64,000 nucleotides of DNA, taken from assembly GCA_949130485.1 (NCBI GenBank), contig OX422184.1:5019524-5083523 (forward strand), read 5' to 3'. A program made the position numbers and the translations under genes. Below the pieces are notes generated by a model. The model searched no databases. It was not told the DNA's origin and worked only from the letters and a program-made list of their open reading frames with translations. Within the stretch, counting starts at the first letter, position 1. Every line of letters begins with the position of its first letter. This DNA is from Agelas oroides (taxonomy: Eukaryota > Porifera > Demospongiae > Agelasida > Agelasidae). Positions 1 to 64,000 of this stretch are shown here, in pieces.

Positions 1-159
1 GAGTGTTTTGTTGTAAGCGTTGTTTGGTATTAGAAAAAAATAGCCCCATGTCCAGTGAACTGTACACACCTCACGACCTTTCGCCTCTGTAAAATTACAA
101 CAGCCAATGATATTCAAAAATGGTTCCGTCAGATCCTGCATTGTCCATCATACATTACG

Positions 160-290
160 TTGGTAGCTAAGTCTCTTTGGATCCATAGCTACTGAGCACT
201 AATTTTGGTTCAAAATAAAAGATAATCGACAGCACTAATTGTGTCAGTTCAAAGTCCATAGAGATCATCCGTGCGCATCCGCAGTTGAAC
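160..290. repeat. Dispersed repeat, copy 1 (partner near 55395)
   Basis: Blocks such as CTAAGTCTCTT and CAGCACTAAT followed by TCAGTTCAAAGT recur in the same order near 55400-55475, with about 37 extra bases in this copy. The long minus-strand reading frame across it is probably a by-product of the repeat. Family unknown. Confidence 0.5.
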
Positions 291-1844
291 GTTATGAATA
301 AACTATATATATCCCGAATTCTTAAGGTTAGAGTTTGACATCTAACAGTGAATGAGCAAGCGCAAATTGCAACAAAGTGCAAGAACCATGTTTGCTTCCA
401 CCAAGACCACTTACAGAAATGCACAACAGGTCTGGGGTTCTTTACTATGTGCAAACATCATGTAGTGTAATATTATGCCTTCACTTATGATGACAGTTCT
501 ATGCTGTACGGCCTGGATGTAATGGTAGTAGAGTGCCTTTCACGGGAAAATGAAAATGATAAATGCCAAAGGTTGACAGGAAGGAATCCACATGAGTTAC
601 ACATCTATGTCATGTTTCCTGGAGTTGCTGAATGTGAGAAGTTCAAGAACAGTGTAACTGTAAATGCTCAGTTATAATAAATACCTTTGAATCATGATAC
701 ATACATATGGTTTAAATAATAACTCAAGTATTTATGCAAATGGAACCAGTGGGAATGGTGTAAAAAGCAAGCTAAAATCATGAATGTGTCCTCTAAAGGA
801 AAGTGCAAGTATGGTGTTGAATTTCAAGGTGCAACTACTGAGGTTTTGTGGCTAATGCAAGGTATACTCCACAGATTGTGTAGTTTTGCCTTGAAAAGAT
901 AGTATTATGGCTTCGTGGTTAAGACAAATCTGTGCTACCTCAGCCATGGAAAGGTGCATGTATGACTTCTATAGCTGGCAAAATTGTGGCATTTGTGCTA
1001 CTAAATTGATTATTTAGACATGAGTCTACATGGCAATCTCAGCTTTTTGTTCTTTTGTGAAGTGATATAAGCTGGCACAGCCCGACTAAGATTGAATTGC
1101 ACTTTTTCCTAACCAGTGCACGGCACTACCACTCAGCTTTGTTCATCTGCTCTGCACTTACTGTAGCAATCGGATTTCCCAATTAGCTTGAACAATAGTT
1201 ATCAAGAATGCACTCAACGACGATTGGATTCATCATCAGCCCTCCAAACTCACTGATATACAAGCAGATGGAAGCAAGTGAATAGATTTTTTCTGGAGTA
1301 AAATACTTTCTGGGATAAACTTGATGTCTCCATAGTTTGCATCACATCTAGATCTGTGGAGACAATTGTTTTCCCTGAATACTGAGAGTGATTTTTCTCC
1401 TGTCGCCATACAGAAAGCACATTTGATTATATGCACTCTATCAGGAGCTTATGAACCGCTATGCAAGGAATGTCTGATTGCTGGCTTCTTCACAAAGTAT
1501 TAGCCCCTTACTGTATATACATATATCTATTTTTTGGCTGGGGAGAAGCATTTTGCATCATGGTGGAATTGTGTGTGCACCAACCAAAACACCATATATG
1601 GCTCTCACTGCTTCACTCCCACCTGAGACTGAAGGGAAAAGTAGAGATGCCCAGTAGACATTACCTGCATACTTACTGCACGAAACTACCCCAAAATTAC
1701 ATAGTAGTCAACACGCCCAAGCACACATATTTTGCATGAATATGACCAGCTTCTTTTTCAGGATTGGAAATGCATGTGCTCATACCAACAATTTTGAGAA
1801 TGAGGAGGGCAGCTGTGCAAAGAGATACTCCCTTCAAGATACTT
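291..1844. other. Non-coding stretch, nothing recognised
   Basis: AT-rich sequence with only short reading frames that lack splice-site support or recognisable domains. I see no repeat, RNA gene or regulatory element that I can defend. Confidence 0.4.
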
Positions 1845-2030
1845 CTGCCTACCATATGACAGCCACCAAACTGTATTTTCTGCATGAGATAGCCGTTTCC
1901 ATTCCCGCTCATTCCACCATAGCTGATGAGGCCTGATATTGGCTGAAATGTTTCCAGTGCGGTTATGACTTTGCATAACATCTAGGCCCTACGTTTAGGG
2001 AGGTGTGGTTCATTCATTGTTCATGAAACT
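1845..2030 (+). mobile_element. Decayed Penelope-like element end with degenerate hammerhead ribozyme
   Basis: This stretch is similar, in opposite orientation, to 62590-62735, the region downstream of the Penelope-type reverse transcriptase. Shared blocks include GCATGAGATAGC, CTGATGAGGCCTG, ACTTTGCATAACATCTAGGC and GTGGTTC. The hammerhead core CTGATGA is at 1923-1929 and GAAA at 1945-1948, with a short helix II between them. The GAAAC has become GAAAT, the cleavage-site GTC is lost and helix I no longer pairs well. I infer a dead copy. Penelope-like elements are known to carry minimal hammerhead ribozymes in their terminal repeats. Confidence 0.7.
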
Positions 2031-2931
2031 GTACTGCTCAGTCACTTTCAGGTACACAAATAACACTAAATTAAATCTACAGATGGTATGCAATCCTGCT
2101 TCAAAATTATGATGCAGAGTTAGTACACGGAACGTGAGAAAGCTGAACCACACTCAAAGATGTAGTACTATAGTTTACATTATAACCACCTCAGGAATGT
2201 GGAAGACATTATCTGTTTACTTAGGTGCTCAGCTGCTAAGTAAATTATTAGGTACAAAGGCTTTAAGAGCTTTTGCCGTCCTGCACCATTTTGATGAATG
2301 AGACATTCCTTTATGGAGTAAGTGCATTACGGCACTAACCTGTATGCTTACATCGGATATTCATTGCTTCACCTGGTACTTCATTGGTTTACAATATGAA
2401 TCTTTTGTCTTGCATCTGCAGCATAATAAAATATTCCCTCTTTGAAAACTGTACAAATTTGTTCCAAGATGCTCCAAAAGTTTTAGATGCATTACAATTT
2501 GGTTCCAGGAATTGCCACAAACATTCAGCTGGAATTTAAGTAGGAATATATTTTCTTTGTTATTGTTTACTTTTTTCAACAATGTTAGTAAGAACATACT
2601 TCATTTGTTGGTGCAACCACACGCCCAGACAACATCATTATTAACAAATTACTTCACCAACAAAGCACGCACGCTTCTTTAAGGAAGTTTTATGATCAAA
2701 GCAGCCACCTTCAACTCTGTGTTTTTCGATACAACAGGAATAAAAGCTCTTAAGTACAAACTGAGAGTCTGTAGTTGAAGCAGTAGAGACTGAAACTCAT
2801 CTAGAGGCTGCCGGACAATTTCCAAGTTGCCAAAAGGTGGGTAAAGCTTTGGTGTTTTGTTTTTAGTGACAACCACAAAGAATGCAGATAGTCTAATACT
2901 TAAACCACCTAACACACAAAGTATTCAGGAC

Positions 2932-3118
2932 TTTCATTTTGAGCAACCATTATGCAACCAAGATAAGAAGTACCATCCATGGAAGGCATAAACATGTAGA
3001 GCTTGACCATTGTTATTGCCAAATGGCTTAGCGTGAGGCACATATTTGTACGATTTGGATGAAGTTAACAAGAAGCCACGGCGAGAAACTACATTTAACT
3101 TACTGTATGTCAGAGAAA
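2932..3118 (-). CDS. Possible terminal exon, function unknown
   Basis: On the minus strand a pyrimidine-rich acceptor (TTTCTCTGACATACAG) precedes about 60 open codons ending at a TGA near 2934. The peptide includes YKYVPHAKPFGNNNGQ and is not low-complexity, but I recognise no family. It could belong to the same minus-strand gene as 4700-4927. The call rests only on the acceptor and the open frame, so it is weak. Confidence 0.2.
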
Positions 3119-4699
3119 CAACGGCAGGGCAACACAAGACTTACAGCAGAATGATACACTCTTGTAAGAGCAGGAAAAGCAAAGGGCACCTCAGCGTTGT
3201 TGTAAGGAGACTCCTCAACTAAAGTGAAAATTGTTAACTCCTCAAATTTGTCTTCACATTGTGCTTCAACATTTTTCTGCTGTCACAAAAGGCTACTTTA
3301 TTTCCACAAGCTGTACATGAGGCATATTAGCTATGCATATGCCTACACAAATATGCTTTGTGTAATGTGCATGCATCATGCAAATTTTTGGTTACCAAAA
3401 ATATAGCTGTTTATTTACACATAATTATGCGTTGCATAAGTGAGTTCTAAAATGCTCAATTTTGGCATTGAAAGCAGCCCCCTCTTCCTTTAAATGTGAC
3501 TAGCTTGCTAGCAGCACAATAGAGTACTTTCTTTCTGGCCAGTGTCATTATCATGTGCACAAGTGGCAGGTGATCAGCACACCGAAAAATGAATAGGTCA
3601 CTATCGAGAGTTCTTTTCACAATGCACAATGAAAGTGTACACTTGTACAAACTTGGTGAAAAATGGCAAAGGGAAGTGACTGCAGTATGCTTTGAATAGC
3701 TTGTGTGGTTAAGTCATAACAATGCTGTAAGGTTGTGGACCTGTGGACTATGATTTTTGTGGTGAGTATTTGAACCAATCACTGTCTAAAATATAAAACA
3801 AAGTGATATTTGATGTTCATAGCACCTTTAACACCCCTTGTTGAGGTGTTGAACGAGATAATTACTATATACTATGTAAAATAAATGGCCTTATATTTAA
3901 TTTATGCATGGAGACTTTGAGTTCTGCTTATTATGACGAAGTTGTGTAAACAAATAAGCATTTGTGGTCAAGTTTTGTGGTTTTCGCTTATGTTATATTG
4001 TCTGTCTATACATCTCAACACCATCTACTGATTCCGACAGCTATGTCTTTCTGTCCACCCTTGATAATAACCCCACCTCATTTTTAGTTGTAGAAGTCAG
4101 AGCACATGTGGGAGAATCACCAATCTGTGAACTGTAAGAGACATTATTCAGCAGAACCACCAGCGTATAAACAGTCCTTTTCAAAGCTCCATATTGGCCG
4201 GCATCACTTTATTCCATCTCCACACAACACAAGAAAGCTTACTTTTTATTTATAATCCTGCTTTTGTGGCCCAAAAAACTGGCTGGAGTTTTCTGTGTCA
4301 GCTTTGTTCACACCACTTCTGCTGCCCTACCAAAATTACATCATCTGCAGATGGAATTGCAGAAATGCTGGATGGTGTATGTTGTCATAGCCCATTTTGC
4401 TGGAGTGTTTGATTTTTTTCCCTTCCTACTATCCCTGGGATGTGTAATCGCGAAACACGAGAACTCTGCCCATTGTTATATAGAGCAATGAATGCAAAAG
4501 CTGTGTGCTAAGTTTCACCGTGATAGCTATGGATTTCAGCAAATGGCAGCAGGATTTTTACGAGTTGGTTAATGTGATTATTTACTGCAGGTGGAGATTT
4601 ATTAATGCAAAGTGGCCCATACCTACTCTGGCAAAGATCACTGCTGTTAGAAGTGCAAATTAGAAAAAGATCTAAGTGCTAAGTAATATACTAACTTAC

Positions 4700-4927
4700 T
4701 GTGTCACGTGTCACTGCATCACTCACTCCCAACAAAAAAGTGTGCAATCCAATATTCATTTTATTCTGTTCAGTATCACTCTCATCAACTGATGTCCTGA
4801 TCTGGCCAGTGGATTCTTTTAGTTCTAACCCTCTTGATTCCAAGTTGTCTATGGTTGCATGGTGAGTAGGTGTATTGTACAGTGGTATGGTGACAGCCAG
4901 ATCTACATTTAATGGAGGCTCATACTG
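4700..4927 (-). CDS. Possible internal exon, function unknown
   Basis: An acceptor (CTTACCTACAG) and a strong donor (ACA|GTAAGT) bound 228 bases, exactly 76 open codons, so both ends are phase 0. The predicted peptide begins QYEPPLNVDLAVTIPLY, has an acidic Ser/Thr-rich middle (around SVDESDTEQN) and ends GVSDAVTRDT. I do not recognise the family. The exact splice framing and protein-like composition are the support. Neighbouring exons could not be joined with confidence. Confidence 0.35.
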
Positions 4928-5439
4928 CTGTAGGTAAGCCATTCTACTGCTTTTCATATTAGAATGTGATTGTGTTGTTACTGTACATGTGCGGCGTTTT
5001 CAAAATGACATGCGTGACCATCCACCTCAGAGTATAAAGTGGTTGGCAAGCTCAATGTTATATGGGATGTACATGTTTTGTGTGGCTGGATTCCACATTG
5101 AAATTACCTATACACATTGAGGGAAATTCTCAATATTGAATTTTCAGGACTATGGGGTTTGGGAATTATGGGGCGCAGAATTATACTTACAGTTTTTGTA
5201 GTTTGCTTTACACATGGCATGCATAGTCACTTGGTATCTACAACAAGGTTTGAAAGATTTCTATGCTTTCTCACCTTACTCTTTCATTGTTACAGGGTGG
5301 CTGGTCCTGGCATTGAGTGCTTTGCACAGGCTACAAGCACTGCAAGGGCATTCAGGATAACACTGCATGGAATGCCATTTTGATGGAATTTTATTTTGAA
5401 AATGAAAGATTTGTAGCTGGGACCTGTACCTAGTTAAAT

Positions 5440-6640
5440 TTGCTGTTCTTTGTGTGCTGGACTTGGCATGCAATTGTCTGAAAACACAAAAAAAATCATC
5501 TGTTTGCCATGCTGGAACACAGAAGTGCAGTCTTGCCACCCAAGAAGAGATCCTAATCTACAATTAACTCTGCATTGACCTTTTTATAACACTGAAGCGC
5601 AACAGCAGTGCAAGGATAGATGTACATTCACAAGCATTGGTAACATCACTTTGTGCACGCACTCCACTACTGCTACCAAACTCTGCACACGTTACCTAGC
5701 GATAAAAAAATCTTTGCTCCACAAATTTCCATAAACGTCCACAATATGTATATGCATCCGTTGCAAAAGAATTTATATGTGCCCATACAGACTTCAAGTA
5801 CGCTGGCGGTTCTGCTGAATCATTGAACCATGCTAGAAGAGACAGGGACTACTGGTGAAGGATGCTGTGCACATACAAACAACCCTCACGACTGGGAGTT
5901 CAACTGGGATAAAGGACTGAAAGTTCCAGGTTGCTGGGTCACAGTAGTGAGGAAAATACACAGGTTTTAGAGAGGGAAGTGACTTTATTTGAAGTGTTTG
6001 ATGATTAGAGAATACACCCACACACTGCACATGAATGGTGGATGGCAAAGGACCATTTGTGCTCACCAACCTGCTTATTCAGTATTATGTCGAGCAGAAA
6101 TACATTGGGGAGTAGCTGGTGCCGTCTCTAGGGCCTTAGAAAAACTCCATGTTCAGGTTGTCTATTGTAGAACAGAGAGAATCCCATTGTTGCATCTTCA
6201 CCGTAGTGGACATTGAGCACGTCTTTAACCAACACATAGGGGTAATTACCCTTGAGACTTACCTTCAGATCGTCTTCAGTGTTAAATGTTTGTTTCTGTC
6301 CAGTCGAAAGTGGAGTGGACTGTACTATTTGACTACTGGACTAACCGCAAATCTCATACTGGGTTCATCTTCTTGTCAAACCTTCCTGGCAGAGGGGCTG
6401 CTGGTTGCAGCAGACTTGATTAGAAGTGTGATGTACTTGATTTGGTTACCATGTGATTGGAATGGGTCCAGGTTGGTCTGTGGTCTGCCCTTTGCTGGTT
6501 CAGCAAGCTTTCTACTTCCCATCTTAAGCGAAACATTTTTCCTCAGTAGAGAGGTGTGTATTGTGTTAGTCACACACTTTCTCTCAAATGTGCACCAAGA
6601 GGAAGGGCCTGCAGCTTCCCAGCTCTGTGATGTTGTATGC
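5440..6640. other. No supported gene
   Basis: Contains a 165-codon plus-strand frame (6149-6646) of unremarkable hydrophobic composition, with no domain and no splice signals at its edges. Nothing else stands out. Confidence 0.35.
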
Positions 6641-6646
6641 TTTTAA

Positions 6647-6878
6647 AATTGAAGGGCTGAGAAGCATAGTGGTCTAACCCAAAATCAAGTACTGGAAATT
6701 GCATGAATTGTGCAAATATGCAATAAAAAACGTACATACCATATGAACATGTGGTCAGAAATGTCAAATTCCTAAATGTTCGGCATCTTCTGAAATGCGT
6801 TTTAAGAGTGTTCCCATGTTAGGGGGGGCTAACTCAACATTTGTGGGTTAGACCACTATGCTTCTCAGCCCTTCAATT
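6647..6878. mobile_element. Small foldback element (MITE-like), 34-bp perfect inverted repeats
   Basis: The 34 bases at 6647-6680 (starting AATTGAAGGGCTGAGAAGC) are exactly the reverse complement of 6845-6878. The 164 bases between them show no coding potential. No target-site duplication is evident. A non-autonomous terminal-inverted-repeat transposon is the simplest explanation. Confidence 0.65.
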
Positions 6879-7454
6879 GTCTTGTTTTCAAGTTAGGAAG
6901 TGTGACTGCTTCATACTGTGGCTTTTGGCAAAATCATATGCTGCTTGTACATCTTTGTACCATTAGTTCTGCCATTCACCTTGTGACTAACATAATTATG
7001 GCTTTTTGCTTTAATGGAATCAATTGAAATTATCTTTATAATGGAGCGATGATTTGCTATCTTGAAACTTCTTTCACTCTATATGAGGAAGTGAAACTAC
7101 CTAGCAATAGGTGAAATTTAATCCTGTATTCTACATACATTTAAATGTGAAGGCTTACTGAAGAAAGGTATTTTGAGTCTGTATATAGTAAAAATGCAGT
7201 GCACCTTAAAATTTTGATGTGAGCCCGAAAAAGCTTTGTTGCAGGTATTTGTTTCAAGTTATTGAACACCATATTTGGCATGACAACTGTCTTGTATACC
7301 TCTCAGCAAGCTATATATATACTCATATCAACTATGTCCTCTTCTTTAGTTTTGAAATCAGTTAACGTTCATAGGAAAGGGTAGACTGGTTGCTTCATCC
7401 TCGGGAAGCTGGTTTTCGCACACAATTCAAAAACCTAGGATAGTGCTACACACC

Positions 7455-8301
7455 ATACATGCATGGATGATCACTGCAGTTTTCAGTCGTGCTGTCTTGA
7501 ATCATGGAAGTTCAAAATCCTGTGGTGTGGTCATCAGTGTCAAATTGAAGCAATCCACTTGAACTATAAGTGACTACCTGATTGCTTCTTGAATGCAGAG
7601 TTTGCTTTTAGCATTGAAACACTGGAAGTAGTTATCTGCATGTGGGGGTATTGACAGTGCTTATAAACAAACACTTGCCTCCTCTCGTGTTGATTACTTG
7701 TGTTGAAATCTGTTGAGAGAAGTTCAAGTCTTTTTCTAGCATCTAAAATAGAGGGCACTCTAATTGTCCAGACACCTCAATTATGAATTTTTCGTCTCTC
7801 TGATAAACCAGACAGCAGAAAAATTGAGGGATTTTCCCTGTCATACACACAGACACTAGCAATGCTGAAATCGTTTTGCTATCAATAAAAGATGATCCAC
7901 ACGACACACAGCAGGTAAGCGTTCTCTGTAAATGAATGACAATTTCAGGAGAACATACTGTTTGTTGAAATAACCCCATGAGCCTCTCTCCGTTCCTTGG
8001 GTCCCTCTTCAGTGTTTCGTTTGACTAGCCAACACTTCGCAAGGTGCAACTCCAATAGTTAGGAAGCCCAAGTACTGCTGTACCTCCCTAGTTAGTGTAA
8101 TGGATGCTAAACTTTGTGTGACTCACGACACACCCCAATAAACTAAGAAATCTTGAGCATGAATGAACACATCTGTGCATGTATGGTTACTGTAGTTGTT
8201 TTTGATCATGCTGTCTTTGATCCTGCAAGTTCAAAATCCTGTGGTGAGGTCATCAGTGTCAAATTGAAGCAATCCACTTGAAGACAAGTGATTACTGATT
8301 A
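7455..8301. repeat. Direct repeat pair (about 7455-7582 and 8170-8301)
   Basis: Two copies of about 125 bases lie in the same orientation about 715 bases apart. Both contain AAGTTCAAAATCCTGTGGTG and TCATCAGTGTCAAATTGAAG, followed by CAATCCACTTGAA, with scattered differences. This could be a local duplication or the edges of an old element. Confidence 0.6.
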
Positions 8302-9790
8302 CTAAACTTTAGATCTTGGAGTCCACAACGCACCCATAAGAACTATGAATTCCGAGCATGTGTAAACATGTTTGTGAGGCAATCATTGAGCAAACTCAAA
8401 CTGCTCTCTGGTTGGGATGGTGTTCTTAAAGCCACAACACACGAAAAACAAGGTATTTGTGCACATGCGTCAGCTAATTTCAAATTTTTTACGGACAACC
8501 AACCTGAAAACCTCAATACAATCAAACAGGAATATGCCCCACCCTAGGGCTAAAATAATTAGCAATTCCACCACTCATGCCCCACCTATCCCCCTAAGCA
8601 TAACATTGATAGATTGATGGACACATAAAACTCTTTAGCTCACACCAGACACTTCTGTTCAAAAATTAATAACTCTCTAAAGTTTTCCAGACACTGCCGT
8701 TTCGATTGACAGAAGTATTTATTGCTGTCTGATATTTTATGGAGAATACAGTAACAATCTGCGCCGAATGGCTGAAACAATTTTGGATCAAGTGATGCAA
8801 GTAGAAGTTGAAATATGGTATGGTGAAGGGACCAATAGGCTAACAGTGAGTCAAAGAGAAATACATAATTAGTGAATATTGTTATGGGATACCGTTCGGG
8901 TTGGTATGCACACATCTTTGCATAGGGTTACCATAAATACCAATTTGAAATGTGATCATGCGCTACAAAGTTGCATCATTACATGCACATGCATGGTGAG
9001 CTGCACACTGTCAGATAAACACTACCAGCAACAGAAGCTGTGGGAAGTGAACCATCCATATATACTTCATCAAACGGCAAAATGGGACTCCTAGCAGCAT
9101 TTATACCTGAACCTGAAAATGTAGTATGGCAACCAACAACCAGAAAAAGTCCCAAGGCTTATGAAAGTTTATTTCGTTTTTGTTATGTAAATACTAAATG
9201 ATGTCATATGTTCAAATGCTGTACTGCTTCCTAAATGATGCTAACATATCACTTTGACTTCACCCAATTTTGCATCATAGAGGTGTTAATGGGAGCACCT
9301 CCATCAACAATAAAAAATGGAAGCACTCCCCCATAACCCCCACCTCATATCTTTCTCCTCTGCCGCCTCATTCATTGTATCACATTTAAGAGGTTTATCA
9401 GTGGCTATAAATGATTTCTTCATCATTGTTGGACACCAGTATGGGTATTGTTTCTTGGAGGTGTACATGCTAACCACCAGTGGACATCTGCATTCTGCCA
9501 CACAACTGCCATACCCACTCCATCACTCTTCATACTACCGTAGAATCGGGTTATCAGGCGCACATCGTTATTTAGTGCACGCCGCTTATTAGGCGCATGC
9601 TGTCATCTTAACAAAATCGTCTAGACCCTCGATAAGAAGCGCACTGCTCTAAAATTTGGAGTGGGCGAGGCCAAATATTCCACAAGTGGACAAGTTAGAG
9701 CAAGCACACGAAGGTAGTGCGAATGAGGATCACTTTGCAAATAATCAATGGGGATCACTTGTCCAATGACAGGCCTCCACACTTCCTTGT
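8302..9790. other. Non-coding stretch, nothing recognised
   Basis: Short overlapping frames only. No splice-bounded exon, RNA gene or inverted repeat that I could support. Confidence 0.35.
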
Positions 9791-9794
9791 ATAT

Positions 9795-9880
9795 GTGATG
9801 GCCACCCGACCTCATTAATTACTCATGAGTGGAATCGGTCCAATTCGCAATCCAAGGTTGTCCTACTTAAGCTGTAGGAA
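9795..9880. repeat. Dispersed repeat shared with 58115-58200
   Basis: The run GACCTCATTAATTA, then TCATGA, then a GAATC/CC/ATTC pattern, then GTTGTCCTAC and TTAA occurs here and at about 58115-58200 in the same order and orientation. Upstream of each copy there is also a loosely similar 'TTATTAAGTGCAC / TTATTTAGTGCAC' block. Probably an old transposon fragment. Confidence 0.5.
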
Positions 9881-9989
9881 AATTGTAATTGTAATATTGT
9901 GTACAATTTGTCAAATTTTTCCTTTTTTAACATAATTAAACTGATTATGCGAATAAAACGCTTGCAAATTAAATAATTTGAGTGGGCAT

Positions 9990-10392
9990 GCATTAAGTTG
10001 GATCCACCCATAAATTCCAGGAATTGAATTTCTTGCGTTAGATTAGATCATGTGTTGCAATGGATTCAAACGCGTTTTTTTCGTCAAACAAATGCAAAAT
10101 GTCCTGGCCTTCAGTTCTCCAAAAGTGAGGTTCTTGATAGACAGTAGCAGGTTCAACCACAGTCTTACAAACGCCAAAGTAGAACATTTATGGGATAGCT
10201 CTTTCTTCAGGAAATTGTTCTTGACCGCCCTTCTTTGTCACAAAATAAACTGACTAGGACCACCTAGAGGCTTCATTCCTGGTATTGTGCTAAATTGGAT
10301 CAACCCAAAATTAATTAGTAGCGGCTTGTGCTAAGTTGGATCCACCCATAAGTTCCAAGAATTGAATTTCTTGCGCTATAGATTGGATCATG
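9990..10392. repeat. Direct repeats around TAAGTTGGATCCACCCATAA
   Basis: About 65 bases at about 9993-10057 recur at about 10331-10395 (TAAGTTGGATCCACCCATAA, then CCA, GAATTGAATTTCTTGCG, then GATTGGATCATG or GATTAGATCATG). They lie just upstream of the broken transposon-type ORF, so they may be element ends or internal subterminal repeats. Confidence 0.5.
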
Positions 10393-10394
10393 CG

Positions 10395-11045
10395 TTTTAT
10401 TTGCAGTATTTGGATATGCTGAAAAGCAGCATTAAAGCTGTACTTGTAGACAAAGGATTTCAGCTACCCTCTCCTGCAGCTAAAGAAGCCTATGCTGCAG
10501 CCTCAAAAATTAATGATTGGTTAGCAAGCAATGGTGCTATGCACAGGAGTTGGTCGATCAACTTAGCAATTGTATTCACAACAAAAGGGAGAAGATGTGG
10601 TGTCTTCTGGAAATTCAACAAAATTTGTCCCATGCATTGTGGAGAAATGTGATGCAAACAGAATGACAACACCAATTTCTTCCAATTTGAAACGGATGTG
10701 ATGTTTAAAAAACTCATTAAATGCCACTTTCCTCTGAATAATGACAACAGGCAAGCTGAAAAAGATCAAGCCTTAACATATGAGGAGAGTAATGCTCTCA
10801 GGTATGCTGCTGTGTATGTAGCTACTAAGGGCGTAGAAAATGACTGGAGAAGGAATTCCACCCCCTCAAGGAGGAGCTTATGCTCTGTCTTAAGGACATG
10901 TGTGAGGGAAATGATGGTGATTTTGATCATGATTCATCAAGTGATTGGACAAGGCAGATTAACAGAGGTGGTTTAAAGTTATTCAACACCAAGTCATATC
11001 ACTTTTTTATTCAATGGAGATAGATGGTGGTTTGATACCACCTTA
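10395..11045 (+). pseudogene. Broken transposon-type ORF (ALRY...RGGL family)
   Basis: Protein-like sequence runs through this stretch but changes frame at least twice. It reads YLDMLKSSIKAVLVDKG, then KCHFPLNNDNRQAEKDQ and ALRYAAVYVATK, then after a frame change HPLKEELMLCLKDMCEG, an acidic DGDFDHDSSSDW tract and RQINRGG. From memory, invertebrate transposon-related hypothetical proteins share an 'ALRY.AGYV..K', 'LKEELVLCL' and 'W...IDRGGL' order; this is not verified here. The adjacent minus-strand P-element/THAP9-like tail suggests one composite, decayed element. There is no single open frame, so a pseudogene call is safest. Confidence 0.5.
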
Positions 11046-11050
11046 GCGGT

Positions 11051-11329
11051 CTATTTCCTTATCAAAATTAGCTGGTTTGTTATCGGCACAACAGTTTCCT
11101 GTACACTTCCTCTACAAAATGAGTTAATAACACGTAGCTTCTGTGTATTATGTACAAATTGAACGACACTCAGACTGTCGTAAGTTCCACCCCTTTGTCT
11201 TTGGCAACTGGAAATTTTCTCAATGGGATCTTGACAGATTCGCCTGCTGAGGAATGACTTCACTCCAGGTATGGTCAAAATATATCGTACCAGATCAACA
11301 AAGGACATCATTGCACAATTGAATAACAA
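11051..11329 (-). pseudogene. P-element/THAP9-like transposase, C-terminal fragment
   Basis: The minus-strand frame contains ILTIPGVKSFLSRRICQDP, then IEKISSCQRQRGGTYDS, then NTQKLRVINSFCRGSV. This resembles the C-terminal signature of P-element/THAP9-type transposases (SERICQDPLEKFFG.QRQRGG...NT..LR). Only this tail is visible. The normal 'LEKFFG' has become 'IEKISS', and no THAP zinc finger or RNase H-like catalytic region is present upstream, so the fragment cannot be active alone. It lies tail-to-tail with the broken plus-strand ORF at 10395-11045 and just downstream of the LINE fragment. Confidence 0.7.
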
Positions 11330-11554
11330 AGATATAGGTATTACATTCCATTGCGCTTAAATTACCCACCTGTGACACACAGGCCAAGTCGTGTATCTGC
11401 ACTCAACATAATTTTACTCTTTTCTTCTCTGGTGAACCCTTCTCTCTGATTGACACTTTTCTCTCAGGAGTCGAGGTACAGCAAGAATGTCCCAGCCACT
11501 GTGTGAAATTGCATCAAAATCTTGTATTGTAAAATTGATTTTACAAATTACACC

Positions 11555-11815
11555 TTAAGATTTACGATAAAGGATGCCACAGCCACCAAAAGGGCGGCCA
11601 ACAAGGATTTCAGAGGAGTCCATACCACTGACACCAACAGAAAGGAAATCATTTGAAATGTTTAGAGAGCCGAGATGTTCACAAAAAAGCCAGTGCTCCT
11701 GGATAAAACAGAGATCACAAGATTGAAGAAGGAGTTTAACATAATCAGAGCCAGATCTCCATCCTCTACAATTATACGAAACTAGTCTTAAGCTATTGGG
11801 TGGAGGAGTATTCAT
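11555..11815 (-). pseudogene. LINE ORF2, truncated apurinic-endonuclease N-terminus
   Basis: 86 codons begin at an ATG and read SLRLVSYNCRGW, CDLCFIQEHWL and GRPFGGCGILYRKS. This is the start of the endonuclease/exonuclease/phosphatase fold that opens ORF2 of non-LTR retrotransposons (motif SYNCRG, catalytic E in QEHW). The frame stops after about 86 residues, and no reverse transcriptase follows on the minus strand before the transposase fragment at 11329. The start codon overlaps the ORF1 stop as ATGA, a classic termination-reinitiation layout. The element has lost its 3' part; target-primed LINE insertions normally lose the 5' part. Confidence 0.8.
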
Positions 11816-13032
11816 TTCGTGGATCCATCCATAACATCACAGGTAGAGTCTCTGTCAGTCGACACACTAACAGGATCACTGAGTGCTACCTTTTCATGAG
11901 AGTCATGTTGTGGACCGTTAGGAGATTTGCGATTGGAAGACTGACGGGCCTGAGGGGGGAGATCTGCACGAAGGTACAGCTTATATTTTTCAAAGGACTT
12001 AAGAGTAAAGCGAGCAGCAAGAAGAAGTCTTCTATCCCAGTAGTTATTGAGTTTAATAAGCAGAGGACGAGGTCGAGAGGACTCATCGGAATTCGGTTTC
12101 CGACGGCCAATTCGGAAGGCATCCTTGATTGAGACAGGTCTGCTAATGAGGTGAAGAGCAACTTCATCAATGACAGACCTAGTCACAGGGAGAGGAAGCT
12201 CCGGTACACCAAAGAGAATAACATTCGCTGAACGATCGACAGAGGTAGAGTGTGAAGAGGTGTTACTAACATTAGTAGTTGTGCCAGGCTTAGAGGGGGG
12301 CTGGGAAAGGATACCACTGGCTTTATTGGCTATCAACTTAGAGAATGAAGACATAGAAGAAGTGAAATCAGATAGTTGGTCTTTCAAGGATGAGACAAGT
12401 TCATCAAGTTTTATCTGAGTGTCGTCTAGTAGGACTGGGAAATTGTCAACCTTCTTATCTAGACAAGAGATAGCTTTATGGTTGGAATCCAGTCTCTTTG
12501 AGATTGGATCTGGTTCAAGGCATGGTAGACTAATGAGATGTATAGCTTCACAGTAGATGGGAGGGAGTTTGTCAACTTCATCAAGCTTGTTAAAGGCAGA
12601 GAGTATGTCAGTTAGGGTAGCTTCAAAGGCATCACGTTTATCAGTGCTACGCCTAGTGTGATAAGTTACGCCAAGCTCTTTGAGCAAGTCTCCACAAAAA
12701 TCCCATAAATGTTTGTGAGCATCAATAAGAGAAGGGGTATCAAAATGAGCTATAACAGCTTGTTTGAGGGTGGAGGTATCACCACGTAGACGAAAAGCTT
12801 TCACAAAAGCTAGAAGAGGACTAACAATGAAGACAGGGTTTGTAACACTTGAAGGTTGACTAAAGAGAGATGGGGAGACAGACCGAGCAGGAGATTGGGA
12901 TCTGCTGGTATCAATACCTAGTGAGGAAAGGTATGTGGCAATGGAGAGGTTGTTACTGGTTTTAATGGATTGCCTCCACTTGCCGGACTTAGATTTGCCA
13001 CCAAGGCTTTCAATTCGACGGGGGAAACCCAT
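11812..13032 (-). CDS. LINE ORF1 protein (RNA-binding, L1 ORF1-like)
   Basis: 406 codons. The N-terminal third is basic and Ser-rich (GGKSKSGKWRQSIKTSNN). The middle is helical with a stretch resembling a coiled coil (around LDSNHKAISCLDKKVDNF, then SSLKDQLSDFTSSMSSFSK). Near the C-terminus come ANVILFGVPE, DAFRIGRRK and RPRPLLIKLNNYWDRRLLLA, the RRM-like pattern of L1-type ORF1 proteins ('NIIIFGIPE..DAFRLGR...RP.LVKF......LL'). ORF1 chaperones the element's RNA. The stop overlaps the ORF2 start by four bases (ATGA). An upstream zinc-knuckle-like segment lies in another frame (see 12918-13241), so this copy may carry a frameshift. There is no intact partner ORF2, so the element is not autonomous. 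Confidence 0.8.
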   Translation of the reverse strand: MGFPRRIESLGGKSKSGKWRQSIKTSNNLSIATYLSSLGIDTSRSQSPARSVSPSLFSQPSSVTNPVFIVSPLLAFVKAFRLRGDTSTLKQAVIAHFDTPSLIDAHKHLWDFCGDLLKELGVTYHTRRSTDKRDAFEATLTDILSAFNKLDEVDKLPPIYCEAIHLISLPCLEPDPISKRLDSNHKAISCLDKKVDNFPVLLDDTQIKLDELVSSLKDQLSDFTSSMSSFSKLIANKASGILSQPPSKPGTTTNVSNTSSHSTSVDRSANVILFGVPELPLPVTRSVIDEVALHLISRPVSIKDAFRIGRRKPNSDESSRPRPLLIKLNNYWDRRLLLAARFTLKSFEKYKLYLRADLPPQARQSSNRKSPNGPQHDSHEKVALSDPVSVSTDRDSTCDVMDGSTK

Positions 13033-13241
13033 TTACTCTTAGTGGAGCAATAGATGCACTTGATACTCCCTTCTCTCCCTGTCTGCCCCCCAAGAAGTCT
13101 GTCCAGATAGAGAGATCCTTCAATAGGACCACATTTGACAAAGATTTTCCTCTGCGATTGATCAGCTAAAAGAGACTCAGATTGGTCAGTAGCCATCTTT
13201 GAACGGACTCGACAGGCTAATAAAACAGGCAGAGGCTTCAA
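12918..13241 (-). CDS. LINE ORF1 N-terminal extension in a shifted frame
   Basis: This frame reads KIFVKCGPIEGS, LDRLLGGQTGREG and IKCIYCSTKSKWVSP before overlapping the start of the 406-codon ORF1 in another frame. The Cys pattern looks like a fragment of a zinc-binding module. The simplest reading is one longer ORF1 with a one-base indel near the C-run at about 13020. Alternatively it is a separate small upstream ORF. I cannot decide without a related copy. Confidence 0.45.
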   Translation of the reverse strand: MKPLPVLLACRVRSKMATDQSESLLADQSQRKIFVKCGPIEGSLYLDRLLGGQTGREGSIKCIYCSTKSKWVSPVELKALVANLSPASGGNPLKPVTTSPLPHTFPH

Positions 13242-13690
13242 CTCACAACCCCACTGGTCAATAGCCGCAGCACAAACGAGCTGTGGAACTAGAGACTGGG
13301 GTGTTTACCTCAGTTTAAGCCTGTAAGATGACTTAAGCCCGAAGCAGCCCTAAGAGCAGAGGGCACTAAAAGCACCTAGCACAGAATGAGATTAGTGAAC
13401 CAAATAAGTTTAAAGAGATGATGGTAAAAGACGGTAAGCAGCTAGGGAGACCGTAGTAACCACAAATCCCACAATAGTAAAAAGTGATCTAAATAGCGCT
13501 CACCCAAAGAAAGTTACCAGCAGGGCTGCGTAAGTAGTACCAAGTAGAACCAGGTAATACCAAGGGGTATTCCTCCCCGATGACAGAAAGAGCACTAGGA
13601 GTGCTGTGGTTCAAGGGTTCAGCAAGTCTCTTAAGGTTCACCAAATTCAATGTTCTTTATCATATTAAACAAGCGCCTGTGGAAGTATCC
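13242..13690. other. Probable LINE 5' leader and junction to satellite
   Basis: Non-coding sequence directly upstream of ORF1 on the minus strand, ending where satellite A begins near 13695. It contains no recognisable exon. It is plausibly the 5' UTR/promoter of the LINE, by position only. Confidence 0.35.
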
Positions 13691-13694
13691 GGCT

Positions 13695-16600
13695 CACCTT
13701 TTATGTTTTCACGCTCTCCATACCCATAGCTTCCTCTTGATATGCCACTTGCATGAGTGAACCTATTGTTCCTGGCTAGGGAAAGCCGTGAATTTGCTTG
13801 AATTTCCATTTACGGCATTATACGGCAGTAAATGTGACGGATAGGGTCTCATTACTTTCACGTTGTTTCATGTCCCCTGTCACATGACCCAGGTGCAGGG
13901 TGAAAGCCACATTACATCGCACTTACGCCACAAGTGGCATCGCATGGTGTTCGTCACTTTTTAAAGCAGAAAAAAAAAAGAAGGAATAAAACCCATTTCC
14001 CGTCCCTAGCCCTAACCTTAACCCTAACCTATATACTGAGCCCTAACCATTAGACCACAAGCAACTTCGAACGACCATGCACACTTTTCCGTCTAATGTG
14101 TACTACCCAACTGTCATACAAGTGCCATACTACACTACGCATGCGCAATGCATGCTCCACCCACACATATCACGTGAGGAGGCACGAAACGACGTGAAAG
14201 TATTGAGACCCGTGACGGATATGTTAGCGGAATTATAGAACTTTATGCGCTTTTTGCACCGAATACGGTTTTATGTTTTCACACTCTCCATACCCATAGC
14301 TTCCTCTTGATATGCCACTGGCTTTAGTGCAACTATTGTTCCTGGCTAGGGAAAGCCGTGAATTTGCGTGAATTTCCATTGACGACATTATACGGCGTTG
14401 CATGTGACGGATATGTTAGCGGGCTCGTAGAGGTTTGTGCGCAAATTCACGGCTTTCCCTAGCCAGGAACAATAGTTGCACTAAAGCCAGTGGCATATCA
14501 AGAGGAAGCTATGGGTATGGAGAGTGTGAAAACATAAAACCGTATTCGGTGCAAAAAGCGCATAAACTTCTACAAGCCCGCTAACATATCCGTCACATGT
14601 ACTGCCGTATAATGCCGTAAATGGAAATTCAAGCAAATTCACGGCTTTCCCTAGCCAGGAACAATAGGTTCACTAATGCAAGTGGCATATCAAGAGGAAG
14701 CTATGGGTATGGAGAGCGTGAAAACCTAAAACCTTATTCGGTGCAAAAAGTGCACAAACCTCTACGAGCCCTCTAACATATCCGTCACATGCACCGCCGT
14801 ATAATGCCGTGATTGGAAATTCACGAAAATTCACGGCTTTCCCTAGCCAGGAACAATACTTGCACTAATGCAAGTGGCATATGAACATGAAGCCAAGGGT
14901 ATGGAGAGTTTAAAAACGTAAACCCTTATTCGGTGCAAAAAGCGCGCAAACCTCTACGAGCACGCTAACATATCCGTCACATGCAGCGCCGTATAATCCC
15001 GTCCATATAAATTCATGCAAATTCACGGCTTTCCCTAGCCAGGAACAATTGTTACACTAATGCAAGTGGCATATCAAGAGGAAGCTGTGGGTATGGAGAG
15101 TGTGAAAACTTAAAACCTTATTCGGTGCAAAAAGCGCACAAACCTCTACGAGCCCGCTAACATATCCGTAACATGCACCGCCGTATAATGCCGTGATTGG
15201 AAATTCACGAAAATTCACGGCTTTCCCTAGCCAGGAACAATACTTGCACTAATGCAAGTGGCATATGAACATGAAGCCAAGGGTATGGAGAGTTTAAAAA
15301 CGTAAACCCTTATTCGGTGCAAAAAGCGCGCAAACCTCTACGAACACGCTAACATATCCGTCACATGCAGCGCCGTATAATCCCGTCCATATAAATTCAT
15401 GCAAATTCACGGCTTTCCCTAGCCAGGAACAATAGTTGCACTAAAGCCAGTGGCATATCAAGAGGAAGCTATGGGTATGGAGAGTGTGAAAACATAAAAC
15501 CGTATTCGGTGCAAAAGGCGCATAAACTTCTACAAGCCCGCTAACATATCCGTCACATGTACTGCCGTATAATGCCGTAAATGGAAATTCAAGCAAATTC
15601 ACGGCTTTCCCTAGCCAGGAACAATACTTGCACTAATGCAAGTGGCATATGAACATGAAGCCAAGGGTATGGAGAGTTTAAAAACGTAAACCCTTATTCG
15701 GTGCAAAAAGCGCGCAAACCTCTACGAGCACGCTAACATATCCGTCACATGCAGCGCCGTATAATCCCGTCCATATAAATTCATGCAAATTCACGGCTTT
15801 CCCTAGCCAGGAACAATAGTTGCACTAAAGCCAGTGGCATATCAAGAGGAAGCTATGGGTATGGAGAGTGTGAAAACATAAAACCGTATTCGGTGCAAAA
15901 GGCGCATAAACTTCTACAAGCCCGCTAACATATCCGTCACATGTACTGCCGTATAATGCCGTAAATGGAAATTCAAGCAAATTCACGGCTTTCCCTAGCC
16001 AGGAACAATAGGTTCACTAATGCAAGTGGCATATCAAGAGGAAGCTATGGGTATGGAGAGCGTGAAAACATAAAACCTTATTCGGTGCAAAAAGTGCACA
16101 AACCTCTACGAGCCCTCTAACATATCCGTCACATGCACCGCCGTATAATGCCGTGATTGGAAATTCACGAAAATTCACGGCTTTCCCTAGCCAGGAACAA
16201 TACTTGCACTAATGCAAGTGGCATATGAACATGAAGCCAAGGGTATGGAGAGTTTAAAAACGTAAACCCTTATTCGGTGCAAAAAGCGCGCAAACCTCTA
16301 CGAGCACGCTAACATATCCGTCACATGCAGCGCCGTATAATCCCGTCCATATAAATTCATGCAAATTCACGGCTTTCCCTAGCCAGGAACAATTGTTACA
16401 CTAATGCAAGTGGCATATCAAGAGGAAGCTGTGGGTATGGAGAGTGTGAAAACTTAAAACCTTATTCGGTGCAAAAAGCGCACAAACCTCTACGAGCCCG
16501 CTAACATATCCGTAACATGCACCGCCGTATATTGCCGTCAAAGAAAATTCACGCAAATTCACGGGTTTCCCTAGCCAGGAACAGTAGTTGCACTAATGCA

Positions 16601-19432
16601 AGTGGCATATGAACATGAAGCCAAGGGGATGGAGAGTGTGAAAACGTAAAATCGTATTCGGCGCAAAAAGCGCACAAACCTCTACGAGCCCGCTAACATA
16701 TCCGCCACATGCAACGCCGTATAAGGCCGTCAATGGAAATTCACGGGTTTCCCTAGCCTGGAACAATACTTGCACTAATGCAAGTGGCATATCAAGAGGA
16801 AGCTATGGGTATGGAGAGTGTGAAAACGTAAAACCTTATTCGGTGCAAAAAGCGCACAAACTTCTATGAGCCCGCTAACATATCCGTCACATGCATCGCC
16901 GTATAATGCCGTCAATATAAATTCACGCAAATTCACGGCTTTCCCTAGCCAGGAACAATAGTTGCACTAAAGCAAGTGGCATATCAAGAGGAAGCTATGC
17001 GTATGGAGAGTGTGAAAACGTAAAACCTTATTCGGTGCAAAAAGCGCACAAACCTCTACGAGCCCGCTAACATATCCGTCACATGCACCGCCGTATAATG
17101 CCGTCAAAGAAAATTCACGCAAATTCACGGGTTTCCCTAGCCAGGAACAATAGTTGCACTACTGCAAGTGGCATATCAAGAGGAAGCTATGGGTATGGAG
17201 AGCGTGAAAACATTAAACCTTATTCGGTGCAAAAAGCGCACAAACCTCTACGAGCCCGCTAACATATCCATCACATGCACCGCCATATATTGCCGTCAAA
17301 GAAAATTCACGGGTTTCCCTAGCCTGGAACAATACTTGCACTAATGCAAGTGGCATATGAACAAGAAGTCAAGGGGATGGAGAGTGTGAAAACGTAAAAC
17401 CTTTTCGGTGCAAAATGCGCACAAACCTCTACGAGCCCTCTAACATATCCGTCACATGGAACGCCGTATAATGCCGTCAATGGAAATTCACGCAAATTCA
17501 CGGCTTTCCCTAGCCAGGAAGAATAGTTGCACTAATGCTAGTGGCATATCAAGAGGAAGCTATGGGTATGGAGAGTGTGAAAACATAAAACCGTATTCGG
17601 TGCAAAAAGCGCACAAACCTCTACGAGCCCGCTAACATATCCATCACATGCACCGACGTATATTGCCGTCAATGAAAATTCACGGGTTTCCCTAGCCTGG
17701 AACAATACTTGCACTAATGCAAGTGGCATATGAACAAGAAGTCAAGGGGATGGAGAGTGTGAAAACGTAAAACCTTTTCGGTGCAAAATGCACACAAACC
17801 TCTACGAGCCCTCTAACATATCCGTCACATGGAACGCCGTATAATGCCGTCAATGGAAATTCACGCAAATTCACGGCTTTCCCTAGCCAGGAAGAATAGT
17901 TGCACTAATGCTAGTGGCATATCAAGAGGAAGCTATGGGTATGGAGAGTGTGAAAACGTAAAACCTTATTCGGTGCAAAAAGCGCACAAACTTCTACGAG
18001 CCCGCTAACATATCCGTCACATGCACCGCCGTATAATGCCGTCAAAGAAAATTCACGCAAATTCACGGGTTTCCCTAGCCAGGAAGAATAGTTGCACTAA
18101 TGCTAGTGGCATATCAAGAGGAAGCTATGGGTATGGAGAGCGTGAAAACGTAAAACCTTATTCGGTGCAAAAAGCGCACAAACCTCTACGAGCCCGCTAA
18201 CATATCCGTCACATGCAACGCCGTATAATGCCGTCAATGGAAATTCACGCAAATTCACGGCTTTCCCTAACCAGGAACAATAGTTGCACTAATGCAAGTG
18301 GCATATCAAGAGGAAGCTATGGGTATGAGAGTGTGAAAACGTAAAACCTTATTCGGTGCAAAAAGCGCACAAACCTCTACGAGCCCGCTAACATATCCGT
18401 CACATGCAACGGCGTATAATGCCGTCAATGGAAATTCACGCAAATTCACGGCTTTCCCTAGCCAGGAACAATAGTTGCACTCGTAGAAGTTTGTGCGCTT
18501 TTTGCACCGAATACGGTTTTATGTTTTCACACTCTCCATACCCATAGCTTCCTCTTGATATGCCATATGCCGTGAATTTCCATAGACGGCATTATACGCG
18601 GAGCATGTGATGGATATGCTAGCAGGTGTTTGCGATTTTTGCACCGAATAAGGTTTTACGTTTTCACACTCTCCATACCGATAGCTTCTTGTTTATATGC
18701 TACTTGCATTAGTGCAACTATTGTTCCTGGTTAGGGAAAGCCGTCAATTTGTGTGAAGTTACATTGACGGCATTAAACGCCGTTGCATGTGACGGATATG
18801 TTAGGGGGCTCGTAGAAGTTTGTGCAGTTTTTGCACCGAATAAGGTTTTATGTTGTCACACTCTCCATGCCCATAGCTTCCTCTTAATATGCCAAATGCA
18901 TTAGTGCAACTATTGTTCCTGGCTAGGGAAAGCCGTGAATTTGCGTGAATTTCCATAGACGGCATTATACCGCGGTGCATGTGACGGATACGTTAGCGGG
19001 CTTGTAGAGATTTGTGCGCTTTTTGCAACGAATAAGGTTTTACGTTTTAACACTCTCCACACCCATAGCTTCTTCTTCATATGCCACTTGCATTAGTGCA
19101 ACTATTGTTCCTGGCTAGGAAAAGCGGTGAATTTGCGTGAATTTCTTTTGACAGTATTATACGGCAGTGCATGTGAAGGATACGTTTGCGGGCTCGTAGA
19201 GGTTTGTGCGCTTTTTGCACCGAATAAGGTTTTACGTTTTCACACTCTCCATACCCATAGTTTCTTCTTCATATGCCACTTGTATTAGTGCAATTATTGT
19301 TTCTGGCTAGGGAAAGCCGTGAATTTGCGTGAATTTCCATTGACGGCATTATACGGAGGTGCATGTGACGGATATGTTAGCGGGCTCGTAGAGGATTGTG
19401 CGCTTTTTGCACTGAATAAGGTTTTATGTTTT
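13695..19432. repeat. Satellite A, ~191-bp tandem repeat, about 30 monomers with orientation switches
   Basis: The landmark CCCTAGCCAGGAACAATAG recurs about every 191 bases. Monomers run in reverse orientation at 13695-about 14440, forward at about 14440-18483, and reverse again at about 18483-19432. The junctions fall in CGTAGAGGTTTGTGCGC and GTTGCACTCGTAGAAG. Inside the forward block, distinguishable monomer types (marked by TTGCACTAAAGCC, GGTTCACTAATGC, CTTGCACTAATGC and TGTTACACTAATGC) recur in the order a-b-c-d at about 14467 and again at about 15810, indicating higher-order repeats. Reading frames inside the array come from its periodicity. Confidence 0.93.
13844..14211. mobile_element. 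MITE inserted in satellite A, 10-bp target duplication, telomere-like interior
   Basis: The terminal inverted repeats are GGGTCTCATTACTTTCACG at the left and the complement of GGGTCTCAATACTTTCACG at the right, extending about 29 bp. The satellite word GTGACGGATA occurs at 13834-13843 and again at 14212-14221, where an uninterrupted monomer has it once, so this is a clean 9-10-bp duplication. That length is typical of Mutator-like transposases. The interior has CCCTAACC-type repeats (about 14006-14048) and a tract resembling the interior of the foldback at about 41784-42126. Confidence 0.85.
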
Positions 19433-22400
19433 CACGCAAATTCACCGGAACAATAGTTGCACTAATGCAAACTACATATGCGCAAGAAGCTGTGGGAATG
19501 GGGAAGCCGATAACGCAAACCCTGCGTTTGCGCAATCAACGCACTAAGCGGTACGAGCATGCAAATTGTTCCTGCTGAACCATCGCCGTATAATGCCGTC
19601 AGTAGAAATTCGCGAAAATTCCCGGCAAAACCTACCACGGAACAATAGTTCCACTAATGCAAACTATATATTAACAAGAAGCTGTGGGAATGGGGAGGCC
19701 AAAAACGTAAACCCTCCGTTTGTGCAATCAACGCACAAAGCGGTACGAGCTTGCAAATTTGTCCTCCTGCACATTCGCCGTATAATGCCGGCAACGGAAA
19801 TTCGCGCAAATTCCCGGCAAGCCCTACCACGGTAAAATAGTTGCACTAATGCAAACTACATATGAGCAAGAAGCTGTGGGAATGGGTAGGCCAAAAACGC
19901 AAACCCTCCCTTTGTGCAATCAACGTACAAAGCGGTACGAGCTTGCAAATTGTTCCTCCTGCACCATCGCCGTATAATGCCGTAAGTGGAAATTCGCGCA
20001 AAATCCCGGCAATTCCTACCACGGAACAATAGTTGAACTAATGCAAACTACATATGAGCAAGAAGCTGTGGGAATGGGTAGGCCAAAAAGGCAAACCCTG
20101 CGTTTGTGCAATCAACGCTAAAAGCGGTACGAGCTTGCAAATTGTTCCTCCTGCACCATCGCAGTATAGTATCGGCGATGGAAATTCGCGTAAGTTCCCT
20201 GCAAACCCTACAACGGAACAATAGTTGCACTAATGCAAACTACATATGAACAAGAAGCTGTGGGAATGGGGAGGCCAAAAACGCAAGCCCTCTGTTTGTG
20301 CAATCAACGCACAAAGCGGTACGAGCTTGCAAATTGTTCCTCATGCACCATCGCCCCATAGTATCGGCAATGGAAAATCGCGCAAATTCCCGGCAAACCC
20401 TAGCCCGGAACAATAGTTGCACTAATGCAAACTACATATGAGCAAGAAGCTGTGGGAATGGGGAGGCCAAAAACGCAATCCCTCCGTTTGTGCAATCAAC
20501 GCACAAAGCTGTACGAGCTTGCAAATTGTTCCTCCTGCGCTATCGACGCATAGTATCGGCAATGGGAATTCGCGCAAATTCCCGGCAAACCCTACAATGG
20601 AACAATAGTTGCACTAATGCAAACTACATATGAGCAAGAAGCTGTGGGAATGGGGAGGCCAAAAACGCAAGCCCTCCGTTTGTGCAATCAACGCACAAAG
20701 CGGTGCGAGCTTGCAAATTGTTCCTCATGCACCATCGCCGCATGGTATCGGCAATGGAAAATCGCGCAAATTCCCGGCCAACCCTAGCCCGGAACAATAG
20801 TTGAACTAATGCAAACTACATATGAGCAAGAAGCTGTGGGAATGGGGAGGCCAAAAACGCAAGCCCTCCGTTTGTGCAATCAACGCACAAAGCGGTACGA
20901 GCTTGCAAATTGTTCCTCATGCACCATCGCCGCATAGTATCGGCAATGGAAAATCGCGCAAATTCCCGGCAAACCCTAGCCCGGAACAATAGTTGCACTA
21001 ATGCAAACTACATATGAGCAAGAAGCTGTGGGAATGGGGAGGCCAAAAACGCAATCCCTCCGTTTGTGCAATCAACGCACAAAGCTGTACGAGCTTGCAA
21101 ATTGTTCCTCCTGCGCTATCGCCGCATAGTATCTGCATTGGGAATTCGCGCAAATTCCCGGCAAACCCTACAATGGAACAATAGTTGCACTAATGCAAAC
21201 TACATATGAGCAAGAAGCTGTGGGAATGGGGAGGCCAAAAACGCAAGCCCTCCGTTTGTGCAATCAACGCACAAAGCGGTGCGAGCTTGCAAATTGTTCC
21301 TCCTGCACCATCGCCGCATAGTATCGGCAATGGAAAATCGCGCAAATTCCTGGCCAACCCTAGCCCGGAACAATAGTTGCACTAATGCAAACTACATATG
21401 AGCAAGAAACTGTGGGAATGGGGAGTCCAAAAACGCAATCCCTCCGATTGTGCAATCAACGCACAAAGCTGTACGAACTTGCAAATTGTTCCTCCTGCAT
21501 CATCGCCGCATAGTATCCGCAATGGAAATTCGCGCAAATTCACGGCAAACCCTAGCCCGGAACAATAGTTGCACTAATGAAAACTACATATGAACAAGAA
21601 GCTGTGGGAATGGGGAGGCCAAAAACGCAATCCCTCCGTTTGTGCAATCAACGCACAAAGCGGTACGTGCTTGCAAATTGTTCCTCCTGCAACATCGCCG
21701 CATAGTATCGGCAATGGAAAGTCGCGCAAATTCCCGGCAAACCCTACAATGGAACAATAGTTGCAATAATGCAAACTACATATGATCAAGAAGCTGTCGG
21801 AATGGGGAGGCCAAAAACGTAATCCCTCCGTTTGTGCTATCAACGCACAAAGCGGTACGAGCTTGCAAATTGTTCCTCCTGCACCATCGCCGCATCGTAT
21901 CGGCAATGGAATTTCGCGTAAAATCCCTACAAACCCTACAACGGAACAATAGTTGCACTAATGCAAACTACATATGAGCAAGAAGCTGTGGGAATGGGGA
22001 GGCCAAAAACGCAATCCCTCCGTTTTTGCAATCAACGCACAAAGCGGTATGAGCTTGCAAATTGTTCCTCCTGCAGCATCGCCGCATAGTATCGGCAATG
22101 GAAATACACGCAAATTCCCGGCAAACCCTACAACGGAACAATAGTTGCACTAATGCAAACTACATATGAGCAAGAAGCTGTGGGAATGGGGAGGCCATAA
22201 ACGCAATCCCTCCGTTTGTGCAATCAACGCACAAATCGGTACGAGCTTGCAAATTGTTCCTCCTGCACAATCGCCGCATAGTATTGGCAATGGAAATTCG
22301 CGAAAATTCCCGGCAAAACCTAGCCCGGAACAATAGTTGCACTAATGCAAACTACATATGAGCAAGAAGCTGTGGGAATGGGGAGGCCAAAAACGCAATC

Positions 22401-23931
22401 CCTCCGATTGTGCAATCAACGCACAAAGCGGTACGAGCTTGCAAATTGTTTCTCCTGCATCATCGCCGCATAGTATCCGCAATGGAAATTCGCGCAAATT
22501 CCCGGCAAACCCTAGCCCGGAACAATAGTTGAACTAATGCAAACTACATATGAGCAAGAAGCTGTGGGAATGGGGAGTCCAAAAACGCAATCCCTCCGTT
22601 TGTGCAATCAACGCACAAAGCGGTACGAGCTTGCAAATTGTTCCTCCTGCACCATCGCCGCATCGTATCGGCAATGGAAATTCGCGTAAATTCCCTGCAA
22701 ACCCTACAACGGAACAATAGTTGCACTAATGCAAACTACATATGAGCAAGAAGCTGTGGGAATGGGGAGGCCAAAAACGCAATCCCTCCGTTTGTGCAAT
22801 CAACGCACAAAGCGGTACGAGCTTGCAAATTGTTCCTCCTGCAACATCGCCGCATAGTATCGGCAATGGAAATACGCGCAAATTCCCGGCAAACCCTACC
22901 CGGAACAATAGTTGCACTAGTGCAAACTACATATGAACAAGAAGCTGTGGGAATGGGGAGTCCAAAAACGCAATCCCTCCGTTTGTGCAATCAACGCACA
23001 AAGCGGTACGAGCTTGCAAATTGTTCCTCCTGCACTATCGCCGCATCGTATCGGCAATGGAAATTCGCACAAATTCCCATGAAAATCCTAACCCGGAACA
23101 ATAGTTGCACTAATGGAAAGTACATATGAGCAAGAAGCTGTGGGAATGGGGAGGCCAAAAACGCAAACCCTCCGTTTGTGCAATCAACGCACAAAGCGGT
23201 ACGAGCTTGCAAATTGTACCTCCTGCACCATCGCCGTATAATGCCGGTATTGGAAATTCGCGTAAATTCCCTGCAAACCCTACAACTGAACAATAGTTGC
23301 ACTAATGCAAACTACATATGAGCAAGAAGCTGTTGGAATGGGGAGGCCAAAAACGCAAACCCTCCGTTTGTGCAATCAACGCACAAAGCGGTACGAGCTT
23401 GGAAATTGTACCACCTGCACCATCGCCGTGTAATACCGGTTATGGAAATTCGTGTAAATTCCCTGCAAACCCTACAACGGAATAATAGTTGCACTAATGC
23501 AAACTACATATGAGCAAAGCTGTAGGAATGGGGAGTCCAAAGACGCAATCCCTCCGTTTGTGCAATCAACGGACAAATCGGTTCGAGCTTGCAAATTGTT
23601 CCTCCTGTGCCATCGCCGCATAGTATCGGTAATGGAAATTCGTGAAAATTCCCGGCAAACCCTAGCCCGGAACAATAGTTGCACTAATGCAAACTACATA
23701 TGAGCAAGAAGCTGTGGGAATGGGGAGGCCAAAAACGCAATCCCTCCGTTTGTGTAATTAACGCACAAAGCGGTACGAGCTTGCACATTGTTCCTCCTGC
23801 ACCATCGCCGCATAGTATTGACAATGGAAATTCGCGCAAATTCCCGGCAAATCCTAGCCCGGAACAATAGTTGCACTAATGCAAAGTACATATGAGCAAG
23901 AAGCTGTGGGAAAGGGAGGCCAAAAACGGAA
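19433..23931. repeat. Satellite B, 192-bp tandem repeat, about 23 monomers
   Basis: The word AACTACATATGAGCAAGAAG recurs every 192 bases to the end of the array. Satellite B is a diverged sister of satellite A: both share AACAATAGTTGCACTAATGC, GAAGCT.TGGG, CGCCGTATAATGCCG in some monomers, and GGAAATTC.CGCAAATTC. Because 192 is divisible by 3, nearly every monomer carries the same minus-strand 60-codon frame (start MQLLF, end LLAHM). I regard this as inherited periodicity and not as a gene. The array runs into the assembly gap, so its true length is unknown. Confidence 0.93.
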
Positions 23932-24131
23932 NNNNNNNNNNNNNNNNNNNNNNNNNNNNNNNNNNNNNNNNNNNNNNNNNNNNNNNNNNNNNNNNNNNNN
24001 NNNNNNNNNNNNNNNNNNNNNNNNNNNNNNNNNNNNNNNNNNNNNNNNNNNNNNNNNNNNNNNNNNNNNNNNNNNNNNNNNNNNNNNNNNNNNNNNNNNN
24101 NNNNNNNNNNNNNNNNNNNNNNNNNNNNNNN
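23932..24131. other. Assembly gap (200 N)
   Basis: Exactly 200 N separate satellite B from the receptor exon. The round number suggests a placeholder of unknown size, and the satellite has probably been collapsed or left unassembled here. Confidence 0.98.
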
Positions 24132-24700
24132 TGCAAACAGCAGTTGAAGGTGTGTTCTTGATGCGGTACAGAGTCCAACCCAATCCTAATACAATCTTGG
24201 TTTCAGGACAGACATACAGTGAGTATCTCATGGAACTGCATAATCACACCAATGGCATACAGGAGAAGCAACATGCTAATTCACTGCACGATTCTATCTG
24301 GGCATTTGCACTGGCACTGAACAATTCAGTGTCTGAAGGACTTGGACTTAAGAACAGCAATATGACTAGGTTAGTAGAGAAGAATCTGAGAAAAATACAC
24401 TTTTCTGGCTCTCAGGGGGGTATTGCTTTCAATGAAGAGAGGGAGGTGGTGACTGAAGTGGATATTTTTCATGTAAGAGATGGAGAAGAGATGTATGCTG
24501 GGCACTACACTCAAGTCACTAAAAACACAACAGTGCATTTGCCACCAGAGAGAATTCCAGGAGATGACTTTGTGGTTCGACTGCACTTGGCGTTTCCTAT
24601 TTCAGTATTTATTGTCACTGCAATTCTACTTGTCTTCACTTTAGTTGTCCTGATACTCTTTATCTACTACTGGAATAAGCCATACAATCATGGGGTAGCC
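24132..24700 (+). CDS. GABA-B-like class C GPCR, partial (venus-flytrap C-terminal part and first membrane helix)
   Basis: The frame opens directly at the gap with QTAVEGVFLMRYRVQPNPNT, which resembles the 'CTVDEMTEAVEG' region of GABA-B receptors. It continues with SLHDSIWAFALALNNS (compare 'YDAIWALALALN') and FSGSQGGIAFNEERE (compare 'FSGVSGHVVFD'). N-glycosylation sites NHT, NNS, NMT and NTT fit an extracellular domain. A hydrophobic helix (VFIVTAILLVFTLVVLILFI) followed by YYWNKPYNH is the first transmembrane segment, placing it in the plasma membrane. Upstream exons are lost in the gap. Downstream, the frame runs into a MITE at about 24701. I found no helices 2-7, so this may be an exon followed by a long intron or a truncated pseudogene. 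Ligand unknown. Confidence 0.75.
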
Positions 24701-24796
24701 TCCTTCCTAAGCCTCTGCCCAGATTTTTATCTTGCAGCCATGGCAAAAAAAAATCGTGGCTGAATAATCTCTGGGTAGAGGCCTGGGAATGAGTGG
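24701..24796. mobile_element. Palindromic MITE at the end of the receptor exon
   Basis: Left end TAGCCTCCTTCCTAAGCC, then TCTGCCCAGATTTTTATC. The right end, read as its complement, has CTCATTCCC, CCTCTACCCAGA and an ATT-rich arm. It belongs to the same family as the TAGCCTCATTCCCAGGC elements and resembles the intronic hairpin at 60987-61058. Its left edge coincides with the point where the receptor reading frame stops making sense. The target duplication is blurred. Confidence 0.6.
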
Positions 24797-26485
24797 TTTA
24801 CACATGGAGCATGTTGCTGATGAGTAAACCTAAATTCTCATCAATGACATAAGGTTGTCTCATAAAACTGTATACTTAACAAACCACACTGTCTATTGTC
24901 TGATAAGCATATTGTCTACAGATACAAACTGCCTTTATTCTACTGTACAGGGACTTAAGTTCTACCATTATCTTTTCTGCAACACGGTTTTTTTGTATAT
25001 AGTTCTCATCATCTTTTCAGTCCACAGGATTGCTATATATGGCCTCCCATATTCACTCTGTCTCGTAGTTCTATTTTTGTTACTGTACAAACGATGAATC
25101 TGGTCCCTGTAACTTTTTGCTTTCTGTGCAAGTTTCATTTGGCATTTATGCAGGTATTTTTGTGAATACAGTTTGCTATATATCTGATTCTCTATAACGG
25201 TCATAGATGGTCATGTCCACTACATCCGTGTCTATGCTGCCAAGTGCAGAAGATGAGTACTGTCTCAGTAATCAGCAACATCCAATGCAGTGTGACTGAT
25301 TTCATAGTCCAAAACTATGCTTGATGGTTCTCTGAACCCTCAGAAGCAGCAGTTTTTTTCTTCCTGAGCTTGGCCTTTTGCTTTCCTGGATTGCTGCACC
25401 TCATTTTCCTGGAAGTGAAGAGGAAGACTTGTTTTAATAACAACTAAACCACCCAACTATCACAAAGTGAAATATGCATGACAGTCACATGACTAAATGG
25501 CATGTTAGATGTCACACAATATTCGGATATTTAGTATTTCTTCCTTCCATCCAAATGCTGAATGTACAGACTTACTGGCTCTGCTACATCTGCCATCCCT
25601 TTTGAGTGAATTGTATTGTTTTAGCTGTCGCCTGTAAATTGTCAAACCTTCTTCTTGTACTGGGCCAGACATAAATCCTCAGTTTTGTATGTAGGTCCAG
25701 TGTTGTACAAATGTGTTGAGTTGAAAATGAGTTGAACAACCTAAGAAGTCTCAGCAAAGTAGTAAAGGGGAGTGAGTAAGCATCCCCTGGGCCACCACAA
25801 CGTATTACAGACAGGGGCTACTTTTATGATTAGATCTGGAGTATACACTTAGGAATGTGGAGTGTGTTGCACTTTGTGAAGGATGGTGGTTAGAGAAACA
25901 GAATTCCATTCTAAAGTGGATGTAGATTGCTTTACAACCTCTTTGCCCCAGATTCCCTAAGTAGGCATTGACAAAATATAATTTTTATTGAGAATAATGA
26001 GTAAGGTTAGTGAGAATAATAGGTAAAATTTGGAGGAATAATAGAATAGAATAATGGGTAAAAACAAAAGCATATTTTGTCAATCCCTATCCCTAAGACA
26101 GTCATATATGTCAGGACATACAATGACTGTTCTAGTGGCTGTATGCTGCTAAAGCATAAAACGGGTATTGCAGTTACCAAAACACCAGGCTACCCTAATC
26201 TCTCTGGATTCCAACTAGTAGAAGATTGTCATGTATGTGCAAATGGAACCAGGTACTTTTTCTCCCTCCTCCTTTTTGGGCCTTGGAACAAGACTACATT
26301 CATCTCTGACTCAATTTTGGTGACCTGTCCCATGATGGACCTCCACATTCTTGGTGAGTGGGTCACAGTTGAGATCATGCTAAATAGATATGCTGCATTG
26401 TCTCTGTAGGGGGTCAAGTCTACGAGAATGGGGGTATGCATTGAAAGTTTACCAGTAACATTGTAGAGAGTTTCTGATGTAGCCA
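24797..26485. other. Mostly non-coding; one weak terminal exon candidate
   Basis: On the minus strand, acceptor CTTCACTTCCAG precedes a short open stretch at about 25325-25411 encoding a lysine-rich tail (GKQKAKLRKKKTAASEG) to a stop. A second frame there is open as well. I cannot attach it to any gene. No further helices of the receptor at 24132 are visible here. Confidence 0.3.
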
Positions 26486-26487
26486 GG

Positions 26488-26550
26488 TCTGGGGGATGAG
26501 GTGGGGGATAAGGTGGGAGGGGGGACGAGGTGGGGGATAAGGTGGGAGGG
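26488..26550 (+). repeat. G-rich tandem repeat (GAGGTGGGGGATAAGGTGGG)
   Basis: Near-perfect repeats of GATGAGGTGGGGGATAAGG with GGGAGGGGGGACGAGG between them give several runs of three or more G. This could form a G-quadruplex on the plus strand. The proline-rich minus-strand peptide here (PPYPPPHPP) is a by-product of the repeat. Confidence 0.6.
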
Positions 26551-26994
26551 CCAAGCGAGACTAGCACACAGGCAGTACAAATTTCGATCACGACGGCGGT
26601 GGTTGAGGTCGCTTGAGGTAAGGGCAATGCATAAATGGCACTTATAAATGCCAGAAATTCAGCTCATGATTTCAGTGTAAAGCTTATTAGTCCATGCATG
26701 TGTAGCTACATTAGCTGTCCTGGCTAGAGAAATGGCTGGTATATGTGATACTTGGCAATCTCTGGTGAGGACTTAGCTACTTATGCTTTTGAAATTTGGC
26801 TTAAACGTGACAAATCCTGCTATATGCCATGACAAATTAGTAAACCAGCAGTGTGCTGCTCGTTCAGGCTCGCCCCAAGATGATGAATCATCCCACTAGT
26901 TATACATGGTTTGGCAAATGAGACGGCACATTCGCAGAGCAAGGTCATTTGCACAATGTTTATCAATGTTTATATACCTGATCTACAATCACCC

Positions 26995-27799
26995 TAGTCT
27001 CGTGCCCAGACCCCTTTTGGAAACATCAAGAAGGGGTCTGGCAACACGGCCATACAATGCTGTGTCCTGCACAGACTGTAGAGTGCGCGCCAATCAGATT
27101 GTAGGGTTCAGTTACGTCACATTAATTGCTACGTGATCAAATCTATGCACAAATTGGTGTTATGCCGTTTGACAACACTCTGATGTTGCTGAGAGGAAGA
27201 ATGGGGTCTAAAAAGTTGTTGTTGAAGCAAAGGGAGGTAGTGAAAGCTTTCGCTTCTGGGAGAGATACGCTCGTCAGTCTTCCGATCAGCTATGGTAACA
27301 ACTTTTGCCACAGTTGCATTTCCACAGCATAAATATTGTTGATAAGAGTTTCTCTGAGCTGCAGATATGGCTTGAACAGCAAGAAACAAGTTCTACACAT
27401 AAAATGTGGCCGATCAGACCGTTCTGTTCCAACAATAGTGAGTAATTGTTCGGACAATAACACACATGCTTTCTCTAGCCAAGCAACAGTGTATACGTTG
27501 CGTACTGATGTATCGTGGCAGCAGTCTTTGCTCATAGCCGAGGCTAGTGCCTCACCGCCACATGGTGACGAAGAACTGACATTTCAGTACTTGCTGAGCG
27601 ATCCAATCACACAAGCCATGCATCTGCACACACCTTCAATTTAGAATGCGTAGATAAACATTAGCATGTGTTGCGTGACTGATTAAATTCCTCTGGGACA
27701 CAGCAGTGTAAGTCATGTTATAGAGTCTGGGTATGCGAGACTAGCCCTGTTACCAGACCCCTTATCGACTTTTCCGAAAGGGGTCTGGGCACAAGACTA
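26995..27799. mobile_element. TIR element with captured gene fragment (Pack-MULE-like), TSD 7 of 9
   Basis: The left end TAGTCTCGTGCCCAGACCCC and right end GGGGTCTGGGCACAAGACTA form terminal inverted repeats of the window's common family. Flanks CAATCACCC and CAATCCTCC match at 7 of 9 positions, consistent with an aged 9-bp duplication. A second, internal copy of the terminal motif lies at about 27737-27800, suggesting nesting. The interior (805 bp in all) carries a RecQ-like helicase fragment, described separately. Confidence 0.7.
27150..27332 (+). pseudogene. RecQ-like helicase fragment inside a TIR element
   Basis: The frame reads LLKQREVVKAFASGRDTLV, then SLPISYGNNFCHS and a stop. This matches the Q-motif and Walker A region of RecQ-family helicases ('..KQ.E.V..F..G.D..V.LPTGYGKS..Y'). 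The Walker A TGYGKS has decayed to ISYGNN, losing the essential lysine, so it cannot bind ATP normally. No later helicase motifs follow. Its position between the TIRs of 26995-27799 argues for gene-fragment capture by the transposon, though decay of a former host exon is possible. Confidence 0.55.
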
Positions 27800-27851
27800 C
27801 AATCCTCCCACCTCTGGGGGAGAATTTTCATGACAAATGCCCCACCTCCCC

Positions 27852-28486
27852 TAGTCTTGCGAGCCAGCCGTATTTTTCTTTACTTCCGGTGGGAGGAGCG
27901 AGAGGGAGAGAAAAATACGTCTGGACACTCTGGCCAGCTTCCCGTGCCACGAAGGAATGTAATAATTGCTGCAGGTCACGCGCATGGTATGCAAATTAAA
28001 ACATTTATCCAGCTATGTGTTACTGTTTTGTGAAGCTTGTGCCCACACTGGCAAACTGTCGCAACAGAGAGCTCATTCAGAACGATCCCGCTAGCCCACG
28101 TTGAAAAAAGAGTCGTCTCGAGAGTGGACACGGTCTGTAATTCACCTACTGGAAAAGCGGCCACAGACGCGGCTTCCGGCAACTTGAGAATTCAAGAGCA
28201 AGTCGTCTTGATGCTGTTCTTGCCCTCGCGAGGTCCCCGTCATGCACCTGTGGAGTATAAAGCCCAAAGCAAAGTCAGTATCGTAGAATGCCATCGTAAG
28301 CGAGTAGTATACGGGTTGGCATGCAGGAAGTCATGTGCTTAATTTAGAACGGACCAAGCAGATTCGAACCTCATGCATTAGTGCGGATGTCCACGGGAAG
28401 CTGGCCAGAGTGTCCAGACGTATTTTTCTCTCCCTCTCGCTCCTCCCACCGGAAATAAAGAAAAGTACGGCTGGCCTGCGAGACTA
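27852..28486. mobile_element. Foldback element with ~97-bp terminal inverted repeats
   Basis: The left arm (TAGTCTTGCGAGCCAGCCGT, then TTCTTTACTTCCGGTGGGAG and CCAGCTTCCCGTG) is mirrored at 28393-28486. Flanking 9-mers CACCTCCCC and CATCTCCCT agree at 7 of 9 positions. The interior of about 440 bp has no recognisable domain. It abuts the next element directly: the latter's target duplication includes this element's last base. Confidence 0.8.
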
Positions 28487-28494
28487 CATCTCCC

Positions 28495-28819
28495 TAGTCT
28501 CGTGCCCAGACCCCGCCCTCTCATGAGGAAAAAAGGGTCTGGTGACCTTCAGCCGATTCCTCGGCTTCATTAAGTTGATTGCTTTTCGACGAGGAATTTT
28601 GCTCGTGCCAATCACGTTGCAGAAAACACAATCTGTGGTTGCAACACCCGGAAATTCTTGACTACTTCAACACAATGACACAGCACTTTTTGGGGGCGTA
28701 AATTAGTTATCAGTTCGCAACTATGCATACAATAAGCTATGAATTTTTAATGAAGCCCGAGGAATCAGCCGGATGTCACCAGACCCTCTCCTCGCCGGTG
28801 GGGTCTGGGCACGAGACTA
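28495..28819. mobile_element. Palindromic MITE, 325 bp, perfect 9-bp TSD (sister at 41460)
   Basis: Begins TAGTCTCGTGCCCAGACCCC and ends with the complement. Flanked by ACATCTCCC on both sides (28486-28494 and 28820-28828). A nearly identical element lies at 41460-41783 with a different perfect 9-bp duplication, proving that the unit moves as a discrete element. The arms pair over most of their length, with inner arms GGGTCTGGTGAC and GTCACCAGACCC. Confidence 0.92.
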
Positions 28820-29225
28820 ACATCTCCCCCACCAGTTTGCCCCAGGACTGGGAGGTGGGGCATACCATTGATAGGTGTATTTATAACATAGCGGTACCAG
28901 AAATGAATGTCTGTGCAATCTTGAGTTTAACACACAAGAAGCAAAACGCTCACCTTCGAGAGCCGCAAAGTATTTCCTGCTGACGGTTCTCCCAGCGTAT
29001 TGTGCGTCCTCATCGGGTTCCAAGACTTGTTACATCTCTTTTTTGCTGTTTGCCCGCGGTAGCGAGTGAGCTGGAGGCGACAGTCGCCTTGTATTCGTGA
29101 AACCAGTCTATAATATGTGTTTTCAGTGTCGCTTTCTGGGTTGAAAATTACCGGTCTTGGGTTGCCCAGTTCAGCTAGCCGCGCAGCTAGCTGCTCAGCA
29201 TTGACAGCAAAACATCGATATTGTC

Positions 29226-29268
29226 TGCGTGTCTCATTCCCAGAACCAGAAGCCGGGAATGAGACGCT
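29226..29268. mobile_element. Short palindromic MITE remnant in the SH3 gene 5' region
   Basis: GCGTGTCTCATTCCCAG and CCGGGAATGAGACGC form an imperfect hairpin of about 40 bases related to the TAGCCTCATTCCCAGG family. It sits about 105 bases upstream of the predicted SH3-gene start codon, so it would lie in the 5' UTR or promoter. Confidence 0.5.
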
Positions 29269-29372
29269 GCCACGAAAGGGGCAATCCCTAACAGTTAATC
29301 CGTTACCCAGGTAACGTTTGTTTGTCGCGCCGGCATCAGAGGACCCGATTTCAGCCTCAGGCAGCATTGAGC

Positions 29373-31946
29373 ATGGCAGGTAAGGAACTTAAAATGTGTA
29401 AATCAGAGTAAATTGGAGTGCAAATTTATGTCAGGCCTACGTACAGCTCGAGAGCTGTCCCTAGTCTCGCAAGCCAGACCCTTTCCGTCTCAATGCGCCG
29501 TCACTGAAAGTGATCGGAGCTGTGAAAGGGTCTGGCTCGCGAGACTACATGAGGTCCAATCTGTAAAGTTGTTGAAGTTTTGCAGTGAACGTTGGTTTTT
29601 AAACTCACAGGATGGTCAAGGTGGTCAACCTTTCATGACCATACAACTAGTTCAGAACTTGATCACATTTCAGCCAACATCCATGCAGATGTTTTGAAAT
29701 ATATATTGAGGTCAAGTGGTCGAGCTATTTTTACTGCATTGACTATGGCACAGTAACCACTCCTCCCCCAATCTCACTGACTAAACCCTGTTCTGCAAAG
29801 AGGGAAAGTGTCTGGTAGCTTTTGGGGTACTAGTTGCACAGGAATTACTTTGAATTGTGTAAGTGCTAAGGCTTGATGATTAAGTGACAAAATAGGTTGC
29901 TCGTGGTTTCACGTTTGATTTTCACCTTGTAACTTTCCATTTAGACCATGTTATCAGCATTCATGTGACTGAATACTGCCCTGTGGTTTGTCCTGCACTG
30001 TGTAGTACAGGTGTTGCACAATAAACTACTGTATTGCTAACCCTTTATATACCTCTTTGTAGAACAGGGATTTATGTAGTGAGACTATGCTTGTCCATGG
30101 CACTCACTTACCTTCAGTTACAATTTTGCAAAGCAGTTGTCGTTTAACGAAAGCATCGTCTTGTGCAACGTTCATAAAATTGTGTAGCTATAAATTGGCT
30201 AATAAAACAAAACCATCAAACAAATCACGCGCTCACAATGACCTACACTGACTGAAAGAAATCATAAAAGCAAGCAACACTTGAAAAAGAATTGGACCGA
30301 ACCCACCATTTCCAGTCCTGAAGGTGTCTTACCCATTGAGGTGCAGGCTGGGTTGACATAACGGTTTCCAAAGTTCACTTATTGAATAGTTTACTCGGCA
30401 CTTCTATTGTTTATGATCAGTGTCAATAGTTTGTTTATCATTGTTATTGACCCCAAGATTTGTGTCAATAGACACTGCAAATTGAAAATCCACCTTCTCA
30501 GTCATCTTGACAAAATTTAACATGGAAACTTGATGGTACAGTGAAGAAGAAAAGCTAAGCAGGAAACTGGGAAGCAGATAGACTACTATGACAAATGACA
30601 AAGTACAAATCTCGTTTTTCCACATATCCAACTGAAAATAGAGGGTGAACACATAAATGAGACAATTAAGAGACTACGCCACAATTTCATGTCCTGTTGT
30701 ATCATAGTGAAATACTGTCACAATAAAACTGATCTCCCAGAACTAAAATGTAGGGACCTCCTGTAACTACAGTGTGAAGTAAGTGAGTAAGGTACCTTGG
30801 TCTTCATCTTAGCTAATGGACCTCTGATACTGCAAGTAACTACAACTGGGATGGAAGCCTTGGAAAGGGTCTCAGATCAGGTACCTAGAAAAGTCTACAA
30901 CTGTGACTCATTTGGAGTGAAAAAACATTCCCCAAAAAATGGCGGCAGAAGCACCTACTACCATTGTTTAGAGGGAGAAAGTGGAGGCAATAGCAATCAC
31001 TTAGGAGTTAGCTGACACGACATTAAATACTTCTGCCATTGGCACTTGGTTACAAACAACAAGTTACTGTAATTCTCAGAATAAATGTTGTCACCTTGTA
31101 GACAACAAGTTGTTGAATATAGTACTTCCCTCCAGCAGCTGACTCCTGCATAAATGGAATGAAGGTTCTCTGTTGCCAACTTGAAACCTGAAAACATTTG
31201 TCTCAGTGTGTCTTTAGTTGTGCATGGCTGCAAATATTTTGTGCTTGCTTCACTTTCAAGCCTGATGACAACTGAAGCATTCAGTCAAAGTATCTGTTCA
31301 ATTTCAGGTTGGCAACAGAGAACCCCCCTCCATTTTACTGTCCTATATTGTTGTTAACTCAAGCAGTAAGTGGTGCGGTACTTCCGTGAGTGCTATGCAT
31401 TCAGGTTTGTTTACTGATCTTACAAGTTAAAGAAATCATGACTAATGTTCACAGTATAATGGGCTACCAAACAGGCAGCATCACACGGGGAAAGAGGTTT
31501 TTTTGACATCTCACTAACTTCAGCTTTTAACCCACCACCCCCCCCACTAGGCTCTTCCACATTATACTGCCATTGTTTTGAGCATAATAGGTAACTTCTA
31601 GCACTGAGGAATTATGCCAGAACAATCATTAAACTAATTGACATAGTACATAGAGTTTTTTCTCTTCTGAACAACTCATTTTGTAAGCAACAGCAACACT
31701 CTATGGAAGAATCTATGGAAGACTATATTGAATCGTCCTTAATGCTCCAATACAACAAAAGAGACTAATAACATTATTGTTGTAATGTTTGATGAAATGA
31801 ATTATCATTATTTTGATTTTTGAGAGCATAATAGGGAATAATGGGCAAGGATAAAAGGCTACATTTGGTAGCATTGGAGAGTGGCATAGTAGGTAATTTT
31901 TTTAGCATAATGTAGAAGAGCCTACCCCCTCCCCCCCCCCCCCCCC

Positions 31947-31987
<41 letters not shown>

Positions 31988-32949
31988 CAGAAATAAATTT
32001 ACAAGTATGCATATACTATCATAGAAGTAGGGTTTTGTTTCGCCCTTTTTTTTCCTCACCAGCAGTTGGGATTAAACAACTATAGGGTATTAATAATCAA
32101 CTAATTAGTTGCTCACATAATACGACTAGATGATCTTGTCACAGCTCTAAATTTTGTGACTCTAGTGGATCTGGACATATGGATGACCATCTACAGTGCT
32201 ACTACTGCACTACAAAGCTAGTGCATGGTTGTGGGATGTACTTCTAAAACAAATTAAAAAGGGTGTTTTTGTTAATACTTTCTCATCCAGATAGAGAGGA
32301 TGGTGGTGGATTCTATAGCAAGTTTGGCTCAAAGATTGGAGCAGGAGCTGCAAAACTTGGCAAGAAAGTGGCTCAATCTGAAGCAGGTCGCTCGGCTGGT
32401 AAAGCTGCGATTCATGGAGCCACAGAAGGTGCCCGTCAGGACCTTACAGACCGCTACTTGAAGCAGGGAGAGTATAGTGATTCTCATGCTACTCCTGGAT
32501 CACCCAAGGAACCTAAGAGCACTTCACAACCATCCCAACCAAAGTCCAGCAGTGATGATACTGTCCACCACAGCAGTAGTAGTGGTGGTGGTGACTATAG
32601 CCATAGCTCCACCCCCTCCTACAGGGAGACCCGCCCACCCAAACCATCCATCTTTTCTAAACTGAAGGGCCATTCAAAGGAACCACCTCAGAGGAAGGCT
32701 TCTCCGATTCAAAGAAACCCAAAGGACAGAGTGTATAGTCACCGTCTTGCAAAGGAACCTGACTGGGATAGGCTGCCCATGGCCCAAGCACTGTACAACT
32801 TCAAGGGGGAGATGAAGTGTGATCTTGAGTTCCGGAAGGGTCAAGTGATTAAGATTATCACCAGGACAGACAAGCAGTTTGATTGGTGGGAGGGTAAGAT
32901 TGATGACAGGGTGGGAATCTTTCCTGCAAACTATGTCAAAATTCTCTGA
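29373..32949 (+). CDS. SH3-domain adaptor protein, two coding exons (29373-29379 and 32291-32949)
   Basis: Exon 1 is only seven coding bases (ATGGCAG) followed by a consensus donor GTAAGG. Exon 2 follows the acceptor CTTTCTCATCCAG. Joining them keeps phase and gives a 221-residue protein starting MADREDGGG. Residues 10-55 are Gly/Ala/Lys-rich and probably helical (FGSKIGAGAAKLGKKV), 56-160 form a Ser/Pro-rich linker, and 163-221 are a complete SH3 domain: ALYNF, then a DLEF strand, DWWEG, GIFPANYV. The SH3 resembles the SH3YL1/Ysc84 type (FDWWEGK..GIFPANYV), but the SYLF lipid-binding domain of that family is absent. It probably binds proline-rich partners in the cytosol. The long intron holds a MITE (29462-29547). 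Candidate AATAAA signals lie at about 33255 and 33620. Confidence 0.7.
29462..29547. mobile_element. Short palindromic MITE (TAGTCTCG family), 86 bp
   Basis: TAGTCTCGCAAGCCAGACCC at the left end and GGGTCTGGCTCGCGAGACTA at the right pair with one mismatch. There is no clear target duplication, so it is probably older than its relatives. It lies in the SH3 gene intron. Confidence 0.8.
31125..31350. repeat. Foldback repeat in SH3 gene intron
   Basis: GGTTCTCTGTTGCCAACTTG with flanking AAATGGA at about 31155-31190 is mirrored at about 31305-31340 (CAGGTTGGCAACAGAGAAC). A further inverted pair, AGGCTCTTC.ACATTAT, lies at about 31548 and 31900. These look like old non-autonomous elements. Confidence 0.5.
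31925..31990. repeat. Simple repeat: poly-C followed by (CA)n
   Basis: A run of about 16 C is followed by about 30 CA dinucleotides with one interruption. It is a microsatellite and unstable in length. The minus-strand CVCVCV peptide is an artefact of it. Confidence 0.95.
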
Positions 32950-33820
32950 GTCAATGCTGCATGGTATGAGCTATGGATTACTTTGTTATATCACCTGTAA
33001 AAGTTTGATCTATAAATTATCCATCCTATTTATTGTTCTGCTGTTTTCTTCAGTGTTGACAGTGGTGCATTCCAGGAACTGTACCCACATGATTTAATTT
33101 TATTGCCACGGAAAACAAAAAGTAAAAGCTATACCTAACATAATTGATCCACACGTGGGTCAAGTACGTAGCTATGCCTTCAGCAGCATCTACACACTCA
33201 TGCAGTATACCCTGGATGTGTTATGTAGTATTGGTATGATTAGGAAAATGACCAACAAATAAATTCAGCTAATATAGGTACATAAGGTACTTAACATCAA
33301 CTCTGTGTCTACATCATGCATACTAAAAGCACTAAGATGTAACACACACAGAGTTTGTCCTTTGACCTTACTTTCTGATGTCCATTTGGTCATGCCAGTA
33401 TTCACCTAAAAGTTATATTTTAAGCCATGTTTTTTTTTGCAGTGGAAATAGGCATTTGTTGGCTTGTTAAGGTGAAACCTTGACTCATTCAATGGCTTGT
33501 AGTATGTTTGCATCACTTGCATTTATATATATGTAATTAGTTATCTAGTCATGATTTCCACGTGTATGCCTGGATTTAGGGAGTCATGTGAGATACAATT
33601 ATTGATTGTTCCTCTCTCACCGTGATGAATAAATGCTCAGATGGAACTGATGTTTTAGTAGAGGGAAATATCACTGATAGTTTCCTATAACATTCCAAAT
33701 GCCTTCACATGCAGTGTCTAAGGCCTTCATTATTCGAATTTCTATCTCCCATCAGATTGAGCTTTCTTCTTTGCCGGTAGTTAGAATTGCCACTCAGCAT
33801 GTGCCGTGGCTGCCAGGTGT
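32950..33820. other. SH3 gene 3' flank
   Basis: AT-rich, with candidate polyadenylation signals (AATAAA near 33255 and 33620). No coding or repeat feature recognised before the SINE-like unit at 33822. Confidence 0.4.
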
Positions 33821-33821
33821 G

Positions 33822-33962
33822 CGCCTGGGGCATTTCAGTACCACCTGTGCAGTACATAAAGAGGACTGCGAGGGCTGGTGGTTGTCCGGTCGTCGTAGCT
33901 CAGTGGCAGAGCACTGGCAGCTCAAGCCTTGGTGTCCTGGTTCAATTCCTGGTGACTTCCGG
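33822..33962 (+). repeat. tRNA-derived SINE-like repeat
   Basis: TAGCTCAGTGGCAGAGCA matches a Pol III A box and GGTTCAATTCC matches a B box, with tRNA-like spacing. The T stem has a mismatch, the anticodon loop is non-canonical and an unrelated leader (GGCATTTCAGTACCACCTGT) precedes it, so it is not a working tRNA gene. The same leader plus tRNA-like body occurs inverted at 38139-38275, and a related tRNA-like body lies at about 43930-44030. This is the signature of a tRNA-derived SINE. Confidence 0.65.
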
Positions 33963-34132
33963 TTTTTTTTTTGCTTTACCTTTAAAGTTCTTTGTTGAAC
34001 ACCTTCATAATAAAAATCATCTGTGATGTCATGCAAGAACTCAACATGCAGTGTTAATATTAAATCCATGTTACACAGAGCAAATATGCATGTACGTATT
34101 GCCATAACCACAACAGCAAATTATAGACTGAG

Positions 34133-35062
34133 CTATGGCCCTTGTTTGAGGACACCCTTGTACAAATGTTTGCACCAGTCAATGCTGGAACATCCTCCAA
34201 TTAGTAGTAGTTCGTTAGTTGGTATGACGACAGGCGTACAGCCGTAGAAAGAGCGAGGTAGTTTCACATCACGAATCCATTTTCTAATGCCAGGAAAGTA
34301 CATAAAAACTTCGTTTACAGCACCAAGGGGAGATTTACCACCAATGGAAAGAATCGATTTTCCAAATGCTACAACAGTTGTGTTGGTATACCGTGTGTCT
34401 GGTAGTGATTTCCAAACATTGGTTTTGGGTGTTTGCTCATTCCTAAATATCAGCTCGTTCAGTGTTGCGACGCACCCTGATTTTTTCAGCCCGTTCCCAC
34501 CCATGATGTACCAGGCTGCTTCACTCGCAACAAAAGCTGAGGTAGCGCAGTATACTTTTACTGGTAGGCGAGCTTTGGTGTGCCATATCTGCCTATCACT
34601 ATCAAATACCTCCACAATGTCAAGGGGCTGTGCACTTAAACCACCAGCTACTGCAATATAGGTTTCATGTGCCACGGCTGTGGAGTGCATTCGTGCAGTA
34701 TTCATGGGGGGATAGCAAGCTTGGTCCCATGTGTGCTGCGTTTCATCCCAAACTATGAGATCCTGCAGATATATGGTCCTTTCGCCAGCTGTCACAGTGG
34801 CTCCACCGATAAGAACAAGCCGATTTTCAAAGCTCACCATTGCGAATCCCTTTCGGTTTACTCTTGGGAGGCTACACCATGCTTCATTTTGATAGTTGTA
34901 CTTAAACACAACGTACTCACTATCCTTCTTCTGGCAAATACCACCTCCAGCATAGACAAAATTTCCGACCAAGACAGCATGTCCATTGTACATGGGTTCT
35001 GGAAGCAGGTGGTCACTCTGTTTCCATTGAAGGGAAACATTTGAATCATGCATTAGGTTGGG
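34133..35062 (-). CDS. Kelch-repeat protein, C-terminal exon
   Basis: An acceptor (CTCTTTGTTCACAG) opens a phase-0 exon of about 309 codons to the stop. Six kelch blades are visible, each with a hydrophobic strand ending in the di-glycine motif: NFVYAGGG, NRLVLIGGA, TYIAVAGGL, AAWYIMGGN, KSILSIGGK and ELLLIGGC, with the matching W residues (TWDQA, IWHTK, VWKSL, KWIRD). Six blades can close a beta-propeller, a protein-binding platform used by substrate adaptors of cullin-3 ligases and by actin-binding proteins. Upstream exons (BTB, RING or TRAF parts, if any) were not identified. An in-frame ATG lies in the intron, so a kelch-only start there cannot be excluded. Confidence 0.85.
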   Translation of the reverse strand, partial: PNLMHDSNVSLQWKQSDHLLPEPMYNGHAVLVGNFVYAGGGICQKKDSEYVVFKYNYQNEAWCSLPRVNRKGFAMVSFENRLVLIGGATVTAGERTIYLQDLIVWDETQHTWDQACYPPMNTARMHSTAVAHETYIAVAGGLSAQPLDIVEVFDSDRQIWHTKARLPVKVYCATSAFVASEAAWYIMGGNGLKKSGCVATLNELIFRNEQTPKTNVWKSLPDTRYTNTTVVAFGKSILSIGGKSPLGAVNEVFMYFPGIRKWIRDVKLPRSFYGCTPVVIPTNELLLIGGCSSIDWCKHLYKGVLKQGP

Positions 35063-35350
35063 CTGTGAACAAAGAGACAACATGTGAATCCCTGAACAGT
35101 CAAATTCTTGTCTGAAGTTTTGTGCAACAATTCAGTGCAAAATACTTCATGCCCATGAATTGGTGAACAATTCAAAAACAATGCTTCCGGAAAAGACTCG
35201 TGAAACTATAGATGGAATAACAAATGAAAGAATGGTATTATTTTAAGAGGCATACAACAATATGACAAATTTTCACAGTATTCCCACATTCCAGGCAGTG
35301 GTGTTTTTTCTACATTTGTGGCCCTTTTGGGACAAAATGTTACTAGAATC

Positions 35351-35699
35351 TCTTGTAGTAAGTGTTTTGCTCTAGTACACTACCAACCAGTCCTTTATGC
35401 TTACGCTTCCTCCTGCGACCACCATGCCCGCCGCTCTTGGGCCCATATTGTGCGCACTGCCGGGGCCAAAAGAAGGACACAGAAAACCCGGTAGCTGTCT
35501 GCTTGGCTGACCATTGAGCGCTGTCCATTAAAAGTCCTTGCTGTTGCAACAATAGACAGATAGACAGAGGGACCCCAGTCTTCGCTAGGTCCGCGTGCAA
35601 GCCATCAACAACACAGAAACGGATTTTCGTACCTTCCGCCATTTTGTGTTTTGTTTTGTTGTCTTGTAGTAAGTGTTTTGCTCTAGTACACTACCAACT
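35351..35699 (-). other. Open reading frame flanked by 37-bp direct repeats
   Basis: TCTTGTAGTAAGTGTTTTGC plus CTCTAGTACACTACCAAC (about 37 bases, near-identical) occurs at 35351-35389 and 35661-35699. Between them, on the minus strand, a favourable start AAAATGGCGG opens about 99 codons (MAEGTKIRFCVVDG, then TGVPLSICLLLQQQG, ending in a basic SGGHGGRRRKRKHKG tract). No family is recognised. It may be the first exon of a host gene, a fragment of a retroelement ORF, or the product of an insertion with a long target duplication. No donor splices in phase to the kelch exon. Confidence 0.4.
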
Positions 35700-36157
35700 A
35701 GGGTACATGCATGCAGAAAGCCTCATACATAAAGCAGAGCCTGGCCACTATTGTTGATTGGGGCAGACTAAGTGACAGACTGCAATAGCTACCTGACGGT
35801 TCTTGAACAGTAGCTATTGAAAGGCTTTCGTGGAAAGCTGCTTAGTCAGTCCAGAACTGTTGAGCGAGGTAGTTCGGTTAGGGCAGACAGTCAATGACAG
35901 ACTGCAATACCTGTAAGATGAGCGCAGAAACTGCTGAGCGATGTAAATTGAGCTGGATGCTCATGCCGAGCTTGCTTGCTTGTTCTGATGGAAGTCAGGC
36001 TGGATGTTCACTCGCTGCTTATAGAAGCGCATTATCTAGGATTGTAAACTTAAGCTAGTTCGACTGCTTACTCAGCAGCGATGGAGAACATGTGTGCCTG
36101 TAGCCTGCAGGAGGCCCCCGGGGGCCAAAAAGGTGACATACAGTTCACATTACATGT

Positions 36158-37500
36158 GGGGCCGACAATGCAACATGACTACCAAGCCTCTCATGCTTAC
36201 ATCACGATTACCAAGCCGCACTACGCTTCACTGCACTTGGCAATCATGGCTACCAGAGGACCACAGTGATGCTGCCAATTTACACATGTCGATTGTACAT
36301 GAGCGTACCTATTGTATTTTAATGTTAGCTACATTGTGTAGTCAGGTCATTGCAGGAGTACCCATACATGTATGTTCAAACACAAACTGAAAACCAACCT
36401 GTTCTGGTTCTTGTCGATTGCCACCTGGTGAGTGAGCAAATGGGTACTGTACGGTCTGGACAAATGGGCCCTGAGTGGAATGTAAACATTTACACAAGTA
36501 CAGTGATAGAACATCCTATACTCACTGTATATGGGATGTGACTGTTACTATACTTTGTTCTGTGCTGCACATAAAGGCCATACCAATCTAATTTTATGTT
36601 GCTCGGGCCAGATAATATTTCAAAGAGGGCCGGTAGGTAGGCTTAAAAATGATCATAATAGTCACATGATCACAATCTTGGCAACAGTTTCACTGAATTT
36701 AACTCACAGCTGCACAACAAAAGAGTTGGACCATCTACAGTTGACAATCTTGGGCTTTTGTTTGATCTTCAGGCCCTATTTTGGTGAGTATGCTTGTAAT
36801 TATCCACACAAAATATGACACCACTATGATCAAGTCAGCTTGCAGTAGACAATTACCAGGCCCAAGCAACATGAAATTTAAATAATTGGTATGGCCTAAT
36901 GGTTTCTGCTGGCTATACTTCACAGTTGATATTACATGCAGCCGACAATGCAACACAACTACCAAGCCTCTCACACTTGCATCACAATTACCAAGCCTCA
37001 CTACGCTTCACTGCACTTGGCAATCATGGCTAGCAGAGGACCACAGTGATGCTGCCAATTTTACACATGTCGATTGTACATGTGCATACCTAATGTATTT
37101 AATGTCAGCCACATTGTGTTTGTCAGGTCATTGCGGGAGTACCCATACATGTATGTTCAAACACAAACTGAAAACTAACCTGTTCCGGTTCTTGTCGATT
37201 GCCACCTGGTGAGTGAGCAAATGGGTACTGTACGGTCTGGACAAATGGGCCCTGAGTGGAATGTATAAACATTTACACAAGTACAGTGATAAAGTATTCT
37301 ATACTCACTTCACTGTATCTGGGATGTGACTGTTACTATACTTTGTTCTGTGCTGCACATAAGGCCATACCAATCTGTCTCAAAATGTACACTAACAGCT
37401 GCAAATAGTTAGGCCATCTACAGTTGACGATCATGGGCTTTCGTTTGATCTTCAGGCCCTATTTTGGTGAGTACGCTTGTAATTATCCACACAAAGTGCA
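36158..37500. repeat. Tandem duplication (~780 bp unit) with an exon-like segment intact in one copy
   Basis: 36158-36600 and 36735-36815 recur at 36941-37385 and 37425-37500 with about 90% identity by eye. Inside copy 1, GTCATTGCAG, 24 open codons (36356-36427, YPYMYVQTQTENQPVLVLVD) and a donor CTG|GTGAGT look like a phase-0 internal exon. In copy 2 the acceptor CAG is CGG and the frame has a TAA (GAAAACTAA). The exon, if real, survives only in copy 1. No gene could be assembled around it. Confidence 0.6.
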
Positions 37501-37679
37501 ATTATCATTTATGAGTAGCATCTGCCAACATTTAGGCCGAAGCAACATAAATTGAGACTGGTATGGCCTAATGCTTTCTACTGGCTATATTTCATAGAAG
37601 TGTCCACTTTGTGGCAAAATTGTAAATCCAAAATCTTTTTAAGCACACCAAACAGCACAAATATAGGCACTTAAAATTG

Positions 37680-37721
37680 TAGCCTTGTTCCCAGGTGCTT
37701 GAGCACCTGGGAACAAGGCTA
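37680..37721. mobile_element. Minimal palindromic MITE, 42 bp, TSD 8 of 9
   Basis: TAGCCTTGTTCCCAGGTGCT pairs perfectly with the other half, leaving almost no loop. Flanks TTAAAATTG and TCAAAATTG differ at one position. This is close to the smallest form of the family. Confidence 0.85.
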
Positions 37722-38085
37722 TCAAAATTGCGGAGGTACCATCACAATGTGCACAGCTAAAGATTACATAGCAACTCACTAGTGTACATGTTTCATAACT
37801 TGTGCATGGTCTTGTAGGGAAACCCACTTAGAAAATCCAAACACATGGTGTGTTCCTCATACATGAAACACGCCATATATTTTGAGCATTCACAGATTTT
37901 CTAGTTGAGTTTTCCTTTTTTTCCAGTTAGGAAACATGCAATTCTTCATTCACTTTAATGATGATGCATCAAATAATGCACTGGACTTCATCATTTGAAC
38001 ACTTCACCAATACTAAGGCAGAACCGATATGTAGCCAAGATGTAGTAGATGCTCAGGCACAGCATTGATTATTACAAGTAGAAAA

Positions 38086-38437
38086 TTTAAGGAGATTTAG
38101 ATGTTTTGAGGCGAAATAGAGGAAAGTGAAAAGGGCAGCAGCCACTGGGAATCAAACTCAGGACACTTGGCTTGCAGCCAGTATTCTGCCACTGAGCTAT
38201 GTATGACAAACGGACAACCACCAGCCCTCACAATCCTCTATACGTACTGCACAGGTGGTACTAAAATGCCTCAGTCACACACCCAGCAGCCACTCAGTAT
38301 ATGCAGTCTGAACTCTGCTAGGGGTTGACCGGAAAATTCTCTCCATTTTTCCCATGCCGAGTGGTTTTCTCAGTCTAAATGCTGCGGTCTTTTCACTTCC
38401 TCTATTTTGCCTCGAAACATCTAAACTCTTTATTCCT
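38086..38437. mobile_element. Foldback element carrying an inverted SINE-like unit
   Basis: The ends GAGATTTAGATGTTTTGAGG plus CGAAATAGAGGAA and their complement at about 38390-38437 form inverted repeats of about 45 bases. The same terminal words (ATAGAGGAA, GCGAAAA) flank the tRNA-like unit near 44030, so the terminal motif and the tRNA-like body travel together. Confidence 0.65.
38139..38275 (-). repeat. tRNA-derived SINE-like repeat, minus orientation
   Basis: Reverse-complement reading gives the same leader (CATTTTAGTACCACCTGTGC), then GAGGGCTGGTGGTTGTCC, a tRNA-like A-box region (TAGCTCAGTGGCAGAATAC) and a B-box-like GTTTGATTCCC. The anticodon region reads CTGCAAG, like a tRNA-Cys(GCA) ancestor, but the arms are imperfect. 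Confidence 0.65.
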
Positions 38438-38725
38438 AGCTTTGCTCCCATGCAGGCCACTCCCAGACTTTATCTCGCAGCTTTGGAGAAAAATTGTGAA
38501 AAGGCCTGGTACCATTACTACATCACAGATCAGAAATGGTGGACTCGGTTATTACGTAATGTGGACTCAGTTTCGTAATGATGGCAACATGCCCATGTAA
38601 TATGTCACAGGCCTGTACGAGCGATCGAGTTTGCCTAGATGTTTTGCCTACACCTACGGACTTCGCAAGTACCAAGTCACTAACGAACGATATGTACACA
38701 TAAGTTGAATGCTATGTCGACTGAA

Positions 38726-38960
38726 AGGGACTGGGAAAGCAGCAGGCTGAGGACAAGCGTGTCACTCCGTGTCAAAACAAGTGTCTGCACTCGGGACACT
38801 ATCAAAAAGGCTCAGAGCCAGGGTTAGAACAGCTTAGATAACTTGTACATACCTACAACTAGCTGTTTATTCATCCTTGATGAGAGTAGCCCGAGTACAG
38901 GCACTTGTTTTGACACGGAGCGACGCGCTTGCCCTCAGCCTACTGCTTTCCTGATCCCTT
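38726..38960. mobile_element. Foldback element with ~60-bp inverted repeats
   Basis: GAAAGCAGCAGGCTGAGGAC plus AAGCGTGTCACTCCGTGTC and CAAAACAAGTG (38733-38794) are mirrored at 38893-38955 with a few mismatches. No target duplication is clear. Confidence 0.75.
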
Positions 38961-39170
38961 GCAGGCATGGCTGTACTTGCAAACTTTAACTGGTATAGGT
39001 CTTAGTGAGTATCGAATAGATACCAGCAACTATAGGCCATTTCAAGTTGTTCATTCAGTAAAGGTTGTGGATCGTTTGATCTTCATTGGTTAGAAGACCC
39101 ACTTCCTTGCCTCAAACCAAGGCTTTCTATTCTGAGTTTTGTTTTGCAGTTTTGGAGATTATAATTTTAC

Positions 39171-40994
39171 CTCATTCCCTCTTGGTCTCCTATCACGTAT
39201 TGATGCCCCACCACAGGCACCTCCTTGCTGCTGCTGTTGTTGCTGCTGCTGCATGTATATAAATACACACAAAATTTTGAATAATAAAATGAATCTGTAC
39301 CAAACACCATAATCTGGTGGACACTAAATATGAGCCTGCATTGCTACAGAAATACTTAGTAACTACACAGTCAAATGAGACAAAGCAAGGCAAGAAGGTT
39401 GAATATGATCATGGCCAGATATATGTGCAGGTTCCAAAATTGTCTGGGACCACACAATTATAAATCCTCTGACCTATATATCACTTCACTAGAATACAGT
39501 GACATATGCAATAAGTATGCCAAGCCTATTTTTATCAGTATACAAAGCTACAAGATAGTACACCCACTATAGTACCAGTATATGCGTGTAATCACTCCTT
39601 GTGGTACACCGTTACAAATAAGATGACTGCTTCACATTTCCACAGTGGGTATTCCCAAACATATAATGTGGTTGTGCAGTATAAACTCTTCACTACTATC
39701 TACAGTGGGTATTCCCAATAGCGGACTCTCCCAATACTACATTTAAAGTCAACTGAAGTGATGTCATTGACCTGATAGTAGGTAAGTAAAAGTAGAAGCT
39801 TTGCTGCTCATAACCTCCTGGCAAACAATTACTAGTATTCATATGAGTTTTAGAGGGTAACTACTTACGTGACTGGTACAAGTATTCATGCAGCACACAA
39901 ATAATGCTGTTATCGCTTGTAGGCATAATTACATAGTCTTAAATACACAGATTGGAACTATGTGGCATTAGTTTGTTCTTGATATTTTGAGGTGGTATGA
40001 CCAAAGTCACACAAGCTGTGTGAATAAGAACATGGAGGGTGGACAAGGTAGACAATATTATGCCATTAGCTGTATAGCTGATCATGCACCAAAGGGCCCA
40101 TCAGACTATCAGCAGTCAAGATTGTGGAACACACCGCACCATAACAAAACAACAACAATGGTCACTTACCTGCAACTTCCTGTGGAGTTCATTCAACTCG
40201 ACCTCCATCTCAAATATCTTTTGGTCTTTTGTCAACAGCTCTTCTTGCTTCTCATTCATGGTGGTAGTCATCTTTTGCTGAAGCTCCTCAAGCTCCATGA
40301 TTTTGGCATCTTGCATTTCTCCATTCTCCCTCAGAACATGTAGCTTCTCCAGGAGATTTACATTGTGTAATTTCACCTCTGGTAACTCCTTCCCATCCTT
40401 CTTTACCCTACACTCACTTCTAATGTGGTCCATGAGGCGATTTCGAGGAATGCTCCCCTTTGGACAGTCATTTGGGCAGGGTACGGGAAAAAATGCGCAG
40501 ATTTGCCAGTGGTTTTCGGTGACATCTTCATAGGTGCTTACATATACACGACAATAGTCACAGTCATACTTGCGGAGGGGGCAGAGAAGATCCTGGTGTT
40601 TTTTCATTAGCCTCCGGTGCATTAGCTGGCCACATTTGGTGCATGGTAAACTTGCATATCCACAGTTCACTGTATGCTCTTCAACTTTCCCGACTTCTCC
40701 CATCCATTCACAACCAGATTTCTTGTTATGACACCTGACACGAAGTGCCTTCACCTCACGCGCGATATCTACAGCAGGGGAGCTGGTGTAGGGTGCATTG
40801 CATACAGGGCAGAGTTTGGGGATCTGGAACCTTCTCCTGAGGCATGAGGAACAGAATGAGTGGCGACAGCTGGTAAGATGGGGATCTCGAACTGGATGGG
40901 AGCAAATCCCACAGCAAAGCCGATTTGGAGGGGGTTCTACGAAATCACAGTCAAATCCGCCTTGGGGAGCGATAGGAGGCGACAGATACGCCAT
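39171..40994 (-). CDS. RING and TRAF-type zinc-finger protein, exons 40170-40994 and 39171-39248
   Basis: Exon 1 starts at ATG 40994 (MAYLSPPIAPQGG) and has exactly 275 codons to a consensus donor (CAG|GTAAGT). Residues 28-65 form a C3HC4 RING finger (CGICSHPV, CRHSFCSSC, CPVCNAPY). Residues 85-200 hold TRAF-type zinc fingers (CHNKKSGCEW, H...C, PCTKCGQLM, CDYCRVYV, CPNDCPKG). Residues 230-275 form a coiled coil (MELEELQQKMTTTMNEKQEE). Exon 2 follows in phase 0 from acceptor TATACATGCAG: 26 codons with eight Gln and a basic tail, then a donor GAG|GTAAAA. The layout is that of TRAF-family E3 ligases, which scaffold cytosolic receptor signalling, but no MATH domain was found in the window. The C-terminal exon or exons remain unidentified. 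Confidence 0.82.
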
Positions 40995-41459
40995 TCTCGT
41001 GCGCAGCAGTTACAGGAGACGGTCAAATTCTTAGCACTCGACGTAGTAAAGTTCAAAGTTCATGATATCAGGTGTCAACTGATAGAAAAAGTGGTACGGT
41101 CACCACTGACTGACGGCATGTACATTTAGCTTCGCCATCATCCTGGATCCTTCGATTCTGTAATTTGCGAGTGTCTCGCTCACGTTTAAAATCTGTGAAG
41201 GCGGGAATTTGTTGTGGAGAACCGTAGGTTGAAGTGTACAAAGACTGCGGTCAGCGAAGTGGTGCAAAGTACAAGCTTGTGGACCAAGTGACCAACTGGT
41301 CACCGAAGTACTTTTGTGTCCGCTAGTTTATATTCAGAGGCAGTCGCCCTTTGCTTGCGCTTGCACGCTGTAGCACGATTGCGTTGAGACAGCTTCACCT
41401 GGGCCCGTTTGCGAGTGTTACATGACCGTGCACACGTGCCGACGGGGGATAGACTAAGT

Positions 41460-41783
41460 TAGTCTCGTGCCCAGACCCCGCCCTCTCACGAGGAAAAAAG
41501 GGTCTGGTGACCTTCGGCCGATTCCTCGGCTTCATTAAGTTGATTGCTTTTCGACGGGGAATTTGCCAACAGCCAATCACGTTGCAGAAAACACAATCTG
41601 TTGTTGCAACACCGGAAATTCTTGACTACTTCAACACGATGACACAGCACTTTTTTGGCGCGTAAATTAGTTATCAGTTCGCAACTATGCATACAGTAAG
41701 CTATGAATTTTTAATGAAGCCCAAGGAATCAGCTGGATGTCACCAGACCCTCTCCTCGCTGGTGGGGTCTGGGCACGAGACTA
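41460..41783. mobile_element. Palindromic MITE, 324 bp, perfect 9-bp TSD (sister of 28495)
   Basis: Nearly identical to 28495-28819 along its length. AGACTAAGT flanks both sides (41451-41459 and 41784-41792). It sits inside the left inverted repeat of the next foldback (GATAGACTAAGTTCACCC is split by it), so it inserted later. Confidence 0.93.
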
Positions 41784-42136
41784 AGACTAAGTTCACCCGG
41801 TTTGAAACCGTTTACGTCATCTTATTAATATTCATAAGAGGCTACCGTAGCAAAGACATTCATCACATTTTGTAAGACCAGAGAAGAAAAAAAGGAAGCA
41901 CTATATACATGCCCCGACCCCAGCCCTAACCCTAACCCTAGCCCTAACTCTAACCCTTAACCATTTAGCCAACGAGCCGCTTCAGACGGCCACCATGCAG
42001 TATGGTCTAATGTATTTAACTTACGGCAGCGCGACGGATTATAAACATTTAATAAGGTGCGCGACGGATTATAAATAGTTATTAAAGTGACGTAACAGGA
42101 AACGGTTTCAAACCGGGTGAACTCAGTCTATCCCGT
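41784..42136. mobile_element. Foldback element with telomere-like CCCTAA interior
   Basis: GTTCACCCGGTTTGAAACCG at the left is mirrored at about 42095-42118, and the repeat extends outwards through GGGATAGACT on both sides once the nested MITE is removed. The interior carries CCCTAACCCTAACCCTAGCC-type repeats at about 41920-41962, followed by CCATTTAGCCAACGAGCC and an ACGGCCACCATGCA tract that resembles the interior of the MITE at 13844-14211. An adjoining tandem of GCGACGGATTATAAA is also present. Confidence 0.8.
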
Positions 42137-42179
42137 ACAGGTACACGGCTTTCGCCGCGCCATTCACATGGACACGAAT

Positions 42180-42237
42180 TAGGCTCATACCCAGGCTCTT
42201 CCCCGTTTTTCTGGGGAGGAGCTTGGGTACGTGGCTA
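42180..42237. mobile_element. Palindromic MITE, TSD 8 of 9
   Basis: TAGGCTCATACCCAGGCTC pairs with GAGCTTGGGTACGTGGCTA. Flanks GACACGAAT and CACACGAAT differ at one base. Only 58 bp long. Confidence 0.8.
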
Positions 42238-42333
42238 CACACGAATTTCGTTGTGGGGACTTTAATACGATAGCTCAAGCGAAAGAAATTGTTGGTTTAC
42301 CCCAGAGGAGGTAGTGCAGGTATACGGATTTTG

Positions 42334-42411
42334 TAGCCTCATTCCCAGGCCTCCCCCGTTTTACCTTCCGTTTGTGTTCACAATAATACACGGGAGCGGT
42401 TCACGAGGCTA
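42334..42411. mobile_element. Palindromic MITE, 78 bp, perfect 9-bp TSD, nested in the large foldback
   Basis: Begins TAGCCTCATTCCCAGGCC and ends CACGAGGCTA. CGGATTTTG flanks both sides (42325-42333 and 42412-42420). The uninterrupted site is visible in the mirror arm near 46095-46105, where the sequence runs through without the element, giving an internal empty-site control. Confidence 0.93.
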
Positions 42412-43894
42412 CGGATTTTGTATACGTACGTTACGTCTTCCGGTGATATCCGTTATGATTTTTTTTTTTTAATTTTTACATTTTGAAATTTTGTATTATT
42501 TTTTTTATAGTGGAGTATCCATAATAAAAAGTGTCAAAGTACAAAATAAAATAAACAAGTTGACAAGCAAGTGACCTCAAAATATAGGAAGGAGTTTGTG
42601 AAAAAAGATTTACGTCCTTCAATGAGTGCAAGTTCAATGTCCCCCTCACCAACTGCAGGGCGTCCCCTGGATGAACGGGATCCCCTCAAACACATCACAG
42701 CTGATCTCAGGAGTGAGAAGCTTAACCTACATCTCATCCAGTTCAGGGTCTTGTTATGATATTCGGAGTTATGCGGCTGTCGTACAACGAAAGAGCTGTG
42801 CCAGACGGCAGATTTCGGCACTATCTGTTTCAAGCTGTGTTCATGAGAACTACCTATCCTTCAAGATATGTGTATTTCAGGTGATCAAGGGTCCACACAG
42901 CTCTCGAGACCACTTTTACTGCTCCCGTCGGTTTGTGAGAACGCTGTAAAAGCTGGGTCCAGCTTCAAGCCTCTGAAATTGGTGAGATTCAAGCGCCCAT
43001 AGCGCATGAACGCAGGGTGCTATCAAGACCGGACTTGCACATCTGTTGCTGTGCTTTCTGAAAATCCTCACATGATGGGGTGACATCCCCCATTAGATTT
43101 GTAGCTATAAGCCCGTGAAGTCAACCATGTTTTGTGGTTTTGGTGCGCATGGGTAGCTTTGTCCAATCAAATCTCCTGAACCCTACCACCTGTGGACATG
43201 AGACTTGAACCATTAGATGCAGCAAAGATTGAAGTTTATAAGGGTATGTAAAAGTATTGTGACATCCCCATCAGATATGAAACTGTGAGCCCATGAAATG
43301 AACCACTTTTCATGATTTTGATGCACACGGGTAAATTTGTGTGACTGCAGTCACACAAATTTACCCGTGATACATGTATCTCTTGAACCCTTCCCTCTAC
43401 ACAGACACGAAACTTGTACCATTGGATACAGCAAAGATTGAGGTTTATAAAGACGTGTTCAAGCATAGTGACATCCCCATCACAATTGGAGCTGTGAGTC
43501 CTTGAAGTAAACCGTGTTTCATGGTTCTGTACGCATTTTGTGTGACCATATCTCCTGAACCCTACAACTTAAAGACATGGAACTTGTACCGTAGGACACA
43601 GCAAGGATTGGCATTTGTAAGGATGTGTTGAAGTATCGTGACATCCGCATTAGATTTGGAACTGCGAGCCCATGCGTTGGTTTTGGTACGTACGCATTGG
43701 TAATTCTGTGTGACCATATCTCCCGAACCCTACAAACTGTGGACGTGGAACTTGTACCGTAGGACACAGCAAGCAATTGGTATTTGTAGTATGCCTCTGA
43801 ACATCCATGCATTCAATACACTGAATTGCATTTGTTTTGGGGGACACTCTAATAAGCTAATATGTTTCTACAAGAGCGCATTTTATTATGCGTT

Positions 43895-44107
43895 CTTGGT
43901 TCGATGATTGGACGCAGCAAGGACTATAAAGGAATTTAGCCGAACCCAGGACACCTCTGGCTTGGGCTGCCAGTGCTCTGCCACTGAGCCACAACAGCCA
44001 GATGGTTCGACTCCCGGACCTTCCTCTATTTTCGCCTCATAACATCTTAAATTCCTTTATCATGCTTAGTCCTTGCTGCGTCCAATCAAGAACACATAAT
44101 AACAACC
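43895..44107. mobile_element. Small foldback with tRNA-like body in the spacer of the large foldback
   Basis: Ends GATTGGACGCAGCAAGGACT with TAAAGGAATTTA are mirrored at 44060-44100. Read on the minus strand, the interior has TGGCTCAGTGGCAGAGCACT (A box), a perfect five-pair anticodon-like stem CTGGC/GCCAG and a GGTTCG B-box-like word. It is related to the SINE-like units at 33822 and 38139. Confidence 0.65.
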
Positions 44108-46200
44108 AAATATTGTTCAGTTCCAGTCAGAGCAAAATTGACGGCTATTGCATTTCAGTAGTGTAGTAATACACAATGAGAGATTGATGTTCTTGCTAAA
44201 GTACCGTGATGTTTGATATATATTACAGGCTTGTATGCTGACGTAAATGTATGTCAGGAGACGGATGGGTCAGCCTAAGTCAGTGTATCACTAGCCTTGA
44301 GCATGTACCTATCTCGTTTAAAGTGTTCCAGTAAACAAAATGCAATTCAGTTTAAATGTTCAGAGGTGTACAATCCTAAGTGTTTGGCAGATGTACACTA
44401 TGCTCAAAATTGTCTAATTACGGTATTCCACAATTCCTAAATTTTTAACTTATTATGCCTAAAAGAGTACTGATTATGCTGAAATTATGCTCATGAAATA
44501 TTGGTCTGTCTTCAATATACAATAGAATGCAGACATCTGAATCTCGCTGGCGACAGCAACAAATAGTCACGCAAGCCACACATTTTGCAGAGGATGTGGC
44601 TTGCGTGACTAAGTGACAAACTCCTGCAAAACTCAGACACAGTGGACATAGATGCAAGCTGTTGATCACTGGATTTGCCGTTGGCTGAGGTAGAACTCTT
44701 GTTGTAGTCAAGTCAGCAACTAGTGACTAACGACTTTGCAAGAGCAATTGTAGCCTCTTTGTAAAATTTTATAATTTTACGTATTATGCTCCGGGTTTTA
44801 AGAATTATGTTTGCTCATTATGATCCCGGCATAATGTACACCTCCTTAGGGTTTATGCCGAGTCTTTTGCATGTCCTTGCTGTGTCCAACAGTACAAGTT
44901 CCACGTCCACAGTTTGTAGGGTTCGGGAGATATGGTCACACAGAATTACCAATGCGTACGTACCAAAACCAACACATGGGCTCGCAGTTCCAAATCTAAT
45001 GTGGATGTCACGATACTTCAACACATCCTTATAAATGCCAATCCTTGCTGTGTCCTACGGTACAAGTTCCATGTCTTTAAGTTGTAGGGTTCAGGAGATA
45101 TGGTCACACAAAATTACCAATGCGTACAGAACCATGAAACATGGTTTACTTCAAGGACTTACAGCTCCAATTGTGATGGGGATGTCACTATGCTTGAACA
45201 CGTCTTTATAAATCTCAATCTTTGCTGTATCCAATGGTACACGTTTTGTGTCTGTAGAGGGAAAGGTTCAAGAGATACAGTCACACAAATTTACCCGTGT
45301 GCATCAAAATCATGAAAAATGGTTTATTTCATGGGCTCACAGCTCCATATCTGATGGGGATGTCACAATACTTTTACATACCCTTAGAAACTTCAATCTT
45401 TGCTGCATCCAATGGTTCGAGTCTCATGTCCATAGGTGAATGTGCAATGCATGGATTATACTGCTATAAGCAGCATGACAATCACACCAATTTACGGATG
45501 AAAATCATACTATCTACTGGTATGATGATCACACCGTTTTTGGTATGATTATCAGTGGTATGAAATTCATACCGTTTTTGGTATGCCCAGTGTAAAAAGT
45601 GAAATCATACCTATTTTGGTATGAACTTCATACCGTTGTTTTTGCTGTGTAGGGTTCAGGAAATATGATTGGACAAAGCTACCCATGCACACCAAAACCA
45701 CAAAACATGGTTAACTTCACAGGCTTATAGCTCCAAATCTAATGCCCATCATGTGAGGATTTTCAGAAAGCACAGAAACAGATCTTTAATCTGGTGCAAG
45801 TCCGGTCTTGATAGCACCCTGCTATGGGCGCTTGAATCTCACCAATTTCAGCTTTTACAGCGTTCTCACAAACCGACGGGAGCAGTAACAGCGGTCTCGA
45901 GAGCTGTGTGGACCCTTGACCACCTGAAATACACATATCATAATCTTGAAGGATAGGTCGTTCGCATGAACACAGCTTGGAACAGATGGTGCTGAAAATT
46001 ATCTGCCGTCTAGCACAGCTCTTTCGTTGTACGACAACCGCATAACTCCGATTATCATAACGGATATCACCAGAAGACGTAACGTACGTATACAAAATCC
46101 GTATACCTGCACTACCTCCTCTGGAGCATGGAGTGAGTCAGCATATTAATAGGGTTAAATATGTGATTAGTTGGCGCAGCGCCATATGCAGTAGGACCAG

Positions 46201-46249
46201 TAGTCTCGTGACCAGCCGGAAAAACCTTTTCCGGCTGGTCACGAGACTA
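46201..46249. mobile_element. Minimal palindromic MITE, 49 bp, perfect 9-bp TSD
   Basis: TAGTCTCGTGACCAGCCGGA folds onto the other half with almost no loop. TAGGACCAG flanks both sides (46192-46200 and 46250-46258). It lies about 95 bases upstream of the 2A-gene start codon, i.e. in its promoter or 5' UTR region. Confidence 0.95.
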
Positions 46250-46344
46250 TAGGACCAGTAGCTCAAGATTTGTGCACGTGAGCTTGGTTCTAAAAGCGCG
46301 CGCTATACAGGAATTCAGAAAGAGGCAGCTATAAATCATCACTC

Positions 46345-46765
46345 ATGGGAATCGATATTGTTATGTGGCGAGCTCGAATTGGGCTCTTCCATATCTACCG
46401 CCCTGTCAGGGTCAAGTGGAGAAGCGACTTTCATCGGCCTGGGGCGGCCAGATGGGGAGTAGGAGAAGTTATGAACAGCACTCCTATGGTACTTCAAGGT
46501 TGCTTGGCTGTCGTCGCTCTATCGCTAATTTTGGAGCACACCTTCCGAAGTAGGGCAGCCTTCCTAAAAAAGAGCGGAGGATGTGGAAAGTTACGCTGCC
46601 CTAAGCTAAACAAGTTTGGAGCTTGCTCTATCATACGTATCATTGGAGAAAAAGGATGTGTGCTTGGTAGTACTTCAGTGTGCGTGAAAGTCGCTGCAGT
46701 AGTGCTCGCTTTAATGCTGATGGCGGGAGATGTTGAGAGGAATCCTGGACCGGAAACAAAGGAAA
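46345..46765 (+). CDS. Exon 1: leader with 2A ribosome-skipping motif
   Basis: 140 codons plus one base, ending at a consensus donor (GGAAA|GTAAGT). Residues 113-127 are hydrophobic (SVCVKVAAVVLALMLMAG) and run straight into GDVERNPGP, a perfect D-V-E-x-N-P-G-P 2A consensus; skipping would occur between G135 and P136. A second hydrophobic stretch (QGCLAVVALSLIL) follows M43. 2A motifs attached to hydrophobic leaders are known in sea urchin and other invertebrate immune-type proteins, where an unskipped leader can act as a signal sequence. They also occur at the N-terminus of some non-LTR retrotransposon ORFs. Here no endonuclease or RT follows and a splice donor comes five codons after NPGP, favouring a host gene. 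It could still be a captured retroelement leader. Confidence 0.65.
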
Positions 46766-49700
46766 GTAAGTGTAGCATTGTTTCTTGGTGGCATAGTGAA
46801 CTTTTAGTTGGAGAGATTGGGGTCCAGTCAGAGAATCATAGGATAGTAGAGTAGAAGGATATGGATGATTTCATGTACAAGCTGCGTTTAATACACATTT
46901 ATATGCGGGTATCAATGTCCCCCATGTCTGGCATGACAAGGGTGATGAGGGGGATTAACTTAGCACTCAGCATCCCTGAGGGATGGGGAGAGTGGCGAGG
47001 TTTGCCTTTTTTCATTTTACGAGTGTGTACTTCTGCCTGCGTTTGAACACAAAGTATGTGCATGTGCAGTTATTGTTCGGGCAGCACAGTGTCATTTATC
47101 ACAGGTACAAGTCCTAAAGAGATACGCAGAGTATCCTGAAAAGTGTGAAGACAACTATTAGTTATCAGCTATGTTGAAGTGCTCCATGCATGATACTGCA
47201 AATGTGGGACGAAGATCGGGGGTGGCCTCTTCATTTGTGGCGGAGTTGTGGTAGCAGTCCCTTTCCTTGGGGGATATTGTGCATCCGTAGTGGGGCATGG
47301 AAGGGGAATTGACACGTTGACACCGAGGGTGTGCCCAAGGGTGGGATTAATAGCTATAGCTATTAAAGTTACTATAAAATGCCTATGTCAAAAGTGTGGT
47401 ATTATTTTGAAATGCCACACTTATTGACCAATCAGATTAGTATTACACTTTTTTCACAGAAAAAAGTGTGATACTAGTCTGATTTGTTAACGTGAAGTGC
47501 CACGTATGCAGTTGCTATAAGCATAGATTACTAACCTAACCAGAGGAGGTTGGAAGCTGGTAATTAGTGGTATGCGCAAGGTAGCAATTATTGCTACGTG
47601 AATGACCTAATCATACGGGCTGCCATAGAGGCCCATAGTGAAAGGTGAAATCGATTTACACAAACAGCTCTCGTTTGTTTGGGGTGAAACTTGCTTAGTG
47701 GATTCTGCCAGGTGAGCTCTAGATCGACAGCTATGGCATTTTATGGCGCACAAAATTTTCCACGGGGATTCCCAAGGAAACACTCAAACACTTCGCGTAT
47801 CAGGAAGAGCTGTAGCGGAGATACACAAATTCATAGTGCTATAAACGCTTCACAATTATGTGATTGTTGGGTTGTAGTGAAGAACTGAACGACTTACATA
47901 CCGAACATACTACAATACTTGAAGTTTGCAAGAACTTTTATGTGTTGTAATCACAAAAATACATTCTGTAAGACATATATATTTAGACCTGAGCATGTAT
48001 CATCACGGTTGTTTGTCAGTGCATGGGGAGGAAGTATAAACAGCCACTCTGGCCAGTCTATGTACGTCTGACTCTGCCAATTAAACCCTGAGCAATAGTT
48101 GTGCTAATTCTGTTGGTAAGAGCTGTTGTGTCTTTGGTGGCTCACCTAAGGGGGCAAATGATCACTACTCAAAGTTAACTTTTGATTTGCTGCCTTACAG
48201 CTTTTTAACAGTCCCAAATTCTGGGTTTGATGCTCCTGTTGACCTATTTTCCAGTTACTTTCATGAAGCCAATGTTTTATTTAACACTGTTAATTGTTTC
48301 ATTGCAGAACTCAGTGATGGTGTGCTACAGGCAAGGCTTGACAGTGCAGATTCTGGCATGTGGGTCAGCCACAATGATGGCAAGATACTTTCAAGTTTTG
48401 AACTGTCCTCCCAAAGCAGCAATTCTGGATCTGCACTTAGCCAAACTAGTATCGCGAACTTCTTTGAACCCAAGTCTGGTTGTCTACCTGCTCCTGGGCC
48501 TCCGCCACGTGGCGATGGGTCTAATCTAAGGCCGAAGAAGCAGAAGAAGCATAAAAAGCATTCCGTGAGTAACCAACTGTGAGGGTTAATGTTAATGGTA
48601 CCATAGAACAGCAGAAGCATATTTAAACAGTGGCTATGTCAAAATGTTCTGGCATTGGTCAGCTATCAGCTGAGCTGAAGTACACATGGACGTGTGATCA
48701 TTGTGAACTGCTAGTGTAAATGTAGAACATTATGGGGTGAGCTTGAGCAAGCACAAAACAACACTGTTTGACTAGCTCAGTATGGCTTCACCAGTGCATT
48801 ACCAGATTATAGCAGTCTCAAATAGATGTGACCATACAAGACTAACTCCAGCATGCATGTCTTTACAGCTTGCACAGCAGGATTTAAGTCTGCCTGCCTG
48901 ATGACGATAGTTTGCTGTATAGCTATTTGATCGACCATCCCAAGAGTCCAGAAACGAGGTTAGCTGACTGTAACACACAGACTAAGTCTGTTCTCCTGCT
49001 GTTGTCTGTATGCATAATGTTTGGCTTGTCATGCATAGACCTTACTTACACGAGTAGCATAGGCATCGAAGTCACCATGCATGCTAAATACACTGCTTTC
49101 AACTTAGACAATCCATTTATTGAATCTGCCACCTTCAGCGTTCTGTAATAGCTTGGTTTGCTACACTGTTGCCAGTCCTCACACAGTCAATACTCGTGCC
49201 CCAGCTTCCCCTCTTGAATGTCTCCTGTAGCCAGTAAGTCCTGTCTTCACTCACGCTATTCGTTTTTGGAAACACTCAATCTCATGTGCTGGCTGTATCG
49301 TGAGGCCAATAGTAGCATGCAGAGTGAAAATCTTACTTATGCACACTTACCCCTTATTCTGCCAGGCTTATGTATTAAATTGTGTATCTCTAGCGCCAAG
49401 GTTGAAGTTGAACAAAAAAGCTGTATCCTACCATAACATTACATAATGTGGTGCTGTACCTTACCATAACATTACATAATGTGGTGCTGTACCTTACCAT
49501 AACATTACATAATGTGGTGCTGTAACTTACCGTAACATTACATAATGGGTCTTGGGTGCTTCTATTCATTACAAGTTGAACAATAATGCAACCAAATATG
49601 ACATGGAGTTGTTTTTGCCACCATCAGTTTATATATTGCCAGAAATGCAACAACATAGATTTCGCACTCTTTGGAAACGTCCGCTACATTTCCGTTATAC

Positions 49701-52700
49701 GTTCTTCATGTTTTAGTATGGGAACCTATGGCAGCTCAAACTCTGACTAAAGTAACGGGCTTACCTTGTACGTAAATGTGTTAATGATATATTCGCCATC
49801 TGCTATCTCTCTACTAGCCACAGATATCTACAGTGCTGGGTCCTAAGGGGCACAGAATTTGCCATTCCTGATGATATTTCTACATCCACGCACACACTGA
49901 AGTGACATAAAATTGACAGTTCAAATTTTCTGAAGTAAAAATAAACACTTTTGTAGTTCATTTTAATTTTTTTTTTTTAATGTTTGTCTGCTGGCTGTCA
50001 TGTTTTTACAGATTCTGTTCACAGAATTTGCCAAATCGGTACAAAATAGGCACAAATGTGTGCGCTAGCGTATACAATTACAGATAATTGCACATACCGT
50101 ACAATGTAAACTTCCACATTTTAATTATAACTCTGTACGCTACGGAAATAACGTGGCTGCCGCGCTATCCAAATTTCTGGCAGTGTATATTTCATGTTTA
50201 GAAATCATTAAATTACCAAAAATTAAGCACCCGGTGCGGAAATTAGCATCATTGGGTGCTTATATTTATGGGGTGCTAATAAACACATGTAATGTTATGG
50301 TAAGGTACAGTCATAGGGTATTAGGCCTAGAGTTTCTCTTTCTGCTAATTATATCGGTTTTCTAGAGCCAAAGATACAGTCAACACTTGATCGGTCATTG
50401 CCAACCCCTGCCCACCAAAGTAAACCGCTTGAATCCCCGAGAGGTTTTGCAACTTTCTACATATGCTCTATCAAGAGACTTTTGTGTTTATGTTAGTTTT
50501 TATCCTGTATAAGTATACCTAGTCGTGTCTTAGTATTGCTGTCATTAAAGGGGTGTAGGGTATGTCTTCTTTGTTTTTGGACATTTCTATGTTGTAATAA
50601 TTTACTTTTGCAGAGACAAAAATCTGCTCGAAAAGTGAGAAACCCTGCTGCTATCCAGGATACCCAGAATGCATCAACTGCTGGAGGTAAGATCATCTTC
50701 ACAGGGTGCTCCCTTTTCTTGCATAGCCAAATCTCCTTTGAAGTAGTTGTCTAAAAATGATGCTGCATCTCCAAGGCTTGGAGGTTGTAGGTAGTTAGCT
50801 ATCCTTAGAGCAACAGCCTTACTAGAGGACACATATACCATAGAGTATATGCCCCATGTTCTAGAGACATTAGAATGTAGTGAAGGTGGGAAGTGGGCAC
50901 TATATATGTAAACTGGATGATTAGACATTTAGTATCTGTCTACATTAATGTGATGTGCAAGCGAACTGTCCTTAGGTCTAGATCTCAACACTAATCCCCC
51001 ATGTTCTGTGTTCATATCTTTTCGAGAAGTAGGAACAAAGATGAAATCAGCAATTGATCGATGGTTGGTGTGACCCCACCTACCAATCTATAGGGCTTGG
51101 AACTAACATGTCCTCAAAAATTGTTGCTGATTTGTGGGTATGTATAATGAGAGGTCCTAGCAACAGGACTATTTACTCTGCGTTCATGGTTTATTTGAAT
51201 CCAGAGGTAAATTATATAATACTGGCGAAATTCAGTCAATACATTTACACAGTTATATTGCTGAGTCAGCAGTTGGTGGCTCAGTGTAGATGGACCCTAA
51301 CCTCATTCCCAGGCTCTCCCTAAAGAGGTGGAGATCTAGCCTCGTTCCCAGGCCCCGTCCGAAAAATCGGGAAAGGGGCCTGGTAGCACTTCCGTGTATT
51401 TTCTGTCGCTAATGTAAACGTCATCAAACATGTGCTACGGTAGGACACGCCTTGTTGCAACCGTTGATGTTAGCTGACTATCATGCAAATGCGTGCAAGA
51501 TGAAGCAAGAGCGAATTGAACAAGTGATGCTGTAGTATGCTATCTTCTGTGTTTATCTATCCAGCTTGGATGCACACTGTCTATACACAAATTCCGACAG
51601 ATCGTTTCAGTTGATCGGGACCCAAGCCAGTGCCAACAGACGATCAGGGAGTTTGTCTCAATAACCCGTATGGGTAAACAGTGCTCTCCGTCCACCGATC
51701 TCCTGTAAGCGCGATACCACTGCTGCACGTATGTAGGAGACACAGACGATGCTACTCTACCATATTGCATAGTCAGCACTTTTGGCCTCGTGCGTATGTG
51801 ACGGGATCACGTTCTGCGTGATTTCAATCCACAATCTGATTGGCTTCTCAAAATTTTGAGAGGTAATGGTGGACAGAAAATACACAGAAACGCTACCAGG
51901 CCCCTTTCCAGATTTTTCATACGGGGCCTGGGAATGAGGCTAGTGGAGATCTTGGTACATTTTATCACATGCATGACGTCAAGGGTAGACACGACTTAAT
52001 TATGCAAGGGTAGACTAAGCTGGGTGCCCATGCATGCACATTCAGGCACAAGCATTTTCAGGACTATTACAGTCCTCTTCTCGGGTAGATATGGCTTTAG
52101 TGTGTTACCTTCATACAGTCGGCAACATATAGTTGCCCACGTAGAACTAGTGAGTCATGTTGACAACTCGGTTAACAACGATGCTAGCTTGCAACACACA
52201 ACACATCGCGAAACTTCTTGCCATTCAGCCTGTCAGGTGCCGTGTCCAACACACTGAGAATGTATACTACACCAACCTACCTTGCTGATTAAGCCAGCAG
52301 TTTTTGTGCCATCGTAGCTATGCTTGTACTTGCCTCGATCACGAGCTCTGAATTACGTACGTGGGTTTCCGTGTGTGACCATGTGCTATTTGTTCGTGTC
52401 TACCTCGTGTCTACCCTTGATGTCATGTACATGATCAAATGTGCCAGGCTCTCCCACTCCTCCGAGGCTAGACGGACCCTTAATACATTACTTCTCAACA
52501 CTGTGCAAGATTTTGAGTGAAAATAAAGGGATGGGCCCTTGTTATGTGGTTGGTGCTTGATATGTACTCAACGTTAAAAACAGATTCCATAGGTGTTGAA
52601 AAGCTATCAGATTATACTTATAATTATGTGTTTGAGATCGATAGAATTTCTATTTCATGAGTGCTCTCTTGTATTCCATAGCATATCTGTGTTTTGCATT

Positions 52701-55700
52701 GTCAAATGTGCATTGTGTTGTGCCTTTATCAAAACAGGAAACACCAGCAGTTGCACAAATGCAATCATTAATTATAGCCTTAAATTTTACCTCATTGTTT
52801 GTGAAAGTACTATAGCTGAAAACAGCAGTTGTATGCATGTTCATGGTTTAATATATTGTGGCTGCATATCTGTTATGTTTAGAGCAAGGACAACAACCTG
52901 CTGGGACACAAGATTCAGTTGTAATGCAGGAAGCTACTGCATCAACCAGTGAAGCAACAAACGTGAGTCAGGATGAACAAAAACAGGTGCGAAAACGTCC
53001 GTGTGGCACATGTGAATCTTGCCAAAGAGAGGACTGTGGAGAGTGCAAACATTGCAAGTGAGTCTTAGCAGTAATGTCATTGACTACTCTGCATATACAT
53101 ACGTAATAATCCAGTGGCCTTTTTTATAGGGACAAATCAAAATTTGGAGGAGAAAACAAGCTAAAGCAACGTTGTTTGTAAGTTGACCATTTCAATATCT
53201 CAAGCATCATATTTTGATAATGTAGTGTCAACCATTATCTACCACATTTCATTCTCTGGAAGTCCTTTTTTAAACTACGGATACCTTCTATGGTCCATAT
53301 TTCACTTCTTCTGGGAGCTACGGTGCTCCAAAGCAAAAGAGCAAAACTTTCAATTTTGGAAACTTTTAGCTGCAGAGCTTGACACACACATCAAATGTGT
53401 TTACATAAAAGGACTGACTCAGCACTTGTTATGCTTCCCCTAAATTAATTAAATGTCACCCTATGTCTCCTTAGCAATATGGCTACCAACAGTCATCCCA
53501 TTCAGAAAAAGTGTTTAGCATAGTTTAGCCCTGTTTCTTGAAGTTAATTGTCCAGATGGGGTGTGAAGTAGTCTTTACTTGGATGAGGGTAGTCAACAGG
53601 CTCCACTTCCTAGCATTGTCAGGAAGATCTATAAAAACTGATTTTTGAGAGGCAACAGTGTTTAGCATAGTATAGCCACAAAACTCCCAGTTAACAGGAT
53701 TTACTGGAAAGATGGATTTGAGATAGGTTAAAGTTTTGTTTCAAGTACTTTTCTTGGAAGAAGCTTCCTGGAAGGTATGAGAGCCTTTTGCTTGAAAACT
53801 ATACCATTTTAGTGAGGTGTCATGGGTGGGTGTTCCTTTCATGATGTCATTAACCACAACGTGTACCTAGGTGAACAGTATATGGCATGCTGTCTTCATT
53901 GATCCTGGTTCACTGGCTGTATGCATGAGCAGAATATGAAATCTTACAGTTTCTCGTGGTAGAGCGCACACTACTGACATTGTTTGTGATGTCACAGATG
54001 TGCACGACAATGCCATAAATAAAACATCAGCCAGCTAGAATTCGAACCAAGTATTAGCTAGAACTTGATTAACTAGGCTTTATGGACAATGTAGCAAGTC
54101 AACTACAACTGGTTCTTCTCAGAGCCAACTCACAACTTCCTTGATCACCCTCGAAACTAGGAAGCGAGTCCTTGGAGTAAAACAGCACATTATCTGTGAT
54201 GTCACAACAGCTCTTAAGAATGGCAAGTATATAGAGAAGCTAAAACTTGCAGCACAGGCCGTGTACGTGCAAATAAAGATAAGGGATTTACTTTATGATT
54301 TGAAGTATTTCAAAAGTTTTACTCTCTTGCCTTGGAGCACTGTAGCAGTGGAAACTTGAGCCAAAGGTTCTTTTTTGTGGTTCATGACCTTGACCACGTC
54401 CATTCACTAGTAAGCGTTCAATTGTTGGGACTCTCCAACCAGTGAATGCTCCTTCTAAAATTGTCTATGGTGACCAAATAGAGCCCCTAAAAGGCAGAGG
54501 AGTGGTTTCTATGGCTGTTTGTGCAAAAAAAAAAAGAGAGAAACGGCCCAGCCAGTGCCGACCAGGACCTTCTCAGCCTGCCAAGACAGCTGCCATATTG
54601 TTCACGGCATGTTGTGACTATGCCCACCCACCTCCCCTACCCCACCCTGTTTGCTAGCACAAAATCTATCTTTCAAAATGGATTGCGCCAACTGATAACG
54701 TGCGGCCAAAGTGGCATGGCGTGTACATGCGTCATTGGTATTTAAAGGGTTAAGGAGTGTCAACAATGTAATCAGCACACCATTTTACATTATAAGGTAG
54801 CCACTAGCTATAGCTATCCCTCCGGCTTTTTTGTTGCTCGTTGTACTGGGAACAAGGCTAATAAACATGCAGTTTAGACTTCGCGTATGCCCATATCCAA
54901 GTACCGTACACGTTCAAATTGTTGTGGGAATAATATGCACTCCACACTAATGCACATAGTGCTTGTCATTTCACTTTCACGAACACAGACCTACCAGCAA
55001 CAAAGGGGAAAATTTATCCACCGAGAAATCTTCAGCGTATGCGGTAGTTGACTTTACAAAAATCGTGCATTGTGCAGCTGAAACTTGTGGAGAATAAAAC
55101 AGCTTTGGTCCCTATCAGATACACAAACGCCATGTTATTGATGCGTATAAAACTGCCTTCCCCCCCCTTTACTTTCCCAAGTTACTGAACCACATTCATG
55201 TGACCAGCGTTTCAGCCGTTCAATCTTGGTATGTCTGCCATGAGAGTACATTCAACTATTTTGGACAATTTTACAGATGGGGCCACACTTACTAAATTGC
55301 CGGACGCAAAGCCACTTAAGTTGGTTGGTTGTTATTCTCCTCATGTAAAAAGTCCTTTATAAGGCAATTTGGTGCAAAAGGAAACTTCCACTTATATATA
55401 ACTAAGTCTCTTCAGATTCATAGGTTCTGTACAGCACTAATCACATCAGTTCAAAGTTCACAGAGAGTATTCCATAACCTTAATGTAGCCTCATTCCCAG
55501 GCTTCTGGGGAGAAGCTTGGCAATGAAGCTTCCTTAAAGAAGTTTGGGGACTTGTCTAAGTAGCTAACTGGGGGAGGGATGAATAAGCTGACTTATTATA
55601 TTGTACACTGCTGTGTAGGTGGTTGCTAACATTATTCATGTACAATAAATCTACTACAAACCCACAACTTCCTGCTAGTGATGTGACAGTGATGGTGTAT

Positions 55701-58700
55701 TAATAATGCCAGAGTGCAATGACTCACAGATATTACACTATGTATTGATTTTGTTTACCAGCATTCTTGAATATGGATACAATTGTTATCGGTGTCCTTA
55801 AAACGCTTTTCAAAGATATTGACTGGCAGGGATTACAAGACCAACGTTTTTTTTTTTTTACCTTTTCCCAACATTGGTGCATGGAAGTAGCTAGTAACAA
55901 GCTATGTGGCTAGTGGAGTTCAGTGTTGCCGGGCTGAACATATTAGCTCACTTGTTGTCCTTCTGGAGATTACTGGGCATGTAAGTAGTACTAATTACCG
56001 ATATTTTTTCATTTATCACAGAAAAAGAACGTGTTTACATCCAGTATTTGCTCAAGTAAGGAGATCAACAAGTGCAGGTTTGTTAAATGTTTCCTTTTAG
56101 CCTTATATAACCACATTTTACAGAGTCAAGCAAAGGCACTATACGGACACTTATGACTAGAGGTGAACTTTTTGTTTGTGTGTTCAATTCAAAGATGATC
56201 TCAGTGACAGGTGAGTTTAGTCTAGAAGGTTGCCCTTGAGATTCAAGTGAGTATTCAGGCATGAATTTACTCAACACTTTCATCTTGAATAGCAAGACAT
56301 GCCTTCGTGCAATAGCTAGGCAGCCTTTTTGTTGGGGAGCAACAAGGTGTGAGCATACACATACAAAACCAGATTATCAAACAGGATCATCTCATTTCGC
56401 CTTACTCTTGTTTTGCCTAACTAAAAAATAATTTGTGTCATTTCGCCTACTCAACAAATAACTGCAGAAAACAACAAGCAGTTGCAGAAATGTTTACAGA
56501 TAGAGCACTACAATGGGGGAGAAATCTAGGTGCACCACTGCAAGAATAAGTTGGTTGTTTTAACCATAGAGTGGTTACCTTGGTTACAGACAAACTGGAG
56601 AGACAGTGGCTATGAGAGGTTTGCTTTGCTATTCAGGACTAATTACATAAGGCAACCCAATAGGCAGCTGCCCACTTCCTCTTACAACCACAATACACTA
56701 GCTGACAACCCTCAGAACACTTGTGAAGGTCGCAAGCAGGTGATTCCCTCACAGATGTTCTGAGGGTTGTCAGCTAGTGTATTGTGGTTGTAAGAGGAAG
56801 TGGACAGCTGCCTATTGGGTTGCCTTATGCAATTAGTCTTCAATAGCAAAGCAAACCTCTCATAGCCACTGTCTCTCCAGTTTGTCTGTAACCAGGGTAA
56901 CCACTCTGTGGTTAAAACAACCAACTTGTTCTTGCAGTGAGTTCTTGTACCTTCTCTTTCGGGAAAGTAAAAGTCCACTGATATAAAATGTGAGCTTTGT
57001 CAGTAGAAATTCACTTCATCCTCTGATGTAGTTACTCCACCACTACAACCAACACCTGCTCTCTGCACTCCTATTTTTAATGATTATTCTTCCATCTCTC
57101 CCACTTCAGCTGATCACAAACTTATATCCTTACTAAAGCTAGTGTACCAAATGTATATTGATTCATTCCTAGTTTGAGTAGGCGAAATGACACAAATTGG
57201 TCTTTTGTAGCTAGGCGAAATGAGCCTAAACCAAGACATGGGCGTAGGAAGCAAATTTGAAGTGTAGAGGCCATGCTGTACCGTGCAAAGCGCGGCGGAA
57301 AAAATGTAAAAAAAAATTCGACATGCGTAGCGCAGTGGCAAATTATTTCAAAGTATGCACCTTTAGACTGCAAAATAAAGCCTTTTTTCATGGGTATAAG
57401 CTTTCAGACCTTCCAAACCGTCCAGTAAAATATTTTCGAAAGCAGTAAGATTATACGTACTGACTTTGTCGTCGTTTCCAGGAGACCTCCCAGCTTTCGT
57501 CGCTTGTAGTAGTCTCTCTGAAAATGTGCATTAGCCTCGTACCAAGCCATCTCACCGCCAAGATTTTGATCGCTTTATAGTGTACTTTAAGAGGAAATGT
57601 ACGCATGTAACTGCATATGAGACTGGTGCAACTGCTTGAGGTTGGCTCGTTCCCAGGGAACGAGGGTAGCTTTAGCATTATAGCAGGTTGTGAATATTAA
57701 TTTGCGGCCTAAAAAGTGTAGCGACCAAAGCCGCTACGGCCGCTATGGTTCCTACGCCACTGCAAGAGGCTTGACATAGCACCACTTTTCTAGGCTTGTT
57801 GGTAAACGAGATCTTTATTCACAGACTAAGTGAAGCATGGCAATAAAAAAGATGCAGCTACATACATGTACCCTCTTCTGGCCTGTGTATTCATTCTGTA
57901 ACCATTATGTCATGCTTAATTCTTTTTGGTTGAATACTGTAAAATTTTGTACAAAAGGAACATTTTTACATGTACAAATTGGTTAGAGAATGTAAATCAC
58001 TGAATACCATAAACTCTGGTTATTAAGTGCACCTTGCTATAGGCACATATTATTTATTTGTTGCAAGCTTCCTTAATGGTATACGGTACCCAAGCCAATG
58101 AATTTCAATAGCGCCATTATGGTCACCTGACCTCATTAATTATTCATGATCAGAATCTGCCCGATTCAGGATTCCAGGTTGTCCTACCTTAATTGCAGCC
58201 ATACTGCTTATAGAGAACTTGCTTGATATTAATTGTGCAAGGCTTCACAAGACAGTTACGTAGGTGGATAGGACTCTTGCATATTTTGACACAGTCCCTA
58301 GCCGTACGATTTACACCAACCTTCAAAATAGGTTTCATTATATCACTGGATGCCAGAAATGCCATCTCACTGCACTTGCACCTAAACACATTTCCACTGT
58401 GTATGAATAATACTTTCATTTTTACATGTACAAATCAATTAGGGTAAGAAGGGTGTAGGAATTAATAGGGGATACGAATTATTAGAAATTTCATCGTAAC
58501 TTTAATTTATCTCGTCATATTACAGACAGTAATAAGTAGTTTCTACCTTTGAGCTGCACACTTGTAGGCAGTAGTATTAAAAGTAAAATCCACAAGACTT
58601 ATGTAGCTTATCCTCAAATGTTTATATCTGTCTTACCTATTCAAGGTCAGGTGATGACCAATTACTTGTGTGTCAGTTTTTTTTTTAACACTCAACATCC

Positions 58701-61507
58701 ATTTTCTGTTTGACAGTTGGGGTCTTACACTTCTTGAGTTTGTGGTCTTACACTTCTTGAGTTTGTGGTCAGGCTGTTCTGTTTTTAGACAAATGCTGAA
58801 GCTGATAGTTTTGTATAGGTCAAGGAAGTGAAACTTTGTCAAAGCAAAGCTGGTATGGCTTAAAATATATGGAAGTATGATGTGCATTATTTCTGTCTGA
58901 AATTATATCTAGTGTGTAAATTCTTTAGGGACAAACAGAATATTTGAAAAAGCAATGAAAGAGGGTTATGTTACCATCTATGCAACAAAATGTGCTATCA
59001 CTGGCCCTCCTGGTTCAGGTAAGTCGAACCTTCGATCACTTATTCTCAATGAGGAACGTCCTACAATACGTCAAAGCACTCCTGTTGCAACTGAAGCCAC
59101 ACAAGCAACACCAGATTTTATTCCATCTATTCAAGAAGATATGGTAGTAGCTGGTCAGAATGATGGAAAATGGAAGATAGTAGACAGTGATGAGATGAAG
59201 CAGTTAGTGGCCAGTTGGGTAAAGGCACGAAAGTATCAGATGGATGGGGAAGATGATGTGCAGGCCAAAACTACTAGTACCAACAGTGGGGAAGATGTTC
59301 CAATGCAACCAAAATGGAATGAAGCTGCAGAGCATGTTAGCCATAAGCCAACCATTAACCTACGCATATCAAGAGAAATCCTGCGTTTGCTAAGGAAATC
59401 ACATCACAAAGCAGATTGCTTACATGAAATGCGTTTTGTTTACCTTGTTGATACTGGGGGACAACCTCAGTTCCAAGAAGTTTTGCCAATGTTTGTTCGG
59501 AATGCATCTGTGAATCTGTTTGTTTTCAAGCTTTCTGAGAAGCTCAGTGATTGTCCAAAGTTTACTTACTACATTGGTGGGAATCCGTATTGTGAACCAA
59601 AAGAGTTACATCTTACCAACAAGGAGATTATTGAACACTCTGCACGTTCTGTGTTTTCTTGTTGTCAAACACGAGAGATAGAACATATCAGAGAAAAACC
59701 AACCCAACCAGCTGTTGTCTTGCTAGGTACATTCAAGGACCAATCAGATAGTATTGAGACATTGGAACGGAAACAAGAGATTCTATTGAAAGTTCTTGAA
59801 CCATATATTAACCAAGATGGTATTATTGGTGCTTCAAGAAAGATGATGATATTTGACATTGATGGAAGTGAGGAGGGGTGGTCAAAAAATGACAGCATCC
59901 TTACTAAGCTACGTTATGAAGTGATTATAAGAAGCGAATCCATGAAGATTGATGTTCCAATTCGGTGGTTTATGTTTCAACTTCAGCTGAAAGATTATGC
60001 CAAGCGAAAGAACTTGGATTTTGTCACACTCAAGGTCTGTTATGATATTGGGGAACATTTACAAATGGATCATGCAGATATTGATCAGGTTCTTCTCTTC
60101 CTTGACGAAGTGAACCTCATTCTCTACTACCCGGACATTCTTCATGATGTAGTGTTCTGCAATCCACAATTTCTGCTTAGGAAGGTTACAGAAATTATTG
60201 TGGCCAGTTTTCACTGTCTTGTATTGCCTGGTGACAAGTTAGGATCATACAAAGTGTTTCAAAAGGAAGGTATCTTTAGCTCCCAGTTGATAAGTGCAGC
60301 AGCATTTCAAGCAGGATATAATGAAAACTTTTCGCAGAAGGATTTGCTGTTGCTGCTGGAGGAGCTACTCATTATAGCAAAAGTTGGAGAGGACTGCTAT
60401 TTCATGCCTTGTGTCCTGCCAGTTGAACAGCCAACCTCAGATGCTAGGCACCAACTTTGTTCTGAGTCAGAGTTTGCACCGCTTGTTTTTTCATTTCCTA
60501 GTGGATACTCCCCCCGTGGACTGTTTTGTGCTTTAATTGTGTACTTGACCTCACAAAATGGATCCCATACCTGGAACATCACACCAAAACATGGTCTTGC
60601 ACGAAAAAGAAATTTGATTGAATTCGATATTCAAACAACTACCAGTAAGTCTGTAGGTACTGTAGTGATTGAAGATACACTTTCTCTTTTTGTAGTTTAT
60701 GTCTTCGGTCTTGAAGCTAACCATTGTCAAGAAATTCGACGAACTGTGTGTACTGCAATGTTACATGCAACAGAAAATCTTTATTACGACCACAACAAAA
60801 TTGACTGTGAAGTAGGCTTCTTTTGTGACAGCTCATGTGGGATAAAACCTGAACATGCTGCAGTGCAAATGGATGGAAAGGTGAAGTGCACCAAGAACCT
60901 TCGTAGGAAAGCAAAACCATTGACTAAGGAGCAGCAACCTTGGTTTGATGTTAGCACTTCAAGTTTTCAGACAGAAGGTAAGTCCCAGCCTGTGCTCAGA
61001 TTTTATCTGACAGCTGTAGAGAACAGTCTGCTGTTAGATAAAATCTGGGCAGAGGCTAGAAAAAACTGGTTAGTTTTGGTAACAGTGTATAATTAAAGTG
61101 CTGTTTGCAAATGCCCCACAGACACTGATCCAGCGGAACCATCCCTTCGTCAACTAATGGATGTTGCAGCAGTAGTATCGGTATCGTGGAAAAACATAGC
61201 TGTTCAGTTAGAGTTAAGTGCAGCTGATATTGGCCATATAGAAAAGGAAGAGGGTGGAAAAGTGGTTGACTGTTTCAGAGAAGTCTTTATTTTGTGGGAA
61301 AGGAAGGATACTCGACCATATACATGGGCTACCATGATTGCTGTATTGAAAAGTGGCTGTGTTGGTGAAAATCGGATTGCTAACAAACTAGAGATGAAGT
61401 ACTACAATTTATCCAACCAATCTGCTGAATCCAGCTTAGGAAAGCATCCAAGAGATGACTCAGATGTATCTACAGACCTACCACAAAAGCAACTAAGGCA
61501 AACCTAG
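46345..61507 (+). CDS. Predicted 2A / PIP-box / CXXC / GTPase-COR / Death protein, eight exons
   Basis: Coding exons: 46345-46765, 48308-48564, 50614-50686, 52883-53057, 53130-53177, 56022-56077, 58929-60977 and 61122-61507. All have AG/GT borders and the phases agree at every junction, giving 3465 bases and 1154 residues. Order of parts: hydrophobic leader and 2A motif (113-136), PIP box (186-193), basic tract (215-226), CXXC zinc finger (about 287-329), P-loop GTPase (369-376, DTGGQ 518-522, KD 613-614), COR-like region, Death domain (about 1035-1120). 2A skipping would release a 135-residue leader and a 1019-residue protein. The weakest junctions are exon 1 to 2 (phase only) and the donor CAG|GTTTGT of exon 6. 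If either is wrong, this is two genes: 2A-CXXC, and GTPase-Death starting near 58955. An in-frame TAA about 50 bases upstream supports the start. A TATAAA lies only about 10 bases upstream of it, so a later ATG (residue 7 or 43) is possible. Confidence 0.6.
46766..48307. other. Intron 1 of the 2A gene
   Basis: Contains a hairpin element at about 47437-47489 (CAGATTAGTATTACACTTTT / complement) and several short frames without splice support. No alternative coding exon that fits the phase was found before 48308. Confidence 0.45.
48308..48564 (+). CDS. Exon 2: PIP box and nuclear-localisation-like tract
   Basis: Follows acceptor GTTTCATTGCAG, in phase with exon 1, and ends phase 0 at CATTCC|GTGAGT. 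Residues 186-193 are QTSIANFF (48442-48465), an exact match to the PCNA-interacting consensus Q-x-x-[ILM]-x-x-[FY]-[FY], followed by EPKS. The exon ends with a Pro/Gly stretch and a basic run, RPKKQKKHKKHS (residues 215-226), typical of a nuclear localisation signal. Between them the sequence is Ser-rich and probably disordered. An alternative acceptor at 48200 opens the same frame earlier but is out of phase with exon 1. Confidence 0.65.
49432..49546. repeat. 33-bp tandem repeat, about 3.5 copies
   Basis: CATAACATTACATAATGTGG followed by TGCTGTACCTTAC is repeated three times plus a partial copy, with a few substitutions. The complement of CTGTACCTTACCATAACATT occurs once at about 50285-50307, suggesting that the block is one end of an inverted structure inside intron 2. 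Confidence 0.85.
50614..50686 (+). CDS. Exon 3: short basic linker
   Basis: 73 bases between a good acceptor (TTTACTTTTGCAG) and donor (GGAG|GTAAGA), entered in phase 0 and left in phase 1, exactly as the neighbouring exons require. The peptide RQKSARKVRNPAAIQDTQ continues the basic tract of exon 2. No domain of its own. Confidence 0.65.
51337..51942. mobile_element. Foldback element, 606 bp, perfect 9-bp TSD
   Basis: Begins TAGCCTCGTTCCCAGGCCCC and ends with the complement (GGGCCTGGGAATGAGGCTA). Inner arms include TACACGGAAGTGCTACC/complement. GTGGAGATC flanks both sides (51328-51336 and 51943-51951). It lies in intron 3 of the 2A-CXXC gene. The interior has no recognised domain. Confidence 0.93.
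51958..52442. mobile_element. Foldback element next to 51337-51942
   Basis: CATGCATGACGTCAAGGGTA plus GACACGA is mirrored at about 52404-52435 (TCGTGTCTACCCTTGATGTC). Interior non-coding. Also within intron 3. Confidence 0.65.
52883..53177 (+). CDS. Exons 4 and 5 (52883-53057, 53130-53177): CXXC zinc finger core
   Basis: The first exon gives a Gln/Thr/Ser-rich lead and then KRPCGTCESCQREDCGECK. A 72-base intron separates it from DKSKFGGENKLKQRC. The CGxCxxC...DCGxCxxC spacing and the KFGG motif are diagnostic of the CXXC domain that binds unmethylated CpG in DNMT1, KDM2, MLL and TET/CXXC4-type proteins. Seven of the eight zinc-binding cysteines are in these two exons. The KFGG loop that contacts DNA is intact, so binding competence is likely. 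Expected location: nucleus, at CpG-rich unmethylated DNA. Confidence 0.87.
55395..55475. repeat. Dispersed repeat, copy 2 (partner 160-290)
   Basis: ACTAAGTCTCTTCAGATTCA, then ACAGCACTAAT and TCAGTTCAAAGT, is similar to 160-290 in the same orientation, without about 37 bases present there. Confidence 0.5.
55486..55530. mobile_element. Short palindromic MITE, TSD 7 of 9
   Basis: TAGCCTCATTCCCAGGCTTC pairs with GAAGCTTGGCAATGAAGCT. Flanks ACCTTAATG and TCCTTAAAG agree at 7 of 9 positions. Confidence 0.65.
56022..56077 (+). CDS. Exon 6: end of CXXC finger, alternative donors
   Basis: From acceptor TTTATCACAG the frame continues LKRTCLHPVFAQ, supplying the eighth cysteine and the R of the consensus KQ.C..R.C; this fixes the exon as the true continuation. 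Two donors exist. CAA|GTAAGG after 56055 is strong and leads in phase to 56124, where SQAKALYGHL is followed by a stop (56156). CAG|GTTTGT after 56077 is weaker but is the one in phase with the GTPase exon at 58929. The choice would switch between a CXXC-only and a full-length protein. Confidence 0.7.
56391..57224. mobile_element. Foldback element with an internal 400-bp near-perfect palindrome
   Basis: Outer inverted repeats: CTCATTTCGCC, then AATTTGTGTCATTTCGCCTA and CTCA (56391-56452), are mirrored at 57173-57224. Inside, 56536-56719 is almost exactly the reverse complement of 56756-56939 (CACTGCAAGAA to CTCAGAACA), with only about 36 bases between the arms. Located in intron 6, between the CXXC and GTPase exons. 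Confidence 0.85.
58115..58200. repeat. Dispersed repeat shared with 9795-9880
   Basis: GACCTCATTAATTATTCATGA, here read up to 20 bases as GACCTCATTAATTATTCATG, followed by GTTGTCCTACCTTAA, matches the copy at 9795-9880 in order and orientation. Confidence 0.5.
58929..60977 (+). CDS. Exon 7: P-loop GTPase with COR-like region
   Basis: Walker A is GPPGSGKS (exon codons for residues 369-376) after a hydrophobic strand. A Thr-rich insertion of over 100 residues precedes FVYLVDTGGQPQFQ, the switch II/Walker B of Roc-type GTPases (DxGGQ). VVLLGTFKDQSD carries the guanine-specificity TxKD. Then come a winged-helix COR-like region (LLFLDEVNLILYYPD, VVFCNPQFLLRKVTEII, YFMPCVLP) and a C-terminal beta-rich segment (VFSFPSGYSPRGLFCALIV) with a Cys/His cluster (FFCDSSCG, H, KVKC). 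This is the ROCO/MFHAS1-like family common in invertebrates and often fused to Death domains. It is cytosolic or membrane-recruited in known members. The exon ends at a strong donor (GAAG|GTAAGT). If the upstream CXXC link is wrong, M353 (58955) is a plausible start. Confidence 0.87.
60987..61058. mobile_element. Hairpin MITE in the last intron of the 2A-CXXC-GTPase gene
   Basis: AGCCTGTGCTCAGATTTTAT plus CTGACAG and its mirror CTGTTAGATAAAATCTGGGC plus AGAGGCTA form a 72-base hairpin that fills half of the 144-base intron. It begins about ten bases after the donor. Related to the element at 24701. Confidence 0.75.
61122..61507 (+). CDS. Exon 8: Death domain
   Basis: Acceptor GCAAATGCCCCACAG is in phase with exon 7. 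The six-helix death-fold pattern is visible: LRQLMDVAAVVSVSWKNIAV, then QLELSAADIGHIEKE, CFREVFILWERK, YTWATMIAVLKS and ENRIANKLEMKY, with the conserved W after helix 1 and a second W before helix 5. A short polar tail (HPRDDSDVSTDLPQKQ) ends at TAG. Death domains oligomerise with partner death domains in apoptosis and innate-immune signalling. Placed after a ROCO-type GTPase, this would be the output module. Confidence 0.85.
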
Positions 61508-62077
61508 TATTTTTTACTTTAGTTTTAGTTGTGTGTTATATAAGTATTATGCTAACCGGCACGCACCAAAATATTGTAATCCCAGTTGTTACTAAGTGGT
61601 AGTTGCCATATACAGTAGACCTTTGCTAATCTGAATAGCCTTGAAGCAATAGCTGAAAAATAGTTTGGGTTGTTAAATTTGTTTGGATTACTGTAATTCG
61701 TACCGTTGATCGCATGTTAACTAGGTAATGATGATGACGAAGGTGTAAACTTCTTTTCAGTGGATGAACAGTTCTAGATTCTGATCAGTAGTTTGTGTCA
61801 TCTATTTACACAACTCAAGCTGACCCATATTGCTAAAAAATACGTTTGAAAGTGTTCCATATTGCACTTGTGCAGTTTAACAAGCAACCTGAAAACATTA
61901 TGTATTAGCACATGTTGCTGCAATAATAACAGTAATTTCAAATTATGTCAGCTACAACAGATTAGCCATAGCTATGTAGGGCGTGCATGTGACGTCACCC
62001 GGTAGGCAAGTTCTGCATATTTCCGCATACTACTGTATACGTGCCCCCATTTTGAAAGGCAATGAATAGTATGGCGA
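61508..62077. other. 3' flank of the GTPase-Death gene
   Basis: AT-rich. No canonical AATAAA was noticed close to the stop codon. No exon or RNA gene recognised before the foldback at 62078. Confidence 0.4.
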
Positions 62078-62329
62078 CAGAGGAGGTCGGACATGGTTGA
62101 CCTTTGCTAATTGAAACAACTGAGGTCACACTAATTGATCTTGGATATTGCAAGGTAGAAAGTTTTTTTAGCTTTTTCTATGACTGGATACAGCCTTGAA
62201 TCTTGATTTGAAAACTGGGGCCCACCTCAGTGAAAGCCGAGAGAGCTAGTCTGTTGAGATACGAAAAACCAATTAGTGTGACCTCAGCCATTTTAATTAG
62301 TAAAGTTCAACCATGTCCGACCTCCTCTG
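62078..62329. mobile_element. Foldback element, 252 bp, perfect 9-bp TSD
   Basis: Begins CAGAGGAGGTCGGACATGGT and ends with the complement. Arms of about 60 bases extend through GAGGTCACACTAATTG. GTATGGCGA flanks both sides (62069-62077 and 62330-62338). Shares the terminal CAGAGGAGGT with the 3.8-kb foldback at 42303. Confidence 0.92.
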
Positions 62330-62629
62330 GTATGGCGAGGCCTATTCTACGAGCTCGTTTCGAGGTACGGAGCATGCATTTAGCTTCAACTTTATAGTAT
62401 GCAGAGAGCTAGTCATGACAGTTAACATACCTGTACATGAAAGGGATGCTACTTGTAGGATCGTTGCTAGCGCGGGCAGTTCGACGCGCTAGTACTTAAG
62501 TCCCATTAAAAACCGGCAATGTTGCCTATCAAGATGGCAGCGTAGCAACGGTTGCTATGATGTGACGACGTGTATGAACAATCAACGAACCACATCTCCC
62601 TTATAAAACAGGCCTAGATGTTATGCAAA

Positions 62630-62692
62630 GTCACCCACTGCGCAGGACGCGTTTCGGCCAATACCAGGCCTCATCAGCTGCGCTGGGGTGAC
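62630..62692 (-). ncRNA. Hammerhead ribozyme (type I, minimal helix III)
   Basis: Minus-strand reading: CTGATGA (62671-62677), then helix II GGCC-loop-GGCC, then GAAAC (62651-62655), then GCGTC with predicted cleavage after the C at 62646. Helix I is GCGCAG pairing with CTGCGC, extended beyond a small internal loop by GTCACCC pairing with GGGTGAC. Helix III is only one or two base pairs (AC-GC-GU), as described for Penelope-like elements, whose ribozymes may work best as dimers. All core nucleotides are present, so self-cleavage is plausible. Confidence 0.85.
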
Positions 62693-63016
62693 CGGGAGAT
62701 GGGGACTGCTATCTCATGCACAGAATGCAGTCAGGTGGCTGGCCTTATTCAAAAGTCGGTAGAGACTCCTCGAAAGCACCGTCTCTTCGTGCAGCTGTTC
62801 TTCGTGCAGCTGTCTTTCGTTCGAAGGTCTTACGTAGCGATTGATCGTCACGTGTTATCGACGTGTGCGTGCGCGCGCGCGCATACAGAGGCACTGGAGG
62901 TACCGGAAGTATTGTTAATAAGGCACAAGGCAAACAGTGCAAGGCAAACAGTGCGTGTTTAAAGGCTGTGTGTGCATAAATGTGCCAAGCCAAGTAAACT
63001 GCATGTTCAGGCTGCG

Positions 63017-64000
63017 TTAAACAGTAGCTATGGCAATGCATTCAGTAATAATGTTTTTCAGGCACCTCCCGTACTTCTGTAAAGTCCTGGGGTAGCGATG
63101 CACAAAGGTCTTGTAGGTGCTACAGAGTTTTTGGTATACGTATCCCTGTCTAAGTAATCTGGTTGTGAGTAGTTTAGATCTGTAAACAAAATCTTGGTAA
63201 TTACAACATATCCTCAAATATCGAACTAACTGTGAAATTACTACTCCGTATGCTGGTTTTGAGGGTATGTTGCTATCCATGTGTGGAAAATTGACTATTG
63301 AAAAGTTGAAGGCATCCCTCTTATCATACAAGTCTGTGCAAAACTTACCATTCAGGACATTAATGTTAAGATCCAGGTAGGAACAGCTGTCATGGCTCTC
63401 TGTAGTTTTCTTAAGCTCTAATTCTGGGGGGTAAATTTGGCCTATGCATGCTTGAAAATCAGGGTTGTTAAGTGTAAGCAAGTCATCAATATATCTGCAA
63501 GTATTACTAAATTTAGCTGCTACAGAGAGGTCAGTCCGGATTAGGGATTTCATAAACTCAAATTCATAGGAGAAAAGAAATAGATCCGCAACTAATGGAG
63601 CACAATCAGTACCCATAGGGATGCCAATTGTTTGTTGGTAGACAGCTGATCCTATCTGGATGTATACGTTATCTATCAAGAAATTGAACATCTCAACTAA
63701 CTGGTTCACCGTTAAGTTACGGGTATTAGCTACAGGTCTGGAAGTCCAGTAAGCATAATCTTTTCCTAAGGCCATGTGGGAGGCATCTCTGGTATTGTAT
63801 GCATTTCTAATTAACTCTTCCATGCGTGTTTTGAGCTGACTATGGGGGATGTTAGTATAGAGTGTACTGAAATCAAAGCTATCCAATGCTCTTGCGTGTC
63901 TCAACTTTTCTAGGGTGTTAGTCACTTCAGTGGAGTTGTTAATGACCCAAAAGCAGTTTACCCCGGTTCTTCTTTCTATACCATTGCAATATTCCTTGTA
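63017..64000 (-). CDS. Reverse transcriptase of a Penelope-like element, partial
   Basis: The frame is open from the window edge to a stop at 63017. RT motifs: FDFSTLYTNIPH (motif A with catalytic D), IGIPMGTDCAPLVADLFLFS (motif B), CRYIDDLLTLNN (motif C, the YIDD catalytic pair), then PPELELKKT and SYLDLNI (motifs D-E). A His/Arg-rich C-terminus (KTFVHRYPRTLQKYGRC) follows. No GIY-YIG endonuclease is seen after the RT within this frame. The N-terminal part lies beyond base 64000. The frame has no internal stops over about 325 codons, so the copy may be young. Confidence 0.85.
   Translation of the reverse strand, partial: YKEYCNGIERRTGVNCFWVINNSTEVTNTLEKLRHARALDSFDFSTLYTNIPHSQLKTRMEELIRNAYNTRDASHMALGKDYAYWTSRPVANTRNLTVNQLVEMFNFLIDNVYIQIGSAVYQQTIGIPMGTDCAPLVADLFLFSYEFEFMKSLIRTDLSVAAKFSNTCRYIDDLLTLNNPDFQACIGQIYPPELELKKTTESHDSCSYLDLNINVLNGKFCTDLYDKRDAFNFSIVNFPHMDSNIPSKPAYGVVISQLVRYLRICCNYQDFVYRSKLLTTRLLRQGYVYQKLCSTYKTFVHRYPRTLQKYGRCLKNIITECIAIATV

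Follow-up and report, generated by a model that had tools for sequence, protein, structure and literature searches.

A candidate sponge gene, in two tandem copies, that appears to join a 2A leader, a PIP box and a CXXC finger to a ROCO-type GTPase and a Death domain

Among the closest described systems are the ROCO proteins, including LRRK1, LRRK2 and bacterial Roco, in which a Roc-like GTPase is followed by COR. DAPK1 and MFHAS1 are also ROCO proteins, and DAPK1 has a Death domain after COR. The eight-cysteine CXXC finger with KFGG and KQ is known from DNMT1, KDM2B, CFP1 and other KFGG-type CXXC proteins. Kaur and others have described AP-GTPase conflict systems of immunity, which combine a GTPase-COR switch with Death-like adaptors and with sensor and effector domains that vary (PMC8195603). 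In the sea urchin, about 35% of the NLRs (85 of 241) are reported to carry 2A-like sequences near the N-terminus, and these sequences have been shown to be active in recoding and as signal sequences (PMC4981915).

The locus considered here resembles each of these in part. Like the ROCO proteins, it appears to encode a Roc-like GTPase and then COR; like the AP-GTPase conflict systems, it would belong to a set in which a GTPase-COR switch goes with varying sensor domains and a Death-type domain (PMC8195603); and like the sea-urchin NLRs, it would place an N-terminal 2A-like sequence and a hydrophobic leader on a Death-type innate immune protein (PMC4981915). Unlike the known ROCO proteins, however, its N-terminus consists of a 2A leader, a PIP box and a CXXC finger, and unlike in DNMT1, KDM2B and CFP1, the finger is fused to a GTPase and a Death domain. 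CXXC is absent from the main text of the AP-GTPase paper (PMC8195603). In contrast to the sea-urchin NACHT-LRR proteins, the switch would be Roc-COR and the leader is a separate exon of 140 aa. Dual targeting has been shown by experiment for the sea-urchin NLRs (PMC4981915), which makes them a tested precedent.

The window is a stretch of 64,000 nucleotides of Agelas oroides DNA (C2:5019524-5083523), and the genome searched comprised 259 Mb on 141 contigs. A sequence-only reading of the window had joined eight exons with matching splice phase, from 46345 to 61507, into a single gene. When checked base by base, these exons showed GT/AG at all junctions, phases that agree and a frame of 1154 aa with a single terminal stop; the predicted structure (exons, phases and frame) is thus well supported. 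A second copy (copy B) lies at C2:5132519-5151568, 67-70 kb downstream of the window gene (copy A), and retains all eight exons in the same order and phases, with an open frame of 1160 aa. The features of copy A, in window positions, are as follows.

46045-46344, + strand: CpG-rich 5' flank, CpG observed/expected (o/e) 1.01 (0.87 for the corresponding flank of copy B), likely the promoter side
46345-46765, + strand: exon 1, leader with two hydrophobic stretches, the 2A motif at its end and a phase-1 donor
46726-46752, + strand: 2A ribosome-skipping motif GDVERNPGP, exact, with the predicted break before the last P
48308-48564, + strand: exon 2, PIP box and basic tract
48442-48465, + strand: PIP box QTSIANFF, exact (QTNIETFF in copy B)
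48529-48564, + strand: basic tract RPKKQKKHKKHS, a possible nuclear localisation signal that runs on into exon 3
50614-50686, + strand: exon 3, end of the basic tract and linker, identical in copy B
52883-53057, + strand: exon 4, linker and then the first part of the CXXC finger
53130-53177, + strand: exon 5, middle of the CXXC finger, with the KFGG motif
56022-56077, + strand: exon 6, end of the CXXC finger, donor CAG|GTTTGT
58929-60977, + strand: exon 7, ROCO (Roc-COR) GTPase core
59003-59026, + strand: P-loop GPPGSGKS, in exon 7
59450-59464, + strand: G3 motif DTGGQ, all but its T being invariant across 73 sequences
61122-61507, + strand: exon 8, Death domain, C-terminal tail and stop codon

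The splice donors of the gene match 6 to 8 of the 9 consensus bases. The exon 6 donor agrees at 7 of them; among the 3915 GT sites in the window, 2.4% reach that score. In the gene model, exon 6 ends mid-frame without a natural stop, and reading through it meets a stop a few codons into the intron. Both copies contain polyadenylation-like hexamers in intron 6, while the 900 nt that follow the stop codon of copy A have none; as evidence, these hexamers are uninformative. Intron 6 also holds a near-perfect inverted repeat, noted by eye at 56660-56870, which is probably a small transposon.

Divergence between the two copies is strikingly uneven. Exon 1 is 96.9% identical by local alignment, and from 48400 onward, where values from a global alignment were used, a tract of about 2% divergence extends through exons 3 to 6, resumes after the insert-rich part of intron 6 and takes in the first ~270 bp of exon 7. 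Past this tract, divergence rises to 10 to 18% in exon 7 and to 20% in exon 8. Synonymous divergence follows the same course: dS is 0.05 in exons 1 to 6 and again in the opening 100 codons of exon 7, and 0.28 to 0.70 in what follows. Gene conversion or unequal exchange thus seems to have homogenised the 5' module together with the beginning of the GTPase exon, as if the two moved as one block. Between copies, dN/dS is 0.28 for exon 7 and 0.58 for the fast-evolving exon 8. For exons 1 to 6 the ratio of 0.62 comes from 36 changes between copies too alike for a selection test; exons 3 to 6 differ by just 5 changes (ratio about 1.1), and their divergence of 1.4% is not clearly lower than in introns 3 to 5, where it ranges from 1.8 to 2.8%. 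Since exons 1 to 6 differ so little, a selection test on the CXXC exons would have no power.

The 2A motif of the leader named in the sequence-only reading is exact. The leader, however, is not peculiar to this gene: 84 stretches of the genome match exon 1, of which 65 measure 390 nt or more and the others are fragments, and many stand in one-strand rows on contigs C1 and C3. GDVExNPGP with a GT at the same phase-1 place was present in all 17 distinct leaders that were read (17/17, donor places by eye), and DxExNPGP is kept in 116 of 119 database leaders; the window leader itself carries D[VI]ExNPGP after a hydrophobic stretch. A Death exon lies within 6 kb after at least 36 of the 84 stretches, while an exon-7-type ROCO within 20 kb follows only two leaders, both on C2, among the matches listed. 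Downstream of the leader at one C1 locus (L033, C1:4162000-4171999) are exons for Death, ankyrin, Roc, COR-A and Ig; COR-A is over its cut-off at 43.9 bits, and Death (18.4 bits) and Roc fall below theirs. The leader matches, the exons of this locus and the nearby Death exons together indicate that the leader is a shared exon of a Death/ROCO gene family. The window gene accordingly looks like a chimera, at least in its predicted exons, in which the shared leader and a unique PIP exon are joined to CXXC and to an exon-7-type ROCO-Death body.

Two other identities for the leader family were considered and rejected. 2A leaders also occur in retrotransposons, but a transposon origin does not fit with the Death exons that follow at least 36 of the 84 stretches, and no reverse transcriptase was noticed by eye at twelve loci. 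Nor does the family appear to consist of NLR genes, as the sea-urchin precedent would suggest: the one locus followed, L033, carries Death, ankyrin, Roc, COR-A and Ig, a content that speaks for ROCO and not NLR. In the window protein, neither NACHT nor LRR was found (Pfam, E up to 1). The one-strand rows on C1 and C3 are apparently made up of 2A-Death-ankyrin-Roc-COR genes, one with a downstream Ig domain.

The PIP box named in the sequence-only reading, which lies in exon 2, is exact in both copies, each reading Qxx[ILMV]xx[FY][FY], and copy B keeps the four consensus positions while changing three of the four free ones. On the other hand, the strict pattern arose in 246 of 5000 protein shuffles (4.9%), so the box is weak taken alone. 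The exon that bears it occurs at just two places in the genome. The CXXC finger, of the CpG-binding type, has a Pfam score of 46.4 bits on the joined protein (E 4e-12, cut-off 26.5) and the eight cysteines, KFGG and KQ of the KFGG type. Its closest solved chains are KDM2B, DNMT1 and CpG-binding protein. The two copies have the same finger core, which shares 72% identity with a sponge-type CXXC protein (P0122). A PIP box, basic tract and CXXC in series are reminiscent of DNMT1 in its N-terminal half; the window protein contains no methyltransferase, demethylase, BAH or PHD domain by Pfam.

CXXC matches are abundant, at 91 places in the genome, and in a pattern check 7 of 8 loci fitted, L008 being the one that did not. 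Open frames for SWIM or OTU domains lie within 1.5 kb of CXXC at three of the eight loci (L003, L005 and L007; the OTU frame of L003 is on the opposite strand). As these recall MULE-type transposons, they hint that CXXC fingers may travel on mobile elements.

The domain search proposed for the joined protein gave a divided result. CXXC and Death were over their cut-offs, the latter as claimed, at 26.9 bits (E 5.2e-6, cut-off 22.6), but Roc reached 18.1 bits (E 0.0033) in the window protein, below its cut-off of 27, and COR was not listed by Pfam for that protein or for exon 7 of copy B (E up to 0.1); database pre-annotation does give COR for copy B exon 7. Because of this, the ROCO assignment rests on the family profile and on relatives. 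A profile of 73 homologues was compared with the PDB, and the best 14 of 41 matches were LRRK2, LRRK1 and bacterial ROCO chains at E of at most 2e-4, with a gap to the next match at E 0.011. We take the matched PDB stretch to be COR and 3dpu to be bacterial Roco. Relatives of exon 7 comprised 155 database proteins (E up to 0.001); COR (PF16095) was pre-annotated in 49 of the best 120 of these, counted by eye, and COR-A was found in all seven homologues scanned (7/7) at 2e-8 to 2.4e-6, always under the Pfam cut-off. With a P-loop and DxGGQ present, and with G25, G30, K31, D174, G176, G177 and Q178 invariant in the 73 sequences, the GTPase/COR-like core of the sequence-only reading can thus be placed in the ROCO family. 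Its G4, TFKD, departs from the usual form. No kinase domain was found in the window protein (Pfam).

The genome holds at least 65 exon-7-type ROCO loci (74 rows less 9 second pieces), and since these 65 were scored from 228 candidates, the ROCO numbers are lower bounds. At no fewer than 13 of the 65 a Death exon lies within 8 kb downstream on the same strand, a figure obtained with 75 of the 149 Death rows and again with all 149. These downstream Death exons support the joining of exons 7 and 8 as a family pattern. CXXC, by comparison, lies upstream at only 2 of the 65 scored loci.

Relatives of the GTPase are found with quite other N-termini. The nearest named ones are proteins of Amphimedon queenslandica, at 27% identity. 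LOC109584972 (P0109) and LOC109583010 (P0113) share the GTPase family and a C-terminal Death domain, but begin with ankyrin repeats and a Neuralized domain, respectively, in place of the leader, PIP box and CXXC, and a 2A leader was seen in neither. The nearest relative within the genome (C15 near 1974257; L052/L044) is preceded by matches to Death, CAP-Gly and two KH in open frames and followed by ZU5 (below cut-off); the frames are unspliced, with no joined model. Given KH there and CXXC here, two kinds of nucleic-acid-binding module precede the ROCO switch, and the C15 locus is a possible RNA-binding counterpart. In another assembly, a match to the GTPase exon (79%, P0005) and one to the leader (92% over 70%, P0129) apparently lie on one contig, suggesting the same pairing there and perhaps the same gene. 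Among viral contigs, 600 pattern matches yielded no confirmed relative.

The claim that no described protein has this domain set held within our searches. A database query with the joined protein, in which 8000 candidates were scored, listed 15 proteins (11 GTPase and 4 CXXC), none with both; as most database entries are single open frames, fusions that span introns would be missed unless deposited whole. In the literature library searched, no paper joined sponge, ROCO, death domain and CXXC, and the papers joining CXXC, unmethylated CpG, PCNA and death domain were, by title and among the matches listed, on cancer or methylation. The parts are already known, and their predicted combination is new to these searches.

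On balance, we favour a reading of the locus as one gene, in a tandem pair, for a nuclear ROCO-Death switch with the CpG finger and PCNA-docking motif as its sensor. Translation would start at the conserved MGID leader, and at the 2A motif the ribosome would usually skip the last peptide bond, leaving a small hydrophobic leader and the rest as a free protein. The basic tract could carry the released protein into the nucleus, where CXXC would bind unmethylated CpG and the PIP box would dock on PCNA, such that the protein gathers on new or foreign unmethylated DNA. This gathering might load or cluster the Roc-COR switch, which would then expose the C-terminal Death domain and recruit a death or inflammatory pathway. 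Ribosome skipping, entry into the nucleus, binding to CpG and to PCNA, and signalling are all inferred, and the role as a nuclear sensor of unmethylated DNA is a good, testable guess. Other loci of the genome, 132 kb in all, are depleted in CpG (o/e 0.36), which is what methylation would lead one to expect; the A. queenslandica genome is methylated, at 81% mCG, and methylation varies among sponges. If true, CXXC, a chromatin reader of unmethylated CpG in known proteins, would be tied directly to a death-fold switch in an early animal lineage, and animals would have a way, inside the nucleus, to distinguish their own DNA from foreign DNA by its methylation. A further idea that becomes testable is that an entire immune-like gene family of sponges makes use of 2A leaders, which have been studied in the NLRs of the sea urchin. 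A fuller version is offered tentatively: a ROCO-Death nuclear receptor that reads DNA methylation, with unmethylated CpG on CXXC and PCNA as the alarm in a genome poor in CpG of its own, 2A yielding one product for the membrane (the leader) and one for the nucleus (the sensor), and the 5' module block-swapped between neighbouring genes.

How far the favoured reading holds depends on whether the exons form one gene. One chimeric eight-exon gene, in two tandem copies, is likely from the sequence, but the junction of exon 6 to exon 7 is its weakest link, with a long intron and variable inserts. We consider it unlikely that the leader, PIP box and CXXC instead make up a short gene of their own, with ROCO and Death in a second gene that starts at or near the ATG at 58955. 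Such a split would fit with the co-occurrence of CXXC and exon-7-type ROCO at only 2 of the 65 scored ROCO loci, with the unequal divergence between copies (dS 0.05 in the 5' block versus 0.32 in the GTPase body), with the polyadenylation-like hexamers inside intron 6 and with the many database ORFs of the GTPase family that begin at the same Met (MKEGYV), although short ORFs from that Met are what any ORF caller gives. The codons 5' of the Met (FEKA), however, are kept in relatives (YEEAMKEG, LEKAMKEG, LEKGMEEG), in each copy exon 7 opens at a phase-matched acceptor, and exon 6 ends mid-frame with the intron stop within a few codons. The sequence-only reading had counted a separate promoter or start upstream of 58955 among the observations that would break up the gene, and CpG content points the other way: in the 300 bp before exon 7, CpG is nearly absent from both copies (o/e 0.00 in copy A and 0.11 in copy B), which argues against a CpG-rich second promoter there, while 17 distinct leaders of the family show the same rise at the 5' end, with 0.73 around the start versus 0.26 to 0.47 further in. 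Copy A does have a CpG-rich stretch (0.91 to 0.98) 1.2 to 1.8 kb before exon 7, mostly in a segment without a copy B counterpart. The low-divergence tract that continues from exons 3 to 6 into exon 7 also favours one gene. With a second copy, a CpG-rich 5' end at the leader only and conserved codons before 58955, all eight exons most likely form one gene, as first proposed.

A single gene need not be a sensor of foreign DNA. It is possible, if rather doubtful, that the gene encodes a regulator linked to replication or chromatin, in which CXXC and the PIP box recruit a ROCO-Death scaffold to replication forks or to promoters rich in CpG, in keeping with the DNMT1-like series of PIP box, basic tract and CXXC, with DNMT1 among the nearest solved CXXC chains and with host promoters, which also offer unmethylated CpG (leader 5' ends are themselves CpG-rich). 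Four features seen here are found more often in conflict genes: the Death domain, the tandem duplication, the exchange of blocks between copies and the rapid evolution of the Death exon. They count against such a regulator but are not decisive. That the gene is a chimera of recent origin, without a settled function and on its way to becoming a pseudogene, strikes us as very improbable: its confinement to two copies and the dN/dS of 0.62 in exons 1 to 6 would be in line with drift, but both copies keep all splice sites and the open frame, exon 7 has a dN/dS of 0.28, and the leader (92%) and GTPase exon (79%) matches in another assembly suggest the pairing there.

Around the gene, the window contains four neighbouring genes identified by Pfam.

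24134-24760, + strand: ANF-receptor ligand region protein
32263-32949, + strand: SH3 protein
34133-35083, - strand: Kelch protein
40116-40994, - strand: RING/TRAF zinc finger protein

At 63017-63925 on the minus strand lies an open frame of 302 aa that is reverse transcriptase-like by eye, with no Pfam match. Positions 14440-23928 are occupied by a satellite array whose 192-bp repeats run in two orientations, at 14440-18481 and 18624-23928 in three rows; its CpG o/e is about 1.0, versus 0.2 to 0.6 around it, and it ends at a 200-base gap (23932-24131).
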